Source of the DNA: an uncultured Cytophagales bacterium
GTDB lineage: Bacteria > Bacteroidota > Bacteroidia > Cytophagales > Cyclobacteriaceae
NCBI GenBank assembly: GCA_913057175.1
Contig: CAJXNP010000003.1
Location: forward strand, 62,001 to 126,000
Reading direction: 5' to 3'
Length of the DNA stretch: 64,000 nt
Shown: piece after piece, positions 1-64,000 of the stretch
How the letters are laid out: the number at the start of each line of letters is the position of its first letter
How positions within the stretch are numbered: the first letter of the stretch is position 1
Notes under the pieces: generated by a model
The model's database searches: none
Seen by the model: the letters and a program-made list of their open reading frames with translations, nothing else
What the model was told of the DNA's origin: nothing
Translations under genes and position numbers: made by a program

Positions 1-2
1 AA

Positions 3-284
3 TTGAGCATTCGTAAAACACTGGGAGCATCTATCCAAAGCATTTTTCAGCTTGTGACGAGGCATTTTGTGGGCCTGGTTTTGATCAGCATTGTGATTGC
101 CGGACCGATTGCCTGGTTCATTATGAAGAGATGGCTGGAGGATTATGCCTACCGGATAGATATTACCTGGGATGTTTTTGCCTGGGCAGGGATTTTATCC
201 ATCATGACTGCTTTATCCACGATAAGCTACCATGCCCTTAAATCTGCCATGGTTAATCCTGCAAAGAATTTGAGGACGGAGTAA
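3..284 (+). CDS. FtsX/MacB-type ABC permease, C-terminal fragment (gene starts before window)
   Basis: Last about 93 aa match the C-termini of the downstream permeases (IRKTLGAS...GPIAWFIMKRWLEDYAYRI...NPAKNLRTE). Confidence 0.85.
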   Translation: MSIRKTLGASIQSIFQLVTRHFVGLVLISIVIAGPIAWFIMKRWLEDYAYRIDITWDVFAWAGILSIMTALSTISYHALKSAMVNPAKNLRTE

Positions 285-288
285 TGAA

Positions 289-323
289 GCTCAAAGGTAA
301 AAGCTGAAAGTTGAAAGGAAATG
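289..323. repeat. Degenerate 7-bp tandem array (gctcaaa ggtaaaa gctgaaa gttgaaa ggaaatg)
   Basis: Direct reading; begins 4 nt after the permease stop codon. Confidence 0.6.
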
Positions 324-342
324 CGTTAGAATGGATTTTATA

Positions 343-691
343 TCACCCCTTCGGGGTTTAATCGTTTGGATGGTTTTGATGTTATAATAATTTCATCCCT
401 TCGGGATTATGTTTGTCTGTTTTTGTGGAATAAGCATAACATCATCTCTTCTGACATTTGTTCGTGGTTTATGCCTTGCTTTTTCAATGGAAATGTAATT
501 TTTAGTTCTCAGCGATCAGCAAATCCCGAAGGGATGACATTTTTATAGAAAAATCCATTTTCAATATAAACAAACCCTGAAAGGGTGGCACAAATCATGA
601 CTGGTACATTCTCACAAATTTTATTCAATGTGTATTTGCTGTGAAGGAAAGAAAGAATCTTAAACCAAAAGCATAAGGAAGGGAAGCTCAC
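343..691 (+). mobile_element. Decayed REP/RAYT locus: REP-like palindromes plus 5' remnant of an IS200-like (Y1) transposase
   Basis: REP words (caccccttcggggt, catcccttcgggatt, aatcccgaagggatg, accctgaaagggt). 598-~680 encodes MTGTFSQ then, after a 1-nt shift, IQCVFAVKERKNLKPKA*, matching the start of the ORF at 5380. 40-bp identity 522-561 = 5304-5343. Confidence 0.75.
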
Positions 692-767
692 AGCCTCTCA
701 TTCGATCAGGTGAATCACTTGTCAGACAAAAAATAAACAGATGAATATCAACTGCTTTTGATTTTTT

Positions 768-2045
768 TCATCTCCCAACGGGATTAAGCGTTAATTCCTT
801 TCCTCCCTCAAATTCATCTTCAAAAACGACTTCTCCCTCAGGATCATCCAGGCGGACATAGTCGATCGAACCGGTGCCTTCAAAAATGTACAGCAAGGCA
901 ACAATATCACCGAAATCTTCTTTAAACTTTTCCGTGAAAGCCAATTCGTCATTGATGTATATTGCTGCATTTTTATCACGAACGGAAACTTTTATATCCT
1001 GCCAATCATACACATCACCACCCAACGCTGACAAGTCATTGTCTCCACCCCCGCGGGTAATTTCCCCCATCTTGTACCAGGCATACCGCTCACACCCCTT
1101 TTTCTGCATACCCACACTGAAAATATGCACATCCGTAACAATAATGACCGTCATCCAGGGACATAGGGAAGTGAAAACACTATCTGATTTAATTCGGGTG
1201 GTAAAGCTGAAATTATCCGATGGGACATTAAACTCACGGCTATTGGTAATCCTGCTCAAAAATGTTCTCGAGAGGTCTACTCCTCGTTTCTTAAGCAATG
1301 TTTTATCCAGGTGTAATCTCCCGTTGCTAATAAAATTTTCATTTTTAAAATCGATAGGAATTAAATCTTCCTCGCTGTAGTAAATATGAGGGTCCCAGCC
1401 ATCGCTCAGGATGTGAATGGGTCGCATGGCAATCATGGAATCGTTAGCGATCAGTCGCGCCCGGTGGAATCCCGATTCGTAATAAATATTCGTAAAAGCA
1501 TTTTTTTCGGAATCGATAGCAAATCGGTGATTGTCGTTCCAGCTTTGCTGGATGTAAAAGCTATCCGCCTCTACATTCGAAACATCGTATTTGAAAATAA
1601 CCGTATTGGGAATGCCCGAAGTGACGGTTTTCTCTGTGGTAAATTCAACAGGGCCATTGATCCTTATCTTCCTTTTGGTTTCCCCGAATCCACTAAAAAT
1701 AAGGAAGGCAATTATCAAAAATGCCAAACTAATAAATACCCCTGCAAAAAGAGGCTTAAATTTTCTTTTATTTTTACGGTTTTCCAGCTTGAAATGCTGC
1801 CAGTCCTTATAATCCAGGATCTCCACCAGAGCATTTAAGGTTGCCAGCTGCGGGCTCTGCTTAAAATCATTTTTCCACAGCCGTTTCAGAGTTGACAAAC
1901 TGATATTGACGCCCGTCTTTTCCTCAATATATTGAGACAAAATTTCCAGGTCACGTTGTGAATATCCATGACCATTCCCAAATGAAAATCTCTCTTCAAT
2001 CTGCTTTTTACAAAGGGCAATATAATCCTGCTCAGAAAACGCCAT
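768..2045 (-). CDS. Membrane-anchored transcriptional regulator: N-terminal HTH-like region, one TM helix, C-terminal concanavalin/LamG-like region
   Basis: N-term SQRDLEILSQYIEEKTGVNISLSTLKRLWK is HTH-like; TM LFAGVFISLAFLIIAFLIF; C-term DWQDIKVSVRDKNAAIYINDELAF resembles lectin-like domains of the adjacent secreted proteins. Confidence 0.6.
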   Translation of the reverse strand: MAFSEQDYIALCKKQIEERFSFGNGHGYSQRDLEILSQYIEEKTGVNISLSTLKRLWKNDFKQSPQLATLNALVEILDYKDWQHFKLENRKNKRKFKPLFAGVFISLAFLIIAFLIFSGFGETKRKIRINGPVEFTTEKTVTSGIPNTVIFKYDVSNVEADSFYIQQSWNDNHRFAIDSEKNAFTNIYYESGFHRARLIANDSMIAMRPIHILSDGWDPHIYYSEEDLIPIDFKNENFISNGRLHLDKTLLKKRGVDLSRTFLSRITNSREFNVPSDNFSFTTRIKSDSVFTSLCPWMTVIIVTDVHIFSVGMQKKGCERYAWYKMGEITRGGGDNDLSALGGDVYDWQDIKVSVRDKNAAIYINDELAFTEKFKEDFGDIVALLYIFEGTGSIDYVRLDDPEGEVVFEDEFEGGKELTLNPVGR

Positions 2046-2092
2046 ACATCAGCAAATGTAACCAATTACATCCAGAATAGGGATTCAAATTG

Positions 2093-2135
2093 TTTGAACG
2101 GATTTTGACCTTCCTTTGAACCGAATTTGGAACCG
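2093..2135. promoter_or_regulatory. Candidate operator: three TTTG(G)AACCG-type direct repeats
   Basis: TTTGAACGG (2093), TTTGAACCG (2115), TTTGGAACCG (2126) in the divergent intergenic region; spacings 22 and 11 bp. Confidence 0.4.
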
Positions 2136-2223
2136 AACAAACTCTTCACCTACTATACCTTAGCTTCAAACAAAGCATTCCGAAAGACGATTTCTTTTGG
2201 AATCATTTTAAAAATTAAATAAC

Positions 2224-3372
2224 ATGAAGAAAACTACCCTAGTCATTTTAGCCCTTTTTTCGACCCTCTCGTATGGACAAAGCCAGGTGATTCCCATGGA
2301 GTCTGCATACTGGGAATACGACTCCTCAAAAGTTGAATTTATCAGACATCGGTCAGCAAGTGCTGCCCAAAGCATCAATGGGAATTATTTCGAGTTGATC
2401 CTAAAAGATCAAACTTTTATGGATGGCATAATTGAATTTGATGTGGAATTAACCGGAAATGGTTTTCCCGGTATTGTTTTCAGAAGCTCGCAAGATCAAA
2501 AAAACGGAGAACACTTTTATATACGTTCATTCGGAGAATTTAGTCCACTGAAACGAACCACATTGCAATACGCAGCTCTCGTCGACGGAGTAAGTCTTTG
2601 GGATCTCACTGATGAATACCAGGCCGGTGCCACCATTTACAAGGAAGGTTGGAACCATATAAAACTTGTCATCGCAGGAAAACAAATGCGGGCTTATATC
2701 AATGATATGGAAAAGCCGGCCCTCTCTGTACCAAAACTCGAAGGAACCGAAACATCCGGAGGAATAACCTTAAGCGGCAATGTTATCTATGCCAATTTTC
2801 AAGTCAAACATGGGGTGACAGAAGGATTAAATCCGGATGCTGGTGTTGTATCGACGGAAAACGATCCCCGGTACATTAGAAACTGGCAGGTTTCAAATGC
2901 GATTGATTTTCCCTTCGGCAATGACCTGGTTATTGCCCTGCCTGGCATGTATGGTACACTTATTAAATCTGACCTCCCGGATAGCACAACAAAATGGGAA
3001 AACCTGTATGCGGAAGATCGGGCGCTTGTGAATCTCACAAGAAAATTTGGAGCCGTACAGAATGATGGACGAAGATTGGCCTGGATCAAAACCTATCTTC
3101 ACTCTGCCAAAGCGCAGGAAAGAACAATAAACCTGGGTTTCAGTGATGAGATCTGGATATTTATCAATGGACAGCCACTCTATGTAGACAAAAATTATTA
3201 TGGGACACCCTCACAAAAGGAGCCAAGAGGACGGTGCACTATTGAAAACACGAGTATCAAAGTTCCTCTCACTGAAGGTGACAATGAGATACTGATTGGC
3301 CTGGCCAATTACTTTTATGGCTGGGGCATCATTGCCCGGTTTGATGATATGGAAGGGATCACTTTGAAATAG
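2224..3372 (+). CDS. Secreted protein with concanavalin/LamG-like (DUF1080-type) region
   Basis: Signal peptide MKKTTLVILALFSTLSYGQ; motifs DGIIEFDVELTGNGFPGIVFRS, WNHIKLVIAGKQMRAYIND. Confidence 0.6.
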   Translation: MKKTTLVILALFSTLSYGQSQVIPMESAYWEYDSSKVEFIRHRSASAAQSINGNYFELILKDQTFMDGIIEFDVELTGNGFPGIVFRSSQDQKNGEHFYIRSFGEFSPLKRTTLQYAALVDGVSLWDLTDEYQAGATIYKEGWNHIKLVIAGKQMRAYINDMEKPALSVPKLEGTETSGGITLSGNVIYANFQVKHGVTEGLNPDAGVVSTENDPRYIRNWQVSNAIDFPFGNDLVIALPGMYGTLIKSDLPDSTTKWENLYAEDRALVNLTRKFGAVQNDGRRLAWIKTYLHSAKAQERTINLGFSDEIWIFINGQPLYVDKNYYGTPSQKEPRGRCTIENTSIKVPLTEGDNEILIGLANYFYGWGIIARFDDMEGITLK

Positions 3373-3422
3373 CCCATTTTCAACAAAATTTTAATATCAA
3401 GTAATAATAAACAACGAAAACG

Positions 3423-4046
3423 ATGAAAACGATTATCACTATTTTTCTTCTGGTTGCAACTGGATTTGCCAATGCTCAACAACCTCAAAAGTCTGCAATT
3501 GCCAATCCCGATCAATGGACTGTCCACAACCGAAAAGTCAGTTTTTCGGATGAGGCCATCCATTTAAATGCTCAGCCAGGAGACGGTGTCCTGTGGCTAA
3601 ATGACTTCGAATTCAAAAACGGGACCATTGAACTGGATATAAAAGGAAAAAATGCCCCCGGACAAAGCTTCGTTGGGTTCGCTTTTCATGGCAAACACGA
3701 CAATACTTTTGACGCCGTGTATTTCCGTCCTTTTAATTTCAAAAATCCGGAAAGAAATGATCACTCGGTGCAATACATTTCTATGCCTGAAAATGACTGG
3801 TCCACCTTGCGAAATGCCTTTCCCGGAAAATATGAAAACACGGTCAATCCTGTTCCCAATCCTGAAGATTGGTTCCATGTAAAAATTGAAGTGGATTTCC
3901 CCGATGTAAAGGTTTATGTAAATGGTGCCGTAAAACCTTCACTTTCCGTGAAGCAAATCAGCGAGCACAAACAGGGAAAGTTGGGCTTATGGGTAGGCAA
4001 TAATTCCGAAGGATGGTTTAAGAATGTTAAGATTTACCAAAAATAA
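3423..4046 (+). CDS. Secreted concanavalin-like / DUF1080-like protein
   Basis: Signal peptide; FKNGTIELDIKGKNAPGQSFVGFAFHG, WFHVKIEVDFPDVKVYVNG, GKLGLWVGNNSEGWFKNVKI. Confidence 0.65.
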   Translation: MKTIITIFLLVATGFANAQQPQKSAIANPDQWTVHNRKVSFSDEAIHLNAQPGDGVLWLNDFEFKNGTIELDIKGKNAPGQSFVGFAFHGKHDNTFDAVYFRPFNFKNPERNDHSVQYISMPENDWSTLRNAFPGKYENTVNPVPNPEDWFHVKIEVDFPDVKVYVNGAVKPSLSVKQISEHKQGKLGLWVGNNSEGWFKNVKIYQK

Positions 4047-4052
4047 ACAGCT

Positions 4053-4850
4053 ATGAAAATGAATAATATCTCCTTTACAATTCTTTGGTGCAGCTTTATA
4101 TTTTCTGTAGCATGCGGTCAATCAAAACCCTCCAAGTCGGATGATAAAATCAGCCAGAAATCTTCCGTAAAAACCGTATCTGGCAAGTATCATATTAAGA
4201 TGGACCTTGCCCACGAACCGGTTTTCTGGAACGATCCGAAAGACATGGGAGGTAAACCTACAAATCAGGTAGAAAGAATTAATTATATGACAGATCAATT
4301 GCTTGTAAATGCTAGCGCCTTGAGCGCAGATGTTTCATATCTAAAGCATGAAATAAAACTTGAGGATTTGAAGAATTGTGACCTGCTTTTTATTCACATC
4401 CCTTCGGAAAAATACAGTTCCCCGGAAGTGAAAGCCATACAAGAATATATTGAGAATGGCGGTTCCCTGTTCCTCGTAATGGACGTGGATTATTGGTCGA
4501 CGCTCGACCAGACGAATGTCAATGATTTGATCAAGCCATTTGGAATAGAATATGGACAAAACAGCCCCGACAGTCTGTCTGACGGATACGCTAAAGCAAG
4601 CCCTGTCACCAACAACCGTTTCAAAATCTCGTATCACGGCAGCAGAATTGTTAAAGGGGGCACACCATTCTGTTTTAGTGCTCACACGAATGAATATCCA
4701 TTCGGAGTATACAAAGAAGTCACAAACGGTGGGAAAATCGTAGTAATGGGCGATGGTATGACCTCGTTGTACATGACGAGCTGGCAGGGAGTGGACGACT
4801 ACCAGTGCCTGGAATTCATGGAAGCTGTATTTGGATGGCTGCTTGAGTAG
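4053..4850 (+). CDS. Lipoprotein with DUF4350/GATase-like region
   Basis: Lipobox FSVACGQS; CDLLFIHIPSEKYSSPEVKAIQEYIENGGSLFLVMDVDYW resembles DUF4350/ThuA-like segments. Confidence 0.5.
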   Translation: MKMNNISFTILWCSFIFSVACGQSKPSKSDDKISQKSSVKTVSGKYHIKMDLAHEPVFWNDPKDMGGKPTNQVERINYMTDQLLVNASALSADVSYLKHEIKLEDLKNCDLLFIHIPSEKYSSPEVKAIQEYIENGGSLFLVMDVDYWSTLDQTNVNDLIKPFGIEYGQNSPDSLSDGYAKASPVTNNRFKISYHGSRIVKGGTPFCFSAHTNEYPFGVYKEVTNGGKIVVMGDGMTSLYMTSWQGVDDYQCLEFMEAVFGWLLE

Positions 4851-4897
4851 GATTTGGGAAAGTGTTTAACAGAATAAAGGATTATCCGGATCGTTGG

Positions 4898-5075
4898 AAA
4901 TTCCATTTGAGGAATGGTTCTTATTCGATGGATTTAATGTCACCCCTTCGGGGTTTATGGTAAATATCAATTTTTGGGCTAAAATAATTTCATCTATAAT
5001 AATATCACCCCTTCGGGGTTTGTGTTTGTACATTTATCCATTCTATAATAATTTCATCCCTTTGGGATTAGTTTT
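4898..5075 (+). mobile_element. 3'-end remnant of RAYT transposase followed by REP-like palindromes
   Basis: gaaattccatttgaggaatggttcttattcgatggatttaatgtcacc nearly repeats the 3' end of the intact transposase at 5797-5845; REP words at about 4940, 5006, 5054. Confidence 0.7.
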
Positions 5076-5303
5076 ATTGGTTATTTTTCTATTTGAATTA
5101 AATGGTGATTCGATTTTTTGGCAACCAATAAATCGAAAATAATTTCTTATAAACTTCTTTCAGGTTTGACATTCTGGTAAATACAAAACTGATATGAAAC
5201 ATGCCATTTTAAACTTGTTTACACCTAATGTTTGGAATTCGAATAATATGGAGTTATTTTTCTTATTCTTAATTTACAACTGGATTATTTTCAAATCCAT
5301 GAA

Positions 5304-5375
5304 AATCCCGAAGGGATGACATTTTTATAGAAAAATCCATTTTTTAATCAATCAAAACCCCAAAGGGGTGGTACA
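5304..5375. repeat. Inverted-orientation REP-like palindromes upstream of RAYT
   Basis: aatcccgaagggatgac and aaaccccaaaggggtgg; identical 40-bp block at 522-561. Confidence 0.7.
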
Positions 5376-5379
5376 AATC

Positions 5380-5838
5380 ATGGCAGGAACATTCTCTCAA
5401 ATTTATATACAATGTGTATTTGCAGTAAAAGGAAGAAAAAACCTGATTCACAAAACATGGAAAGAAGAGGTCTACAAATACATGGCTGGAATTATTAAAA
5501 ACAAAGGTCAAAAACCAATTATTATCAATGGCGTCGAAGATCATGTTCACCTTTTTGTCGGATTGAAACCTTCCATGGCATTGTCTGACCTCATGAGGGA
5601 TGTTAAAAATAATACCACCAATTTTATCAATGAAAATAATTGGGTTCCTGAAAAGTTTTCATGGCAGGAAGGTTTTGGTGCGTTTTCATATTCTCATTCC
5701 CATATTGACAAGGTGTATCAATATATCCTTAACCAGGAGATTCACCACCAAAAGAAAACTTTCAAAGAAGAATACATGGAATTGCTGGACAAATTTGAAA
5801 TTCCATTTGAGGAAAGGTTCTTATTCGAATGGATTTAA
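5380..5838 (+). CDS. REP-associated / IS200-like Y1 HUH transposase (RAYT-like)
   Basis: HUH motif in VEDHVHLFVGLKPS; catalytic-Tyr region HIDKVYQYILNQEIHHQKKTFKEEYMELL; flanked by REP palindromes. In-frame ATG at 5380 preferred over 5368. Confidence 0.85.
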   Translation: MAGTFSQIYIQCVFAVKGRKNLIHKTWKEEVYKYMAGIIKNKGQKPIIINGVEDHVHLFVGLKPSMALSDLMRDVKNNTTNFINENNWVPEKFSWQEGFGAFSYSHSHIDKVYQYILNQEIHHQKKTFKEEYMELLDKFEIPFEERFLFEWI

Positions 5839-5957
5839 TGTCACTCCTTTCAGGGTTTAACTTTTCACACTTGTATTTTGGGTATAATAATTTCATCCCC
5901 CAATATAAACAGTGAAGGTTTTCATGGATTTCACCCTTTCTTTTTTAACATTCGATG

Positions 5958-5997
5958 TGTACATTATCTATACAAAACGCTGTCAACATTTTTGACA
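5958..5997 (+). promoter_or_regulatory. UAS pair A: TGTACATTATCTATACA + TGTCAACATTTTTGACA
   Basis: Two 17-nt TGT-N11-ACA sites, starts 23 bp apart (5958, 5981); same module upstream of three other permeases. Confidence 0.7.
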
Positions 5998-6051
5998 AGC
6001 CAAGGTAATTGTCATACATTAAGTTACTGATTTACAATTCATTAATATTTC

Positions 6052-6067
6052 GGCACAGAATTGTATG
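6052..6067 (+). promoter_or_regulatory. Sigma-54-like promoter box A (GGCACAGAATTGTATG)
   Basis: 54 nt after UAS A; GGCA-N6-TG shared by four sites. Confidence 0.55.
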
Positions 6068-6114
6068 ACCACCTACTGACTTAGATTTTCATTCTACGTA
6101 AAACAATTTTTCCG

Positions 6115-8538
6115 ATGCTCCGACACCACATCAAACTGACATTGCGCAATCTTTGGAAAAACAGAAGCTTTTCAGCTATCAATATTTCCGGCTTTGCCAT
6201 TGGAATTGCTGCCGCGACCATGTTGCTGATGTACACCTGGGATGAGCTGTCCTATGATAATTTTCATGCAAAAAAGGATGACATCTACCTGGTTGGTGTC
6301 AAACAGCAGGGTAAGGATGGTGAGACTGAAAGCGGATGGACCACTCCTCCAACCGGGCCGGCACTCAATGGATACTTTCCGGAAATAGAGACCTTCACAA
6401 GGGTTTGTATCTGGTTTGACGATGTGACGACCAGACGAGGTCAGGAAAAATATATTGAGAAAAATGTTGTCGGCGCCGATTCCACATTCTTTGACGTGTT
6501 TACTGTGAATTTCCTTGCAGGTAATCCTCAAACAGCATTAAAAGAGCCTAATTCTGTTGTCATCACAAAAAGTATCGCCGAAAAATACTTTGGCAATGAA
6601 AATCCCATTGGCAAGACGATGGAATTTGAATCATTTTTCAGTGAATGCACCATTACCGGTCTGATTGAAGACCTGCCGGAAAACAGTCATCTTGAAATTG
6701 ATATCCTGTTTTCCCTCAGCTCCCTTCGTAATATTAATTTTGATTTCGATAAAAGCTGGGAGAACCATACCTTCATTACCTATGTCCTGCTCAATGAATT
6801 TGTCGATCCGCAGGTAGTTGAATCCAAAATCCCCGATTTCCTGAGCGAAAAAATGGGAGCATACTTCCAAAATTCATATGGTCAATCCTTTGAGGAAATG
6901 ATGAACGGAGGAAGCGATTACCGGCTATTTCTTGCTCCGTTAAAAGATGTTCATTTAAGCACTTATGTGCACGAAGGTAAAGAAGGCAAGAAATTAATGA
7001 CCTATGCTTTAGGATTGATAGGTTTGGTCATCATCATCTTAATTTGCATCAACTTTACCAATCTGTCGACATCACTCGCCATAGATCGTATCAGGGAGGT
7101 CGGTGTTAGAAAAACATCAGGAAGTTTGAAATGGTCAATGATCCGCCAGTTTCTAACCGAATCTGTTGTGACGGTTCTAATTGGGTTCGTGATTGGTTTA
7201 GCCATCATGCAATTGGTTCTCCCCTATTTCAATAACCTGACCGATAAAAATCTAAGCTTAGATTTCTTTCATTTGCCTTTTGTCTTATGGGTATTGGGCA
7301 TCGCCGTCCTTCTCGGAATTATCACCGGACTGTATCCTGCTATATATCTTTCATCTTTCAGTCCCATTCAAGCCTTAAATCCAAATCCAGGCGAAAGATT
7401 AAACACGACTTTTGTACGAAATGGCCTGGTTGTGTTTCAGTTTGCCTTGTGCATTTTCATGATCACAGGTACCATTGTTGTGTACAAACAATTGTCACAT
7501 CTAACCCAAATAAATATTGGATTTGACAAAGAACACATTTTAGTTGTGAAACGACCCTGGGCTCTTGGGGAAAAAATGTGGACGTTGAAAGAAGAATTGT
7601 TGGACGATCCTCAGATAAAATATATTTCCTACACGAATACCCTTCCCGGCAGACATTTTGACGGACACGGGCAGCATTTTTCAGGAGATCCAACCGATGT
7701 TGGGTATACCATCTATCCATTGATTGGCGATCCGGACATTCTGAAATTACTGGACCTTGAAGTGGTTGCAGGAAGAGAGTTTACTGCTGAAGATAAAAAT
7801 AAGCCCGTAGTCCTGCTCAATGAAGCTACCGTCCAAAGATATGGTCTGAAAGATCCTCTCAATAAAAAAATTAACGTCGGCACCATGGGCCGAAAAGAGG
7901 TCTCTGTTGTTGGGATTGTGAAAGACTTTCATTTCCAGTCCTTTCACAATCAGATTGAACCAATGGCGATTTTCCAGACCAATCAGGATCAGATGTACAA
8001 TACCAATTACATGTTGATCAAAACTACGGGAAAAGAGCTGTCCGGAATAATTGAAAACGTAGAATCAAGATGGAATAAAATTACCGAAAACCAACCTTTT
8101 GAATATACGTTTCTCGACCAGGATTTTGCGCATGTGTTTGAAAGGGAGGTGATTACATCAAAGGTATATACAATTTTTTCCACTATATCCATCATGATTG
8201 CAAGCCTGGGTTTATTGGGGTTGGCCATGTTCTTCACCAAAAAACGAACAAAAGAGATTGGAATTAGGAAAGTAAATGGCGCGAAAATATGGCAGGTTCT
8301 GTTATTACTTAACAATGATTTTATCAAAAGAGTGCTGATCGCTTTTACCATAGCAAGCCCGCTTGCATGGTATACGATGAACAAATGGCTCGAAAACTTC
8401 GCTTATCAGACAGAGCTGAGCTGGTGGATATTTGCTTTGTCAGGTCTTCTGGCCTTAGGAATTGCGCTGTTATCCGTTAGCTGGCAGAGCTGGAAGGCGG
8501 CAACGAGGAATCCTGTCGAAGCATTAAGATATGAGTAG
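6115..8538 (+). CDS. ABC transporter permease, MacB/FtsX family (807 aa)
   Basis: N-term LRNLWKNRSFSAINISGFAIGIA, periplasmic core, two FtsX domains, C-term RNPVEALRYE. Confidence 0.9.
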   Translation: MLRHHIKLTLRNLWKNRSFSAINISGFAIGIAAATMLLMYTWDELSYDNFHAKKDDIYLVGVKQQGKDGETESGWTTPPTGPALNGYFPEIETFTRVCIWFDDVTTRRGQEKYIEKNVVGADSTFFDVFTVNFLAGNPQTALKEPNSVVITKSIAEKYFGNENPIGKTMEFESFFSECTITGLIEDLPENSHLEIDILFSLSSLRNINFDFDKSWENHTFITYVLLNEFVDPQVVESKIPDFLSEKMGAYFQNSYGQSFEEMMNGGSDYRLFLAPLKDVHLSTYVHEGKEGKKLMTYALGLIGLVIIILICINFTNLSTSLAIDRIREVGVRKTSGSLKWSMIRQFLTESVVTVLIGFVIGLAIMQLVLPYFNNLTDKNLSLDFFHLPFVLWVLGIAVLLGIITGLYPAIYLSSFSPIQALNPNPGERLNTTFVRNGLVVFQFALCIFMITGTIVVYKQLSHLTQINIGFDKEHILVVKRPWALGEKMWTLKEELLDDPQIKYISYTNTLPGRHFDGHGQHFSGDPTDVGYTIYPLIGDPDILKLLDLEVVAGREFTAEDKNKPVVLLNEATVQRYGLKDPLNKKINVGTMGRKEVSVVGIVKDFHFQSFHNQIEPMAIFQTNQDQMYNTNYMLIKTTGKELSGIIENVESRWNKITENQPFEYTFLDQDFAHVFEREVITSKVYTIFSTISIMIASLGLLGLAMFFTKKRTKEIGIRKVNGAKIWQVLLLLNNDFIKRVLIAFTIASPLAWYTMNKWLENFAYQTELSWWIFALSGLLALGIALLSVSWQSWKAATRNPVEALRYE

Positions 8539-8606
8539 TACCTTAATGTGGAGATCCCGACAAAGCGTTATCGATCGTCGGGATAGAAGCATTGAGGCAT
8601 GAGTAA
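8539..8606 (+). repeat. Hairpin plus echo of the gene 3' end (module 1)
   Basis: ATCCCGAC...GTCGGGAT stem, then gaagcattgaggcatgagtaa (EALRHE*) at 8586-8606 echoing gaagcattaagatatgagtag (EALRYE*) at 8518-8538. Confidence 0.75.
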
Positions 8607-8626
8607 TTTAAATAAATGAACCATTT

Positions 8627-11065
8627 ATGTTAAAGAACTACATTAAAATAGCCTGGAGGAACCTCCTTAAGAACAAGACCTATTCCATTATCAATATTGT
8701 AGGGTTGGCTATAGGCCTTGGTTGCTTTTTGCTGATCTCTCTGTATGTCATGGACGAGCTGAGCTATGACAGGTTTAATGAAAAAGCTGATCGGATTTAC
8801 CGGATTGACGCCGATATCATCTTTGGAGGCTCTGAACTGCGATTAGCGACCAGCTCGGATCCTATGGGGGCGACTCTCAAAGCCGATTATCCCGAAGTGG
8901 AAGCATATACCCGGCTGTATACAAGTAGTGGGTCTAAATTCATCAAAAAAGGAGACCAGTTCATTGTTGAGCTAGCGGTCGGGCACGCGGATTCAACGGT
9001 ATTTAACGTCTTTACCATGCCGTTTATAGCCGGCAATCCCGATCGGGCCCTTACCGAACCAAAAACCGTTGTTATTTCGGAGTCGGCAGCGATCAAATAC
9101 TTTGGCACTACCGATGTACTAAATAAAACATTGGAAACAACCGACGATGAGAAAACACTCTATAAGATCACCGGTGTGATGAAAGACATTCCCCATAACG
9201 CACATTTCCAGTTTGATTTTCTGTTTTCAATGCACACTGTAAATTATGGATTTGGTAATTATCTCAGCCATAATTTTCATACGTTTATCGTCCTGCAGGA
9301 AGGGATTGATCCTCAATATTTCGAAAGTAAGCTGCCCGAATACGTCGACAATCATGTACTTCCACAAGCCCAGGCTATGATGAATATCAAAAGCATGGAT
9401 GAATTTAGGAAAAGTGGAAACGACCTGGTGTATTCCCTGATGCCACTTACTAAAATCCATTTATATTCAGACCGCCATCCTGAGTTGGGGATTAACGGGA
9501 ACGTCCAGTATGTATACATCTTTGGAGCCGTAGCCATTTTCATCCTTTTAATCGCCTGTGTCAATTTTATGAACCTCGCCACAGCGAGATCATCCAAGCG
9601 CTCAAAGGAAGTTGGTATCAGAAAGGTGTTGGGAACCCGTCGGAACAAGCTTGTGCGACAGTTTCTTGCTGAGAGCACGCTTACTGCTTTCATTTCACTT
9701 GTAATTGCCTTGCTTTTAGCCTGGCTGATGCTGCCCTTTTTCAACCACCTTTCAACGAAGTCGATGAGTATGCTTAAACTATTTCAAGCGCCCTACATTT
9801 ACTTTCTATGCCTTCTACCATTGATTGTTGGTACACTGGCGGGAAGCTATCCGGCTTTCTTTTTATCGGCTTTCCAGCCAATAGTAGTGTTAAAGGGCAA
9901 GTTAAATGCTGGTGTAAAACGAAGTGTATTTCGTAACTCACTGGTCGTTTTTCAGTTTGTCACATCCATCTTCCTGATCGTCGGGACAATTGTGGTCTAT
10001 AATCAATTAAATTATATCCAAACCAAAAAACTAGGCTTTAACAAAGAGCAGGTGCTAATCCTTGATGGAACCGGTGTTCTCGGCAACAATTTAAGGGCTT
10101 TCAAAAATGAAATCGGCAGCTTTCCGGGAGTCAAGACTGTCTCCTATAGCGGCTACCTTCCTGTCCAGGAATCGTCAAGAAGTGACCGAACATTTTTTAA
10201 AAGTGCCGCTACCGATCCACAAGACGGCCTGAACATGCAAACATGGAGAATTGACTATGACTACCTCCAAACACTCGGAATGGAGATGAAACAAGGGCGG
10301 GCCTTTTCTGAAGAATTTGGCACAGATTCGTCAGCTATTATTATCAATGAAACCACTGCCACCCTTCTTGGCTACGACGATCCGATTGGAAAACAATTGT
10401 ACGTCCTTGAAGGTGATCCACCCAACAGGGAAGTCATAGCCTATAACATCATAGGTATGGTAGAAAATTTTCATTTTGAATCCCTTCGACAGACAATTGC
10501 CCCACTTTGCTTTGTGCTTGGGGAGTCTCGCTGGACGTTGGCAGCAAAAGTTGAGACCGACGACATGGGAAGCCTCATATCAAAAATTGAGTCTACCTTT
10601 AAATCCATGGCGCCGGGCATGCCTTTCCATTATCGGTTTCTCGATGATTCCTTTGACAATATGTACAATGCGGAACAACGTGTAGGAATAATTGCCTTTG
10701 CCTTTTCTATACTGGCGATTTTTATTGCATGTCTCGGTTTATTTGGGCTTGCCACCTACATCGCGGAGCAAAGGACAAAAGAAATCGGAATAAGAAAAGT
10801 AGTAGGGGCTGGCGTAGACAATATTGCTGTAATGCTTTCGAAGGATTTTATGGTATTGATCCTGATTGCTTTTCTTTTTTCTTTCCCGTTAGCTGGCTGG
10901 GCGATGAACAGATGGCTGCAGGATTTTGCCTTCAGAATTGAAATCAGTTGGTGGATCTACCTGGTCGCCGGTGTAATGGCTATGGCAATTGCGCTGCTTA
11001 CGGTTGGGTACCAGGCAGTTCGCGCTGGCAGGGCTAACCCGGTTGATAGTTTGAGAAATGAATGA
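8627..11065 (+). CDS. ABC transporter permease, MacB/FtsX family (812 aa)
   Basis: MLKNYIKIAWRNLLKNKTYSIINIVGLAIGLG ... NPVDSLRNE. Confidence 0.9.
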   Translation: MLKNYIKIAWRNLLKNKTYSIINIVGLAIGLGCFLLISLYVMDELSYDRFNEKADRIYRIDADIIFGGSELRLATSSDPMGATLKADYPEVEAYTRLYTSSGSKFIKKGDQFIVELAVGHADSTVFNVFTMPFIAGNPDRALTEPKTVVISESAAIKYFGTTDVLNKTLETTDDEKTLYKITGVMKDIPHNAHFQFDFLFSMHTVNYGFGNYLSHNFHTFIVLQEGIDPQYFESKLPEYVDNHVLPQAQAMMNIKSMDEFRKSGNDLVYSLMPLTKIHLYSDRHPELGINGNVQYVYIFGAVAIFILLIACVNFMNLATARSSKRSKEVGIRKVLGTRRNKLVRQFLAESTLTAFISLVIALLLAWLMLPFFNHLSTKSMSMLKLFQAPYIYFLCLLPLIVGTLAGSYPAFFLSAFQPIVVLKGKLNAGVKRSVFRNSLVVFQFVTSIFLIVGTIVVYNQLNYIQTKKLGFNKEQVLILDGTGVLGNNLRAFKNEIGSFPGVKTVSYSGYLPVQESSRSDRTFFKSAATDPQDGLNMQTWRIDYDYLQTLGMEMKQGRAFSEEFGTDSSAIIINETTATLLGYDDPIGKQLYVLEGDPPNREVIAYNIIGMVENFHFESLRQTIAPLCFVLGESRWTLAAKVETDDMGSLISKIESTFKSMAPGMPFHYRFLDDSFDNMYNAEQRVGIIAFAFSILAIFIACLGLFGLATYIAEQRTKEIGIRKVVGAGVDNIAVMLSKDFMVLILIAFLFSFPLAGWAMNRWLQDFAFRIEISWWIYLVAGVMAMAIALLTVGYQAVRAGRANPVDSLRNE

Positions 11066-11119
11066 GAAATTGAATAATAAAATCCGAAGTGTAATTTGAG
11101 ACTTATTCATATGATTTGT

Positions 11120-11159
11120 TGTCCACAATCTATACAAAACCATGTCAATATTTTTGACA
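11120..11159 (+). promoter_or_regulatory. UAS pair B: TGTCCACAATCTATACA + TGTCAATATTTTTGACA
   Basis: 17-nt sites at 11120 and 11143. Confidence 0.7.
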
Positions 11160-11212
11160 ACAATTGAGGACATCTATTCATAAAAACCTCTTTTACAATG
11201 CGTTAACTTTTA

Positions 11213-11229
11213 GGCATAATATTGTATTG
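11213..11229 (+). promoter_or_regulatory. Sigma-54-like promoter box B (GGCATAATATTGTATTG)
   Basis: 53 nt after UAS B. Confidence 0.55.
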
Positions 11230-11296
11230 TTTGTTGGAAAAATGACTAAATCAAATTGGTTTTATAAAAATCATATGATAAAACAACCTTAATTCC

Positions 11297-13645
11297 ATGA
11301 TCAAACATTTTATCGTCACTGCATTCAGGAATATACTAAGGAAAAGGACCCTATCCTTTATCCAGATATTTGGCTTAGCACTTGGCATTACTGCATTTCT
11401 TTTAATTGCCAAATATGTGCAGTATGAAAAAAACTGGGACAAATTCAACACCTATTCTGACCGTATTTACAGGGTTCAACTTTATAAAAAGACAGATGCA
11501 TTAGATGTCGATACCCAAACTTCACCTCCTGTGTCCACCTATATTTCGCAAAACATATCGGATGTTGAAGAAGCTATTACTATCAAGGAGGTTTGGGGTG
11601 AATACCTCTCTCCAAATCCCGAGGCTACTTTTTATGAACCCAATGGATTTTTTGCACCAAGTGAAATATTCTCCATTTTCTCCATTGACCTGATTGAAGG
11701 TGATTTGGAAAATGTCTTAGATCCACCCAACGCCATTGTTTTGTCAGAATCCATGGCGAAGAAATACTTCCCGAAGAGCAATAATTATGTAGGCAAAATC
11801 ATCCTGGACAATCAAAAGAAAGAGCTTGTGATTACCGGGATTATGAAAGACCTTCCAGAATATTCCCACATCAGGCCTGATTATCTTCGCTCCATCACAG
11901 AAATAATGAAATACGATACGAACTGGGGCAATGATTCTTATAAAAACTACGTGCTTCTTAAACCCCATATCAGTGCCCAAAAAATCGATGCCCAAATAAA
12001 ATATCTATATGATGAACATACGGAATTAAATAAATACTACCTCTTTCTGCATCCATTGGGGAAATTGCATCTGGAGCCGGATCGATCAGGTGATCTAAGT
12101 GCAGTAGTATTTTTCAACAGCCTGATTGGCATATTAATCCTGGTCCTGGCCCTTGTTAATTTCATGAATTTGTCCACCGCTTTTTCTTCCACCCGATCGG
12201 TTGAAATCGGCATACGAAAAACCAATGGCAGCAGCCGGAAATCCATTGCATTTCAATTTCTTTTTGAGTCGATGTTTCTTGCAACCATTGCTTTTATATT
12301 GGCAGTCGGTCTTTCATTTATTTGCCTGCCCTATTTTAATCACATCGTCGATCGGGAGATCACCCTGTCGCTGACCAATGACTTTACCATTTTACTATTT
12401 GTATTCCTGATCATCATTTTATCGAGCATCATTTCAAGTGCCTATCCGGCAATCCTGGCGTCGCGATTTAATCCAATTAAAGTGTTGAAAGGAAAAAACC
12501 TGATCCAGGGAAAAAAAGGATATGTTTCCGGAATGAAGGCTATGGTTTACATCCAATTTGTTCTATCAGCGATTCTGATTGCGACAAGTCTTTGGAGTTT
12601 CAAGCAGGTTCAGTATTTACAAAACAAGAGTCTTGGCTTTAACAAAGATCAACTATTGCATACCCGAATGGATGCAAACCAATCTAATTGGTCATACCAA
12701 ACCCTGAGGGAGGAGTTATTGGCTAAACCAGGGTTAAATAATGTAACAATCTCCTCAAATTCGCCTCTACATAGTAATTGGGGAACAGGAGTATTTTATG
12801 AAAATGGTCCAACTGACGAATACAGGCATGTGAATTTTAATTACGCATGCCCTGATTTCATTGATACCTATCAGATTACGTTATTGGATGGAAGGAACTT
12901 TTCAAAAGATTTTTCTGCCGATGACAACGGCTGCCTGATCAATGAAACAGCGGTAATGAAATTTGGCTGGAAGGACCCTATTGGTAAATGGATTGAACTT
13001 CACGATAAAAAATTAAATGTAATCGGTGTGGTGAAGGATTTTCATCAGGGCGATGTCCATAACCTGATCCAACCTTTTGTATTAATGTTGCATGACGGCA
13101 ATATGAACCAACTGAATGATTACACATTTCAAATCAATCAAAATACCCGTCAAGCATCGGTTGACCACATTAAAAGTGTTTTCAACGAAGCATTCCCAAA
13201 CAGTCTCTATCAGATATTTGACTTTGAGGACGACGCAGATCGGACGGAAATAAAGATCTGGTCCAGTGCTCGCGACACATTTGGTTTTTTCGCATGTATA
13301 GCCATTTTGATTGCCATTGTAGGGATATTTGGATTAATCGTTTTTGCCACACAGCGAAAAGTCAAGGAAATAGGAATCAGGAAAGTGCAGGGCGCTACGA
13401 TCTTCCAGGTCTTTAGATTATTTATAAAAGAATATATGGTATTGTTAATCCTGGCCAATATCTGTATCTACCCGGTATTTCCGACACTGGTAGAATATAC
13501 ACCAGGAGCTTATAAATATCATGCATCAATTTTAGATATTTTAATTGTGATCACCATTACGATCATGGTTGTACTGGTCTCAAGCGGATACCTTGCCTAT
13601 AAAGCAGCATCTAGAAATCCTGTTGAGGCACTCAGATATGAGTGA
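11297..13645 (+). CDS. ABC transporter permease, MacB/FtsX family (782 aa)
   Basis: MIKHFIVTAFRNILRKRTLSFIQIFGLALGI ... NPVEALRYE. Confidence 0.9.
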   Translation: MIKHFIVTAFRNILRKRTLSFIQIFGLALGITAFLLIAKYVQYEKNWDKFNTYSDRIYRVQLYKKTDALDVDTQTSPPVSTYISQNISDVEEAITIKEVWGEYLSPNPEATFYEPNGFFAPSEIFSIFSIDLIEGDLENVLDPPNAIVLSESMAKKYFPKSNNYVGKIILDNQKKELVITGIMKDLPEYSHIRPDYLRSITEIMKYDTNWGNDSYKNYVLLKPHISAQKIDAQIKYLYDEHTELNKYYLFLHPLGKLHLEPDRSGDLSAVVFFNSLIGILILVLALVNFMNLSTAFSSTRSVEIGIRKTNGSSRKSIAFQFLFESMFLATIAFILAVGLSFICLPYFNHIVDREITLSLTNDFTILLFVFLIIILSSIISSAYPAILASRFNPIKVLKGKNLIQGKKGYVSGMKAMVYIQFVLSAILIATSLWSFKQVQYLQNKSLGFNKDQLLHTRMDANQSNWSYQTLREELLAKPGLNNVTISSNSPLHSNWGTGVFYENGPTDEYRHVNFNYACPDFIDTYQITLLDGRNFSKDFSADDNGCLINETAVMKFGWKDPIGKWIELHDKKLNVIGVVKDFHQGDVHNLIQPFVLMLHDGNMNQLNDYTFQINQNTRQASVDHIKSVFNEAFPNSLYQIFDFEDDADRTEIKIWSSARDTFGFFACIAILIAIVGIFGLIVFATQRKVKEIGIRKVQGATIFQVFRLFIKEYMVLLILANICIYPVFPTLVEYTPGAYKYHASILDILIVITITIMVVLVSSGYLAYKAASRNPVEALRYE

Positions 13646-13702
13646 CAAAATCCCGACAGAGCGTTAGTGACCGTCGGAATAGAGGCGCTGAGGTATGAAT
13701 AG
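13646..13702 (+). repeat. Hairpin plus gene-end echo (module 2)
   Basis: ATCCCGAC...GTCGGAAT then gaggcgctgaggtatgaatag (EALRYE*) at 13682-13702, synonymous with 13625-13645. Confidence 0.75.
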
Positions 13703-13707
13703 GATGA

Positions 13708-13850
13708 TCGGAGGGCAAATAGCAGAGAGCGGAGGGCTTTGAGTAATCGATGATCAGTAAAACTCAGTTAATTTGACCCAATGCCCAATATCTAGTGACT
13801 AATGCCCAATGACGAAAAAAATCAGAACAGGCAACAACTGGCAACCGCAA
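13708..13850. repeat. Degenerate heptad-type intergenic repeat
   Basis: ggagggc aaatagc agagagc ggagggc phased units, then repeated 'aatgcccaat' words. Confidence 0.5.
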
Positions 13851-13891
13851 ATAAAATATTGATACCTGAAAAAGGATAAAGTTGAAAGAAT

Positions 13892-16315
13892 ATGTTTAAA
13901 AACTACTTAGTAATAGCCTGGAGGAATTTATTGCAAAACAAGACCTTTTCCTTCATAAACATCTTCGGTTTATCTGTCGGACTAGCTACTTGTTTCATCA
14001 TCATGCTATATGTTTTTGATGAGACAAGCTATGACAAACATCAAAAAGACCTGGAACAGATCTACCGGGTCTCAATAAAATCTGAAACGGGGCAAGACCT
14101 TGGCCAATGGGCGGGTACGCCAGCGCCACTGGCCCAAACCATCAAATCTGATTTTGGTGAAGTAGAGCAAACGACCAGGATATTGAATTTTCAGGCTTTC
14201 GAAAAAATGTTCCTGCGAAACGAGGAAACCAACCAGGTGTTTTTGGAAACAAACGGATATTACGCCGATGCTTCGTTTTTTGAGATCTTTACTTACGAAT
14301 TCAAATATGGTAATAAAGCCTCTGCCCTTGAAGGACCTAATACCATGGTCATTTCAGAAGATATTGCCAATAAGCTCTTTGGGAATCAAAACCCAATTGA
14401 CAGGCTGATTATCGTAGAAGGGCCGAATGGAAAACTTGAATACACTGTCAAAGGTGTATTTAAAAATTTGGGTCACAAATCACACCTCAAGGCAAATTAT
14501 CTACTCTCCATGAATAATAATGGTATCGGACAGTGGGTCAGCAGCCTTACCAGCTGGGCGTACAACAATATCTTCCATGCCTACATCAAGCTCAATAAAG
14601 AGGCAGATGTCTCATCCTTCGAAGAAAAATTACCAGCCTTTCTCGATCAGCATGGAGGAAAAGATTTAAAGGAAATGAACTTGTCCAAAAGCCTTTTCCT
14701 TCAGCCACTGAAGGATATTTACCTCACCTCGGATATCGGATATGAAGTTTCGGCCAATGGCAGCATCATATACATCTATATTTTCAGCTCTATCGCATTG
14801 TTTCTATTGCTGATCGCGTGCATCAACTTCATGAACCTGTCAACCGCAAGATCAGAAAAACGAGCCAGGGAAGTAGGAGTAAGAAAGGTGATGGGCGCTC
14901 AGAAAATTGCTTTGGTATGGCAATTTCTTGGTGAATCATTGATGATGGCGCTAATCGCATTTCTATTTTCCCTGATAATTGCAGGGCTTTTTCTTCCCCT
15001 CATCAACAGCATTGTACAAAAAGAACTTAGCCTGTTTCAGAAACCCATACTTGTTTTTTGGATGCTTGGGTTGACCATTATAACAGGTTTTATTGCCGGA
15101 CTTTATCCTTCAGTTTTTTTATCCTCATTCAAAGCAGTGGTAACGCTGAAAGGCAAATTATTGAACAGCCTTTCAGCGGTTGCCATTCGCAAGGGTTTGG
15201 TCATTTTTCAATTTGCCATATCCATTTCCCTTATTCTTGTAGCGATGGTTATCTGGCAACAACTCCATTATATCAAAAACAAGGATCTCGGGTTTGACAA
15301 GGAGCAAAAGGTTGTTATTCCTTTTCAAAATACTTCTTCCGCCCAAAACTACACAGCACTAAAAAATGTGCTCCTTCAAAATCCGGGAATTATTTCAGCC
15401 TCTGCAGGTACGAGTTACCCGGGCATTCAGCTAATAGAAGACATGCTGTTTTATCCGGCAGACAAACCAACCGATGAATTTGTAGATATTCATCTGGTAA
15501 ATGCCGCAAACGACTATATTGAAACCCTGGGGTATGAAATGTTGAATGGGCGAATATTTTCGCAAAATGACTCCACCGATCTCAACTCCATTATCCTGAA
15601 TGAAACAGCCATTAAACAGTTGGGATATGATAAAAATGAGGCTATTGGCAAATCCATCTATTTTGACATGGGCGAAAAGACATTTCTTACAATTATCGGT
15701 GTTGTCAGGGATTTTAATTATAAAAGCCTGCATGAAAACATCACTCCCTATGGCATTTTAAAACTTGACAACCGTTTACCACGGTATTTCATTACCAACA
15801 TACAAAAAGACAATGTAAAAGGCACTCTTTCCGACATTCAGGAAGCCTGGAATAAAATAAATCCCGACATACCATTTACCTATTCATTTTTGGACCAGGA
15901 TTTTCAAAAAAACTATGAAAGGGAAGAACGTACCTCCAGCATCATTGTGGCGTTTACGATCGTTGCCATATTCATTGCTTGCCTGGGATTGTTTGGTCTG
16001 GCCTCCTTTACAGCAGAGCAAAGAAAAAAAGAGGTTGGGGTACGAAAAGTCTTAGGCGCTTCTGTGACCAGCGTTACAGCTCTACTTTCCAAAGACTTCT
16101 TAAAACTCGTAGTATTAGCCATTTTAATTTCAGGGCCCATCGCCTGGTTCCTGGGCAACAGGTGGTTGGAGGATTTTGCCTATCACATTGACATGAGCTG
16201 GTGGACATTTTTACTGGCTGGTGTGGTTGCCATTTTGATTGCGTTGATCACCATAAGCTTTCAATCGATTAAGGCAGCTTTGAGTAATCCGGTAAACTCG
16301 TTACGGAATGAATAA
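13892..16315 (+). CDS. ABC transporter permease, MacB/FtsX family (807 aa)
   Basis: MFKNYLVIAWRNLLQNKTFSFINIFGLSVGLA ... NPVNSLRNE. Confidence 0.9.
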   Translation: MFKNYLVIAWRNLLQNKTFSFINIFGLSVGLATCFIIMLYVFDETSYDKHQKDLEQIYRVSIKSETGQDLGQWAGTPAPLAQTIKSDFGEVEQTTRILNFQAFEKMFLRNEETNQVFLETNGYYADASFFEIFTYEFKYGNKASALEGPNTMVISEDIANKLFGNQNPIDRLIIVEGPNGKLEYTVKGVFKNLGHKSHLKANYLLSMNNNGIGQWVSSLTSWAYNNIFHAYIKLNKEADVSSFEEKLPAFLDQHGGKDLKEMNLSKSLFLQPLKDIYLTSDIGYEVSANGSIIYIYIFSSIALFLLLIACINFMNLSTARSEKRAREVGVRKVMGAQKIALVWQFLGESLMMALIAFLFSLIIAGLFLPLINSIVQKELSLFQKPILVFWMLGLTIITGFIAGLYPSVFLSSFKAVVTLKGKLLNSLSAVAIRKGLVIFQFAISISLILVAMVIWQQLHYIKNKDLGFDKEQKVVIPFQNTSSAQNYTALKNVLLQNPGIISASAGTSYPGIQLIEDMLFYPADKPTDEFVDIHLVNAANDYIETLGYEMLNGRIFSQNDSTDLNSIILNETAIKQLGYDKNEAIGKSIYFDMGEKTFLTIIGVVRDFNYKSLHENITPYGILKLDNRLPRYFITNIQKDNVKGTLSDIQEAWNKINPDIPFTYSFLDQDFQKNYEREERTSSIIVAFTIVAIFIACLGLFGLASFTAEQRKKEVGVRKVLGASVTSVTALLSKDFLKLVVLAILISGPIAWFLGNRWLEDFAYHIDMSWWTFLLAGVVAILIALITISFQSIKAALSNPVNSLRNE

Positions 16316-16331
16316 ATGGAATACATTCATA

Positions 16332-16475
16332 TTAGTTGCCCGATGTTCGAACCCGAATACGATTTTTATCGACCGTGATCAAAGCGTTTTTGTCAAGTTC
16401 TTTCTTGTATTTTTCCAAAATCTTTACGCAAAGGGAACCTTGTTCTGCAGCACGATGGTCAATAATTATAGGGAC
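16332..16475 (-). pseudogene. C-terminal remnant of a DUF5615 (PIN-like) toxin
   Basis: Minus-strand reading VPIIIDHRAAEQGSLCVKILEKYKKELDKNALITVDKNRIRVRTSGN*; typical C-terminal ALITVD.NRIRVR; N-terminal half absent. Confidence 0.6.
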
Positions 16476-16708
16476 ATAGGCAAATCAATTCGTTCATGCG
16501 CAACTATTTTATGGGCGTATACCAAACAGGCTTGTATGTCTTCAGGTTCAATCCAGTCATACCCTTTAAGGATAATTTCAGCGGTATCACCGGCAGCTAG
16601 CATACCCAATACATGCTCCACTGCCAATCGCTTACCGCGAATAATAGGTTTTCCCCCAAAAATTTCAGGATTGAAGGTTATACGTTCTAGTAGCTTTTTC
16701 TCTTCCAT
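16466..16708 (-). CDS. DUF433 family antitoxin-like protein
   Basis: ERITFNPEIFGGKPIIRGKRLAVEHVLGMLAAGDTAEIILKGYDWIEPEDIQACLVYA is the DUF433 pattern; Met at 16708 preferred. Confidence 0.85.
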   Translation of the reverse strand: MEEKKLLERITFNPEIFGGKPIIRGKRLAVEHVLGMLAAGDTAEIILKGYDWIEPEDIQACLVYAHKIVAHERIDLPMSL

Positions 16709-16750
16709 GAAAATAAAGATCATGATTAAAACTTTAAACTCACTAAGTAA

Positions 16751-19156
16751 ATGATACGGAGCTACCTGAAAATCGCCTTCCGAAACATTAATAAAAACAA
16801 AGTTAATTCCCTTATTAACATCGTTGGGCTTTCCATCGGGATCACTTGCTGCATTATCATCATTATTTTTGTTAACTACGAATCAAACTTCGACAGCCGC
16901 CATTCCCATTCAGCGCTGACTTACCGTGTCGTTCAGCATACGAAAATGCCCGAACAGACTTTGCATTGGAATACGACAGCATACCCATTGGCAGAAGCGC
17001 TCAGAAATGATTTTCCGGAATTAGAGATGGTAACGCAATCGGCAGGACCAGTAAACCGGATGTTTAGTGTTGAAGGTCGTAATGGAAATATCTTTCGCTT
17101 CGAAGAAAACTTCGTTCTGTTTGTGGATTCCTATTACCCCAGGGTGTTTGATCTCGAATGGATTCAAGGAAGTCCGGAATCTGCTTTAAAGGATCCAAAT
17201 TCAATTGTATTGACAGAAAACATTGCCGAAAAAATTTTTGGTGATATCACCTTAAGCAAGCCGTCAATTCTCGGTAAGGTTATCATATTAAATGGAAAAG
17301 ATCCACTCACCATTACCGGAGTCGTCAAAAATCCTCCAGGAAATACCAACCTTCAATTCAACCTGCTTATTCCTTATGAATTTTTTAAAATGCATAATGT
17401 TTACCAGACCAATAACTGGTCTGGGAATTACCAGGGAACCACTTTCCTGGTTTTACCTGATAAAAACATCAAAGACGACGTCCAGGATAAAATCGCCGGT
17501 TGGAAAAAGAAATATCTCAAACCTGAAGATGACAACCGGATTTCATATGAGCTTCAGCCACTTTCAGAATCACATACAGAAACGCTATATGGGAGCAGTC
17601 CGGGCGGATATACCATGCCTCGCTACCTGCTTCAAACAGCCTATTTTGTAGCCTTATTTATCCTGATCATCGCCATTGTCAATTTCGTGAACCTCACGAC
17701 TGCCCAGGCAACATCCCGTGCAAAAGAGGTGGGAATAAGAAAAACCGTCGGAAGTACGCGATTGGATCTGATCAGGCAATTCACTTTTGAAAATACCGTA
17801 CTTGTTATAATCTCTCTTGCTCTTTCGACGGTGAGCGTTCATTTTTTGATCAGTCAACTCAATGACCATTTATCCATCATTAATTTGCAATTATCTTTTG
17901 AGTGGAGTAATGCTGGTTTGATTATCCTTATTGGCTGTCTTACTATCATTCTTGCAGCCTTTTATCCGGCTTTTGTACTTTCTTCTTTCAAACCCATTCA
18001 GGCCATTAAGGACAAGATTTCGACAGGAAACAAGAGTGGTTTAACCTTTAGGAAGTCGCTGACCGTATTTCAGTTTTTAATTGTCCAGCTTTTTGTCATT
18101 GCCGCTATGGTCGTTGCCATCCAAATGGATTATTTCAGAAGCAAAGAACTAGGATTTTCATCAGAGGCAGTCATTTCAACTCCGGTCCCGGAATTCAATA
18201 AAATCGAGGTGTTCAAAAACTCGCTTTTGCAAAACAATAAGATTTCGAACGTGGCCATTGGCTCGGGACCACCCATGGCGGTAGATGGATTTATGCTCGG
18301 TACAACTTTCCGACTTCCTCATCAAAGCAAGGAAGAAGCGCAGGAATCAGAAATGAAGATTGGCGATTTGAATTACCTCGACTTTTTTGATTTGCAACTG
18401 ATCGCCGGAAGGAACTTTAGGACTACTAAACAGGCATTCGATGAGTTTATCGTAAATGAAAAACTACTGAAATCGATGGGATGGACACCAGAGGAAGCTA
18501 TCAGTAAAAAGCTTGTGATCAATGAAGGAGAAGCTATAATTGTTGGCGTTGTGAAAGACTTTCACAATAATTCCCTGCAAAATGAGATCACACCCTGCAT
18601 TATTATGAATTGGAATTACTTCCAGGACCAGGCTTTTATTAAAGTTGAAAACACAAGCAGTGGATACCTGCCTGCTATCAGGGAAATATGGGAAGAGGTA
18701 TTTCCAACCTCGGTTTATCGCTATGGGTTTGTCGATGATTCGATAGAAAGGGAATACCAACTTGAAAGCCTTGTTTTTAATGGATTTACCCTTTTTTCTA
18801 TTCTGGCGATAACCATCGGATGTCTGGGATTATTTGGGTTGGTTACATTTGCTACGGAGCAAAGAGTCAAAGAAATCGGCATCAGAAAAGTGCTGGGGTC
18901 AACGGTAACTCAAATTGTCACCATGCTCACCAGAGACTATGTCAGCCTTGTGTTGATTTCGTGTTTCATAGCGTTTCCAATTGGATTTTACCTGACGAAC
19001 AAGTGGCTTCAAAATTTTGCTTATGGAATAGATACCCATTGGTGGATCTTTGCATTAGCAGGATTCATTACCATACTTATTGCCTTTATCACCGTCAGTT
19101 TTAAAAGTATCAGGTCGGCCCTGGCAAACCCTGTGAAAAGTCTACGATCGGAATAA
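16751..19156 (+). CDS. ABC transporter permease, MacB/FtsX family (801 aa)
   Basis: MIRSYLKIAFRNINKNKVNSLINIVGLSIGIT ... NPVKSLRSE. Confidence 0.9.
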   Translation: MIRSYLKIAFRNINKNKVNSLINIVGLSIGITCCIIIIIFVNYESNFDSRHSHSALTYRVVQHTKMPEQTLHWNTTAYPLAEALRNDFPELEMVTQSAGPVNRMFSVEGRNGNIFRFEENFVLFVDSYYPRVFDLEWIQGSPESALKDPNSIVLTENIAEKIFGDITLSKPSILGKVIILNGKDPLTITGVVKNPPGNTNLQFNLLIPYEFFKMHNVYQTNNWSGNYQGTTFLVLPDKNIKDDVQDKIAGWKKKYLKPEDDNRISYELQPLSESHTETLYGSSPGGYTMPRYLLQTAYFVALFILIIAIVNFVNLTTAQATSRAKEVGIRKTVGSTRLDLIRQFTFENTVLVIISLALSTVSVHFLISQLNDHLSIINLQLSFEWSNAGLIILIGCLTIILAAFYPAFVLSSFKPIQAIKDKISTGNKSGLTFRKSLTVFQFLIVQLFVIAAMVVAIQMDYFRSKELGFSSEAVISTPVPEFNKIEVFKNSLLQNNKISNVAIGSGPPMAVDGFMLGTTFRLPHQSKEEAQESEMKIGDLNYLDFFDLQLIAGRNFRTTKQAFDEFIVNEKLLKSMGWTPEEAISKKLVINEGEAIIVGVVKDFHNNSLQNEITPCIIMNWNYFQDQAFIKVENTSSGYLPAIREIWEEVFPTSVYRYGFVDDSIEREYQLESLVFNGFTLFSILAITIGCLGLFGLVTFATEQRVKEIGIRKVLGSTVTQIVTMLTRDYVSLVLISCFIAFPIGFYLTNKWLQNFAYGIDTHWWIFALAGFITILIAFITVSFKSIRSALANPVKSLRSE

Positions 19157-19168
19157 AAATACTAAACT

Positions 19169-19260
19169 ATGCTTAAAAACTACTTCAAAAATCGCCTGAG
19201 CAAACATTACAAAAAAACAATATTCTATCACATTTGCCTCCACCAACCCGACACTCAATT
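19169..19260 (+). pseudogene. Vestigial 5' end of a further permease gene
   Basis: atgcttaaaaactacttcaaaaatcgcctgagcaaacattac: MLKNYFK then frameshifted IA*ANITK, matching MLKNYFKIAWRN; upstream junction duplicated at 21785-21864. Confidence 0.65.
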
Positions 19261-19326
19261 GTCTCATGTAAATCCCTCTTTCAACATCAGGTCAATTCTC
19301 CATGGATAGTAAAATAAAACACCGCT

Positions 19327-19366
19327 TGTTCATATTTTTAACACCCAGCTGTACAATAATTTGACA
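19327..19366 (+). promoter_or_regulatory. UAS pair C: TGTTCATATTTTTAACA + TGTACAATAATTTGACA
   Basis: 17-nt sites at 19327 and 19350, 23 bp apart. Confidence 0.7.
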
Positions 19367-19419
19367 ATAATTCCCGGCAATCCGTCTTAACAATCAGACA
19401 TTCAGATATTTACAAATCA

Positions 19420-19436
19420 GGCACGCTTTTGAATTG
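19420..19436 (+). promoter_or_regulatory. Sigma-54-like promoter box C (GGCACGCTTTTGAATTG)
   Basis: 53 nt after UAS C; implies translation starts at 19471, not 19429. Confidence 0.6.
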
Positions 19437-19470
19437 TGTGTTTTCAGATATTGTTAAAAGATTTGTTTAT

Positions 19471-21825
19471 ATGCTCAGACATCATCTGCTCCTTATCTTC
19501 CGAAATTTCAAACGACACAAAAGTTCGCTTTTTATTAACCTGATCGGTCTTTCTGCGGGATTGGCTTGTGCTTTACTGATCTATCTGTGGGTGGATGACG
19601 AGCTGAAAGTGGACAAATTTCATGAAAATGACGATCAGCTTTTTCTGGTGATGTACCACCAGGAATTATCTAAAGGAACTTTTACAAGTGACAAGACCCC
19701 TGGCCCACTTTCAGAAGCATTGAAAGATGAAATACCCGACATCAAATATGCCGCTACCGCCACATGGGTTGAGTTTCTTACGCTTTCTTTGGAAGATGAA
19801 AATTTAAAAGCGCGGGGAATATACGCCAGTGAGGACTATTTCAACGTGTTTTCCTATGAACTTATCCAGGGAGGCCAAAGTGAGGTATTAAAAGCTCCCA
19901 ATTCAATCGTGTTGTCCGAAAGCTTATGCCAAAGGTTATTCCATACGACAGAAAATGTGATTGGTAAGTCAGTGGAATTCGAACACGAATCGGTCTACCA
20001 GGTGACGGGTATCTTTGAAAACATTCCTGCCAACTCTACTATGCAGTTCGACTTTGTATTGTCTTTTGAAGAATTTGAAAAGCGCTATGCATGGGCATTA
20101 GATTGGAATTCGTCCGGCCCGTATACTTATGTAGTCACGAACGAAAATTCAGATCTACCCTCTCTAAATGAAAAAATTGCGGATTTCGTGACCGTGAGAA
20201 GGGAAGAAGGACCTGCCATCGAGCTGTTTTTAAAACCTTATTCTGAAAAATATCTATACGGCCGCTATTCAGAAGGAAAACAAGCAGGCGGAAGAATAGA
20301 ATATGTAAGGCTATTTTCTTTCATCGCTATTTTCATCCTTATCATAGCCTGCATTAACTTCATGAACCTGTCTACTGCCAAAGCTTCCATCAGGCTAAAG
20401 GAGATTGGAGTAAAAAAAACCATAGGGGCCAGTCGCACTGCGCTGGTATTTCAATACCTGGGGGAGTCGATATTGTTAACTTTTCTGTCACTCTTTGTTG
20501 CTATCCTTCTTGTCGTTCTTTTTTTACCCAGTTTCAATCAGATTACCGGAAAGCATTTTACGCTAAGCGTTGATATATCGTTCTTTTTGTCAGTGATTAG
20601 CATTTCTCTAATTACCGGTATACTAGCGGGCAGTTATCCGGCTCTGTATCTGTCAGGTTTTAATCCCATCGCCATGTTAAAAGGAAAACTAAATGTTTCC
20701 GTCGGGGAAATTTTTGCACGAAAAGGACTGGTTGTATTCCAGTTTGTAATCTCGGTTATATTAATTGTCGCTGTCTTGGTGGTTTATAAACAAATAGAAT
20801 TTGTTCAAGAGATACATCTGGGATACGACAAAGACAATATCATTTACTTTAAAAAAGAAGGAAAAGTAGCTTCGAAGCCGGAAATTTTTCTGGATGAAGT
20901 CAGAAATATTCAGGGAGTTAAAAATGCCTCACTCCTGGGGCATAGCATGCTGGAATACACCATGAATACCAACAACATAGATTGGGAAGGGAAAAATCCG
21001 GATGAAAAAATTAGTTTCGAGTATATGTTCGCTGATTATGACATGATGGAAACCCTGAATATGAAAATGCGGGAAGGCCGGATGTTTTCAGAAAACTTTG
21101 CTACAGACAGTGCAGCCATCATTCTTAATGAGGCTGCAATTGATTATATGGGAATCGAGGATCCCTTAGGGAAACAGGCCAAACTGTGGGGTAGTAACAT
21201 GAAGATTATTGGAGTCGTGAAAAACTTTCACTTCACCTCTCTTCATGAAAAAATCAAACCGTTAATCATCATACTCAGACCTGACGTTGCATGGAACATC
21301 ATTGCAAGAATTGAAGGAAACAGGCAAAACGAAACAATAAGCGAAATTGAGGAACTCTACGGGTCATACAATCCCGGTTTTATTTTCAACTATCAATTTC
21401 TGGATGAAGACTACCAGGCCCTCTACACCGCCGAACAGCGTGTCTCCACGTTGTCTAAATACTTTGCCGGTTTTGCCATTCTTATTTCATGCCTGGGATT
21501 GTTTGGCCTGGCTTCATTTACCGCACAAAGGAGACAAAAAGAAATTGGCATACGAAAAGTTTTTGGCTCAAGTGAACTAGACATTGTCAAAGTATTATCA
21601 GGAGACTTCACCAGGATGGTGTTTATCGCAATTGTAATTGCTCTTCCAGTCAGTTATTTCTTTGCCGTTCGATGGTTAAAGGGCTTTGCCTATCACATCG
21701 ATTTATCATGGTGGATGTTTGCCGGTGCAGGGCTGGTGACGTTATTGGTTGCATGGTGCACAGTGGGAATGCAAACGGTAAAAGCGGCCCTGGCAAACCC
21801 GGTGAAAAGTTTACGATCGGAATAA
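19471..21825 (+). CDS. ABC transporter permease, MacB/FtsX family
   Basis: MLRHHLLLIFRNFKRHKSSLFINLIGLSAGLA ... NPVKSLRSE; the ORF track starts at 19429 but the promoter-like box overlaps that start. Confidence 0.88.
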   Translation: MLRHHLLLIFRNFKRHKSSLFINLIGLSAGLACALLIYLWVDDELKVDKFHENDDQLFLVMYHQELSKGTFTSDKTPGPLSEALKDEIPDIKYAATATWVEFLTLSLEDENLKARGIYASEDYFNVFSYELIQGGQSEVLKAPNSIVLSESLCQRLFHTTENVIGKSVEFEHESVYQVTGIFENIPANSTMQFDFVLSFEEFEKRYAWALDWNSSGPYTYVVTNENSDLPSLNEKIADFVTVRREEGPAIELFLKPYSEKYLYGRYSEGKQAGGRIEYVRLFSFIAIFILIIACINFMNLSTAKASIRLKEIGVKKTIGASRTALVFQYLGESILLTFLSLFVAILLVVLFLPSFNQITGKHFTLSVDISFFLSVISISLITGILAGSYPALYLSGFNPIAMLKGKLNVSVGEIFARKGLVVFQFVISVILIVAVLVVYKQIEFVQEIHLGYDKDNIIYFKKEGKVASKPEIFLDEVRNIQGVKNASLLGHSMLEYTMNTNNIDWEGKNPDEKISFEYMFADYDMMETLNMKMREGRMFSENFATDSAAIILNEAAIDYMGIEDPLGKQAKLWGSNMKIIGVVKNFHFTSLHEKIKPLIIILRPDVAWNIIARIEGNRQNETISEIEELYGSYNPGFIFNYQFLDEDYQALYTAEQRVSTLSKYFAGFAILISCLGLFGLASFTAQRRQKEIGIRKVFGSSELDIVKVLSGDFTRMVFIAIVIALPVSYFFAVRWLKGFAYHIDLSWWMFAGAGLVTLLVAWCTVGMQTVKAALANPVKSLRSE

Positions 21826-21837
21826 AAATACTAAACT

Positions 21838-24222
21838 ATGCTTAAAAACTACTTCAAAATCGCGTGGTGAAACCTAACCAGAAATAAAAGTTTTGCCATC
21901 ATCAACACATTGGGTTTGGCGCTTGGTTTTGCCTGCTGCATCCTGATCTATTCGTTTGTTCAATACAATTTGAGCTTTGACGATTTCCATGAAAATTCAG
22001 ATCGCATATACCGGATCGTGACAGAAGAACACCGTGATTACATCGATTACGAGGCTAGTGTCCCTCCTGCATTGGGAAGGGAATTTCGGAATGATTATGA
22101 TTATGCGGATAAGATCGCCCGGATCGCCACCATGGAAGAACAGATCATTTCTTTTACACAAAATGGCCTGAAACAAAAGTACGAGGAAGAAGTTGCCTTT
22201 GCAGAGCACGAATTCTTCGAGATTTTCCATTATCCATTAATCTCCGGAAGTTCATTTGATTTTCTCACCGAACCCAATACAGCTATTATCACCGAACGCA
22301 TTGCTTCAAAGTTTTTCGGGAGCACTGATGTTATCGGAAGGACCTTCCAACTCGATAACCGGATCGAACTTACCGTACGTGGCATCCTGAAAGACCTTCC
22401 GTTTAATACGCTCAGGCAATCCGAAATTTATATCTCCTACCCTACTATCGAGGATTATGGAGGATTTATTGCCGGCGACAACTGGAATGGTATATCAAGC
22501 GCCCTACAGTGTTTCACCTTGCTGAAACCAAATATCTCTCCGCAGTTGGTTGAGAGTGAATTACAAAAGTATGTTCCTATCAAACGTGCAAATAATAAAA
22601 ACGTGCATCATTACAAACTCCAGCCAATAGCGGATGTGCACTACAACACCCAATATGATGGAGTCATTTCCAAGCAAACCCTTTTGGTGTTTTCCTTTAT
22701 CGGGCTATTCCTGATCATTGCCGCTTGTATTAATTTCATCAACATGTCTACGGCACAGGCGATGAGCCGGTCCCGCGAAGTAGGTGTCCAAAAAGTTTTA
22801 GGTGGGTATCGATGGCAATTATTCCGAAGGTTTATGAGTGAAACGGCTTTACTGAGCCTGTTTTCATTGTTCCTTGGTTTGATATTGGCATATATCCTCT
22901 TACCATACCTCAACAAATGGTTTGAAGTTAATATCGTTGCATATCAGCTGATGGTTTTTGAATTCCTGATTTTTGTTGCCGCTCTATTTATCGGCATCAC
23001 CCTATTTGCAGGTGTTTACCCGGGATTATTGTTATCCGGAATTTCACCAACGCTGGCATTGAAAGGTAAGCTCACCCAGCATCATACAGGAAGTCTTTTT
23101 ACCCGGAAATCACTCATTATTACCCAATTTGTGATATCCCAGGTGTTAATTGTCGGTATGATTGTGATTGGCAAACAAATGCATTTCGCTCTCAATACGG
23201 ACCTGGGTTTTGAAAAGGAGGCCATTATTACTGTCAGTATTCCAGCTGAGTTGGATTATGAAAAACGAAATGACCTAAAAAACAGGATGTTGGATATTCC
23301 CAATGTCCAGGAGATTACAGCATGTCTTGCCCCGCCTTCCCATTCCAACAATTGGGGAACAGGATTGCGATTTGACAACCACCCGGAGGATGAAGAATTC
23401 TCCATCCAGGTCAAAGCGGCTGACGAGGATTACCTGGAAACTTTTGACCTGGAATTGATCGCGGGAAGGAATTTCTTTCCATCCGAATCGGCCAAGGAAT
23501 TTGTAGTTAATGAGAAGCTTGTGAAAAAATTGAACCTCCATTCTCCTGATGAAATTATTGGGAAGACCCTATCAGTGAATGGTGGTTCTACAACCGGGCC
23601 AATCGTCGGAGTTGTCAGGGACTTTCACAACTGGGACCTTCATTCGGAAATTGACCCGGTCTTTATCACAACCCTGGATTTTGCCATAAGCCTTTACGCT
23701 ATCAAGATCAACATGAACAATCCTCAAAGTACCATCGATCAAATCGAAACCAATTGGAGTGAAGTCTTTCCCAATTATATCTTTGATTATGAATTCCTGG
23801 ATGAGCACATTGCGAGGTTTTACGAATCCGAAGCCAGAACTTTCAGACTAATCCAGGTATTCACATTATTGGCGATTTTCATCAGTTGTCTGGGCATGTT
23901 TGGTCTGATTTCATTTTTGGTCAACAGAAAAACCAAGGAAATAGGTGTACGAAAAGTATTGGGAGGAAGTGTTGCCCATGTACTTTGGTTATTTCTGAAT
24001 GAATTCCTTAAGCTGGTTATGGTTGCAGGAATAGTTGCCATACCAATTTCATGGTTTATGATGGACAGCTGGCTTCAAAATTTCCAATACAAAATCGAAA
24101 TAGGCATCTGGATCTTTGGTATTGCCGTGCTGGCAAGCCTTGTCATTACTTTCATCACAGTAGGATTTCAGAGTATGAAAGCAGCGTTGACGAATCCGGC
24201 GAAGAGTTTGAGAACGGAGTGA
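21838..24222 (+). pseudogene. ABC transporter permease, MacB/FtsX family, with in-frame TGA at codon 11 (ORF track restarts at TTG 21910)
   Basis: atg ctt aaa aac tac ttc aaa atc gcg tgg TGA aac cta acc aga aat aaa = MLKNYFKIAW*NLTRNK; the rest is intact to NPAKSLRTE. Confidence 0.75.
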
Positions 24223-24226
24223 GCGG

Positions 24227-24282
24227 GGATTGAGGATTTGGGATTTCGGATTTCGGATTTAGGATTGCGGATTGCGGATTTG
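24227..24282. repeat. 8 x 7-bp degenerate tandem array GGATTNN
   Basis: ggattga ggatttg ggatttc ggatttc ggattta ggattgc ggattgc ggatttg. Confidence 0.95.
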
Positions 24283-24487
24283 TGAAAGTCTTCATCCAAT
24301 CACCGCAATGGGCAAATGTACGTGCGAGTTGACCGCCTGCCTGATGGCGAGACATGGAAAAATTGCAATGAATTGGTTCAAAAACCATTAACTTATTTTA
24401 GACTGATAAGCAAATCTTATTTTGAATTCCAGAATTGGAGATTAATTCAACCATACCTTAAGTCTTCGGTTCTCTAAACCTCCCCGT

Positions 24488-24883
24488 TTAAGAATGCAAG
24501 ATCTTTAATCCCAGATATTCTTCAAATGGATCGAAATCACGATCCCTATGAAGCAAAAAATGTTGATGGTGGATACAGAATGTGGCTACAATTGTATCAA
24601 TTGTCTTTCTGATAGTAATGCCTTTTTTTCTCAAAAATCCATAATTTTCTGCACTTCTGATAGCTAATTCCCTATTACAAAGGGAATAACATTCCAATTT
24701 CTCTAAAGCTTTTTTGGTGGTTTCAAAATCCTTTTTAATACGGAACCCCTGCAAAACTTCCAGCAAAATGATATCACCTGTGATGATCAATTCATTCCCT
24801 AATAATTGGTCGAGTCTATCTGTTTGCCAATTTAATCGTCCATTAAAATAGTCTATCCATACAGAAGAATCTACCAGGATCAT
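24488..24883 (-). CDS. PIN-domain toxin, VapC-type
   Basis: MILVDSSVWIDYFNG ... TGDIILLEVLQGF ... IDTIVATFCIHHQHFLLHRDRDF. Confidence 0.9.
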   Translation of the reverse strand: MILVDSSVWIDYFNGRLNWQTDRLDQLLGNELIITGDIILLEVLQGFRIKKDFETTKKALEKLECYSLCNRELAIRSAENYGFLRKKGITIRKTIDTIVATFCIHHQHFLLHRDRDFDPFEEYLGLKILHS

Positions 24884-25074
24884 CTTTCTTCCCGCGATTC
24901 ATCAAGATTTCCTTCCCACGACAATTTTCCTCTTAATGATTTAATACCGGCCTGTTCTTTCAATGAAATCACTAACTTCAATCCCTTTTCTATAACAGCT
25001 TTCTTTGTCTTCAGACCACTGGATTTCAACGCTTTTTTCATTAGCCGATCATCAATTACGACATTCGTCCTCAT
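24880..25074 (-). CDS. VapB-type antitoxin
   Basis: MRTNVVIDDRLMKKALKSSGLKTKKAVIEKGLKLVI; overlaps vapC by 4 nt; start at CAT 25072-25074. Confidence 0.85.
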   Translation of the reverse strand: MRTNVVIDDRLMKKALKSSGLKTKKAVIEKGLKLVISLKEQAGIKSLRGKLSWEGNLDESREER

Positions 25075-25117
25075 ATACACATTTTTATTGCAAATATACA
25101 CATTAAAGATCTGTGTA
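25075..25117. promoter_or_regulatory. Candidate VapB operator: TATACACA direct repeats and TACACA-N9-TGTGTA inverted repeat
   Basis: atatacacatttttattgcaaatatacacattaaagatctgtgta immediately upstream of vapB. Confidence 0.5.
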
Positions 25118-25350
25118 GAAATATTCATTTAATTTATTACAGATTTACACATCGAATTTTTTCATTTCTTCATATTCAAAAAAATCAATTCACGCTCAGG
25201 ATATTTTATCGGCAGTTTCAAGTTTGAATAAAATTGGAAGATCAGGCTGATCTCACAGTTATAAGCAAAAAATTCCAAAGCCAATGATTAGCAATGCCCG
25301 ACAACTTGCATTAAATTTGTATAGTACCAGCTAGCTAAACACCAGAAAAA

Positions 25351-26217
25351 ATGAAATTCGGAAGAGTTGACCACCCGGAACAAATAGATTTTACACTTCC
25401 TCCTGATCATCCGGATACAGATAAAATACTGAATAATGGAGGGGATGGCTTTGAAGCCTATGTGGGTTGTGCGAAATGGAATCGTCAGGACCTGAAGAAC
25501 TTTTATCCACGGGGAACAAAGGACGAGCTTACCTATTATTCCCGACAATTTAATAGCATTGAGCTCAACTCCACTTTTTACAACACCCCTTCCAGCCAAC
25601 AAGTGGTAACCTGGAAAAACAAGACTCCTGAAGGTTTTAAGTTCTTTCCAAAAATTACGAATAGCATCAGTCATTTTAAGCGATTGACGAATGTTAAACC
25701 CTTTGTAGATGAATATTGCGATGCCGTTAGCTCTTTTGAGGAAAAGTTAGGAGCGGTTTTCCTGCAACTACATGACAACTTTAAACCTGTAGATCTGTAT
25801 AGGGTGGAAAAATTCATCAAAGAATTTCCAAAGGCAATCCCCCTGGCAATAGAAGTAAGGAACCAGGAATGGTTTCAACAAACAAAAGAGGTTCAACAAT
25901 TTTATGATCTGATGGAAGATCATGATGTCACGAACATCCTGGTTGATACAGCCGGTCGAAGGGATATGCTTCATATGCACCTTACTACTACGGAAGCATT
26001 TGTGCGCTATGTAGGTGCTAACCATCCCAGTGATTACAACAGGCTGGACGACTGGGTGGATCGCATTAAAATTTGGAAAGAAGAAGGGCTAACCAAACTA
26101 TACTTTTTTGTCCATCAAAATATAGAAAAAGAATCACCCTTACTGTCTGCCTATTTTATCAAAAAGCTGAATGATGAATTAGGGACGAATCTTAAGGTTC
26201 CGGAAACACTTGGTTGA
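25351..26217 (+). CDS. DUF72 family protein (YecE-like)
   Basis: AYVGCAKWNRQDLKNFYP ... YYSRQFNSIELNSTFYNTP ... GFKFFPKITNSISH ... AVFLQLHDNF. Confidence 0.88.
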   Translation: MKFGRVDHPEQIDFTLPPDHPDTDKILNNGGDGFEAYVGCAKWNRQDLKNFYPRGTKDELTYYSRQFNSIELNSTFYNTPSSQQVVTWKNKTPEGFKFFPKITNSISHFKRLTNVKPFVDEYCDAVSSFEEKLGAVFLQLHDNFKPVDLYRVEKFIKEFPKAIPLAIEVRNQEWFQQTKEVQQFYDLMEDHDVTNILVDTAGRRDMLHMHLTTTEAFVRYVGANHPSDYNRLDDWVDRIKIWKEEGLTKLYFFVHQNIEKESPLLSAYFIKKLNDELGTNLKVPETLG

Positions 26218-26218
26218 G

Positions 26219-26364
26219 TTATTAAGTTATTGGTTGATTAGTTTATTGAGTTAATTGGGTTTCTGGTTTCCAGGTTCTTGTTGCTGGTTCTTGTAAGGAT
26301 CCGTAGCGGCATCTCGCAACACATTCACTCCCTTACCTCTCTGCTCTTTGCCCTCTGCCTACTT
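26219..26364. repeat. Heptad/octad super-repeat, inverted orientation
   Basis: attaagtt attggttg attagttt attgagtt (period 8), gggtttc tggtttc caggttc (period 7), cccttac ctctctg ctctttg ccctctg cctactt (period 7); abuts UAS D. Confidence 0.7.
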
Positions 26365-26402
26365 TGTCAAATTTTTTAACACATATGTCCATTTTTTGTT
26401 CA
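26365..26402 (+). promoter_or_regulatory. UAS pair D: TGTCAAATTTTTTAACA + TGTCCATTTTTTGTTCA
   Basis: 17-nt sites at 26365 and 26386, 21 bp apart. Confidence 0.65.
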
Positions 26403-26455
26403 CTTTTCGCACCCCATTCACTTATAAAATATTAAAAATCAATAACTTATAATTC

Positions 26456-26470
26456 TGGCATGTAAATGAC
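26456..26470 (+). promoter_or_regulatory. Sigma-54-like promoter box D (TGGCATGTAAATGAC)
   Basis: GG at 26457, 54 nt after UAS D. Confidence 0.5.
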
Positions 26471-26479
26471 AGCAATAAT

Positions 26480-26645
26480 AGACAGGGTGCAGAGGGCGAA
26501 GAGCACGGAGTTCTTGGAGTCTTAAAATTGTTTGAAGGTTTTAAAGAGTTGATTGGTTGTACAGTTTAGGCGGAAGTATTTTTAAGAAGTATGCGACCTA
26601 CCTAAATAACTTAATCAACCAATAACCCAATAGCTATTCAATTGA
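26480..26645. repeat. Heptad/octad repeat, forward orientation (degraded)
   Basis: agggtgc agagggc gaagagc acggagt; aaataact taatcaac caataacc caatagct attcaatt. Confidence 0.5.
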
Positions 26646-26699
26646 GGAAAATATAGTAAAAACACATGCCTATAATCTATATAAAGTACTAAAAATCCG

Positions 26700-29063
26700 A
26701 TGCAGTTAAAAAATATCATTTACGCGCTTAGGCACATTACACGATACAAGGAATACTCACTCTTGAACGTAATTGGTTTGTCTCTTGGCATGGCTAGCGC
26801 CATCCTGATCATGCTGTGGGTAGAACATGAGGTTCGCACGGATAAATTCCATGCAAATGGAAAAGACATTTACATGATGCGAAAACTGGTGAAATATTCC
26901 GATGGGGAAATCTCTATCAGTACTGCTATGACCAGTCCTTTTGCTCCGATTATTGAAAAAGATATTCCCGAAGTAGAGCATGCCGTTCGGGTCACCTGGG
27001 AACAAGAGTTGCTTTTCCGCCTAGGAGATAGAATGTTTTACGAAAAGGGCCATTATGCTGACAGCTCTTTCTTTAATGTCTTTTCCTTTCCATTGGTTTT
27101 GGGTGACCCTTCAAATGCCCTTAGTGACCCAAATAATGTTGTGATATCCGAAAAGTTAGCCGAAAAATATTTCGGCAAAGAAAATGCCATGGGAAAGGCC
27201 ATTCGGATTCGTGGGGATAAAGAGGAAGTTTTCACTGTCACCGGGGTATGTAAAGAATCCCCCACCTACTCTTCCCTGAAGTTCGACTTCATCATTCCGT
27301 ATAGCAAGTATGCAGAATACAACAAATCCTGGATCGGTTGGGGCAATTTTCATATGATGACTTTCGTCCATGCTCAACCGAACGTAAGTAAGGAAATCAT
27401 CGAAAGTAAGATCAATGAATTATATGAAAAACATGGCACCTGGGAATTGCCATCCTTTTTTCTTCAATCATTGAATGACATTCATTTATATAGCAGGTAC
27501 GAAGAATCCCCGGACAGTCCATCAGGTTTGATCCTCTACGTACGGATATTTTCATTAGTAGCGCTGTTCATCATTTTTCTCGCCTGTATGAATTATACCA
27601 ACCTGGCGACTGCTATTGCCACCCGTCGCGGAAGGGAAGTTGGTGTTAAAAAAGTATTCGGCTCAGGAAGACGTTTTATCTTTCAGCAATTCATTGCAGA
27701 AGCATTGACCCTTACCGTTCTCAGCTTCTTGCTATCAATCGTGATTGTTATGTTGGCGCTACCTATGTTCAATAAACTGATTGATACCAATCTTACCTTT
27801 GACTTTCAAAATTACAGGATCATATTGATTGCTTGCCTGGTTCCTCTTTTTACAGGATTTCTGGCAGGGATCTTTCCGGCTATGTACATGTCTTCCTTTA
27901 AACCGATCACGGTTATGAAGAGTTTCTTCAATCCGAGAAAAGGGCTCCCCCAGCTCAGGCAATCACTGGTCGTTTTTCAATTCGTAATCACCATTGTATT
28001 CATCATCAGCTCCCTGCTTATATTCAAACAGATCCAATTTATCCAAAACAAAACATTGGGATTAAATGAAGACAACATTCTTTTCTTTCCACAATCCCTA
28101 ACCATTCAGAAACATCAGGAAACGTTCAAACAGGAACTCGAAAAGCTGCCTGGTGTCTTATCTGTTTGCTATACAAGCGATTCTCCTCTGCAGGTAGGAA
28201 GCGACACGTCAGACCCAAGGTGGCGAGGTAAAAGTCCTGATTATAACCTCAGTGTACCTTATATCCGCGTTGATCACGATTTTTGTGAAACTTTTAATGT
28301 GAACATCATTGCCGGAAGAGATTTCAACGAAAAATATCCTTCTGATACGAATTCCGTCATCATCAACCAGAAATTTGCTGAGATCATGGGATTTGAAGAT
28401 CCTGTGGGTGAAGTTCTGGAATATTGGGGGCGCCGGGCAAATATAATCGGTGTAGCCAAAGATTTTCACATCGGCGGAATGCGCAGACCGATCCAGCAGC
28501 TCCTGATCATTAACCGCCCATCCACCACATGGATTACCATGGTTCGGGTTGACGGAAATATGAGACAGGAAGCGATTAAAAGCATTGAAAGTACCTTCAG
28601 GGTTTTTGATGAAACGGTACCATTTGAGTACGAATTTGTCGATGAGGATTATGCAAAAAGCTATGATTCGGAGAAATACCTCAGCCGGCTGGCGATGCTT
28701 TTTACTGTACTTTCAATTGTCATTTCCTGTCTTGGACTATTTGGCCTGGCTCTATTTACAGCTGAACAACGCACAAAAGAAATTGGTATTAGAAAATCTA
28801 TCGGAGCCAAAACCTCCCAGGTAATGACCTTACTAACCAAAAAATTTCTCACATGGGTAATCCTGTCTTTTTGCATTGCCAGCGTCATCTCTTACTATGT
28901 CATGCAGCTCTGGCTGGAAAGTTTTGCCTTCCGAACAGACATCTCATGGGAGGTATTCCTTGCAACCGGCTCAATAGCCGTTTTCATTGCGCTGATGACA
29001 GTCAGCTGGCAGGCGTATCGTGCAGCTAATCGAAATCCTGTTGAATCGCTACGATACGAGTAG
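26700..29063 (+). CDS. ABC transporter permease, MacB/FtsX family (787 aa)
   Basis: MQLKNIIYALRHITRYKEYSLLNVIGLSLGMA ... NPVESLRYE. Confidence 0.9.
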   Translation: MQLKNIIYALRHITRYKEYSLLNVIGLSLGMASAILIMLWVEHEVRTDKFHANGKDIYMMRKLVKYSDGEISISTAMTSPFAPIIEKDIPEVEHAVRVTWEQELLFRLGDRMFYEKGHYADSSFFNVFSFPLVLGDPSNALSDPNNVVISEKLAEKYFGKENAMGKAIRIRGDKEEVFTVTGVCKESPTYSSLKFDFIIPYSKYAEYNKSWIGWGNFHMMTFVHAQPNVSKEIIESKINELYEKHGTWELPSFFLQSLNDIHLYSRYEESPDSPSGLILYVRIFSLVALFIIFLACMNYTNLATAIATRRGREVGVKKVFGSGRRFIFQQFIAEALTLTVLSFLLSIVIVMLALPMFNKLIDTNLTFDFQNYRIILIACLVPLFTGFLAGIFPAMYMSSFKPITVMKSFFNPRKGLPQLRQSLVVFQFVITIVFIISSLLIFKQIQFIQNKTLGLNEDNILFFPQSLTIQKHQETFKQELEKLPGVLSVCYTSDSPLQVGSDTSDPRWRGKSPDYNLSVPYIRVDHDFCETFNVNIIAGRDFNEKYPSDTNSVIINQKFAEIMGFEDPVGEVLEYWGRRANIIGVAKDFHIGGMRRPIQQLLIINRPSTTWITMVRVDGNMRQEAIKSIESTFRVFDETVPFEYEFVDEDYAKSYDSEKYLSRLAMLFTVLSIVISCLGLFGLALFTAEQRTKEIGIRKSIGAKTSQVMTLLTKKFLTWVILSFCIASVISYYVMQLWLESFAFRTDISWEVFLATGSIAVFIALMTVSWQAYRAANRNPVESLRYE

Positions 29064-29118
29064 CGAGGAGATCCCGATAGTGAAACGTATCGGGATAGAG
29101 TCTTTGTGATATGAATAA
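29064..29118 (+). repeat. Hairpin plus gene-end echo (module 3)
   Basis: ATCCCGAT...ATCGGGAT then gagtctttgtgatatgaataa (ESL*YE*) at 29098-29118 versus gaatcgctacgatacgagtag (ESLRYE*) at 29043-29063. Confidence 0.75.
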
Positions 29119-29132
29119 AAAATTTCTGAATT

Positions 29133-31247
29133 ATGGATAAAATTTTTAAGGTATTTGTTTTCACGTTTTTGATTTTCGGAATATTCTCTTGTCAGAAAGA
29201 AGTAAAAGGTCCGGAAAATACTCCAGGGGAGGAAAAGCTTGCACAATTGGATAAGAAGATCTCCGATATTGCCAAAGAGCTCAATCTGGAAGCTTACAGC
29301 TATGCGGTTGTCTCAAATGCTGAAATGCTAAACCTGGCACAGAATGGAATTAATCCCGACGAAAAAATTGAGGTTGGTGATCTGAAAAACATGTTCTTAA
29401 GCACCCTGTTTCTTCAATGTGCCGAAGAAAAGCTTGCCAACCCATCGGATTATCTAAATAATTATGGTGTTGCCGGAGATAAGGGAAAGGTGAGAATAAA
29501 AAATGTACTTTCTTTTACCGATCAACCCTCCGAAAAACCTGTTCATTATGACAATGAAAATTATCTTTTGATCTATCCCATCCTTCAGCAAGTCAGCGAG
29601 GAAGAGGTTTCTGACCTGTTTGAATCCAACATTTGCCGGAGCCTGAAAATGCCTCAAAGCACCATTACAAAAGAGGGGGATGTGATCCACTGTTATTCAA
29701 GTCTGGACGACCTGGTTAACTTTTCCATGGCCATCGACAATCAGCGATTATTCGAAGAAGAAGATACGCATGAAGAAATGTTTCGTCCGGTTTACCTGGA
29801 ATCAGGGGAAAGAAGTCCTTCAGGTTTGGGATGCTTCATTGATATTTCCGATGAGCGAAAGATCATCTGGTCGGCAGGCCACACAAATGAGTATTCTTCA
29901 CTATTGATCAAATCAGAAACAGATTCCCTAAGCTTTATCATGGTGGCGAAATCAGAAAGGCTGAATGCACCATTCCAATTGGAAAATGGAGAGATTGGGA
30001 AAACTCCTTTTTACTACGCATTTATGCAAAGCATTCTTCGACCAGATTCACTCTCAGTGAACATTGATTTTTATGGAGATAGTGAATCAATCAAAAATTC
30101 TATCCAAGAGGCAATTGAAAAAGGAAACCGGGATGAAGTGTATGATGAATTGACATCCTACATGAAACTTTCTGCATTCATGAAGAACGGAGTACAGTTT
30201 GAGAAGCTTTCACAAGTTTATCAGGAAGTATTTCCTAAAGATATACAACCAAAATTTTTACTCGATGAACCCCTGGCAAAAATCAAAGCCAATACCAATT
30301 ACCTGAACTATCAACGCACTTTTTCTCTTGGAAAAGACGATACAGTGACTCTTTTTTCCACATGTGAATTCACAAAAACCATGACTTTACAACCCTGGGA
30401 ATATGACGATATTGAAATGTACTTCGACATGAATCATGAAAAATTGCCATCGTTCAGGAGCAGTGAAGACGACAGGCAATATCGTTTTGATTATGACTTT
30501 CCTGACATCACAGGCAATGCCCCTACTTTTGAAGGAATAAATTTCGCCCAATATGATCAGTCCCCTACCCGATACAATTTTGAAATAGCCTTCCCATGGA
30601 AAGTACTATTCAATAACGACACCACAAAGCCGAAACTAAATCAAAAAATCGGGTTTGATATGGCCACGTCCGATAACGATGGTCAGGCCCGGGAAGGTGC
30701 CCTTGCATGGAATTCCATTATGGACCAGACTCCCTGGTCAAACACAAGCTTTTTGGGAACATTGATCCTTGCCAGTTCCCAGGTACAAACGGACGACAGT
30801 ATTTGCCTATCCATGGTAACGCAGGGAACTATCCAAATCGATGGACAAAACAAGGGAGAATGGGATAATGTACCCCGCTATAGCATTGCTCACGAATTCA
30901 TGACCGGAATTACCGGCCCGGAGGACCAGTCTAGCTGGTTCCGTACCCAGTGGGACGAAAACAATCTTTATTTCTTTGTTGAAATCGAAGATGATATAAA
31001 AAGAGAAATTGAGAAATCAGCAGATTTCGGATGGTTGGTCCGCAATGAACAGGATACCGTTTGGATGCAAAAAGAGGACGAAACCCTGCATGCAGGAGGA
31101 GCTCCAAGCAATAAATATATCCTTACACAGGTACCGCTGACAGCTGGAAACTACACCTTGCATTATCAAACAAATAACAGCCACACCTATGGACTCTGGG
31201 ATAAAGAACGTCCGGAATTGTCATTCTATGGGATTGTAGTGTATTAG
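29133..31247 (+). CDS. Lipoprotein: beta-lactamase-fold-like N-terminus lacking SxxK, plus CBM9-like C-terminal regions
   Basis: Lipobox IFSCQK; EVGDLKNMFLSTLFLQCAEEKLANPSDYLNNYG and VHYDNENYLLIYPILQQVS map to SxxK and YxN regions; TMTLQPWEYDDIEMYFDMN and TGITGPEDQSSWFRTQWDENNLYFFVEIEDD are CBM9-like. Confidence 0.5.
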   Translation: MDKIFKVFVFTFLIFGIFSCQKEVKGPENTPGEEKLAQLDKKISDIAKELNLEAYSYAVVSNAEMLNLAQNGINPDEKIEVGDLKNMFLSTLFLQCAEEKLANPSDYLNNYGVAGDKGKVRIKNVLSFTDQPSEKPVHYDNENYLLIYPILQQVSEEEVSDLFESNICRSLKMPQSTITKEGDVIHCYSSLDDLVNFSMAIDNQRLFEEEDTHEEMFRPVYLESGERSPSGLGCFIDISDERKIIWSAGHTNEYSSLLIKSETDSLSFIMVAKSERLNAPFQLENGEIGKTPFYYAFMQSILRPDSLSVNIDFYGDSESIKNSIQEAIEKGNRDEVYDELTSYMKLSAFMKNGVQFEKLSQVYQEVFPKDIQPKFLLDEPLAKIKANTNYLNYQRTFSLGKDDTVTLFSTCEFTKTMTLQPWEYDDIEMYFDMNHEKLPSFRSSEDDRQYRFDYDFPDITGNAPTFEGINFAQYDQSPTRYNFEIAFPWKVLFNNDTTKPKLNQKIGFDMATSDNDGQAREGALAWNSIMDQTPWSNTSFLGTLILASSQVQTDDSICLSMVTQGTIQIDGQNKGEWDNVPRYSIAHEFMTGITGPEDQSSWFRTQWDENNLYFFVEIEDDIKREIEKSADFGWLVRNEQDTVWMQKEDETLHAGGAPSNKYILTQVPLTAGNYTLHYQTNNSHTYGLWDKERPELSFYGIVVY

Positions 31248-31392
31248 GGCAGGGAGCAGAGAGGCAAGGTGAATGTGTTGCGGGTTGCCAGTTGCGAGTC
31301 AAAAAGAACCATCAACAAGGACCCATAAACCAGAAACTCAATCAACCAATTAACTTAGTGATTAATTAACTCAATAGCCAATGATAAAAAGT
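31248..31392. repeat. Heptad/octad super-repeat R1 (13 heptads then octads)
   Basis: ggcaggg agcagag aggcaag gtgaatg tgttgcg ggttgcc agttgcg agtcaaa aagaacc atcaaca aggaccc ataaacc agaaact | caatcaac caattaac ttagtgat taattaac tcaatagc. Confidence 0.85.
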
Positions 31393-31531
31393 GTAGAGAG
31401 CGGAGAGGAAAAGGGTTGCGTGTTACGGGTTGCCAGTTACGGGTCAAAAAGAACCATCAACAAGAACCCTGAAACCAGCAACCCAATTAACTAAATAGAC
31501 CTATTAACATAATAACTCAACAACATAATCC
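31393..31531. repeat. Heptad/octad super-repeat R2 (13 heptads + 6 octads), ending exactly at the next start codon
   Basis: gtagaga gcggaga ggaaaag ggttgcg tgttacg ggttgcc agttacg ggtcaaa aagaacc atcaaca agaaccc tgaaacc agcaacc | caattaac taaataga cctattaa cataataa ctcaacaa cataatcc | ATG. Confidence 0.85.
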
Positions 31532-33901
31532 ATGATTAAAAACTACCTCAAAATTGCGTGGAGAAACATTGCTAAACACAAAGTGTTTTCGGCTATCAAT
31601 ATTCTTGGCCTGGCGATGGGTGTCACATGCAGTCTGCTGATCGCCCTATGGGTGATCGATGAGTATCAAACGGATTCCTTCCACGAAGATATCGACCGGA
31701 TTTATACTGTTTACGAGCGTCAGTATTACGATGGAAAGATAGAAGCCGGTTATTATACTCCTGGAGTTCTGGCGGAAGAAATGAAAAAGGTTCTTCCGGG
31801 TGTTGAATATGCAACAGGCATGTCATGGAATGATTATCATACCTTCGCTGCAGGAGACAAATCCATGAAGTTTGAAGGCACTTATACAGGAAACGATTTC
31901 TTCAACATTTTTTCCTTCCCTATTATTCACGGTTCTAAAGATGACGCTTTGAGCGCACCGGAGTCCGTTGCTATTTCCCGAAACATGGCCAATAGCTTTT
32001 ATGGAAGTCCGGAAGCGGCCATCAATCAGACATTGAAATTTGAGAATGAAAAGGACCTGACCATCACGGCCATTTATGATATTCCTGAACGGGCATCTAG
32101 AAAATTCCAGTTTCTGCTCAACTGGGATCATTTCCTGGAAGGACATGTATGGGCACAGGATTGGACGAACAATGGCCCTCAAACATACTTCAAATTGAAA
32201 AAAGGAATCGACACTGAATCTTTTGAAGCCAACCTGACAAATTTCCTTGATAACTACAACAAAGAGCAGGGAGACGATTTTCATATCGAACTCGGTATGC
32301 AGCGGTTTGACAGAATGTACCTTGAATCGCGATTCCATAATGGGGAAATTGTTGGTGGCAGGATTGAATATGTTCGCATATTCAGCATTGTAGCCATTTT
32401 CATTCTCTTTATCGCATGCATCAATTTCATGAACCTGGCTACAGCCCAATCCGGAAAACGCGCGAGGGAAATTGGTGTCCGAAAAGTAATTGGCGCTTAT
32501 CGGGCTGGTTTGATCCGGCAGTTTATCAGCGAGTCTATTCTTATCACGCTATTTTCAGTTGTTCTTGCAGTTGTATTAGTCATTGTCCTTCTACCGGTTT
32601 TCAATACCATGGCAGGCAAGAGTATTCAGCTTCCTTTTGATCATATTTATTTCTGGTTGGGTCTGATTTTGTTGGTCCTTACAACCGGTTTGATTGCCGG
32701 TAGCTACCCTTCATTTCTGCTTTCTTCCTTTCGTCCCGTCATCACCCTCAAAGGTGGTAAAAGCTCCGGATCGGGAAATTCCTGGATGAGGAAGGGTTTG
32801 GTCGTATTCCAGTTTACGCTATCCATCTTATTTGTGGCAGGCACGATCGTGGTCTCCCGACAGGTTAATTTTATTCAGAATGTAAACCTGGGTTATGAAA
32901 AAGAAAACCTGTTATACATTCCGCTAGATGGAAAACTCTTTTCAAATTTTGAGACATTTAAAGCTGAGGCTGGTAAAATTCCCGGGATAGAATCCATCAG
33001 CAGGATCTCGCAAAGACCCGTTGAAATGGAAAACGGTACCGGTGGCGTTGATTGGGATGGCAAAGATCCTGAATCAATGTCCATGTTTACCTACATGGCA
33101 GTGGGCTATGATTTTGTTAAAAACATGAAAGTCGAAATACTTGAAGGAAGGGACTTTTCAAAGGAATTTGCGACGGATAGTACGAATTATATAGTAAATG
33201 AATCTGCTTTGGCTAAAATCGGGTATAAAGACCCTATTGGAAAAAGGTTGTCATTTTGGGGGAATGAAGGAATAATTGTTGGGGTTGTAAAGGATTTTCA
33301 TTTCAATACCTTGCACGTGCCCATCGAACCAATGATCATCCGATTGGGCAAAACAGATGATTTCAGCTATGCAGTAGTCCGAACAGGTATTGGACAGACT
33401 CAACAGGCTATACAGGGATTGGAATCATTTTGTGAAAGGTTTAATCCGGAATTTCCTTTTGCCCATCAGTTCGCGGATAAGGAATACACAGAGGTTTATC
33501 AAAGTGAAAATACAGTCCGTCAATTGTCCGGTTATTTTGCTTTCCTGGCTATTTTCATTTCATGTCTGGGACTGCTTGGCCTGGCCATGTATACTGCCGA
33601 GCAACGAACTCAGGAACTTGGCATACGGAAAGTTTTGGGAGCAAATATCCAATCGTTGTTTGCTTTATTATCAAAAGAATATGTCCAACTCATGCTGATT
33701 GCATTTGTCATTTCCGTACCTCTTTCCCTTTGGGCGCTCGATAGCTGGCTACAAAACTATGCCTATAAAATCGAAATAAGCTGGTGGATGTTTGCTGTAG
33801 CAGGCATGTCTGTTATGCTGATTGCAATTCTGACCGTCAGCTTCCAGGTATTGAAAGCAGCTTTTGCCAATCCGGTAAAGGCGATACAGGCTGGTGAATG
33901 A
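31532..33901 (+). CDS. ABC transporter permease, MacB/FtsX family (789 aa)
   Basis: MIKNYLKIAWRNIAKHKVFSAINILGLAMGVT ... NPVKAIQAGE. Confidence 0.9.
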   Translation: MIKNYLKIAWRNIAKHKVFSAINILGLAMGVTCSLLIALWVIDEYQTDSFHEDIDRIYTVYERQYYDGKIEAGYYTPGVLAEEMKKVLPGVEYATGMSWNDYHTFAAGDKSMKFEGTYTGNDFFNIFSFPIIHGSKDDALSAPESVAISRNMANSFYGSPEAAINQTLKFENEKDLTITAIYDIPERASRKFQFLLNWDHFLEGHVWAQDWTNNGPQTYFKLKKGIDTESFEANLTNFLDNYNKEQGDDFHIELGMQRFDRMYLESRFHNGEIVGGRIEYVRIFSIVAIFILFIACINFMNLATAQSGKRAREIGVRKVIGAYRAGLIRQFISESILITLFSVVLAVVLVIVLLPVFNTMAGKSIQLPFDHIYFWLGLILLVLTTGLIAGSYPSFLLSSFRPVITLKGGKSSGSGNSWMRKGLVVFQFTLSILFVAGTIVVSRQVNFIQNVNLGYEKENLLYIPLDGKLFSNFETFKAEAGKIPGIESISRISQRPVEMENGTGGVDWDGKDPESMSMFTYMAVGYDFVKNMKVEILEGRDFSKEFATDSTNYIVNESALAKIGYKDPIGKRLSFWGNEGIIVGVVKDFHFNTLHVPIEPMIIRLGKTDDFSYAVVRTGIGQTQQAIQGLESFCERFNPEFPFAHQFADKEYTEVYQSENTVRQLSGYFAFLAIFISCLGLLGLAMYTAEQRTQELGIRKVLGANIQSLFALLSKEYVQLMLIAFVISVPLSLWALDSWLQNYAYKIEISWWMFAVAGMSVMLIAILTVSFQVLKAAFANPVKAIQAGE

Positions 33902-34194
33902 GGGTTGCAGGTTACCAGTTGCGGGTTGCGAGTTACCAGTTACGGGTTACACGAAACTAGCAACCGGCAACTCGCAACAATTAACAATATTTTTACAATC
34001 AACTCAATCAACCAATTAACTTAGTAACCAATTAATTCATTAGCCAATGATAAAAAGTGTGGAGGGTGGAGAGCAAAAAGGGTTGCGGGTTGCCGGCTAC
34101 CAGTTGATCAAGATCAAAAAAACCAGCAACAAGAACCAAGAAACCAGAAACCCTATTAACTTAATAACTCAATAACAATTAACTACTTTTATAC
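33902..34194. repeat. Heptad/octad super-repeats R3/R4
   Basis: 33902-33950: gggttgc aggttac cagttgc gggttgc gagttac cagttac gggttac; then GCAAC heptads, octads, 'caatgataaaaagtgt', and a second round to the ATPase start. Confidence 0.8.
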
Positions 34195-34857
34195 ATGATC
34201 AGACTAGAAGAAATCGACAAGTATTACTCCTCAAAGTTTCAGCGAATTTTTGTGCTGAAGGGAATTAACCTCGAAATCGAACAGGGAGAATTCATCAGCA
34301 TCATGGGACCCAGCGGGGCGGGTAAATCAACCTTGCTCAACATCATCGGGTTGCTGGATGAACCTTCGGAGGGAGCATACTATTTTTATGACGAACCCGT
34401 CCATAAGCTTAAGGAAAAGAAAAAGACAGAATATCATCGAAATCACATCGGTTTTATTTTCCAGGCATATCACCTTATCGAAGACCTGACGGTTTATGAA
34501 AACATCGAAACTCCCCTACTCTACAAAGGTGTAAAAGGAAAAGAGCGAAAGGCGATAGTCGCGGACCTGCTGGACCGGTTTAATATTGTCGCAAAGAAAG
34601 ACCTTTTTCCGCAACAACTCTCCGGCGGACAACAACAGCTGGTGGGGATTGCAAGGGCAATTGCCGGAAAACCCAACTTGCTGCTGGCCGACGAACCAAC
34701 CGGAAATCTCCATACCGACCAGGGAAAAATGATCATGGACCTGTTGAAGCAACTCAACGAGGAAGGCATGACGATCATCCAGGTCACCCACAACCAGGAA
34801 TTTGCCAATTACGGCAGCAAGATCATTAATATTGTGGATGGGATGGTTGAGGAGTGA
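34195..34857 (+). CDS. ABC transporter ATP-binding protein (MacB/LolD type)
   Basis: Walker A GPSGAGKST; LSGGQQQLVGIARA; LLLADEPTGNL. Confidence 0.95.
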   Translation: MIRLEEIDKYYSSKFQRIFVLKGINLEIEQGEFISIMGPSGAGKSTLLNIIGLLDEPSEGAYYFYDEPVHKLKEKKKTEYHRNHIGFIFQAYHLIEDLTVYENIETPLLYKGVKGKERKAIVADLLDRFNIVAKKDLFPQQLSGGQQQLVGIARAIAGKPNLLLADEPTGNLHTDQGKMIMDLLKQLNEEGMTIIQVTHNQEFANYGSKIINIVDGMVEE

Positions 34858-34903
34858 ATTGCCAGCCAGAAAGATTGAAATCTTGAATAAAATTTAAGGC
34901 AAA

Positions 34904-35404
34904 ATGAAGAGAATATTATTCATTCTGGTGATTTTCATTGCTATCTCCGCACAAGCACAAATAGAAGAGAATTCCGAACTCTTTTTGATTTTGAAAGAGC
35001 AGGATAGCATCTTTTTTGAAGAGGGATTCAACCAATGTAATATTCGATATTTAGAAAAAACTGTAAGTGAGGATTTGAAATTTTTTCATGATCAGAGTGG
35101 GTTTCAAGACAGAAAAACATTTTTCGAAAATGTCGAAAAGAACCTCTGCTCAAATCAGGGCAAAAAACCAATAAGAAAGTTAGAAAAAGGGAGCCTGGAA
35201 GTTTTTCCATTGTTTAACAATGGTGTCCTCTACGGCGCAATCCAAAGAGGAATCCACAATTTCTACCTTCGGGAAGCGGGAAAAGAAGACTTATGGACTG
35301 GCACTGCTAAGTTTACACATGTTTGGATTTTGGAGAATGACACCTGGAAACTAAGTGAAGTATTAAGCTATGATCATCAGAACCCACCCTCAGACAAACA
35401 ATAG
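34904..35404 (+). CDS. Secreted SnoaL/DUF4440-like protein
   Basis: Signal peptide; DSIFFEEGFNQCNIRYLEKTVSEDLKFFHDQSG...FTHVWILENDTWKLSEVLSYDHQ. Confidence 0.75.
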   Translation: MKRILFILVIFIAISAQAQIEENSELFLILKEQDSIFFEEGFNQCNIRYLEKTVSEDLKFFHDQSGFQDRKTFFENVEKNLCSNQGKKPIRKLEKGSLEVFPLFNNGVLYGAIQRGIHNFYLREAGKEDLWTGTAKFTHVWILENDTWKLSEVLSYDHQNPPSDKQ

Positions 35405-35449
35405 TAAAATTAAAAACTCTTATTGTGAGTATTTTCTTAAAATTTATAC

Positions 35450-36343
35450 ATGAATCGAAGAAATTTTATTGAGACAGCAGGAATACTGGGAACAGCAGCC
35501 TTGTTACCAAAAACAGGCTTTTCAATGTTCAACAACCCAAAATACAAAATGGGTCTTCAGCTGTATACCATCCACAAAGGTATGACCGAAAACGCCATTG
35601 AATCCTTAAAAGCTGTGAAGAAGATGGGCTATCAGGATTTCGAAACATTCGGATTTGATAACGAAAAGGGGACCTTTTACGGGTATGGATCTGGCGAGTT
35701 TAAAACAATACTGGATGACCTTCAACTTACCGCGTCCAGTGGACATTTCGGATTTTCACCATATCTAGACAAACCCAATGATGAGCTAAGGCGATTTGTA
35801 GATCAGTGTATACATGGTGCCCGCAACCTGGATTTAAAATACATAACCTGGCCCTGGCTAGCGCCCGAACAACGAACCATAGAGAATTTCAAACTGATGG
35901 CTGAAAAGCTCAATGCAATAGGTGAGCAGGTAACGAAAGCAGGCCTTGGGTTTGCCTATCACAACCATGGTTTTGAATTCACAGATCACGATGGCACAAA
36001 CGGTTTTGATATTATTTTAAATGAAACAGACCCGGAACTTGTAAAACTTGAAATGGATATGTATTGGGTGATGCATTCCTCCAAACTAACTCCAAAACAG
36101 CTGGTGAAAGATCAACCCGGACGGTATGTTTTGTGGCATATAAAAGACATGGACAAAGTAACGAGGGATTATACGGAACTCGGAAATGGAAGCATAGATT
36201 ACACGGAAATACTTCCAGATCCGATTGAGTCCGGACTTGAATTTTATTACCTGGAGCAAGGCGGTAATTTTGCCCACAATCCCATGAAAAGCGTAGCCGA
36301 TAGCGCTGATTATTTTAAAAAACACTTACAGAGTTATTTGTAA
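35450..36343 (+). CDS. Sugar phosphate isomerase/epimerase, TIM barrel, signal-bearing
   Basis: NRRNFIETAGILGTAALLP; LGFAYHNHGFEF ... LVKLEMDMYWV ... LWHIKDMD. Confidence 0.85.
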   Translation: MNRRNFIETAGILGTAALLPKTGFSMFNNPKYKMGLQLYTIHKGMTENAIESLKAVKKMGYQDFETFGFDNEKGTFYGYGSGEFKTILDDLQLTASSGHFGFSPYLDKPNDELRRFVDQCIHGARNLDLKYITWPWLAPEQRTIENFKLMAEKLNAIGEQVTKAGLGFAYHNHGFEFTDHDGTNGFDIILNETDPELVKLEMDMYWVMHSSKLTPKQLVKDQPGRYVLWHIKDMDKVTRDYTELGNGSIDYTEILPDPIESGLEFYYLEQGGNFAHNPMKSVADSADYFKKHLQSYL

Positions 36344-36653
36344 TCACCTACTGCTAATATGCATCATGATGCACAAGAACTCCAATCGCAGTCAATGAGT
36401 AATCGGACTAAATCGAAACAGGATTGTGTGTATCATAGATAGAATGTTGGAGGAGTGATACTTTTAGAATGTGATTAGATTTGTGGAATCCTCCGGTAAT
36501 AGCCTACATTGCAAACCAAGCGTAATCGTTTATTTATATGTATAATTATACGTTTATCCCTTAAACAGTAGAATGATTAGAAATTTAAGCACTTTTTATT
36601 GTTAGAAACTTACTAAAATTGCCTATTGAAAATTTTTAGGGTACTTATGCATA

Positions 36654-37199
36654 TGTTACAGGTAATTTAGGATATGCTACTAGCCAAGTTTTTTCTGATC
36701 ATATCAACTTTTCTAACCCAGAACTCCCAGAACTATGAATTTGATCTTATGAAGATTGAATTCCGAGGACTTCCATTTATGTGTGAGAAGGAACGAATCA
36801 TTGAGAAATTCGGCGAACCGACTATCAACTATCCAAATTATGAATGTGGTTTCTATTCGGACGAACAGCAGAACGGGCCATATTACCAACTCAATTACAA
36901 CGGATTTAACTGGATTGGAAGTGACAAGGAGAAATTCGTTTTAGAGTCCATTGAACTAGACGCAGAGGGAACAACTTATCTGCAATACGGCGAACGGAGA
37001 ATTAGCGGAAAGATGACGAAGGCTGAATTCATCAATTGGATTGGTGATTATGCTGGCGAACACTTTAAGAACCCCAACAACAACGCACTAGTAATCTATT
37101 CGAAGAACTCTGATGACGGTGCTCGATTCACCTTCACAAACGACCGGTTAACGCTTTTCGAATATTGGTCTCCATGCTAAACGAAACATACCTGTAACA
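36654..37199. other. Cassette-like unit 1 bounded by perfect 11-bp inverted repeats TGTTACAGGTA / TACCTGTAACA
   Basis: 36654-36664 and 37189-37199 are exact reverse complements, flanking one ORF. Confidence 0.6.
36674..37180 (+). CDS. Hypothetical protein (168 aa)
   Basis: Complete ORF inside cassette-like unit 1; no family recognised. Confidence 0.6.
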   Translation: MLLAKFFLIISTFLTQNSQNYEFDLMKIEFRGLPFMCEKERIIEKFGEPTINYPNYECGFYSDEQQNGPYYQLNYNGFNWIGSDKEKFVLESIELDAEGTTYLQYGERRISGKMTKAEFINWIGDYAGEHFKNPNNNALVIYSKNSDDGARFTFTNDRLTLFEYWSPC

Positions 37200-37422
37200 G
37201 GCGATATAGCGAATGGCCAAACTACCTACCTGATATTTCAGTGCAAACTCGCCCGTGAATCTGCCCATTCTGCCAGCTTTTGTGCTCCTAGATATTTATT
37301 CTTTCTGGATTTAGACTTTCCGAACGCAGTGCATTGTGGATACTGTTGTGGGGTTGGGCAGTTTCACTACATTAGTGCTCTTTAGAAAGGGTATGGCCAC
37401 TCGCCATATCTAATCGTTGTGC
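37192..37422. other. attC-like recombination-site candidate 1
   Basis: CTGTAAC + GATATAGCGAATGGCC ... GGCCACTCGCCATATC + GTTGTGC; inner arms complementary at 14/16 positions. Confidence 0.4.
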
Positions 37423-37827
37423 ATAATTTGAAATATGAAACTTGACTTACTAATAATTCCAATTGGGATGTCAGTACAACTAATCTTCTTATTTAATAGG
37501 GACTTATTGATTGACAAAAAAATTGAGAAATGGATTTGGATTGGATCTACCACAATTTTTTGCATTGGATATTTTTTAACAATCAATTTCGGACAATCAA
37601 TTAAAACTTTACCGACACTTATGGTTCCTCTTATGGCCTATGGAATTTATCGACTTATGCATTGGAGTTATGTAAAGTTATTTAATTCAAAGCCAGTTGA
37701 TACATTTTACACAATGAACATAAAATTAATGAGATCAGGAATATTCAATTTTATCTTTTGGGTAGCCGGATTGCTAATTCCAATTTTGATTTCATACGAA
37801 CTGATTGAATAAAAAACTAAGCACAAC
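37416..37827. other. Cassette-like unit 2 bounded by GTTGTGC / GCACAAC
   Basis: 37416-37422 and 37821-37827 are exact reverse complements flanking one ORF. Confidence 0.5.
37435..37812 (+). CDS. Hypothetical small membrane protein (125 aa)
   Basis: Hydrophobic segments (IPIGMSVQLIFLF, WIWIGSTTIFCIGYFLTI, GIFNFIFWVAGLLIPILISY). Confidence 0.55.
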   Translation: MKLDLLIIPIGMSVQLIFLFNRDLLIDKKIEKWIWIGSTTIFCIGYFLTINFGQSIKTLPTLMVPLMAYGIYRLMHWSYVKLFNSKPVDTFYTMNIKLMRSGIFNFIFWVAGLLIPILISYELIE

Positions 37828-38091
37828 AATTAAGCTACAATGATGCGAAGTGAGGCATTTGAAAGGACAATGCAATCCATAAACTTCAGTGCTTCTAGCA
37901 ACTGGATCGCATACTTATTTTAGTTAGACGCTTCAATTATATCTCAATCAAAATTACCCTTGGCTATATTTACCCACTTATACTCATCGAGACGAAACAT
38001 AATTTATTCACACAAATTATCTCTTCCTGATAGCCTTTACGGCTTTCATGATGGTATAATTTAGTAGATATGCCATCTTAACTTCAAAAAA

Positions 38092-39054
38092 GTGCGGACG
38101 TTACTATTTTTCATTTGTTCATTCCTGCTGTTTGTCAGTTGCAATCCTGAAAAAGAGATCAAGAAAGTGCGTATTGGCATGTGTTCTGACGTTCATCTGC
38201 CTACCATGCATGATGCCGAATACCGGATCTCTTCATTTATCGATAGCATGAAGATTGCCAAACCTGATTTCATTGTTGAGTTGGGTGATTTTGGGATTCC
38301 GGATGAGCGATATGAGCCCTACTTTGATATCTGGAATTCCTTTCCGGGGCCAAAATATCATATCATTGGCAACCACGAGATGGATGGGGGTACCTCGATG
38401 GAAGAAGCGTTGGCCTATCGGGGAATGAAGAATTCGTATTATACCTTTTCACAAAATGGATTTCTCTTTATTGTTCTGGACGGAAATGACAAGGAGTACC
38501 CTGAACAAAAAGGCTATCGATCCTTCATCGGACCTAAACAAGTCAAATGGATAAAAAAGGAGTTGGAAAAGGCTTCTCAACCCATTGTTTTCTTTTCTCA
38601 TCAGGGCATCGGGACAGATCCGGGAACTCCTGGCGAAAGATACAGCATCAAAAATTCGGAGGAAGTAAGGGCTATGTTTGAGGAGCATAATCGAAATCAT
38701 CCAAAAAGCCGGATCATCGCCAGCTTTAATGGGCACACCCACCATGATTTTGCAGAAAACATCAATGGGATCTGGTACATAACCATCAATTCGATGGCCT
38801 ATAAATGGCTTGGAGAGGAGTATGAACACCTGAGATACAGCGAGGAAGTCGACAAGGATTTTAGGTGGATAAAATTTACCGCACCCTATAAAGATCCTCT
38901 TTTTACCGTAATCGAAATATCAACAGAAGGTTACATCAAAATGTCAGGAAAATATTCGTCTTATGTCGGTCCATCACCCTGGGAGATCGGATATCCTGAA
39001 CATTTAAAACAGTTTGTCAAGCCAGAAATCAGGGAGAGGTTAATGGAATTTTAA
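38092..39054 (+). CDS. Metallophosphoesterase lipoprotein
   Basis: Lipobox LFVSCN; GMCSDVHLP, VELGDFG, IGNHEMDGG, FSHQG, FNGHTHHD. Confidence 0.88.
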   Translation: MRTLLFFICSFLLFVSCNPEKEIKKVRIGMCSDVHLPTMHDAEYRISSFIDSMKIAKPDFIVELGDFGIPDERYEPYFDIWNSFPGPKYHIIGNHEMDGGTSMEEALAYRGMKNSYYTFSQNGFLFIVLDGNDKEYPEQKGYRSFIGPKQVKWIKKELEKASQPIVFFSHQGIGTDPGTPGERYSIKNSEEVRAMFEEHNRNHPKSRIIASFNGHTHHDFAENINGIWYITINSMAYKWLGEEYEHLRYSEEVDKDFRWIKFTAPYKDPLFTVIEISTEGYIKMSGKYSSYVGPSPWEIGYPEHLKQFVKPEIRERLMEF

Positions 39055-39187
39055 GCGTACAAATGTATTACCGATGCCCTGGTATGTTTACAAAAGCTGG
39101 AATATTCACTTAAGTTTTTACGCTTTGGAACATTCCTCCTTTTTAGAATTATCGTCAGCATTTAAGCTCAATAGAAGTGCTATTTAC

Positions 39188-39751
39188 TCACTTATCTCGT
39201 CCATAATCACATTCATAACGCAACTCAGCAAACCCGGAACCCATTTGTCTTACGGAAATAAGCCTGAATGGTGGTGAGGTCACGCGACGAGGAAAAAGTT
39301 GCTTGCCTTTTCCCAGTGTTACCGATCCGACCTGAACAATAATCTCATTCAACAATCCGGCATCATAGAACTGCCCGGCCAGATCCCCACCCCCTACAAT
39401 CCAGATATTTTTCGAACCGGCAGCAGCTTTCATCTGTTCATACACCGGCCGGATATCTCCCTGTACCATGTGGATATTCCTGCCCTCTTCAAGAGGTAGT
39501 GATCTGCTTGAAAAAACCCACGTTGGTTGAGTATAAGGCCATGGTGAGCCAACAGAAGAAATTACTTCATCTTTATGGCGGAGCATCCACTCATAAGTGG
39601 CAGACCCCATAGCCAGAGCTCCGACCTCTGCGATAAATGATGGATAACTCGTCTCATTCACATCTCCTAATGTGAATAACCAATCCAAAGAATCATCTTC
39701 AGTTGCTATAAAACCGTCGAGACTGGTGGCGGTGTAATACTGAGTCTTCAT
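39188..39751 (-). CDS. Dihydrofolate reductase / RibD C-terminal family protein
   Basis: MKTQYYTATSLDGFIATEDDSLDWL; GSATYEWMLR; IWIVGGGDLAGQFYDAGLLNEI. Confidence 0.9.
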   Translation of the reverse strand: MKTQYYTATSLDGFIATEDDSLDWLFTLGDVNETSYPSFIAEVGALAMGSATYEWMLRHKDEVISSVGSPWPYTQPTWVFSSRSLPLEEGRNIHMVQGDIRPVYEQMKAAAGSKNIWIVGGGDLAGQFYDAGLLNEIIVQVGSVTLGKGKQLFPRRVTSPPFRLISVRQMGSGFAELRYECDYGRDK

Positions 39752-39851
39752 ATGTGTGCTTCTTATTATTTTGGTTTTCTCAATTGTCCTGCAAGGTGAA
39801 CAATTCATAAGTTTAACGTGGTTCGATAACGTGAACCAAAAAAACCTTCCT

Positions 39852-39976
39852 AAACGTCACTCAGAGCCCTTTTCTTGGGATGGGCGTAGGAAAAAGGGCG
39901 TGAGAGTCTCGCTATTACGAGATTCCTCCGGTTTCTCTACCCGCAAATCCACCCTGAAACCTCTGAATGACGGTTT
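39852..39976. mobile_element. MITE-like intergenic element with imperfect terminal inverted repeats
   Basis: AAACGTCACTCAGAG (39852-39866) / CTCTGAATGACGGTTT (39961-39976), internal hairpin TCTCG-N6-CGAGA (39907-39922). Confidence 0.6.
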
Positions 39977-40152
39977 TTGTAAGTTTCTTTTGTCGAACTA
40001 AGGTTAAGTTTAGATAAAAAAACTTTTTTCTCAAATTCCTTTGATCCGGCATTTACGAAAGAATTAATCTAATGAAGCAGGGAATAGCCTATTAGCAACT
40101 TTATTCCTGATAAACACTCTCCAATTATATTCTAATCTTAAATTTTATCGTC

Positions 40153-43100
40153 TTAACTGATATCGACAGGAAACTCGACATGAAAAGTCGCCCCCTGGTT
40201 AACGACACTTTCGCACCAGATCTTCCCTCCCATGGCATCTACATAGCGCTTTACGATGGCTAGTCCCAGACCAGTTGATTTTTCACCCGCCGTAGGTTTG
40301 GCGGACAGCTTTTGGAATTTGTTAAACAACATCTTCTGATCTGATTCATTGATACCCGGTCCGCTATCTTTTACTTCAATTTTAATTTCTTTTTCATTGT
40401 AATAGACTGCTATATTTACTTCTCCCCTGATAGGTGAAAATTTAATCGCATTGGAAAGCAGGTTTTCAAGTATTTGGAAAAAGAAGTTTTTATCAAGATT
40501 TACCAACCCTTCATCGACATTAGATATTTTTTGCAAGCTGATTTTCTTTTCTTCAGAAGTGGGTAAAAACGAATCAAATACCTGGTTGATCTGGTCGATT
40601 GCATCAAATTGTTCAATCTTTAATTCAATTTTCTTCGCATCAATTGCGCTGATATCCAGTATTCTGGTGATCATGTGATTCAGTCGATCGGTTGCGTCAA
40701 TCATTTTTTCCGAAAAATCAGTCACTTTTTCATTTTTTGTTTCCATTAGAATCAGCTGAGCAAGTCCCTTCATTTGATTCAACGGACTACGCAGGTCATG
40801 GGAAACGACATTGATCAGATCATCTTTTTCCTGGTTGAGATTCGTGAGTTCCACGTTTTTATTTCTCAGTTCATTCCTTTGTTGTTCCAGCTCTTGCGTC
40901 CTTTCTTCCACTTTTTGCTCCATGCTGTCATACAGCATCGCATTTTCCAGAGAAACAGCCATTTGTCCGGAGAGAAGCTTCAATATTTCGACCCGCCTGA
41001 CATTGAACACCCCGGTTGTGAGGTTGTTTTCCAGATGAATAAAACCCGTAATCTTTTTCTTGTTAACAATTGGAAAACACAGCATCGACCGGCAATCATG
41101 AGTTTTCACATAGTCATCATCTAAAAAGCGGTCATCACTCTGTGCATCTTCAATGATTAAGGTTTTTCCTGTTCTCTTCACAAATTGGATGATCCTTTCA
41201 GAGTAAAGCTGTCCATTTTTAGTCTCTTCACTCGCTGGTACGGTAATTTGCCCATTCTCATCAATAACGGCCTGTACCTGCATCCGATCACCGACATTCA
41301 AAATAAACACTCCACTTTGTGCACCGGCATTTTGAGTGACTATTTTCAGCAGTTGGTGGGTTAGCTTTTTTAGTTTGATCTCGCTGGAAATAGCTGACGA
41401 AGCCTTAATAATGGTCGATACATCAACCATGGAAAGATCCCCGCTCAATTCATTGTAAGTAGTCGATACAATTGTTCCATTTGCAGAAAGCTTCTCCTGC
41501 GGTCCGGCGTAACTTTCAAGCTTTTTCAGCTTGATAGCAACTCCCCATTTTTTATAAGCAGAATAAGCTTTCGTTAAGTGCTCTGCCTTTTTATTCACAT
41601 TTCCAATGAGCCCATAAAATTTACCTGTCAGTTCACTCGCAACAGCCAGATCATTGGTATATTGATTTTTGATCGCCTCGGCAATGCTATCTTCAAAAAG
41701 GGATTGCGCTTTTTCCTGATCTCTCTTAAAAATGTGGTTGATTCCAGCTTCTACAATCAAATATTTATGGCTGTAGTTCATCGGCGCATCCTTCTTCCAT
41801 TTTTTCAGTTTCCTTTGATTGTCAGCAATTCTTTTAACCCATTTTCTTCGCAATGCAGTTGATTCCGAATTTTGACACAACGCCAATCCAATCAGGGAAT
41901 CATAAAATACATGATGCGGAATGAACGGCGTACTCATTGCTACATCCAGCTCTTTCAATTTTTCACTATGTGTAAACGCATCTTCAAAATTCTCACATAA
42001 ATAATGATGGCTCATTTTAAGAAAATGGAAATGAAAAAGGGCTGTTTTGTCATTTCTCCTTTCCTGTTGGTCTTTGTTTTCCAGGAAAGCTTGCTCATCG
42101 AAATATTCACCGGTTAGCTCTGCAGGATTTTCCGGATTTGATGATAAATTGACAACTGCCTGGATATCGATCGAACTATATAATTCATAAGATTTTTGAT
42201 TAAGCTGACTTATTTTGCGATGAAATTCCTTCATTCTGGTCAGCAACGTAGGCAGTGACTCTCCCAATAAAAAGGAGTGATAAGAATGGACAAATATGGA
42301 ACCGGCAGCAAATTCCTGATCACCAGACTCTAAACCATCATGGTATGACTCAAGAAGCAAAGGCAATGATTGATTGAGGTGATCCTTCCAGTGATTGATG
42401 AATGTGGTGAAAATAAGTTTTGTTTTGGATTTTGCCTGGCTTGTTTCGGGAAAAGATTCCAGCATCTTGAGCGATTCAGTCCCGTAAAAATACCCTTCAT
42501 CCATTTTTCCCGCTATCCCACAGAGTAAAATACCATATGCCGCATAAGTAGATATCAGATCCGTTGAGGAGCCATACTTCAACGATAGCCGAAGCATTTT
42601 CATGATCACAAGAGGGAACAATTCCGGAGTAACATGATATGCAGCCGAGGCAAAACTAAGGATAATCTCGAGGATTGCCAGTGCCTTGCGGTCTTCAATT
42701 GGAGGAAGATTTTTAAAATGGCTGGCTTTTTTCCTACCGATTACAAACCTCGTTTTCAGGTAGCTGACAACTATCTGAAACTTTGTAGGATGTGCGGGGA
42801 AATGAACGTTAAAATTCTTCAAGACCTCAATTCCCAGATTCGTAGCTTCCTGGTAGCGGTTTCTGGCAATCAGGGAATAGATCGTAACTCGGTAAGCTTC
42901 CAGCTTTTCGAAAACTGAATCTGTATGTTTAAATACCTGGATCCCAAGATTTTCCATTTTGTCATAATCACCAACCAGGTAAGCGCATTCCATTGCACCA
43001 ATGAGCAATTGCAAAGTCAATTCCCTGTCATGGACTGTTTTGGAAGGTAACAGAAGTTCGATCGACCTTTCGTAAAGGGAAAGGGCATTTTGATAAGCTG

Positions 43101-45399
43101 AAGAAGATTTCGCCTTGATGGCCGCTTTGTAATTGAGAATAATTAATTCGCTTTTTAATTCAGAAGAAATCTTTCCATCAGCGCCATTGTTCAGATGAAA
43201 CACAACGTCAAATATCTGATCCATCAATTTTTCCGGGTCAATATTCTTCAGCATCTGCTCGCCTATCTTCAGATGCAAATCGGCCCTTAGCTCCTCGGGA
43301 ACCATCGCATAAGCAGCCTGCCTGATCCTGTCATGGGCAAATTTATAGCGTGGATTTTTGTTTACCTCACTACCATCAATCCTGCTTTGCAAACGCATAT
43401 AATCAGGATTTTCATCCAATAATGAGACATATTGATCTTTTACGAGATGATATAGGTATTCCTCCACCACGTGTCTTGATTTACTACTTATAAAGCAAAG
43501 TGTCTCCAGGTCAAATGTATCACCGATACATGCTCCTAACATCAATACTTCTTTTTCATCTTCATCGAGCTTTTCAATCTTACGAATCATGAATTCCACC
43601 ACATTGTCAGTAAAATTCATTTTCTCCATACCATTCAAATCAACTTTCCAGCTACTACCGCCACCCTCCCGCTGAAAAAATATCAGCTTGTTTTCATGAA
43701 TGGCCTGAAGGAATTGATTGACAAAGAAGGGATTACCTGCCGTTTTATCATATACTATTCTGGCAAGCATTGTTCCCTGATCTTTCTCCAATAGTAAAGT
43801 TTCACAGATCAGCTCCTGTACGTGCTTCAGGGAAAGCTCATGAAGATTTATTTTGTTAATCTCAACAACGCTTTTAAGCTCATTGATTACAAGCGCCGTA
43901 GGATGGGTATCATCTACTTCATTATCCCTGTAGGCGCCAATGAAATAAAAATTATCGATCTCTTCATCACTGATAATCTTTTTCAGCAAATGAAGGGATG
44001 AGCTGTTTGCCCACTGCAGGTCATCGACAAATAAAATAAGGGGATGATCACCGGTGGCAATAGCTTTAATGAATTTTAGAAAAGTATAGTCAAATCGATT
44101 TTGAGCTTCGTTGATGCCGAGCTTATCCAGCGGTTTTTGTTCACCAATTATCAGCTCAAGATTTGGGATGAGATCTGTGAGAAGCTTTCCTTCCGAACCT
44201 AATGCTACTTTTAATGTATCCTTCCAATATTTCAACCTTTCTTCACTTTCTGATAGCATGAGGTTGACCAGGTAAGTAAGCGCCTGGACCAGGGCATGGT
44301 ACGGTATATCTTTTTGAAATTGCTCAAATTTTCCATGAATAAAATAGCCCTTCTTTTGTGTTAGTGGCTTGTAAACTTCATAGATCAGGGAAGTTTTGCC
44401 CGTTCCGGAATAACCGGTGATAAGAGAGATTTCTTTGCTCTTCCCCAGCTTGTCAATGGAGTCCAGTAAAGTTGCAACCTCTTTATCCCTTCCATATAAC
44501 TTTGAAGGGGTCAAAAACTTCTCTGAATGATCCTTTTGAGCAATTTTAAATTCCTGAATGTTTACTTTTAGTTCTGTCTGACTGTAGCAATCCACCATAT
44601 CAGACAGCACTCCCCCTGCTGTTTGATATCTGCCTTCCATATTTTTTGAAAGCAGCTTCATAACGATCTCAGAAATTACCGGAGGCGTTTCCGGGTTCGC
44701 CTCCTCCAAAGGTGTGGGTTTTACAGCCAGATGAGCATGGACGAGCTCCATAGGATCTTGTGTGGTGAATGGAAGCTTTCCTGAAAACAGCTCGTATAAA
44801 ACCACACCCAGAGAGTACAAATCCGACCGCTGGTCTACCACATGGTTGACCCGTCCGGTTTGCTCAGGAGAAATATAGGCTAACGTTCCCGCTACATAAT
44901 TGGAAACATTTTGCACATCTGTCTTGGTATTCAGTTTCGTAGCCAGACCGAAATCAATCAAATTAACTTCCTGGTTATGATTAACCAGAATGTTGTGGGA
45001 GTTTACATCCTTATGAATAATATCCTGCTGATGAACTTTTTCAATGATCTTGCAAATGGAAATGGCAACCTGAAGTCGCTCGACGAAAGGCGGTGCAACC
45101 TGCTGTATATAGTCTTTCAGGGTAAAACCTTCGACATAATCAAGTATGACAGCCGGGCTGCCTTTAACTGTTGTCTGTCCATAGGATTTTCTTACCCCTT
45201 TTATTTCAATCTCCCTTAATAATTCATATTCATTTAAGATCTGGGTGGTATAGGGATAAAAATTTCTTTCCTCCCGGATTACCTTTAATAAAACCGGACC
45301 GTTAAACTCACTCTCTTCCTGATAATATATGAGTGAATTCCGACCTTCAGCTATTTTTCTGGCCTCTTTCTCTTCCAAATGAATCACATCATTCATCAT
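40153..45399 (-). CDS. Hybrid signalling protein: Ser/Thr kinase + AAA/STAND ATPase + helical repeats + GAF + histidine kinase (1748 aa)
   Basis: IIHKDVNSHNILV/LIDFGLA kinase motifs; Walker A GYSGTGKTS; GAF TGKTLIIEDAQSDDRFLDDDYVKTHDCRSMLCFPI; HisKA VVSHDLRSPLNQ; HATPase LLSNAIKFSP, DSGPGI, STGLGLAIVKRYV. Confidence 0.92.
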   Translation of the reverse strand: MMNDVIHLEEKEARKIAEGRNSLIYYQEESEFNGPVLLKVIREERNFYPYTTQILNEYELLREIEIKGVRKSYGQTTVKGSPAVILDYVEGFTLKDYIQQVAPPFVERLQVAISICKIIEKVHQQDIIHKDVNSHNILVNHNQEVNLIDFGLATKLNTKTDVQNVSNYVAGTLAYISPEQTGRVNHVVDQRSDLYSLGVVLYELFSGKLPFTTQDPMELVHAHLAVKPTPLEEANPETPPVISEIVMKLLSKNMEGRYQTAGGVLSDMVDCYSQTELKVNIQEFKIAQKDHSEKFLTPSKLYGRDKEVATLLDSIDKLGKSKEISLITGYSGTGKTSLIYEVYKPLTQKKGYFIHGKFEQFQKDIPYHALVQALTYLVNLMLSESEERLKYWKDTLKVALGSEGKLLTDLIPNLELIIGEQKPLDKLGINEAQNRFDYTFLKFIKAIATGDHPLILFVDDLQWANSSSLHLLKKIISDEEIDNFYFIGAYRDNEVDDTHPTALVINELKSVVEINKINLHELSLKHVQELICETLLLEKDQGTMLARIVYDKTAGNPFFVNQFLQAIHENKLIFFQREGGGSSWKVDLNGMEKMNFTDNVVEFMIRKIEKLDEDEKEVLMLGACIGDTFDLETLCFISSKSRHVVEEYLYHLVKDQYVSLLDENPDYMRLQSRIDGSEVNKNPRYKFAHDRIRQAAYAMVPEELRADLHLKIGEQMLKNIDPEKLMDQIFDVVFHLNNGADGKISSELKSELIILNYKAAIKAKSSSAYQNALSLYERSIELLLPSKTVHDRELTLQLLIGAMECAYLVGDYDKMENLGIQVFKHTDSVFEKLEAYRVTIYSLIARNRYQEATNLGIEVLKNFNVHFPAHPTKFQIVVSYLKTRFVIGRKKASHFKNLPPIEDRKALAILEIILSFASAAYHVTPELFPLVIMKMLRLSLKYGSSTDLISTYAAYGILLCGIAGKMDEGYFYGTESLKMLESFPETSQAKSKTKLIFTTFINHWKDHLNQSLPLLLESYHDGLESGDQEFAAGSIFVHSYHSFLLGESLPTLLTRMKEFHRKISQLNQKSYELYSSIDIQAVVNLSSNPENPAELTGEYFDEQAFLENKDQQERRNDKTALFHFHFLKMSHHYLCENFEDAFTHSEKLKELDVAMSTPFIPHHVFYDSLIGLALCQNSESTALRRKWVKRIADNQRKLKKWKKDAPMNYSHKYLIVEAGINHIFKRDQEKAQSLFEDSIAEAIKNQYTNDLAVASELTGKFYGLIGNVNKKAEHLTKAYSAYKKWGVAIKLKKLESYAGPQEKLSANGTIVSTTYNELSGDLSMVDVSTIIKASSAISSEIKLKKLTHQLLKIVTQNAGAQSGVFILNVGDRMQVQAVIDENGQITVPASEETKNGQLYSERIIQFVKRTGKTLIIEDAQSDDRFLDDDYVKTHDCRSMLCFPIVNKKKITGFIHLENNLTTGVFNVRRVEILKLLSGQMAVSLENAMLYDSMEQKVEERTQELEQQRNELRNKNVELTNLNQEKDDLINVVSHDLRSPLNQMKGLAQLILMETKNEKVTDFSEKMIDATDRLNHMITRILDISAIDAKKIELKIEQFDAIDQINQVFDSFLPTSEEKKISLQKISNVDEGLVNLDKNFFFQILENLLSNAIKFSPIRGEVNIAVYYNEKEIKIEVKDSGPGINESDQKMLFNKFQKLSAKPTAGEKSTGLGLAIVKRYVDAMGGKIWCESVVNQGATFHVEFPVDIS

Positions 45400-45407
45400 A
45401 AAATAAT

Positions 45408-46088
45408 TTACGGGGCTATGGAATAGGCCAGCATCGCGCTACCCCAAATCCACAGTCCTTCCAATATTCCCAAACCAATTGCCAGGAAATAATTTCCCCT
45501 TTTCACCGTCATGTAAATACAAGTCGGCAGCAAAAGCGAAACCAGCGCCTCACAGATAATGATGTAGTAAGGTGCATTCCAAATCATCGAAACATTTACA
45601 TACCACCACCATCCGGCATCCCTGGCAAAATTTTCATAAAATGGAATGTACATTCCACCGGCGATTGCCATTGCTATCGAAGCAATGAAAATGCCTTTCC
45701 ATCGAATCAGCAATAAACTGTAATATCCCAGCTGAACAAATACGTTCGCCCAGGCAAATGGCATATACAGCGGCGAACTAATCACCATAGGCTCATTTCC
45801 CGGGTAAATTAAGGCGTTGATGGTTGCTACAGAATAGTGATCGGCTATTAGTTCCAATATCCCTCCGGTAAGCCCGAATGCTAGGAGTAAAAAGATTAAC
45901 CGGCTATTGGCTATTATGGCGTAGACTATGAATACAAAAAAGCACAAATAGGTAATTATTGATGCGGAAATTGGTCCGGCTTTTAATATAGAACTACCCA
46001 AAGACCAGATCATCATCATGACCTGGGTACCAACTATTAACCAGGTAGTGTTTTTACTTATGCCCCAATTAGTCGATTGATCTTCCAT
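45408..46088 (-). CDS. Polytopic membrane protein (226 aa), function unknown
   Basis: Multiple hydrophobic helices; 8-nt gap to the kinase gene. Confidence 0.7.
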   Translation of the reverse strand: MEDQSTNWGISKNTTWLIVGTQVMMMIWSLGSSILKAGPISASIITYLCFFVFIVYAIIANSRLIFLLLAFGLTGGILELIADHYSVATINALIYPGNEPMVISSPLYMPFAWANVFVQLGYYSLLLIRWKGIFIASIAMAIAGGMYIPFYENFARDAGWWWYVNVSMIWNAPYYIIICEALVSLLLPTCIYMTVKRGNYFLAIGLGILEGLWIWGSAMLAYSIAP

Positions 46089-46098
46089 AGCTAAAAAG

Positions 46099-47406
46099 TT
46101 AATTTCTATCTTGTTTTTGTTGCCACGCGATCCTGTTCCCCCAAATATTGGGCGTCAGGAAAAATTTGTTTTGCCATTCTTCCGCAATATTCCAGTCCTT
46201 GCAAAGGGAAGGTGGAATAAAGAAGTGAATGTTTTTGCCACCGTTGTAATGTTTTAAATATCCATGCAAAAGAAGCTTGTTAAAAAGCCCTGAAGCTGCC
46301 TGAATAATTTGCGAATGGTCTTGTAAGTGGCTGATCTTTTTGGACAGGAATTTACTGATGGCCATCACCACCATTTCTTTAACCCCTGATCTTTCCGTTA
46401 CCCCAATTGTTGAGGCAAGATCAATACCGGTTGCCGCTGACATATCCTTGAAAAAGAACCACATCATGTATTCGGAGACGCCATTAAATACCGTTCCGGG
46501 CATAATGGTATCAATAAACGTGATGCACGACCGCGTAAGCTCTTCCCCTTCAAGTGATTGAGCGGATTGGTGCCGCAGGATCTTTACAGCGAGTTCCCAA
46601 TTATCTTTCTCTGTTTCGGGAAGCAATGCGGGATCTATTCCCATCAAATATCCGATTATCCTCCAGCAGTGTAAATAAGCTTCCCGCTGATCATTTGTCA
46701 GCTCTACATTCAAATTCTTGAGGCCATTGAGAATGATGGGGCCAAATGACATCAATGTCCCGGCGAGGTCCTCCTGGTTGATCGGCTCCCCAAGGACATC
46801 AACATCCCAGCCATGGGGGTTAAACTTTTCATGCTTTAGGAAGTAACGAATGGAAGCATGAATTAACCTGACTTTTTGCAACGTAATGATTCCACTTCCC
46901 CCGGGTGCCAGCCCTCCCGGAGACATGGCATTCACCACCATTTGAGCGGTCTCCATCAACCTTCTCGTCAGCGGATCCATATTACCTTTCCTGTCTGATA
47001 GTCGGCCGGTCATATAGAGGACCTTGGCTCCCTTATGACAAGTATAACACATCGGTAAAGACAGCACATTTAGCAACATAAAAATCTCCGGTCCGAAAAG
47101 GCTAAATACCATTTCCCCGGTTTTTACTTTATCGGTATTGGCCCAGGACGGAAGAACGCTTGTGCAATTAAAATAGCGAGTGATGGTTTGAAAAACCTCC
47201 TCCGGAAGGTCCCGGAACATTTCCGGGTGATAGCTTTCGTTTGTTACCAGTTTTAAGAAAACATCATTTACTTTTTCTTCATTTCCCGAAGTGATTATTT
47301 GAGTTATTACCTCATCTGCGATGGGGTCACTGTGTTTTCGCTTTTCTTCTAAAAAATCGTTGGTAATAACTTCAAGGCTAAAAGAGTTAGCATGAGAGGT
47401 AGTCAT
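46099..47406 (-). CDS. MpaB/latex-clearing-like oxygenase family protein (DUF2236-like)
   Basis: RLMETAQMVVNAMSPGGLAPGGSGIITLQKVRLIHASIRYFL ... NQEDLAGTLMSFGPIILNGLKNLNVELTNDQREAYLHCWRIIGYLMGID. Confidence 0.7.
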   Translation of the reverse strand: MTTSHANSFSLEVITNDFLEEKRKHSDPIADEVITQIITSGNEEKVNDVFLKLVTNESYHPEMFRDLPEEVFQTITRYFNCTSVLPSWANTDKVKTGEMVFSLFGPEIFMLLNVLSLPMCYTCHKGAKVLYMTGRLSDRKGNMDPLTRRLMETAQMVVNAMSPGGLAPGGSGIITLQKVRLIHASIRYFLKHEKFNPHGWDVDVLGEPINQEDLAGTLMSFGPIILNGLKNLNVELTNDQREAYLHCWRIIGYLMGIDPALLPETEKDNWELAVKILRHQSAQSLEGEELTRSCITFIDTIMPGTVFNGVSEYMMWFFFKDMSAATGIDLASTIGVTERSGVKEMVVMAISKFLSKKISHLQDHSQIIQAASGLFNKLLLHGYLKHYNGGKNIHFFIPPSLCKDWNIAEEWQNKFFLTPNIWGNRIAWQQKQDRN

Positions 47407-47595
47407 TCAATTAAAAAATTGTGTTTCAGTTAAGAGTGTGCTTCCGTAATCTATGCAATATTACATTTTCTTGTGTTAAAAACAGGGAGTTTTGTTAGAA
47501 AAAATAGTCTCAATACCCTAAAGAAAGTCAAAAGTCACCGGATTCGCTTGATTAAACACATTTCTATTATCTTAGGCAAAGCATAAGGACTTACT

Positions 47596-48861
47596 ATGAG
47601 CATCTCACGAAAAAAATTCATTAAGATAACAGCTGGCACAACGGCTGCCGGATTGTTTTCACCTCTCTCTTATGGGAATGGATTGAAAGGAAAGAATCCA
47701 GATGAATTGCCAAACATGACTGCTGATGCAAAGCCCATTTCTAAGGAGGAAAGAGGAAAAAGAATTACAAAAGCTCAACAACTCCTGGCTGAAAATCAAC
47801 TGGAAGCGCTGATCCTCGATTGTGGATCCTCCCTCTTGTACTTTACCGGCATTTCCTGGTGGCCAAGCGAGCGACCCATGCTTGCCATCATTCCTGTCAA
47901 TGGTGAAATCAGCTATGTCTGTCCCGCTTTTGAAGAAGGCCGGCTGAAGGAAATGATCACCATCGGAAACAAGATTTATACCTGGGAAGAAGATGAAAGC
48001 CCCTATGAACGAGTATTAGAAGCTTTGGAAAGTGCAGGCATTCGATCTGGCAAAATTGCCATGGAAGAAAGCCTTCGTTTTTTCATCCTTGACGGAATAC
48101 GTAAAGCTGCTCCGGATTTTGAATATGTGGGTGATCCGGTCACGAAATCTTGCCGGCTCATTAAATCCGATGCTGAAATCGCGCTCATGCAAAAAGCCAC
48201 AAATATTACGATGGAAGCAATCAAAACCGGTATCAGCCAGCTTCGGGAAGGCATGAGTCAACATGATGTCTCAGGTATCATCGCCAGTGCCCATGGTCGA
48301 ATGGGTGCCGTGCATGATTTTGCACTCGTTTGTTTCGCGCAAGCCTCTGCCTCTCCGCATGGCAGCATCCTTCCCCAGGAATTGAAAAAGGGCGATATCG
48401 TCTTATTTGACTGTGGTTGTCGGGTGCATGGATATTCATCGGACGTCAGCCGTACCATCGTCTTTGGCGCCAAACCGACCAAAAGGCAATTGGAGATTTG
48501 GAACCTGGAGAAAAAAGCCCAGGCAGCTGGATTTGCTGCTGTCAAATTAGGAGCCACCTGTGAAAGCGTAGATGCTGCCTCCAGAAAAGTGATCACCGAT
48601 GCCGGATTCGGCCCAGGCTATCAATTGCCAGGTCTGCCTCATCGCACCGGACACGGCATTGGCATGGATGGCCATGAATGGGGATACATTGTCAAAGGAA
48701 ACAAGCAGGAACTGCAACCAGGCATGTGCTTCAGCATTGAGCCAACCATCGCCATTCCCGGCGAATTCGGTGTGCGACTGGAAGATTGTGTGTACATGAC
48801 GGAAGAGGGTCCTAAATGGTTTTCACAGCCTAGCCCTGATATTGAGAGGCCTTTTGGTTAG
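47596..48861 (+). CDS. M24 family metallopeptidase (Xaa-Pro aminopeptidase-like)
   Basis: LFDCGCRVHGYSSDVSRTIVFG; GLPHRTGHGIGMDGHE; GMCFSIEPTI; GVRLEDCVYM. Confidence 0.92.
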   Translation: MSISRKKFIKITAGTTAAGLFSPLSYGNGLKGKNPDELPNMTADAKPISKEERGKRITKAQQLLAENQLEALILDCGSSLLYFTGISWWPSERPMLAIIPVNGEISYVCPAFEEGRLKEMITIGNKIYTWEEDESPYERVLEALESAGIRSGKIAMEESLRFFILDGIRKAAPDFEYVGDPVTKSCRLIKSDAEIALMQKATNITMEAIKTGISQLREGMSQHDVSGIIASAHGRMGAVHDFALVCFAQASASPHGSILPQELKKGDIVLFDCGCRVHGYSSDVSRTIVFGAKPTKRQLEIWNLEKKAQAAGFAAVKLGATCESVDAASRKVITDAGFGPGYQLPGLPHRTGHGIGMDGHEWGYIVKGNKQELQPGMCFSIEPTIAIPGEFGVRLEDCVYMTEEGPKWFSQPSPDIERPFG

Positions 48862-48988
48862 AGATGGATAAGAAAGATTGTAATCTTACTTTTGAATAAT
48901 TTATCAAGCATCCATGCATTGTAACTATTATGTTTATAAAGTTGCTATTGAAGCAAAATTGCTGTATATTTAAAGCAAATCTGTTTGA

Positions 48989-49501
48989 ATGACAATAAAA
49001 AACAAAGAAACATCACGTAATACCAGAAGGTATAAGCCCACAAAAAGTATAAAAAGAGCAAAGGTAAGAAAATCAAAAAGCCCTAAGTGGCGCATTATAG
49101 TTGACAATGGAGAATATGTTTGGGCTACTAGAATGGATAGGGTGAAAATTATTAGGGAAGGGCTTCCTTATGAATCTTTTGAAATAATAAGTAAAAGAGC
49201 TGATTTACCTGTAAAACAGGTATTAAACCTATTTGGCATTCCTCAAACTACTTATAACAAGAAAAAAAGAGATAAAGATTTACTTGGCGGAAGAGATAGC
49301 GAATTGGTTCTTGTCCTGACTGAGTTACTGGATTTTGGATTAGAAGTATTTAACAATGAAGCGGAAAAGTTTCAACGTTGGTTAAAAAAACCAAATATCT
49401 CATTAGGTGGTGCAACTCCAAATAGTCTTTTTGATTCGTTAACAGGTATTCAGGAAGTCAGAAATAGCCTCAACAGAATGGAATATGGGAATTTGGCCTG
49501 A
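48989..49501 (+). CDS. Xre/ParS (DUF2384)-type antitoxin
   Basis: IREGLPYESFEIISKRADLPVKQVLNLFGIPQTTYNKKK...NEAEKFQRWLKKPNISLGGATPNSLFDSLTGIQEVRNSLNRMEYG. Confidence 0.92.
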   Translation: MTIKNKETSRNTRRYKPTKSIKRAKVRKSKSPKWRIIVDNGEYVWATRMDRVKIIREGLPYESFEIISKRADLPVKQVLNLFGIPQTTYNKKKRDKDLLGGRDSELVLVLTELLDFGLEVFNNEAEKFQRWLKKPNISLGGATPNSLFDSLTGIQEVRNSLNRMEYGNLA

Positions 49502-49980
49502 TGAGGGTTTATAGAATTGAAAGAGAAAAATATCTGGACACCACATTGAATGGCATAGGTGCTGCTCTTACTGAAGGATATCGCTGGAATAGTCTTAACA
49601 CTTATTTGGTTTACACTGCAGAATCCCGGGCACTTGCAACTTTAGAAGTATCTGCTCATTTAGATCTGAGTGAAGATTTACCAACTGACAGGTATTATGT
49701 GGAAATAGATATTCCTGATGAAATTGAAATTTTTGAATTAAGAATTGAAGATCTGCCAAAAAACTGGAATGCTAAACCTCCAATTCTTGAAACACAATAC
49801 ATAGGTGATGATTTTGTCAAAGAGAATAGAGCGGCAGTCTTAAAAGTACCAAGCTGTATTATTCCAGTCGAATTCAACTATCTAATCAATCCTAATCATC
49901 CAAGCACAAGAAAAATCACTATAATTTCAAAAATGCCACTAGTTTTCGATCAAAGATTTAAACAAGCAAAGCAAAAATAG
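49501..49980 (+). CDS. RES-domain toxin
   Basis: MRVYRIEREKYLDTTLNGIGAALTEGYRWNSLNTYLVYTAESRALATLEVSAHL; start overlaps antitoxin stop. Confidence 0.93.
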   Translation: MRVYRIEREKYLDTTLNGIGAALTEGYRWNSLNTYLVYTAESRALATLEVSAHLDLSEDLPTDRYYVEIDIPDEIEIFELRIEDLPKNWNAKPPILETQYIGDDFVKENRAAVLKVPSCIIPVEFNYLINPNHPSTRKITIISKMPLVFDQRFKQAKQK

Positions 49981-50081
49981 TTTGATGTTTTTGTACAAGA
50001 GCTAATATTGCATAACTAATATAGCTAAAGACATCACAGCTAAAATGTCTAAGGCCAACCCATTCATATTTTTATGCAAAT

Positions 50082-50588
50082 ATGAAACAATTTAACAACT
50101 TCTTAATTCTATTAATAATCATCAATTCGGGTGCTTTTGCACAAAACTCAAAAAGAACAACCAAAAAACTCTACAATCCATCAGATGATGCCCAAGTCAT
50201 GATCGACCAGGCGGTGCAACAAGCTGCCAGTACAGGCAAGCATGTATTTCTGCAAATCGGCGGTAACTGGTGCAAGTGGTGCATCCTATTTGACAACAAG
50301 GTACAATCCAATGACACCCTACGAACAGTGATGGAAGAAAACTATGTCGTTTATCATGTCAATTACAGCAAAGAAAACCGGAACGAGGAGGTACTGGCGT
50401 CATTGGATTATCCGCAACGTTTTGGATTTCCCGTATTCGTGATTTTAGACAGCCATGGAAATCGCATTCATACCCAAAACAGTGTTTACCTGGAGGAAGG
50501 AGAAGGACATAGTGCCAAAAAGATACTCGGATTTTTAAACGACTGGTCACCGGGAGCTTTGGATCCTGAAAATTATATAAAGAAATGA
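50082..50588 (+). CDS. Secreted thioredoxin-family protein
   Basis: Signal peptide; KHVFLQIGGNWCKWCILFD (CxxC); FGFPVFVILDSHGNRIH. Confidence 0.9.
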   Translation: MKQFNNFLILLIIINSGAFAQNSKRTTKKLYNPSDDAQVMIDQAVQQAASTGKHVFLQIGGNWCKWCILFDNKVQSNDTLRTVMEENYVVYHVNYSKENRNEEVLASLDYPQRFGFPVFVILDSHGNRIHTQNSVYLEEGEGHSAKKILGFLNDWSPGALDPENYIKK

Positions 50589-50730
50589 TGGTGCTTCACT
50601 TAAAGAATATACCTCTCTTTAAAAATTAATCAGAATCAGTGAACGTACTTTCAAAAATGTCCACTATTCTTTAACCCTCATCACAATTAACTCTTAGCAC
50701 TGAGACAAATTGAAATTTATGTTTCAAATC

Positions 50731-50872
50731 TAGTGTTGTGTCAAGTATGGTCTTACGTATTTGCAAAAAGTCGAATTTTTTTAAAAACACACCCCCTTCG
50801 CCCCTCTCGAGAGGGGAATATAGGTTAACTTTTTGCAAACCTAAGCGTCATTGTATGCTTGACACTACACTA
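50731..50872. mobile_element. MITE-like long imperfect hairpin with central perfect palindrome
   Basis: tagtgttgtgtcaagtatgg...tttgcaaaaagt versus actttttgcaaa...tgcttgacactacacta; central cccctctcgagagggg (50801-50816). Confidence 0.7.
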
Positions 50873-50879
50873 GTCTGCA

Positions 50880-52163
50880 TTACATATTCCCCGTAACCCG
50901 ATTGTATTCTGCAAGGGCGGTGAAGTAATTTAATCGCGATTCGAGGACGGAATTATAGGCTGACAACCAACTGAACTGAGCGTCCAGCAATTCAATAATA
51001 GGCGACAGCCCTTCCAGGTACCTGTCTTCGATCAATTCCACATTTTCCCTGGCCTTTTCCAACGAGGCTTCGGTTAAGGTTATTCTGGCAATGGATTCAT
51101 CTAACTGGTAATAGGCAGTGGAGACTTCCAGGGATATCTGGTCCTGCAAATCCTCCAGTTCCAAAAGGGATGATTCATAGTTGAATTGTTGAACATTTAC
51201 TTCGTGATGTCTTTTTCCCCATTGGATTAATGGCATAGAAATACTTGCGAATGCGGCCGTGTTGAAAATAGGATCCGGATCCAACAGATCGGTATTGGGT
51301 GCACCCCAAACAGGTTTAACGTTTAATGATATCTGTGGAGAGTAATTAGACTTTACAAGACTGATGTTGTTCTCACTGATACTGACCATATCTTTTTTAA
51401 TGGATACTTCCGGCCGTTCAATCATCACCTGGTCCATTGTTTCCATCGTTGGCAATGAATAATCATTGTAAATCGCATCACTTTCGACCGTTATCTCCTG
51501 ATTTATTTCATATCCAACAATCCTGTTTAATTCCATCAGGCTTATTTGATGGATTGTCCGGCTTTTATGAATTAATAGTTCAGCTTCATTCTGTTTTACT
51601 TCTGTCATCAGTAGATCATTTCTAGGTACCAGTCCGGTTTCAACTTTATCACTGACTACTTGTACCAATTCATCCAACAGGTCTTTGTATTGAATGGTCA
51701 CATTGTGTACTTCCTTTGACCAGGTTGCTTTCCAATAAGCAAGTTCTGTTTGGAAAAGCAATGCATCTGTTGTGAGTGCCAGGTTGTTGCCTGCAATGCT
51801 TTCTTCAATTTTGGCATTCTCCGAATTTAACTGAACCCGACCACCTGAGTACAGGTTTTGTGAAAACAACACACCAACATCGTACAGATGCTCGGTACCG
51901 GTAAACTTTTCACCTTCAAGATCGATCGACATAGGATCCGCCAGGTATTTGTAACCAGCATCTGCAGAGATCGACGGATAAAGATCACGAGTCTTGGCTT
52001 TAGCATTTGCTTGCGAGCTTTTTACCTGGTTATCAGCGATCTTAACCTTTGCATTGTTTTCAACGGCTAATTGTCGGCACATTTCAAGGGACAATGTTTC
52101 TTGTCCATGGACTTCCAGATTAAGAAGGTACAATAGGGCTAATGTTAAAATTCTGTATTTCAT
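50880..52163 (-). CDS. TolC family outer-membrane efflux protein
   Basis: LSLEMCRQLAVENNAKVKIADNQVKSSQANAKAKTRDLYPSISADAGY; YLEGLSPIIELLDAQ. Confidence 0.92.
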   Translation of the reverse strand: MKYRILTLALLYLLNLEVHGQETLSLEMCRQLAVENNAKVKIADNQVKSSQANAKAKTRDLYPSISADAGYKYLADPMSIDLEGEKFTGTEHLYDVGVLFSQNLYSGGRVQLNSENAKIEESIAGNNLALTTDALLFQTELAYWKATWSKEVHNVTIQYKDLLDELVQVVSDKVETGLVPRNDLLMTEVKQNEAELLIHKSRTIHQISLMELNRIVGYEINQEITVESDAIYNDYSLPTMETMDQVMIERPEVSIKKDMVSISENNISLVKSNYSPQISLNVKPVWGAPNTDLLDPDPIFNTAAFASISMPLIQWGKRHHEVNVQQFNYESSLLELEDLQDQISLEVSTAYYQLDESIARITLTEASLEKARENVELIEDRYLEGLSPIIELLDAQFSWLSAYNSVLESRLNYFTALAEYNRVTGNM

Positions 52164-52198
52164 AATACAATGATTAGAGACTTTGATATTTGGAGAAA

Positions 52199-55100
52199 TT
52201 ACTTTTCTGGTGATTTAATTTTATAAAAAACGGCATATAAAGCAGGAACTACGATAACCGTTAAAAGCGTGGCTGCAAAAAGCCCTCCCATGATGGACGC
52301 AGCCATACCACCAAACATGGGGTCAGGTAAAAGCGGGGCCATTCCCAGAATGGTTGTTCCTGCCGCCATGGATACCGGCATGACACGCGACCTTGTTGCT
52401 ATTTTGATGGCATCGTATTGGGATTTGCCATCAGCTAGCTCCAGGTTGACCTGGTCGATGAGTACAATGGCATTTTTGATGACCATACCAATCAATCCCA
52501 AAACACCCAGGATAGCAAAAAATCCAAAAGGCGCTCCTGTTATCAGCAAGGCAAGTGTAATCCCAATGATCATGAATGGAACAGTGAGCATGATCAGGAT
52601 GGGCTTTTTAAAGCTGTTGAAAAGGACAGTTAATATCATCAAAATAATGAACACCATGATGGGCATTTTCGCTGCTATTGCTCCCTGTGTTCGCATTTGT
52701 GTTCGATACATCCCGTCATACATCATGGAATAACCATCTGGTAACTCTATTTGCTCCATCAATGGGAAAAGTTTGGCTTCCAGTTCCGGTGATTCCACAC
52801 CGGAAATAGGATCGCATTGTGCGGAGAGCCCTCTTTGCCGGTCAAATCGCTTTATTACAAAATTTCTCCAGTCAAAATCCTGCCGCTCTGTTACCTGATT
52901 CAGCAGTACGGCGCTTCCTGAATTAGAAAACACAGGTATATTTCCCATGTTGGATAGATTGATCTGACCGAAATTTTCGTCCTTCATTAAAATCGTAATG
53001 CTCTTGTCCCCTTCGCGATAGTCACCAATCGGCACACCATTGGTGATGGTCCGCATGGAAAAGGCCATACTTTCTTTGGATACACTCAACAATTGACCCC
53101 TGTTTTGTGAAAAGATTGGTTCCCACACGGGAATTTTATCTCCCCAGCTATCCCTTACGTTCTGAGCCAATGGTTCACTTCGCATTATTTCTTTTGCCTG
53201 TTCTGCGAGGCCTCTCAACACATCTGCATCGGGCCCTTTAAACATTACTTCAATGTCAGCGTCTGGTAGGGGCGATACCTTAAAGCTCTGAAGTACGGGT
53301 AAAGCTCCTGGTAAATTCTCATTGATAAATTTCCCAAGAGCAACTTGAACGATTGGTGCATCGTCGGGATCGTGGGTTTCAACTAAAATATTCGCAAAAT
53401 GAGGTAGTGGTCCGAAGCTCGTGGAAGCGAGATAATATCGCAGCGGAGAAGCTCCAAGTGTGACTGAGACCTGTTTGACATCTTCGCGGGCAAGAAGAAA
53501 ATCTTCGATAATTTCAATGTCTGCTTCGGTTTTATGGATGTTGGTTCCTGCCCGCAACCAATAATCTACCTTAAAATAGGGTTTATTAATCGCAGGGAAA
53601 AAGCTTCTTTTTGTTTGGCTGAATGCAACAAGAGATAGAATGAAGATTCCGACAACGATACCGATGGTCATAAAAGGACGTGCGAGAATCCCGGTGATAA
53701 ATTTTTCAAACCAATTGTAAAACTTGTTGTCATATGGATCCTTTCCCTGCTCTGGTTTGACATTAAGGAGAAATTCCCCATATACAGTCGTTTGGGAAAG
53801 TGCAAAAATCCAGCTGAGAATCAAAGAAATAGCTAATACAATGAATAAAGGTTTAATTACCTCTGCTGCATTGGCTCCAGCCAGGTATAAGGGAAGAAAA
53901 GAAGAGATTGCAATGATAGTGGCGCCAAGCAAACCCCATTGCGGAACAGTAGCTCCATTTATCAACGCTTCCCGTTTGGGCACACCTCTTTTCATAGAAA
54001 TCATTGCATTGTCCGTCACAACGATGGCATTGTCAACTAATATCCCCATGGCAATGATAAATGCGGCTAAAGACGTTCTGTGGAGACTCTCGTTAATGAA
54101 AATCATAACCATCAACGTACCAAGAATACTGAACAAAAGACTCGAACCTATCAAAACACCAGCACGTACACCCATGGTCAGCATCAGGAGTATAACTACA
54201 ATTACGATCGAAATGATCAGGTTAAGGACAAAGTTGGCATTAGCCTCATCGGCAATCTGGTCTTCGAAATAAATGCCTTCTATTTCAATGCCGATGGGTA
54301 TTTGTTCTTTTATTTTCTTGAGCTGTTGCTGGACTAATTCACCTACTGCCACAACATTGGCATCGATCGGAGTGGAAATACCCATACCAATGGCCGGTTT
54401 ACCATTAAAACGCATTTTCGTAATGGGCGGATCGAGGTAGCCTTTCGATATTTGGGCAATATCCCCTAACCGGAACTGCCGGTTTTGAGAGCTGTTGATA
54501 ATCACATTCTGGATATCTTCCACACTTCTGAAATCGCCTTCTGCCTTGATCTTCAGTTGCAAATTGCCCGCCCTCAGGTCTCCTGTATTGATTAAAACGT
54601 TTTGTGATTGGAGCGCGGTTGCTATTTCTGTGGGTGGCAATCCCAGGTTGGATAAACGCTCCTGGGAGATCATAATGTTAACTACTTCCGTCTGTTCACC
54701 AAATAGGGAAACCTTAGAGACGCCCGATATCGGCACAAGCATTTTCTTAATGTAATTCGAGTAGTCCCGAAGTTCGGAGTAGGAGTACCCTTCTTCCGCT
54801 ACAACAGCAAAATAAAGTCCATAAACATCTCCAAAATCATCATTGATATCGATGGAAGAAGCTCCGGGAGGAAGTTTCGCCTCTGCTGCTTTAACTTTGC
54901 GTCTCAATTCATCCCACAGCTGGGGCATATCGTCATTTTTATAGTATTCGTACATATTCACGAATATCTTTGACATTCCATAATAAGATTCTGATCTTAG
55001 GAATTCGACACCGCGTGCTCCCTGCACCTCACGTTCAATCACTTCGGTTATCAATTCTTCTACTTCTGCTGGTGTCGCACCGGGATATCGGGTGGACAAA

Positions 55101-55237
55101 ACAGCAATTTTTATAACAAAGGGGGCATCTTCTTTTTTTCCAAGGATATTGTATCCTACAATTCCGAGGACAAAGACAAAGATCAATGCCATGTGGACAA
55201 CGTATTTGTTATCCAATGAATATTTTGCAATGTTCAT
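52199..55237 (-). CDS. Efflux RND transporter permease (AcrB/MMPL-like)
   Basis: SLDNKYVVHMALIFVFVLGIVGY; RYPGATPAEVEELITEVIEREV; MGILVDNAIVVTDNA; GVLGLIGMVIKNAIVLIDQ. Confidence 0.95.
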   Translation of the reverse strand: MNIAKYSLDNKYVVHMALIFVFVLGIVGYNILGKKEDAPFVIKIAVLSTRYPGATPAEVEELITEVIEREVQGARGVEFLRSESYYGMSKIFVNMYEYYKNDDMPQLWDELRRKVKAAEAKLPPGASSIDINDDFGDVYGLYFAVVAEEGYSYSELRDYSNYIKKMLVPISGVSKVSLFGEQTEVVNIMISQERLSNLGLPPTEIATALQSQNVLINTGDLRAGNLQLKIKAEGDFRSVEDIQNVIINSSQNRQFRLGDIAQISKGYLDPPITKMRFNGKPAIGMGISTPIDANVVAVGELVQQQLKKIKEQIPIGIEIEGIYFEDQIADEANANFVLNLIISIVIVVILLMLTMGVRAGVLIGSSLLFSILGTLMVMIFINESLHRTSLAAFIIAMGILVDNAIVVTDNAMISMKRGVPKREALINGATVPQWGLLGATIIAISSFLPLYLAGANAAEVIKPLFIVLAISLILSWIFALSQTTVYGEFLLNVKPEQGKDPYDNKFYNWFEKFITGILARPFMTIGIVVGIFILSLVAFSQTKRSFFPAINKPYFKVDYWLRAGTNIHKTEADIEIIEDFLLAREDVKQVSVTLGASPLRYYLASTSFGPLPHFANILVETHDPDDAPIVQVALGKFINENLPGALPVLQSFKVSPLPDADIEVMFKGPDADVLRGLAEQAKEIMRSEPLAQNVRDSWGDKIPVWEPIFSQNRGQLLSVSKESMAFSMRTITNGVPIGDYREGDKSITILMKDENFGQINLSNMGNIPVFSNSGSAVLLNQVTERQDFDWRNFVIKRFDRQRGLSAQCDPISGVESPELEAKLFPLMEQIELPDGYSMMYDGMYRTQMRTQGAIAAKMPIMVFIILMILTVLFNSFKKPILIMLTVPFMIIGITLALLITGAPFGFFAILGVLGLIGMVIKNAIVLIDQVNLELADGKSQYDAIKIATRSRVMPVSMAAGTTILGMAPLLPDPMFGGMAASIMGGLFAATLLTVIVVPALYAVFYKIKSPEK

Positions 55238-55243
55238 ATCAGA

Positions 55244-56320
55244 TTAATTCTGTGCAGTTGAAAGAAATTTTACCTTTTGATTTTCGGTAAGGAGGTTCCC
55301 ACCCATCGTTACGACGGTTTCACCCTGGGAAACCCCTGATGAAATCACGATCATATCCTGTTCGGCGAGAGGACCTATTTTGATTGGTCTTTTTTGAACT
55401 ACCATGGAGTCAGGTTGAACTACCCATACGTATTTGTCATCATTATCTGCTTCTTCAAATACGGCTGTCAGAGGTAAAACAATGTTATCTTCAGCGCTGA
55501 CGGTTTCCGTTTCAGAAGATTTCAAAACGACCTGGACGTTACAGCTCATTCCCGGTGTAATCTTGTACGGACTGTCAGCGGTATTTTTATGTCGAAGCAC
55601 AATGGTTACAGGAATACCGGCACTTCCAACTGATCTTTTTTCCACTTCCTTCATATCCGCCTCAAACTGCTTATCGGGATAGACATCAAATGTCACCAAA
55701 AAATAGTCGTAATTCCGGTATTGCGTAGCAAGCATATCCGGAACAGAAAATTTTACTTCAAGGGCTGAAAGGTCAAGTAATGTAACTATCGTCTGGCCAA
55801 CCGACACCCGTTCATTGTTTTCAACCATTTTCTGATCGATATATCCATCGAATGGAGCTACCAAACGCGTGTCGGCCAGTGCATTTTGCGCTGCTTCATA
55901 TGCAGATTTTGCTTCCAGGTAAGCTGCAAGTTTCTGGTCATATTCGTTTTGTGAAACTGCATTTCTCGATAAGAGGGTCTCGAACCGTTCCTTTTCTGAG
56001 CGAGCCTGGATAAACCTTCCTTCTTTCGCCGACAGGTCAACCCTGAAATCCCGGGAATCAATTTCTGCCAACAATTGGCCCTTATTTACCCGCTGTCCCT
56101 GGACAACATTCAGTCTGACGAGAGGCCCTGAAACCCTAAAGGCCATTTCGACGGTTTGTACTTCCTGGGAAACACCTGGGAATTTCGCTCCTGAAAGTTG
56201 TTTCATGGAAGTGATGGTTTGTGTTCTTACAGGACGAACCAATGGTTCTTCCTGTGTCTCCTTTTTACATCCGGCCAATAAAAAGCCAAATATCAAGCTG
56301 TATAAAAATAGGTGTTTCAT
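55244..56320 (-). CDS. Efflux RND periplasmic adaptor (membrane fusion) lipoprotein
   Basis: LLAGCKK lipobox; VQGQRVNKGQLLAEIDSRDF; ARLVAPFDGYIDQK-type motif (DTRLVAPFDGYIDQKMV). Confidence 0.93.
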   Translation of the reverse strand: MKHLFLYSLIFGFLLAGCKKETQEEPLVRPVRTQTITSMKQLSGAKFPGVSQEVQTVEMAFRVSGPLVRLNVVQGQRVNKGQLLAEIDSRDFRVDLSAKEGRFIQARSEKERFETLLSRNAVSQNEYDQKLAAYLEAKSAYEAAQNALADTRLVAPFDGYIDQKMVENNERVSVGQTIVTLLDLSALEVKFSVPDMLATQYRNYDYFLVTFDVYPDKQFEADMKEVEKRSVGSAGIPVTIVLRHKNTADSPYKITPGMSCNVQVVLKSSETETVSAEDNIVLPLTAVFEEADNDDKYVWVVQPDSMVVQKRPIKIGPLAEQDMIVISSGVSQGETVVTMGGNLLTENQKVKFLSTAQN

Positions 56321-56481
56321 AGTGGTACATTTTAATTTCATTTGAATTGCCGGGATAAATTGTCATTCAAATATGGTTCAATTATTTAATGAATTCGCGG
56401 AATTTATCAAAAAAAACAGCCTGAAGAAATAAATTAGCAGAACTATTCTTCAGACTGTTCAGGATTTTTAATTTTCTAATT

Positions 56482-57075
56482 TTAATACGGCATGAAAACC
56501 AACCCCAAATTCAATGACACATAGCTCTGGGTTGGCAAATCACCGGATTCCAAGGCAATATAGTACTTAGCCGTAGCTGCTAATCCAAACCCGGATGAAA
56601 CCTCATAGATAACACCCAATTCCGGTCTGAGAGCAAAATGCCATGCTTCTTCTTCGATAGAGTAGGTTCCCATGTCAGTATTTCTCCGTGAATACATGGT
56701 TCCTATTCCTAATCCCGCAAAGGGATTTACTGTTTGATCTGGTGAAAAATAATAATCTGCTGCAAATAACATGGGTAACTGATTATTATATCTCCATTGC
56801 TTTCCAGTCAATGATAAGTTGTCCTTCGTATAGGTATCGTAATCACTTTCTTCATAAAAAACGTTCCATCCAACCTCAAGTCCTAATCCTACATTATCAT
56901 TTATTTTATTTCTGTAATCAAAAACAAATCCGCGAAAGCTTGGACTTCCTATAAAATCACCCAGATCTCCAGTCCCAAACCCTATCGCATATTGAATATT
57001 GACAATGTTTCCCTGTGCAAATGTATTCAAGCATGCAAAGGAAAATATGATTATTAGAATTTTTTTCATCTTCAA
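56482..57075 (-). CDS. Outer-membrane beta-barrel protein
   Basis: Signal peptide; DNVGLGLEVGWNVFYE, NPFAGLGIGTMY, GLAATAKYYIALE, C-term SLNLGLVFMPY. Confidence 0.75.
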   Translation of the reverse strand: MKMKKILIIIFSFACLNTFAQGNIVNIQYAIGFGTGDLGDFIGSPSFRGFVFDYRNKINDNVGLGLEVGWNVFYEESDYDTYTKDNLSLTGKQWRYNNQLPMLFAADYYFSPDQTVNPFAGLGIGTMYSRRNTDMGTYSIEEEAWHFALRPELGVIYEVSSGFGLAATAKYYIALESGDLPTQSYVSLNLGLVFMPY

Positions 57076-57079
57076 AGTA

Positions 57080-57709
57080 TTAATTGGTTTTTAAGTATGG
57101 TGATTGTGCAAAGACCTGATCTATGGCCCTTTCGATACGATCTGCATTATAGGTACCGGTTAATAAACCGCTTATCGCACCCGTCCATTGTGAAATGGGG
57201 GTTCCGGTAGCGCTCTCGGTATCCGGATCTATTAAGGTCATGACAAGTGTGCCTGTAGTATAAGAGGAAACATATACCGGAGGATAGTATCCCGGCCAGT
57301 AGCAGCAACCCCAGCCTGGGTAGTAGCCTCCCCACCACCATCCCCAGTAGTCGTACCACCAGAATACAGTTGTGGTCTCCCATGCAGCAGGGGCCAGTAA
57401 CATATCAGGGTTTTCATCAATACCTACCCGTTGCCAGCCAAGGTCACTCATATTACTTTCTATCATATCCAGGATGGCATTTGCAGAAATGTCCGGAATG
57501 AATTCGGGTTCGTCCCCTTCCGTAATATTGCCGGTTATTTTAACAATTCTATCAGGCATGGCATATGTTGTTTGTGCCTGAAAGTCATAATCATCCTTAA
57601 AGTTTGTCAGGGCCACATCGAGCTCCTCTGTGTACTCAGGCCCACCTGGGTAACAACCTGTTAAAAGCACCCCAAGGATCAAGGTGGCAATTGTAAGTTT
57701 GTTTTTCAT
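57080..57709 (-). CDS. DUF4136-type lipoprotein with Trp/Tyr/Gly/Pro-rich insert
   Basis: Lipobox LLTGCYP; TYAMPDR..., DMIESNMSDLGWQRVGIDENPDML; WWYDYWGWWWGGYYPGWGCCYWPGYYPPVY. Confidence 0.75.
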   Translation of the reverse strand: MKNKLTIATLILGVLLTGCYPGGPEYTEELDVALTNFKDDYDFQAQTTYAMPDRIVKITGNITEGDEPEFIPDISANAILDMIESNMSDLGWQRVGIDENPDMLLAPAAWETTTVFWWYDYWGWWWGGYYPGWGCCYWPGYYPPVYVSSYTTGTLVMTLIDPDTESATGTPISQWTGAISGLLTGTYNADRIERAIDQVFAQSPYLKTN

Positions 57710-58242
57710 TTTAATCGATTTTATAATGTAATATTTACTTGATAGACTTGTTTTAAAGAATTGCACCAGCCAAAATCCATCCCACAAAACCACATGTACA
57801 ATTAATTTTCGCCCGAAATTAATAAACGTTTATATTACAATTGTTAAGTGGCAAGACTTATTTGTTACAAAGTTTATTTAAAAGATGATATCTCTTTCTC
57901 GCTCAGATGATTACTTTTGATAGCCTCGAATATTCTATTCCGTCCTTTCTCGACAGATGATGAAAATTGAACTATATAATTCTAAAAATTTACCAATAAA
58001 TAATTGTTTGAACAGATTGAATAATTTGCTGTGGAAAACAGGAGACTATATTTAATTACTATCCAGAAATACTGTTCGTCTTTGCTTATTTTAAGGTAAA
58101 ATGAGGACCTATTGAAATATGATCAATTAATTGATGAAAACACGCTTAACATTTTGATATATTTACGGCATATAAACTGGTAACAAAAGCTGGATTGAAG
58201 TTTTTGTGTTTTGTTCAGGATCTATAATCTATTTTTGGCAAC

Positions 58243-59424
58243 ATGTCTTTTAACGAACAATCTATTCATTTAGGAAATTTAAGAAGGGTATTATTTTCAA
58301 CCGGTTTTACTTTTCTGGTAGTATTTGCAATAATCATCCTTTTATCAGGAATGGCTTATAGCCAGGTATATTCCAATAAAGAGGTAGGGAAGAAAAATGA
58401 AGAGGTGATTGACAGCCTCAAACAAACCGCTTACCCATACATGCTTCCCATTTGGGGAAAAAAGGCAGCTGGTTTAGGCTTTGAACTCCCCTATTCAGCT
58501 GGTCTTGGGTTTAATTTTATCTGGCAAAAATCTGACCTGATCATTGATAACCTGCAGGTAGGTTTTAATAATGGGCCGCTTTACAACCTGGATGAGGTAG
58601 TGAGGTTTAATAATGCAACTTCCGAGTTAACTGGCTACAATTTTCGGCCAGATATCTGGTTATTCCCCTTTTTAAATGTGTATGGCGTCATCGCTAAGGG
58701 AAATCCATCCACTTCCGTGGACTTCGGGGTGTGGGTACCTGACTCAACCAATACCTGGAAGGAGGTCTTTTCAACCTCTTCGAAAGCTGAATTTGGATCT
58801 ACTTCGATGGGCTTTGGCATGACGCCCACTATAGGTATTGGCGGTGGTTGGCTAGCCCTGGACATGAATTTCACATGGTCGGATATATCGGCACTTGAGA
58901 AACCCGCATTTGCTTTCATTTTCGGACCCAGAATGGGGAAATCTTTCAAATTGGGAAGACCCGATCAAACGATCACATTTTGGGTTGGAGGTTTTCGGTT
59001 GACCTTAAATTCCGGAACAGAAGGTGCCCTGCCTTTGGATGAATTGCTGGAGCTGGACGGACTTGAAGAAAAGGTCAATATGGGAATAGAACGTGTTGCT
59101 GATGCCCAGGGACAAGTTGATGCCTGGTGGAATAACCTGACACCACCTCAGCAAGCCAATCCCGTTAACAAAGCAAAATATGAAACAGCAAACAGAGCTC
59201 TTACTGCCGCTGGAAACGTGCTAAATTCGGCTGATGAGGCTTTACAAAATGCCGAAAACTCTTCCGTTCAGTATTCACTCGACAAACGCCCAAAAGACAA
59301 ATGGAACTTTGTCATTGGCTCTCAATATCAGCTAAACAAACATTTTATGATACGGGCTGAATATGGTTTTTTAAGTAGCAGGACCCAATTTATTGGGATG
59401 TTGCAATACCGGTTTGGATTATAA
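58243..59424 (+). CDS. Outer-membrane protein, uncharacterised
   Basis: N-terminal hydrophobic segment; beta-barrel-like C-terminus (HFMIRAEYGFLSSRTQFIGMLQYRFGL). Confidence 0.6.
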   Translation: MSFNEQSIHLGNLRRVLFSTGFTFLVVFAIIILLSGMAYSQVYSNKEVGKKNEEVIDSLKQTAYPYMLPIWGKKAAGLGFELPYSAGLGFNFIWQKSDLIIDNLQVGFNNGPLYNLDEVVRFNNATSELTGYNFRPDIWLFPFLNVYGVIAKGNPSTSVDFGVWVPDSTNTWKEVFSTSSKAEFGSTSMGFGMTPTIGIGGGWLALDMNFTWSDISALEKPAFAFIFGPRMGKSFKLGRPDQTITFWVGGFRLTLNSGTEGALPLDELLELDGLEEKVNMGIERVADAQGQVDAWWNNLTPPQQANPVNKAKYETANRALTAAGNVLNSADEALQNAENSSVQYSLDKRPKDKWNFVIGSQYQLNKHFMIRAEYGFLSSRTQFIGMLQYRFGL

Positions 59425-59491
59425 ATTATCGAATACACAAATAGAATTTGCATAGACAGAACTCATTTAATTAAAACTAACCATAAACACA

Positions 59492-59962
59492 ATGAATAGA
59501 AATTTCATATTAATTATTGCTGGGTTGATAATGATGATCCAGCCAATATTTGCGCAGTCGACTGATGATTACCTGGAAGTTGCCAGGGATGTGCTCAATA
59601 CTGAGAAAAAGGCAGTAGTTGCTGAAGCCATGCAATTAAGTGAATCAGAGAGCGGCCCATTCTGGGAATTATATAATGAGTATAACGCAGAATTGTATAA
59701 AATTCACACTACCAGGGTGAACATCATCATGGATTTTGCTGACAACTATGAATCATTGACGGATGATAAGGCAGAGGAGTTGCTGACGAGAATGGTGCAT
59801 TATCAAAACAACTTACTTGGCCTGAATAAGACCTACATCAAAAAGTTTAAAAAAGTACTCCCTGCAGGAAAGGTTGCCCGATATTTTCAAATCGAAAATA
59901 AGGTTGAAGCCATGATAAATTATGATCTGGCTGAAGAAATACCACTGATTGAAACCAATTAA
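59492..59962 (+). CDS. Secreted hypothetical helical protein
   Basis: Signal peptide MNRNFILIIAGLIMMIQPIFAQ; charged helical body. Confidence 0.6.
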   Translation: MNRNFILIIAGLIMMIQPIFAQSTDDYLEVARDVLNTEKKAVVAEAMQLSESESGPFWELYNEYNAELYKIHTTRVNIIMDFADNYESLTDDKAEELLTRMVHYQNNLLGLNKTYIKKFKKVLPAGKVARYFQIENKVEAMINYDLAEEIPLIETN

Positions 59963-59976
59963 ATTGAATACCCGCT

Positions 59977-60519
59977 ATGAAAATTAAACGCATGACACAG
60001 CGTATCGGTGAAAATGTTTTCATGTTGTTTTTAGTTGTTATAGTCCTTTCAACCTGTACACAAAAAAGCAACGACACAAGCTTCAATTTACCTGCGACCA
60101 ACCTCGAACTGATCAACGGATACGTTAAATCTGTTGAAACCATGGATTTTGAGATCATGAAACATTATCTGGATGATCGTTACATCGGTATTGGCCCATC
60201 AATTGGTGATTCGATCAATAAAACCCAGGCTATAGAAAACTGGAAGACTAATGTTCAAACCCTCTATGAAAGTATATCCTATAAAAAATCCAAAAGTATT
60301 GCTGTAACGGTTGATTCCGGTGAAAATGAGGGGGAATGGGTGTCAAACTGGGCTGAGCTGGAAATCACCTACAAAGACAACAAAGGTACCGTGACCATCA
60401 TGGCCAACACCATTTACGAAATCAACAACCGTAAAATTGTCAAGAGCTATACTTTCTACAATGAAGCAGATGCTCTCAAACAGCTCGGATATGTTTTCAT
60501 TAATCCCAACAATCTTTAA
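59977..60519 (+). CDS. SnoaL-like lipoprotein
   Basis: VLSTCTQKS lipobox; INGYVKSVETMDFEIMKHYLDDRYIGIGPSIGDSINKTQAIENWK. Confidence 0.75.
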   Translation: MKIKRMTQRIGENVFMLFLVVIVLSTCTQKSNDTSFNLPATNLELINGYVKSVETMDFEIMKHYLDDRYIGIGPSIGDSINKTQAIENWKTNVQTLYESISYKKSKSIAVTVDSGENEGEWVSNWAELEITYKDNKGTVTIMANTIYEINNRKIVKSYTFYNEADALKQLGYVFINPNNL

Positions 60520-60530
60520 ACACTATCACT

Positions 60531-61034
60531 ATGAAAAATATAATATCACTATTGATTTTGTTCCTGCTTGGAACACCTGTTTTGTTAGCCCAGGAGTCAG
60601 GCACAACCTCAATTTCCAGCAGTTTAGGCCTCTACGTGTTTCCATCAAATGAACAAAGCAAGGATACCCAGGATAAGGATGAAGTAGCTTGTTACAAATG
60701 GGCCAAGGAACAAACGGGCATAGACCCAACCAATCCGCCACAAGTAGAAGTAAAAGAAGCCGACACTTCGCTTGATGGGTCAGCTGTTGTGGGATCCGCT
60801 AAGGGAGCAGCTGCCGGCGCAGCCATAGGCGCCATAGCCGGAGATGCTGGTGAAGGAGCTGCCATCGGCGCGGTAATAGGTGGACTGAGAGGACGCAGGG
60901 CAAGAAAAACCGGGGACAAAGTTGAACAGCAACAAAATATTCAGGCTGCCGAAGCTCAGGAAAAAGAGATGATGGATAACTTTAAAAAGGCTTTTACTGC
61001 TTGTATGGAAGGAAAAGGTTATACGGTTAAGTAA
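60531..61034 (+). CDS. Glycine-zipper secreted protein
   Basis: GSAKGAAAGAAIGAIAGDAGEGAAIGAVIGGLRGRRA. Confidence 0.8.
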   Translation: MKNIISLLILFLLGTPVLLAQESGTTSISSSLGLYVFPSNEQSKDTQDKDEVACYKWAKEQTGIDPTNPPQVEVKEADTSLDGSAVVGSAKGAAAGAAIGAIAGDAGEGAAIGAVIGGLRGRRARKTGDKVEQQQNIQAAEAQEKEMMDNFKKAFTACMEGKGYTVK

Positions 61035-61090
61035 CAACACTCCCAAACTTAAAAACATCAAATATCTCGAAAGCTGAAAAAATCAATGCC

Positions 61091-61924
61091 GTGAGCAAAA
61101 ATAAAAAAAAGAAAAAGTCATCAGTGGAAAATCCAGAAAAGGGAAAGGATAAAATTTCCCGAGCCGATTATGAAAAGGAAATCGCAAGATTACAGGAAGA
61201 ACTGGTACTCCTTCAGGATTGGATCAAATTTAAGGGATTGAGGGTAATTGTCATCTTTGAAGGAAGGGATGCCGCAGGAAAAGGTGGTGTGATCAAGCGA
61301 ATTACGGAACGTGTAAGCCCACGGGTTTTCAGAGTTGTTGCCCTACCTGCCCCCAATGACAGGGAAAAAGAACAGTTGTATATTCAACGCTATCTGACAC
61401 ACTTCCCGGCATCTGGTGAAATGGTCATTTTTGACAGAAGCTGGTACAATCGTTTAGGCGTTGAACATGTCATGGGCTTTTGTACCAAACAGCAGTATGA
61501 AACTTTCTTGTCGGATTGCCCTCGGTTTGAATCGTATTTGACCAATAATGGGATCATTCTGATCAAATATTTCTTTAATGTAGGAATGGAGGAACAGGAA
61601 CGACGGTTCCTCAAGCGAATCAATGACCCAGCCAGACATTGGAAGCTTAGCCCAATGGACCTGGAGTCGTACCGACGCTGGTGGGAGTATACAGAAGCTT
61701 ACGATAAAATGATTTCAGCTACCCATACCGTAAATGCTCCATGGCACATTGTGGAAGCGGACAACAAGAGGAAGGCCAGGCTTAATTGTATCTCCCATTT
61801 GTTGAGTGCAATTCCTTATGAAAAAACACCATTTAAAAAACCTGAATTGCCAAAACGCACAAAACGAGGCAAAGGGGTAAGAGACACTCTGGAAATAGGA
61901 AATAAGGTAAAAGAGAGATATTAA
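61091..61924 (+). CDS. ppk2: Polyphosphate kinase 2
   Basis: VIFEGRDAAGKGGVIKRITERVSPRVFRVVALPAPNDREKEQLYIQRYLTHFPASGEMVIFDRSWYNR; GTG start. Confidence 0.95.
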   Translation: MSKNKKKKKSSVENPEKGKDKISRADYEKEIARLQEELVLLQDWIKFKGLRVIVIFEGRDAAGKGGVIKRITERVSPRVFRVVALPAPNDREKEQLYIQRYLTHFPASGEMVIFDRSWYNRLGVEHVMGFCTKQQYETFLSDCPRFESYLTNNGIILIKYFFNVGMEEQERRFLKRINDPARHWKLSPMDLESYRRWWEYTEAYDKMISATHTVNAPWHIVEADNKRKARLNCISHLLSAIPYEKTPFKKPELPKRTKRGKGVRDTLEIGNKVKERY

Positions 61925-62046
61925 AAACGGAACACCATTTTATGAATCTACTGCAAGCTATCTGGGTAGTAACAATCCTATTTCAATTTAATGCTTCACG
62001 ACTTTTAAGTTGCTGTGAAATTAAAACCCGTTCCACAACATATGTA

Positions 62047-63738
62047 TCAATCCAGCATCAGCATGATCCTTATATTCATTCCTGAACTCCTGCCCCTGAC
62101 TTCAAAACGATCCAATGTGATAAATCGGTAGTTGACACCGACCTGGGCTCTGGGAGAAGGCCACCAATTAAAGCCGGCAGAAGTTGTCCGCATCCTTCCT
62201 CCCATTACGGCGCCATCGTCCAGGTCGATAAATGAGTGGCGGAACGAAAGCTCAAATGCTCCTCCCCCGCCCTGACCAACAGGCTTCGATACAGGTAATG
62301 GATCAAAAATGCCACTTCGCTTTCTGTAGGGACGCATTTCTCCTGTCACCGCCCAATTGCCCATAATATTATATCCAAAAAGAGAAGGATTGTCAACATC
62401 AGGTGCTTTTACACTATTGCCAATGTATTCACCTCCCAATAAAAATGGACCTTTACGCATGTAAACCTCAAGATCATAGGTAAAGAAATGATCGGCCTGA
62501 ATTCTTTGTGTTTCTACAAATACCGGAGAAAGGTAAAACTCAGACTCCGTCCTGGCTACAATCGGCTGTTTGGCATTCGAATACCGCAAGGCAAAACCCA
62601 GATGGAGCAAATTGCTTTCATCTTCTGTAAGGTAAGGTATGCCCGTCACCCTTCCTGTAATTTGAGTAGGTGTATCCCGAAAAGTTGTGTCGCTGTCAAA
62701 AAAGTTTTTGAAAACCCCCACCCCCCAGGTTCCGCGGCCTTTCATGTACATGCTGTTAAACACGATCCCATAATTCCGGGCTGGCAGAAAAGCATCTTCA
62801 GCAGCTTGCCGTTCCTGCAAGGGAAGGAAAACCAGGGTTGTGAGACGGCTCAGGGAAATGGGTTCTTTTTGTTTACCAATACTCATGGTAATTCCTGCCG
62901 GCAGTGGTATATCCACACGAAGATCATATAGGGTCAACCTGTTCCTCCCTTCTGTATAATCACGGTCGAAGGTATTGTTGGTGATAAAAAAAGTATACAC
63001 CCAGGGTTTCCTAAAGTTAAATGTGCCAATAAGTCCGAACCGGATCGCTCGGATCTCACCCAGGGAGCTTTCCGAAAGTTCGCCTACCTGGCTTTCGCTG
63101 TTTTCGTTTTGGGATAACCATATCATGCGGTCGAGCGCCATGATACCATTGAAAAGACCCGAGATGTATTTGGTATCGAACCGGTTCCATTTTCTCGAGG
63201 AGTAATAGTTAAACGGCACCGCCATAGGAGGCGGGTTGTAGGCAGTCCAGGTAAAACGCTTATTTGTTTTCTCTGTTTCGTGTTCTACATCCTTTTCCAC
63301 CTGGCCGAGATTATTCAAAACGATCTCGCCATTTTCCATGGCAAAGGTTATGTAGTCTTTTGAGTTGAGAAAGATGTCAAAATTCTCTCTCGGGTTCTCA
63401 CGAAGCACCACGAAACTTGGTGGTTTGCCGATACTTACTTCTCCCATGAGGTAGCCGCCATGTCCGTCGTAGACTTTAGCTCCCGGGGCTGATTCAATAT
63501 CATCGGTTGTGACGATTTCCAGTGTATTGTTCAAGAGAATGAGGCAAACCTGAAGGCCGGCAGTATCCTCCATACTAATTAAATAAACATTTCGGATCAG
63601 GATGCTGTCGGCAGCTTCTTCGTTTGATTGTACTTGCGAAAACAAGTTGGAGGTGGTAAATAATGACAATGCAAGTAAAAACAAAAAACAACGACTTAAC
63701 CGAATGAAATGATTCGGCTGTTTTTTTAAAATATCCAT
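62047..63738 (-). CDS. Outer-membrane porin (phosphate-selective O/P-like)
   Basis: Signal peptide; barrel motifs FGLIGTFNFRKPWVYTFFITNN, GITMSIGKQKEPISLSRLTTLVFLPLQER, C-term RAQVGVNYRFITLDRF. Confidence 0.75.
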   Translation of the reverse strand: MDILKKQPNHFIRLSRCFLFLLALSLFTTSNLFSQVQSNEEAADSILIRNVYLISMEDTAGLQVCLILLNNTLEIVTTDDIESAPGAKVYDGHGGYLMGEVSIGKPPSFVVLRENPRENFDIFLNSKDYITFAMENGEIVLNNLGQVEKDVEHETEKTNKRFTWTAYNPPPMAVPFNYYSSRKWNRFDTKYISGLFNGIMALDRMIWLSQNENSESQVGELSESSLGEIRAIRFGLIGTFNFRKPWVYTFFITNNTFDRDYTEGRNRLTLYDLRVDIPLPAGITMSIGKQKEPISLSRLTTLVFLPLQERQAAEDAFLPARNYGIVFNSMYMKGRGTWGVGVFKNFFDSDTTFRDTPTQITGRVTGIPYLTEDESNLLHLGFALRYSNAKQPIVARTESEFYLSPVFVETQRIQADHFFTYDLEVYMRKGPFLLGGEYIGNSVKAPDVDNPSLFGYNIMGNWAVTGEMRPYRKRSGIFDPLPVSKPVGQGGGGAFELSFRHSFIDLDDGAVMGGRMRTTSAGFNWWPSPRAQVGVNYRFITLDRFEVRGRSSGMNIRIMLMLD

Positions 63739-64000
63739 AATATTAGAATAAGATATCCATCCTGATAATGTATTGTTGACCGATGGATATTCCCTTTTTA
63801 ATTTCCCATAAAAATAGTATCGTATTTAGGTATAGAATAAACAACTTGAAAACATCAAATCATTTGCTGACTCCACCATAATTACTGAAAAGTACAATAA
63901 TCTTATTTTCAATGCTACTATTTAAAACACGGAATAGCCCTGTTTTCAAAGTTTTCTTCGGATCAGGTTTACATGATCTATACAACTTTAAAATTGATTT

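Follow-up and report, generated by a model that had tools for sequence, protein, structure and literature searches.

The four promoter modules A-D found in the window, by which we mean the whole 64,000-nucleotide stretch that was analysed (contig C3, positions 62001-126000, of a 6.62-Mb genome of the Bacteroidota family Cyclobacteriaceae), are probably four of the eight repeated promoters that make up a dedicated local regulon. We consider likely, as an explanation taken whole, that a two-component pair, two activator dimers, a DNA bend and sigma-54 RNA polymerase would together control all eight modules. The parts of this explanation that were read directly from the DNA are the module itself, its confinement to one array of permease genes, its conservation across the phylum beside orthologous regulators, the covariation of recognition helix and half-site, and the GG-N10-G of regulator-proximal promoters.

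Each module in the window lies on the plus strand and joins two predicted activator sites (TGTN11ACA palindromes), an IHF-like core and a -24/-12-like element ahead of a unit of permease genes. In module A, the predicted sites TGTACATTATCTATACA (5958-5974) and TGTCAACATTTTTGACA (5981-5997) are followed by the core CAATTCATTA (6035-6044), a CAR-N4-TTR sequence at -17 from GG, and by the element CGGCACAGAATTGTATG (6051-6067), in which the -24 GGCAC is present and the -12 G is absent; unit A (6115-11065) encodes two MacB_PCD+FtsX permeases (6115-8538 and 8627-11065). Module B has predicted sites at 11120-11136 and 11143-11159, the core CAATGCGTTA (11196-11205) and the element AGGCATAATATTGTATT (11212-11228), and unit B (11297-19156) encodes three permeases (11297-13645, 13892-16315 and 16751-19156) as well as a 148-amino-acid open-reading frame with no Pfam match (16308-16754). 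Module C, with predicted sites at 19327-19343 and 19350-19366, the core CAGATATTTA (19403-19412) and the element AGGCACGCTTTTGAATT (19419-19435), precedes the two permeases of unit C (19471-24222; genes at 19471-21825 and 21910-24222). Module D is the degenerate member of the set, with a gap of N4 and a degenerate second site, TGTCCATTTTTTGTTCA, in its predicted pair (26365-26381 and 26386-26402), followed by the core CAATAACTTA (26440-26449) and the element TGGCATGTAAATGACAG (26456-26472). Unit D (26700-34857) contains two permeases (26700-29063 and 31532-33901), between them a CBM9/beta-lactamase-like protein (29133-31247) whose beta-lactamase match is sub-threshold, and an ABC ATPase (34195-34857). 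The paired sites start 23, 23, 23 and 21 nt apart in A, B, C and D, and the end of the second site is 54, 53, 53 and 54 nt from the GG (5997 to 6052, 11159 to 11213, 19366 to 19420 and 26402 to 26457), so that the positions, letters and spacings given for these four modules by an earlier sequence-only reading of the window were all confirmed.

Single TGTN11ACA palindromes were scarcely more frequent in the window than expected (22 versus 15.2, with 5 of 100 shuffles as high). The exact tandem TGTN11ACA-N6-TGTN11ACA matched seven times in 6.62 Mb, every time in C3:21,901-81,366, within 60 kb, and these seven were among the 11 genome matches to a tandem with any gap of 3-8, for which the reversed pattern gave one match. 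As the window is C3:62001-126000, it contains three of the seven exact tandems, namely modules A, B and C; four further modules lie upstream of it on C3 (E at 21901, F at 42858, G at 46215 and H at 59698), and with degenerate D the total is eight, a count that overstates the number of independent events because the modules of a single genome share ancestry (A, B and H visibly so). Each of the eight precedes MacB/FtsX permease genes or the TolC-HlyD exporter operon, with the GG box 92-94 nt after the start of the module in 8/8. When a model was trained on 18 modules taken exclusively from other genomes, it scored all eight at 26.8-51.5 bits, and 12 simulated 121-kb sequences gave no score above 23.7 bits. 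Seven of the eight outscored every other place, and module G, the weakest, was outscored by the reverse strand of certain other modules. The enrichment upstream of permeases that the sequence-only reading had expected of a genome scan with its gapped pattern was strong, all seven exact N6 tandems being in the array, and its division of the array into four transcription units has given way to eight modules and 22 permeases. These 22 MacB_PCD+FtsX double permeases, part of which fall in the window, are accompanied in the array by two ABC ATPases. In the genome as a whole, 24 double-length MacB/FtsX permeases were found, only two of them elsewhere, so that 22 of 24 would be placed under one signal if the regulon is true.

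Module E has a divergent two-component pair on one side and a TolC-HlyD-ATPase-permease operon on the other. The pair consists of an NtrC-family response regulator (C3:20489-21850, minus strand; 15489-16850 in the extracted locus L060), whose gene is ~50 bp from the module, and its partner histidine kinase (C3:19168-20499, minus strand; L060:14168-15499), both divergent from this first module. An NtrC/Fis-type regulator and rpoN had each been named in the sequence-only reading as genes to look for, and both were found. The regulator has receiver, Sigma54_activat and HTH_8 domains above cut-offs (PF00072, PF00158 with E 1.2e-66, and PF02954) and is far below every NCBIfam equivalog cut-off. Its loop reads GAFTDA for GAFTGA, with the threonine kept and the second G changed to D, and GAFTDA or GSFTDA is found in nearly all members of its orthologue group. 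The genome has one copy of rpoN (Sigma54_DBD E 2.3e-56) with an intact RpoN box, ARRTVAKYRE. The kinase, judged by eye from the N-termini of 30 orthologues, appears to have two adjacent membrane helices with nearly no periplasmic loop and for this reason may, by analogy with BceS-type kinases, sense the membrane or a transporter; if one guesses from the transporter family, the first candidates for the inducing signal or substrate are antimicrobial peptides and other compounds that act on the envelope. A paralogous activator (C11:145176-146534), 53-54% identical, has its own kinase and the recognition helix RASLYRR. Other activators were rejected as regulators of the array, as the surroundings of the eight other strong Sigma54_activat genes, the C11 paralogue included, yielded neither permeases nor tandem sites. 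Autoregulation of the activator through a reversed module was also rejected, because the reverse-strand match puts GGCA within the activator's first codons and is thus not a promoter.

The gapped pattern with GGCA was found in 29 of 198 genomes of the family, compared with about one control match. Of the family matches listed, a small number were discounted as being either a palindromic pair read from its opposite strand or chance-like, and most of the remainder flank an activator of 46-75% identity and/or a permease. Orthologues of the regulator were located at 80 loci in named genomes, nearly all Bacteroidota, including Cyclobacteriaceae, Flavobacteriaceae, Alistipes, Odoribacter, Roseivirga and others, and at most of these the regulator-kinase pair is divergent from HlyD/ATPase/permease genes, often with TolC. 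Smaller arrays, of two to four modules, are present in two close relatives. Regulators with the helix QTLYNK go with A at half-site position 6 (33/36 half-sites) and those with TTLYRK go with C (23/28), a contrast that at the level of modules gave a Fisher p of 0.0017 among related sequences that are not independent. This covariation ties the predicted regulator to the TGTN11ACA palindromes and suggests that its specificity could be read from the recognition helix.

When the regulator-proximal promoters were aligned at GG, GG-N10-G was present in 23 of 24 (p ~1.6e-15, a value that, like the other promoter p-value below, overstates the evidence because relatives and duplicates are not independent), ten of them with GC and often as TTGGCA; the position 10 nt after GG had not been used in selecting these 24. 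GG-N10-G is the sigma-54 signature, and the -12 G is the defining feature of sigma-54 promoters. Module E itself reads GG-N10-GG. The internal promoters of A-D and F-H all have GGCA[CT] (7/7), with T before the GG solely in D, and the -12 G is absent from 11 of 11 array-internal promoters, seven here and four in the two relatives (Fisher p 2.9e-8), while TT at +9/+10 is retained in 10 of the 11. Three promoters in other genera, not shown to lie beside the regulator, carry the -12 G (L097, L108 and L113), so the loss belongs to the arrays of this clade. We class the regulator as an NtrC-class activator and, from their sequences, the regulator-proximal promoters as sigma-54-type; the internal ones are placed apart, as a variant failing the -12 test, A-D being sigma-54-like and failing one defining feature because they have lost this G. 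Thus the earlier proposal of an enhancer-binding activator with sigma-54 stands for the tandem sites and for a sigma-54-type promoter ahead of permeases, and falls short at the -12 G of A-D. The one-base offset of the -12 element that it had described was rejected after alignment, as the orthologous GG-N10-G promoters line up with A-D with no shift and the impression of one arose from the lost G; nor was the suggested lineage-specific sigma-54 needed to read the regulator-proximal promoters, which have GG-N10-G.

In module E, two candidate -24/-12 elements overlap, offset from each other by 12 nt (L060:16994-17022). The perfect GG-N10-GC, at spacing 64, was rejected since transcription from it would begin inside tolC. 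With the GG-N10-GG, whose spacing is 54, 14 nt are left before the ATG, a layout shared by the two closest orthologues (L118 and L119), and a transcript from it would be nearly leaderless.

Loss of the -12 G probably makes the internal promoters weaker or differently tuned compared with the exporter promoter. We propose only tentatively, and with some doubt, that they form a distinct sigma-54 subclass in which the activator pair, the IHF-like site and GGCAY are kept and the -12 G is systematically lost. If such a subclass is true, a single activator could grade output between the exporter core, with its canonical -12, and the permeases, with an altered -12, and with the altered -12 the step that is regulated at the promoter fork would be a different one. 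Within this one regulon, sigma-54-type promoters that have the -12 G can naturally be compared with others that lack it.

A further element, absent from the sequence-only reading, is the conserved IHF-like core. CAR-N4-TTR occurs at -17 from GG in 7/8 modules, and shuffles never gave more than two. The IHF-site consensus is WATCAR-N4-TTR; the WAT part is full only in D, where AAT lies 5′ of the core to give WATCAA-N4-TTR, and in E, and most copies match IHF only at the C-A-R and T-T-R letters. The core is a probable bend site that resembles an IHF site. The genome encodes one strong and several weak HU/IHF homologues. DNA looping at sigma-54 promoters is often aided by IHF (PMC7057263), with assistance described from either IHF or HU (PMC7057263, PMC4641369). 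Across orthologues, the distance from the second site to GG is 51-55 or 62-65 nt and never between, two spacer classes one helical turn apart, as expected of factors that face each other over a short distance.

According to the mechanism that we propose, a signal received by the kinase would lead to phosphorylation of the regulator, which would then occupy both TGTN11ACA palindromes as a pair of dimers separated by about two turns of the helix. An IHF/HU-type protein would bend the DNA at CAR-N4-TTR, allowing the AAA+ hexamer to reach sigma-54 RNA polymerase at GGCAY-N4-TT and open it, with sigma-54 presumably also used at the internal promoters. The TolC-HlyD-ATPase exporter operon of module E and the units of F, G, H, A, B, C and D would thereby be switched on together.

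Counting against the sigma-54 reading are the seven internal promoters that do not have the -12 G and the GAFTDA loop of the activator, though this loop is near-constant in the orthologue group. The partial match of most IHF-like cores to the IHF consensus and the finding of only one strong HU/IHF homologue also weigh against the full explanation. The regulator might instead use sigma-54 at the TolC/exporter promoter, with the internal promoters served by another holoenzyme and a conventional activator bound at the tandem sites. One such holoenzyme would be that of the Bacteroidetes housekeeping sigma factor, whose promoters have -33 TTTG and -7 TAnnTTTG. The distribution of the -12 G (0/11 internal and 23/24 regulator-proximal promoters) fits this division, as does a TAnnTTT-like stretch just 5′ of GGCA in B (TAACTTTT), F (TATATTTC) and H (TAATTTTC). 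However, C, D and G have no good TAnnTTTG, the regulator belongs to the AAA+ class that remodels sigma-54, and both classes of promoter share GGCAY, the IHF-like site, the TT at +9/+10 and the spacing from the activator sites; we judge two holoenzymes to be improbable.

Repressors, too, commonly have tandem palindromes in front of efflux genes, and the pairs could be read as operators beside an incidental GGCA box. Yet what accompanies the sites from genus to genus is the gene for an AAA+ response regulator, the recognition helix of this regulator changes in step with the site sequence, and GG-N10-G lies at a fixed distance downstream, making repression at these sites very unlikely. We give least credence, and very little, to the modules being passive leftovers of tandem gene duplication with no present regulatory function. 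The visible kinship of A, B and H and the degeneracy of D, which lies between dispersed inverted repeats, are what duplication would leave behind, but the permeases behind the modules are only ~30-36% identical and a permease tree gave no single clade for the module-led permeases, and still the sites, spacing and box have been kept and the model from other genomes recognised all eight modules. The preferred reading thus remains activation by the two-component regulator with sigma-54.

This arrangement resembles NtrC/ZraR/AtoC-type systems, which likewise have a regulator with receiver, AAA+ and Fis-type HTH, a divergent target operon, and a tandem palindromic enhancer ~100 bp upstream of a -24/-12 promoter, and differs from them in its GAFTDA loop, its scores below the NCBIfam equivalogs and its eight module copies for one paralogous array. 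The order enhancer, IHF-like site and -24/-12 is shared with psp/nif-type promoters, whereas here the predicted IHF-like site is very near the -24 box and the internal promoters do not have the -12 G. As in MacAB-TolC, DarBCD-type and ADOP-type exporters, there are a TolC, an HlyD-type adaptor, a MacB-like ATPase and MacB_PCD+FtsX permeases; in contrast, 22 permeases here accompany only two ATPases, the array proteins scanned were below the DarB/DarC/DarD curated cut-offs, and two permeases scored 276 and 291 bits against the ADOP permease model (TIGR03434; curated cut-off 622.3). BceRS-BceAB modules of Firmicutes have, next to an FtsX-type transporter, a kinase with two membrane helices and a near-zero extracytoplasmic loop (PMC3023708), as the kinase of this array appears to have; here a sigma-54-type activator takes the place of the BceR-type regulator, and sensing through the transporter would be by analogy only.

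A 2025 survey predicted statistically that COG0577 permeases are under sigma-54 control in Bacteroidia (PMC12316311), the same class of gene under sigma-54 in Bacteroidota as here; in the portion of its text available to us, it is a genome-wide enrichment from promoter matrices that names no activator, enhancer sites or arrays. In a literature search, which covered few subscription journals, neither the regulator nor its sites nor the repeated module was found to have been described. The modules offer a concrete, testable candidate regulon for a widespread and apparently unstudied Bacteroidota regulator, in which a single unit joins activator sites, promoter, probable bend site and targets.

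Some other features of the array were observed. The window gave no Rfam match to a structured RNA. Module D lies within a pair of nested, imperfect inverted repeats (26217-26253/26599-26635, 81%, and 26327-26358/26489-26520, 78% complementary) built from intergenic repeat phrases such as GCAGAGGGC and AACTTAATCAACCAATAAC, and similar phrases were found again in other intergenic gaps of the array. A gene for an M28-family peptidase (C3:41403-42758) lies inside the permease array, divergent from module F, and a lone IS200-like Y1 transposase open-reading frame (PF01797; 5368-5838 of the window) is positioned immediately upstream of module A.

Follow-up and report, generated by a model that had tools for sequence, protein, structure and literature searches.

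We describe a double-hairpin arrangement at the 3' ends of MacB/FtsX-type permease genes which is probably a cassette of about 45-85 bp, comprising a recoded gene tail, a hairpin over the stop codon (hairpin 1), a spacer and a second hairpin (hairpin 2), that displaces the old end of the gene and spreads by recombination. About 36 such units, two of them doubtful, were found in ten genomes from three Bacteroidota lineages and two classes. This would be a very small DNA cassette that rewrites gene 3' ends with little or no change of the protein, spreads among paralogs and occurs in lineages far apart within one phylum. Should it be active, it would rank with the smallest gene-replacing elements and connect the turnover of gene ends with RNA or DNA structure at the stop codon.

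The window, i.e. the whole stretch of 64,000 nucleotides analysed, belongs to a tandem array comprising about 22 MacB/FtsX-type permease genes (PF12704/PF02687 matches) on contig C3 of a 6.6-Mb genome, which to judge from its relatives is one of the Bacteroidota. Searching this genome for a hairpin end plus echo, i.e. a second version of the gene's last codons further downstream, yielded four units, all placed directly after permease stops (window positions 8538, 13645 and 29063, and C3:38588). The three inside the window had already been reported in a sequence-only reading of this DNA and are all borne out; the fourth, at C3:38588, adds to them. The order is gene, hairpin 1 over the stop, spacer, hairpin 2 and echo, with the following features:

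26700-29063, plus strand: MacB/FtsX-type permease of 787 amino acids ending in NPVESLRYE-stop, carrier of unit 3 (open reading frame; PF12704 and PF02687 matches)
29046-29066, plus strand: unit 3 hairpin 1 over the stop codon, TCGCTAC-GATACGA-GTAGCGA, a perfect 7-bp inverted repeat (folding; covariation with five units from other genomes)
29071-29096, plus strand: unit 3 hairpin 2, ATCCCGATA...TATCGGGAT, with GGAG in front (sequence)
29098-29118, plus strand: unit 3 echo ESL*YE* with internal TGA, read as the displaced old gene end (sequence; putative in its identity as an echo)
8521-8549, plus strand: unit 1 hairpin 1 over the stop of the permease at 6115-8538, GCATTAAG...CTTAATGT (folding)
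8554-8584, plus strand: unit 1 hairpin 2, ATCCCGAC...GTCGGGAT, with GGAG in front (sequence)
8586-8606, plus strand: unit 1 echo EALRHE* (sequence)
13629-13644, plus strand: unit 2 hairpin 1 over the end of the permease at 11297-13645, CACTCA-GATA-TGAGTG (folding)
13650-13680, plus strand: unit 2 hairpin 2, ATCCCGAC...GTCGGAAT, one mismatch (sequence)
13682-13702, plus strand: unit 2 echo EALRYE* (sequence)
C3:38588, outside the window: unit 4 hairpin 1, TCACTC-AGATAT-GAGTGA (folding)

Unit 3 had been described as a tail, a hairpin and an echo reading ESL-TGA-YE at 29043-29118, and the sequence is as described: the tail is GAATCGCTACGATACGAGTAG (29043-29063), the echo is GAGTCTTTGTGATATGAATAA (29098-29118), and between them stand ATCCCGAT (29071-29078) and ATCGGGAT (29089-29096). 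The hairpin noticed there is hairpin 2; overlooked was hairpin 1, seen by folding, which is formed by the gene's own last codons together with the stop codon (arms TCGCTAC at 29046-29052 and GTAGCGA at 29060-29066). The fold z-score of 29034-29097 is -4.5. Hairpin 2 in this genome has the form ATCCCGAY...RTCGGGAT, and 100 shuffles of the window gave no chance match to the hairpin pattern. At 4 of 21 array permease ends, a peptide encoded downstream agrees with the tail in five or more of six residues, against 0 of 420 shuffled flanks, supporting the earlier view that hairpin plus echo is a non-random arrangement recurring at permease ends, which other genomes show too. In a tree of the array the unit-carrying permeases do not cluster together, and this scatter does not support one event inherited by whole-gene duplication.

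Several further observations concern the array and the genome around it. A cassette-free permease at C3:33475 (locus L035, position 11475) has tail codons nearly those of unit 1 (GAAGCATTAAGATATGAATAA), possibly, to judge from its codons, a transfer without the hairpins. For the permease given as 21910-24222, the probable start codon is the ATG at 21838; its frame is then interrupted by a TGA at 21868-21870, a position held by Arg in the paralogs (KIAW-stop-NL), which is likely a nonsense mutation near the start. The 28 nucleotides opening a permease (TAAACTATGCTTAAAAACTACTTCAAAA) are repeated exactly at 19169-19200 and 21838-21865, after permeases ending at 19156 and 21825; no permease stands behind the first copy, which resembles a truncated gene start. 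Imperfect intergenic repeats built on GGGTTGC...CCAGTT and AACCCAATTAACT, one copy being inverted, lie at 31264-31500, 33898-34170 and 26217-26300 (repeat-list families D9-D15 and I1-I3). Away from permeases, multi-hairpin clusters at G000:C4:35241 (L043) and G000:C25:75747 (L046), including ATCCCGAT-ATTTTC/GAAAAT-ATCGGGAT beside AAGCTCCGCTTTCGTCAGGGTTAA, form another palindromic repeat family of the same genome.

Echoes and recoded tails

The echo of unit 3 had been taken for a copy of the gene's current ESL tail. This does not hold for unit 4, in which the tail reads ESL and the echo EAL, and the evidence favours the opposite direction: most plausibly, the echo is the end that the gene once had, now displaced, and the present tail came with the cassette. 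Three lines of sequence evidence point this way, i.e. an ortholog pair, codon classes and changed residues.

The orthologs G662_02 and G570_02, whose proteins are 92% identical, are the sole empty/filled pair, G570_02 having 56 extra bases; the gap alone fits insertion or loss. In G570_02, the echo GGTGAAATCATTGAGGACGGAATGA continues into TAAATATTGGTTTAATGGTTAGATG, in agreement with the end of the G662 gene, GGTGAAGAGTATGAGGACGGAATAA, and the flank behind it. The codon classes separate tails from echoes: the counts for tails, echoes and cassette-free ends are 22/4, 10/20 and 32/35 for Ser TCN/AGY, 32/4, 8/26 and 34/46 for Arg CGN/AGR, and 5/31, 24/10 and 55/25 for Leu codons ending in G or not. 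Echoes are indistinguishable from cassette-free permeases (p 0.27, 1 and 0.06), and carrier tails differ from both (p 0.001 to 3e-8), these p-values being optimistic since the units are not independent of each other. Residues have changed as well, with AALRSE standing over KSLRTE in G655 and KSLRTE over KSLRSE in G613. The echoes show decay (H, M, an internal stop, a lost stop) as expected for sequence no longer translated, and several are broken. In plain identity, echoes are closer than tails to cassette-free tails in direction, not significantly (p=0.10), so that it is the three lines named above which carry the claim. No young unit with identical tail and echo was seen among the 36. Echoes may serve as fossils giving the order of events in genomes.

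This supports a model according to which a gene would, on arrival of the cassette, receive from the cassette its stop codon and the 5-7 codons in front of it, leaving the protein end the same or nearly so, while its former last codons would be shifted downstream of hairpin 2 and left as a decaying echo.

If gene ends had been duplicated in place again and again, through slippage during replication or a switch of template at a hairpin, tail and echo would be diverged sisters and the hairpins products of the same mutational process. Tail and echo do encode nearly the same peptide, and stems could arise by template switching; we nevertheless regard this as highly improbable, given the Ser TCN codons of tails against AGY in echoes and the other codon-class differences, the tail and echo pairs with different residues, the match of echo plus flank to the empty allele, and the fact that nearly the same cassette precedes different echoes, both in unrelated paralogs and across genomes.

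Translational explanations were also considered. In-frame read-through of the stop was rejected: units 2 and 4 keep the frame, yet the distances from stop to echo are spread over all three frames (13, 11, 12). In programmed ribosome bypassing, as in T4 gene 60 and the byp elements, a complete protein end arises only if the ribosome jumps from a take-off to a matching landing codon. Here the tail is complete before the gap and several echoes are broken, so no ribosome jump is needed.

Recurrence and spread

Recurrence of hairpin plus echo at permease ends of related genomes had been named as a check on the arrangement, and further genomes do carry it. Among 142 permease ends from 80 related loci, a unit was found only in a Chitinophagaceae genome (isolate SJ21, here G529; locus L127), with tail KSLRTE and echo KSLRTE. 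The genome carries further copies. At locus L132 (contig C75), one permease is followed by a tandem pair, with tail AALRSE, echo KAVRTE, a second hairpin 2 and a second echo KSLRTE, which suggests repeated arrivals at one site. At L129 (contig C56), an unrelated reading frame is closely followed by a short remnant of a permease that bears a full unit.

The hairpin 2 plus echo pattern is present in 6 of 249 genomes of the family of G529, always following permease ends or the L129 remnant, and the reversed control pattern had no match in these 249 genomes. It occurs in 1 of 297 genomes of the window's own family, this being the genome of the window itself; a looser pattern added two genomes from another class of the phylum, at permease ends again. 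The hairpin 2 core (31-mer, at most 3 mismatches) was found in 1 of 395 genomes of the class, solely at three permease ends of the window's own genome, leading us to reject a dispersed genomic repeat. A genus search around G613 gave no second genome. The pattern searches found no unit away from permease ends, all matches lying at permease ends or the permease remnant. As these searches required a CCCG...CGGG hairpin, the constancy of hairpin 2 is partly by construction and true unit numbers are probably higher. Reading out the carrier arrays gave 36 units and 81 cassette-free permease ends; the two doubtful units, at positions 2384 and 17419 of G613, are without clear hairpins. A position after the first permease of a transcription unit, as had been proposed from the window, is no rule: G656 has four unit-carrying permeases within 11 kb.

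The cassette behaves as a discrete tract. In 16 same-type carrier pairs within genomes, tail plus hairpins are 92% identical, whereas identity is 60% in the upstream coding sequence, 80% in the echo and 31% in the 50 nucleotides after it. Units 2 and 4 have cassettes 91% identical in carrier proteins only 30% identical at the C-terminus. The spacer before hairpin 2 (ATCCCG...CGGGAT) is often CGAA, CGGA or GGAG. Two observations favour recombination over site-specific insertion: the replaced tract in G570_02, for which no donor was found, takes in about 95 coding bases ahead of the cassette, and tails of the AALRSE type are accompanied by the codons that precede them. Recombination between permease gene ends is further supported by the copies being found solely in permease genes.

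According to this model, the cassette would spread when a permease gene that carries it recombines with one that does not. One crossover would fall within the conserved NPV codons or upstream of them, the other between the donor's echo and the homologous tail of the recipient, where the right-hand homology would be only about 20 bp. Each such event would leave a new echo made of the recipient's own end. More tentatively, as a possibility to which we give somewhat less than even weight, the cassette could be a selfish element of less than 100 bp confined to the 3' ends of one transporter family, in which the recoded end within the stop-codon hairpin makes its arrival harmless, the host's old end provides the landing homology and the echo is the scar of each arrival.

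REPINs and derivatives of IS200/IS605 are thought to be moved in trans by single-strand (HUH/Y1) transposases, and the units could likewise be non-autonomous hairpin elements with hairpins 1 and 2 as ends and the permease tail as fixed target. We consider this unlikely. The two hairpins with similar purine-rich feet, the discrete boundaries and the precisely displaced old end would fit, as would the Y1 transposases encoded by 9 of the 10 genomes that carry units or are related, with one such gene lying shortly upstream of the unit 1 permease. However, none of the 30 Y1 loci examined, a part of the Y1 matches, holds an ATCCCG...CGGGRT hairpin, and no autonomous IS200/IS605 copy with shared end hairpins was seen among them; G662 carries a unit and has no Y1 match; no unit turned up outside permease ends; in G570_02 the replacement took in a coding tract; and a fixed insertion after GAR fails for the AALRSE type with its co-travelling codons. 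The Y1 gene of the window has its own palindromes (CACCCCTTCGGGGT).

That gene, of the REP-associated Y1 type, lies at about 5380-5838 within window positions 4940-5860 and is flanked by copies of the palindrome TCACCCCTTCGGGGTTT (4940, 5005, 5303 and 5355, with one more at 343); the region is likely a RAYT/REP locus beside the permease array.

Upkeep of hairpin 1

Compensatory changes maintain the hairpin 1 stem over the stop codon. Across six sequences that share one geometry and come from two classes, 95.8% of the cells pair and 5 of 8 pairs have changed on both sides, the arms differing in sequence (GGCGCTAC/GTAGCGCC, GGCATTAC/GTAATGCC, GAGTTTAC/GTAAACTC). The covariation score of 0.75 was reached by none of 500 shuffles, and slid versions gave at most 0.24; a second group of six sequences, more alike, shows weak covariation. 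The stem is better than expected from synonymous recoding of the tail (p<0.05) in 18 of 36 units against 0 of 81 cassette-free ends, the 18/36 and similar counts being inflated by related sequences. Maintenance by compensatory changes suggests a role in the RNA, which might be that of an mRNA 3' boundary in permease operons; alternatively, the hairpins may persist through a role in mobility.

Compatible with the cassette reading is the proposal that the units are primarily a regulatory RNA device, i.e. an attenuator, a processing site or a 3' stabiliser between permease cistrons, with the echo being incidental. The compensatory changes in hairpin 1, the low folding energies and the placement between co-directional genes speak for it; as the primary explanation it appears quite improbable to us, because the very patchy distribution (1/297 and 6/249 genomes of the two families) weighs against a widely required regulator, most of the carrier-array permeases are without a unit (81 ends against 36) and the echo would be left unexplained. 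Hairpin 2 is followed by GATAGAGTC and not by a T-run, and the scan gave no terminator-like site at 29060-29120, so hairpin 2 is not a classical intrinsic terminator; Rfam 15 had no match above gathering score in window positions 4500-35000. The permease arrays lend themselves as natural replicates for tests of what hairpins at stop codons do.

Comparison with known systems

The double-hairpin gene-end cassette looks undescribed so far; no description of a gene-end-replacing double hairpin was found in the searchable literature, with subscription papers lying outside this scope. The units resemble REP/REPIN sequences with their RAYTs in being short paired palindromes near gene ends (PMC3116915, PMC3733652), and GTAG REP termini often supply the stop codon of flanking ORFs (PMC3733652). 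Unlike REPs/REPINs, they occur in one gene family and in few copies, their tail re-encodes the protein end and the old end is displaced. High-copy extragenic dispersal is absent, the core standing at three permease ends of its own genome and other matches at permease ends or a remnant; the feet of clear-stem hairpins 2 are mostly CGAA, CGGA, GGAG, GAAG and TAAT, not the GTAG or CGTC tetranucleotides; and no cognate RAYT flanked by the same palindromes was found among the 30 Y1 loci, part of the Y1 matches. A link to RAYT/REP is not supported, with no unit-like hairpin at the Y1 loci examined and separate palindromes at the Y1 gene of the window.

A likeness in position is offered by Borrelia lipoprotein genes, where IS605-specific stem loops stand at the 3' ends of a paralogous family and are maintained at the RNA level despite sequence change, deriving from IS605 ends that also flank the transposase gene (PMC2775950). 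The units share the stem loops at 3' ends of a paralogous gene family; they have in addition a displaced gene-end copy, none being described in the abstract on the Borrelia genes (PMC2775950). Rickettsia palindromic elements, about 150 bp long, add an in-frame peptide to unrelated genes and are likewise small palindromic elements turned coding (PMC10969869). Unlike these, the units hit one gene family and keep the peptide.

Integrative elements inserting in a gene's 3' end restore the gene with an incoming end and displace the old one. Unlike these, the units have neither integrase nor cargo, measure at most about 85 bp and have end repeats that are imperfect and not identical. Gene conversion in tandem paralog arrays exchanges tracts between paralogs, and the units are like it in showing a shared tract between flanks at background identity (92% in the cassette against 60% and 31%) and, in G570_02, a tract that includes coding sequence; they differ from plain gene conversion in their fixed architecture, their maintained hairpins and the echo that is always left.
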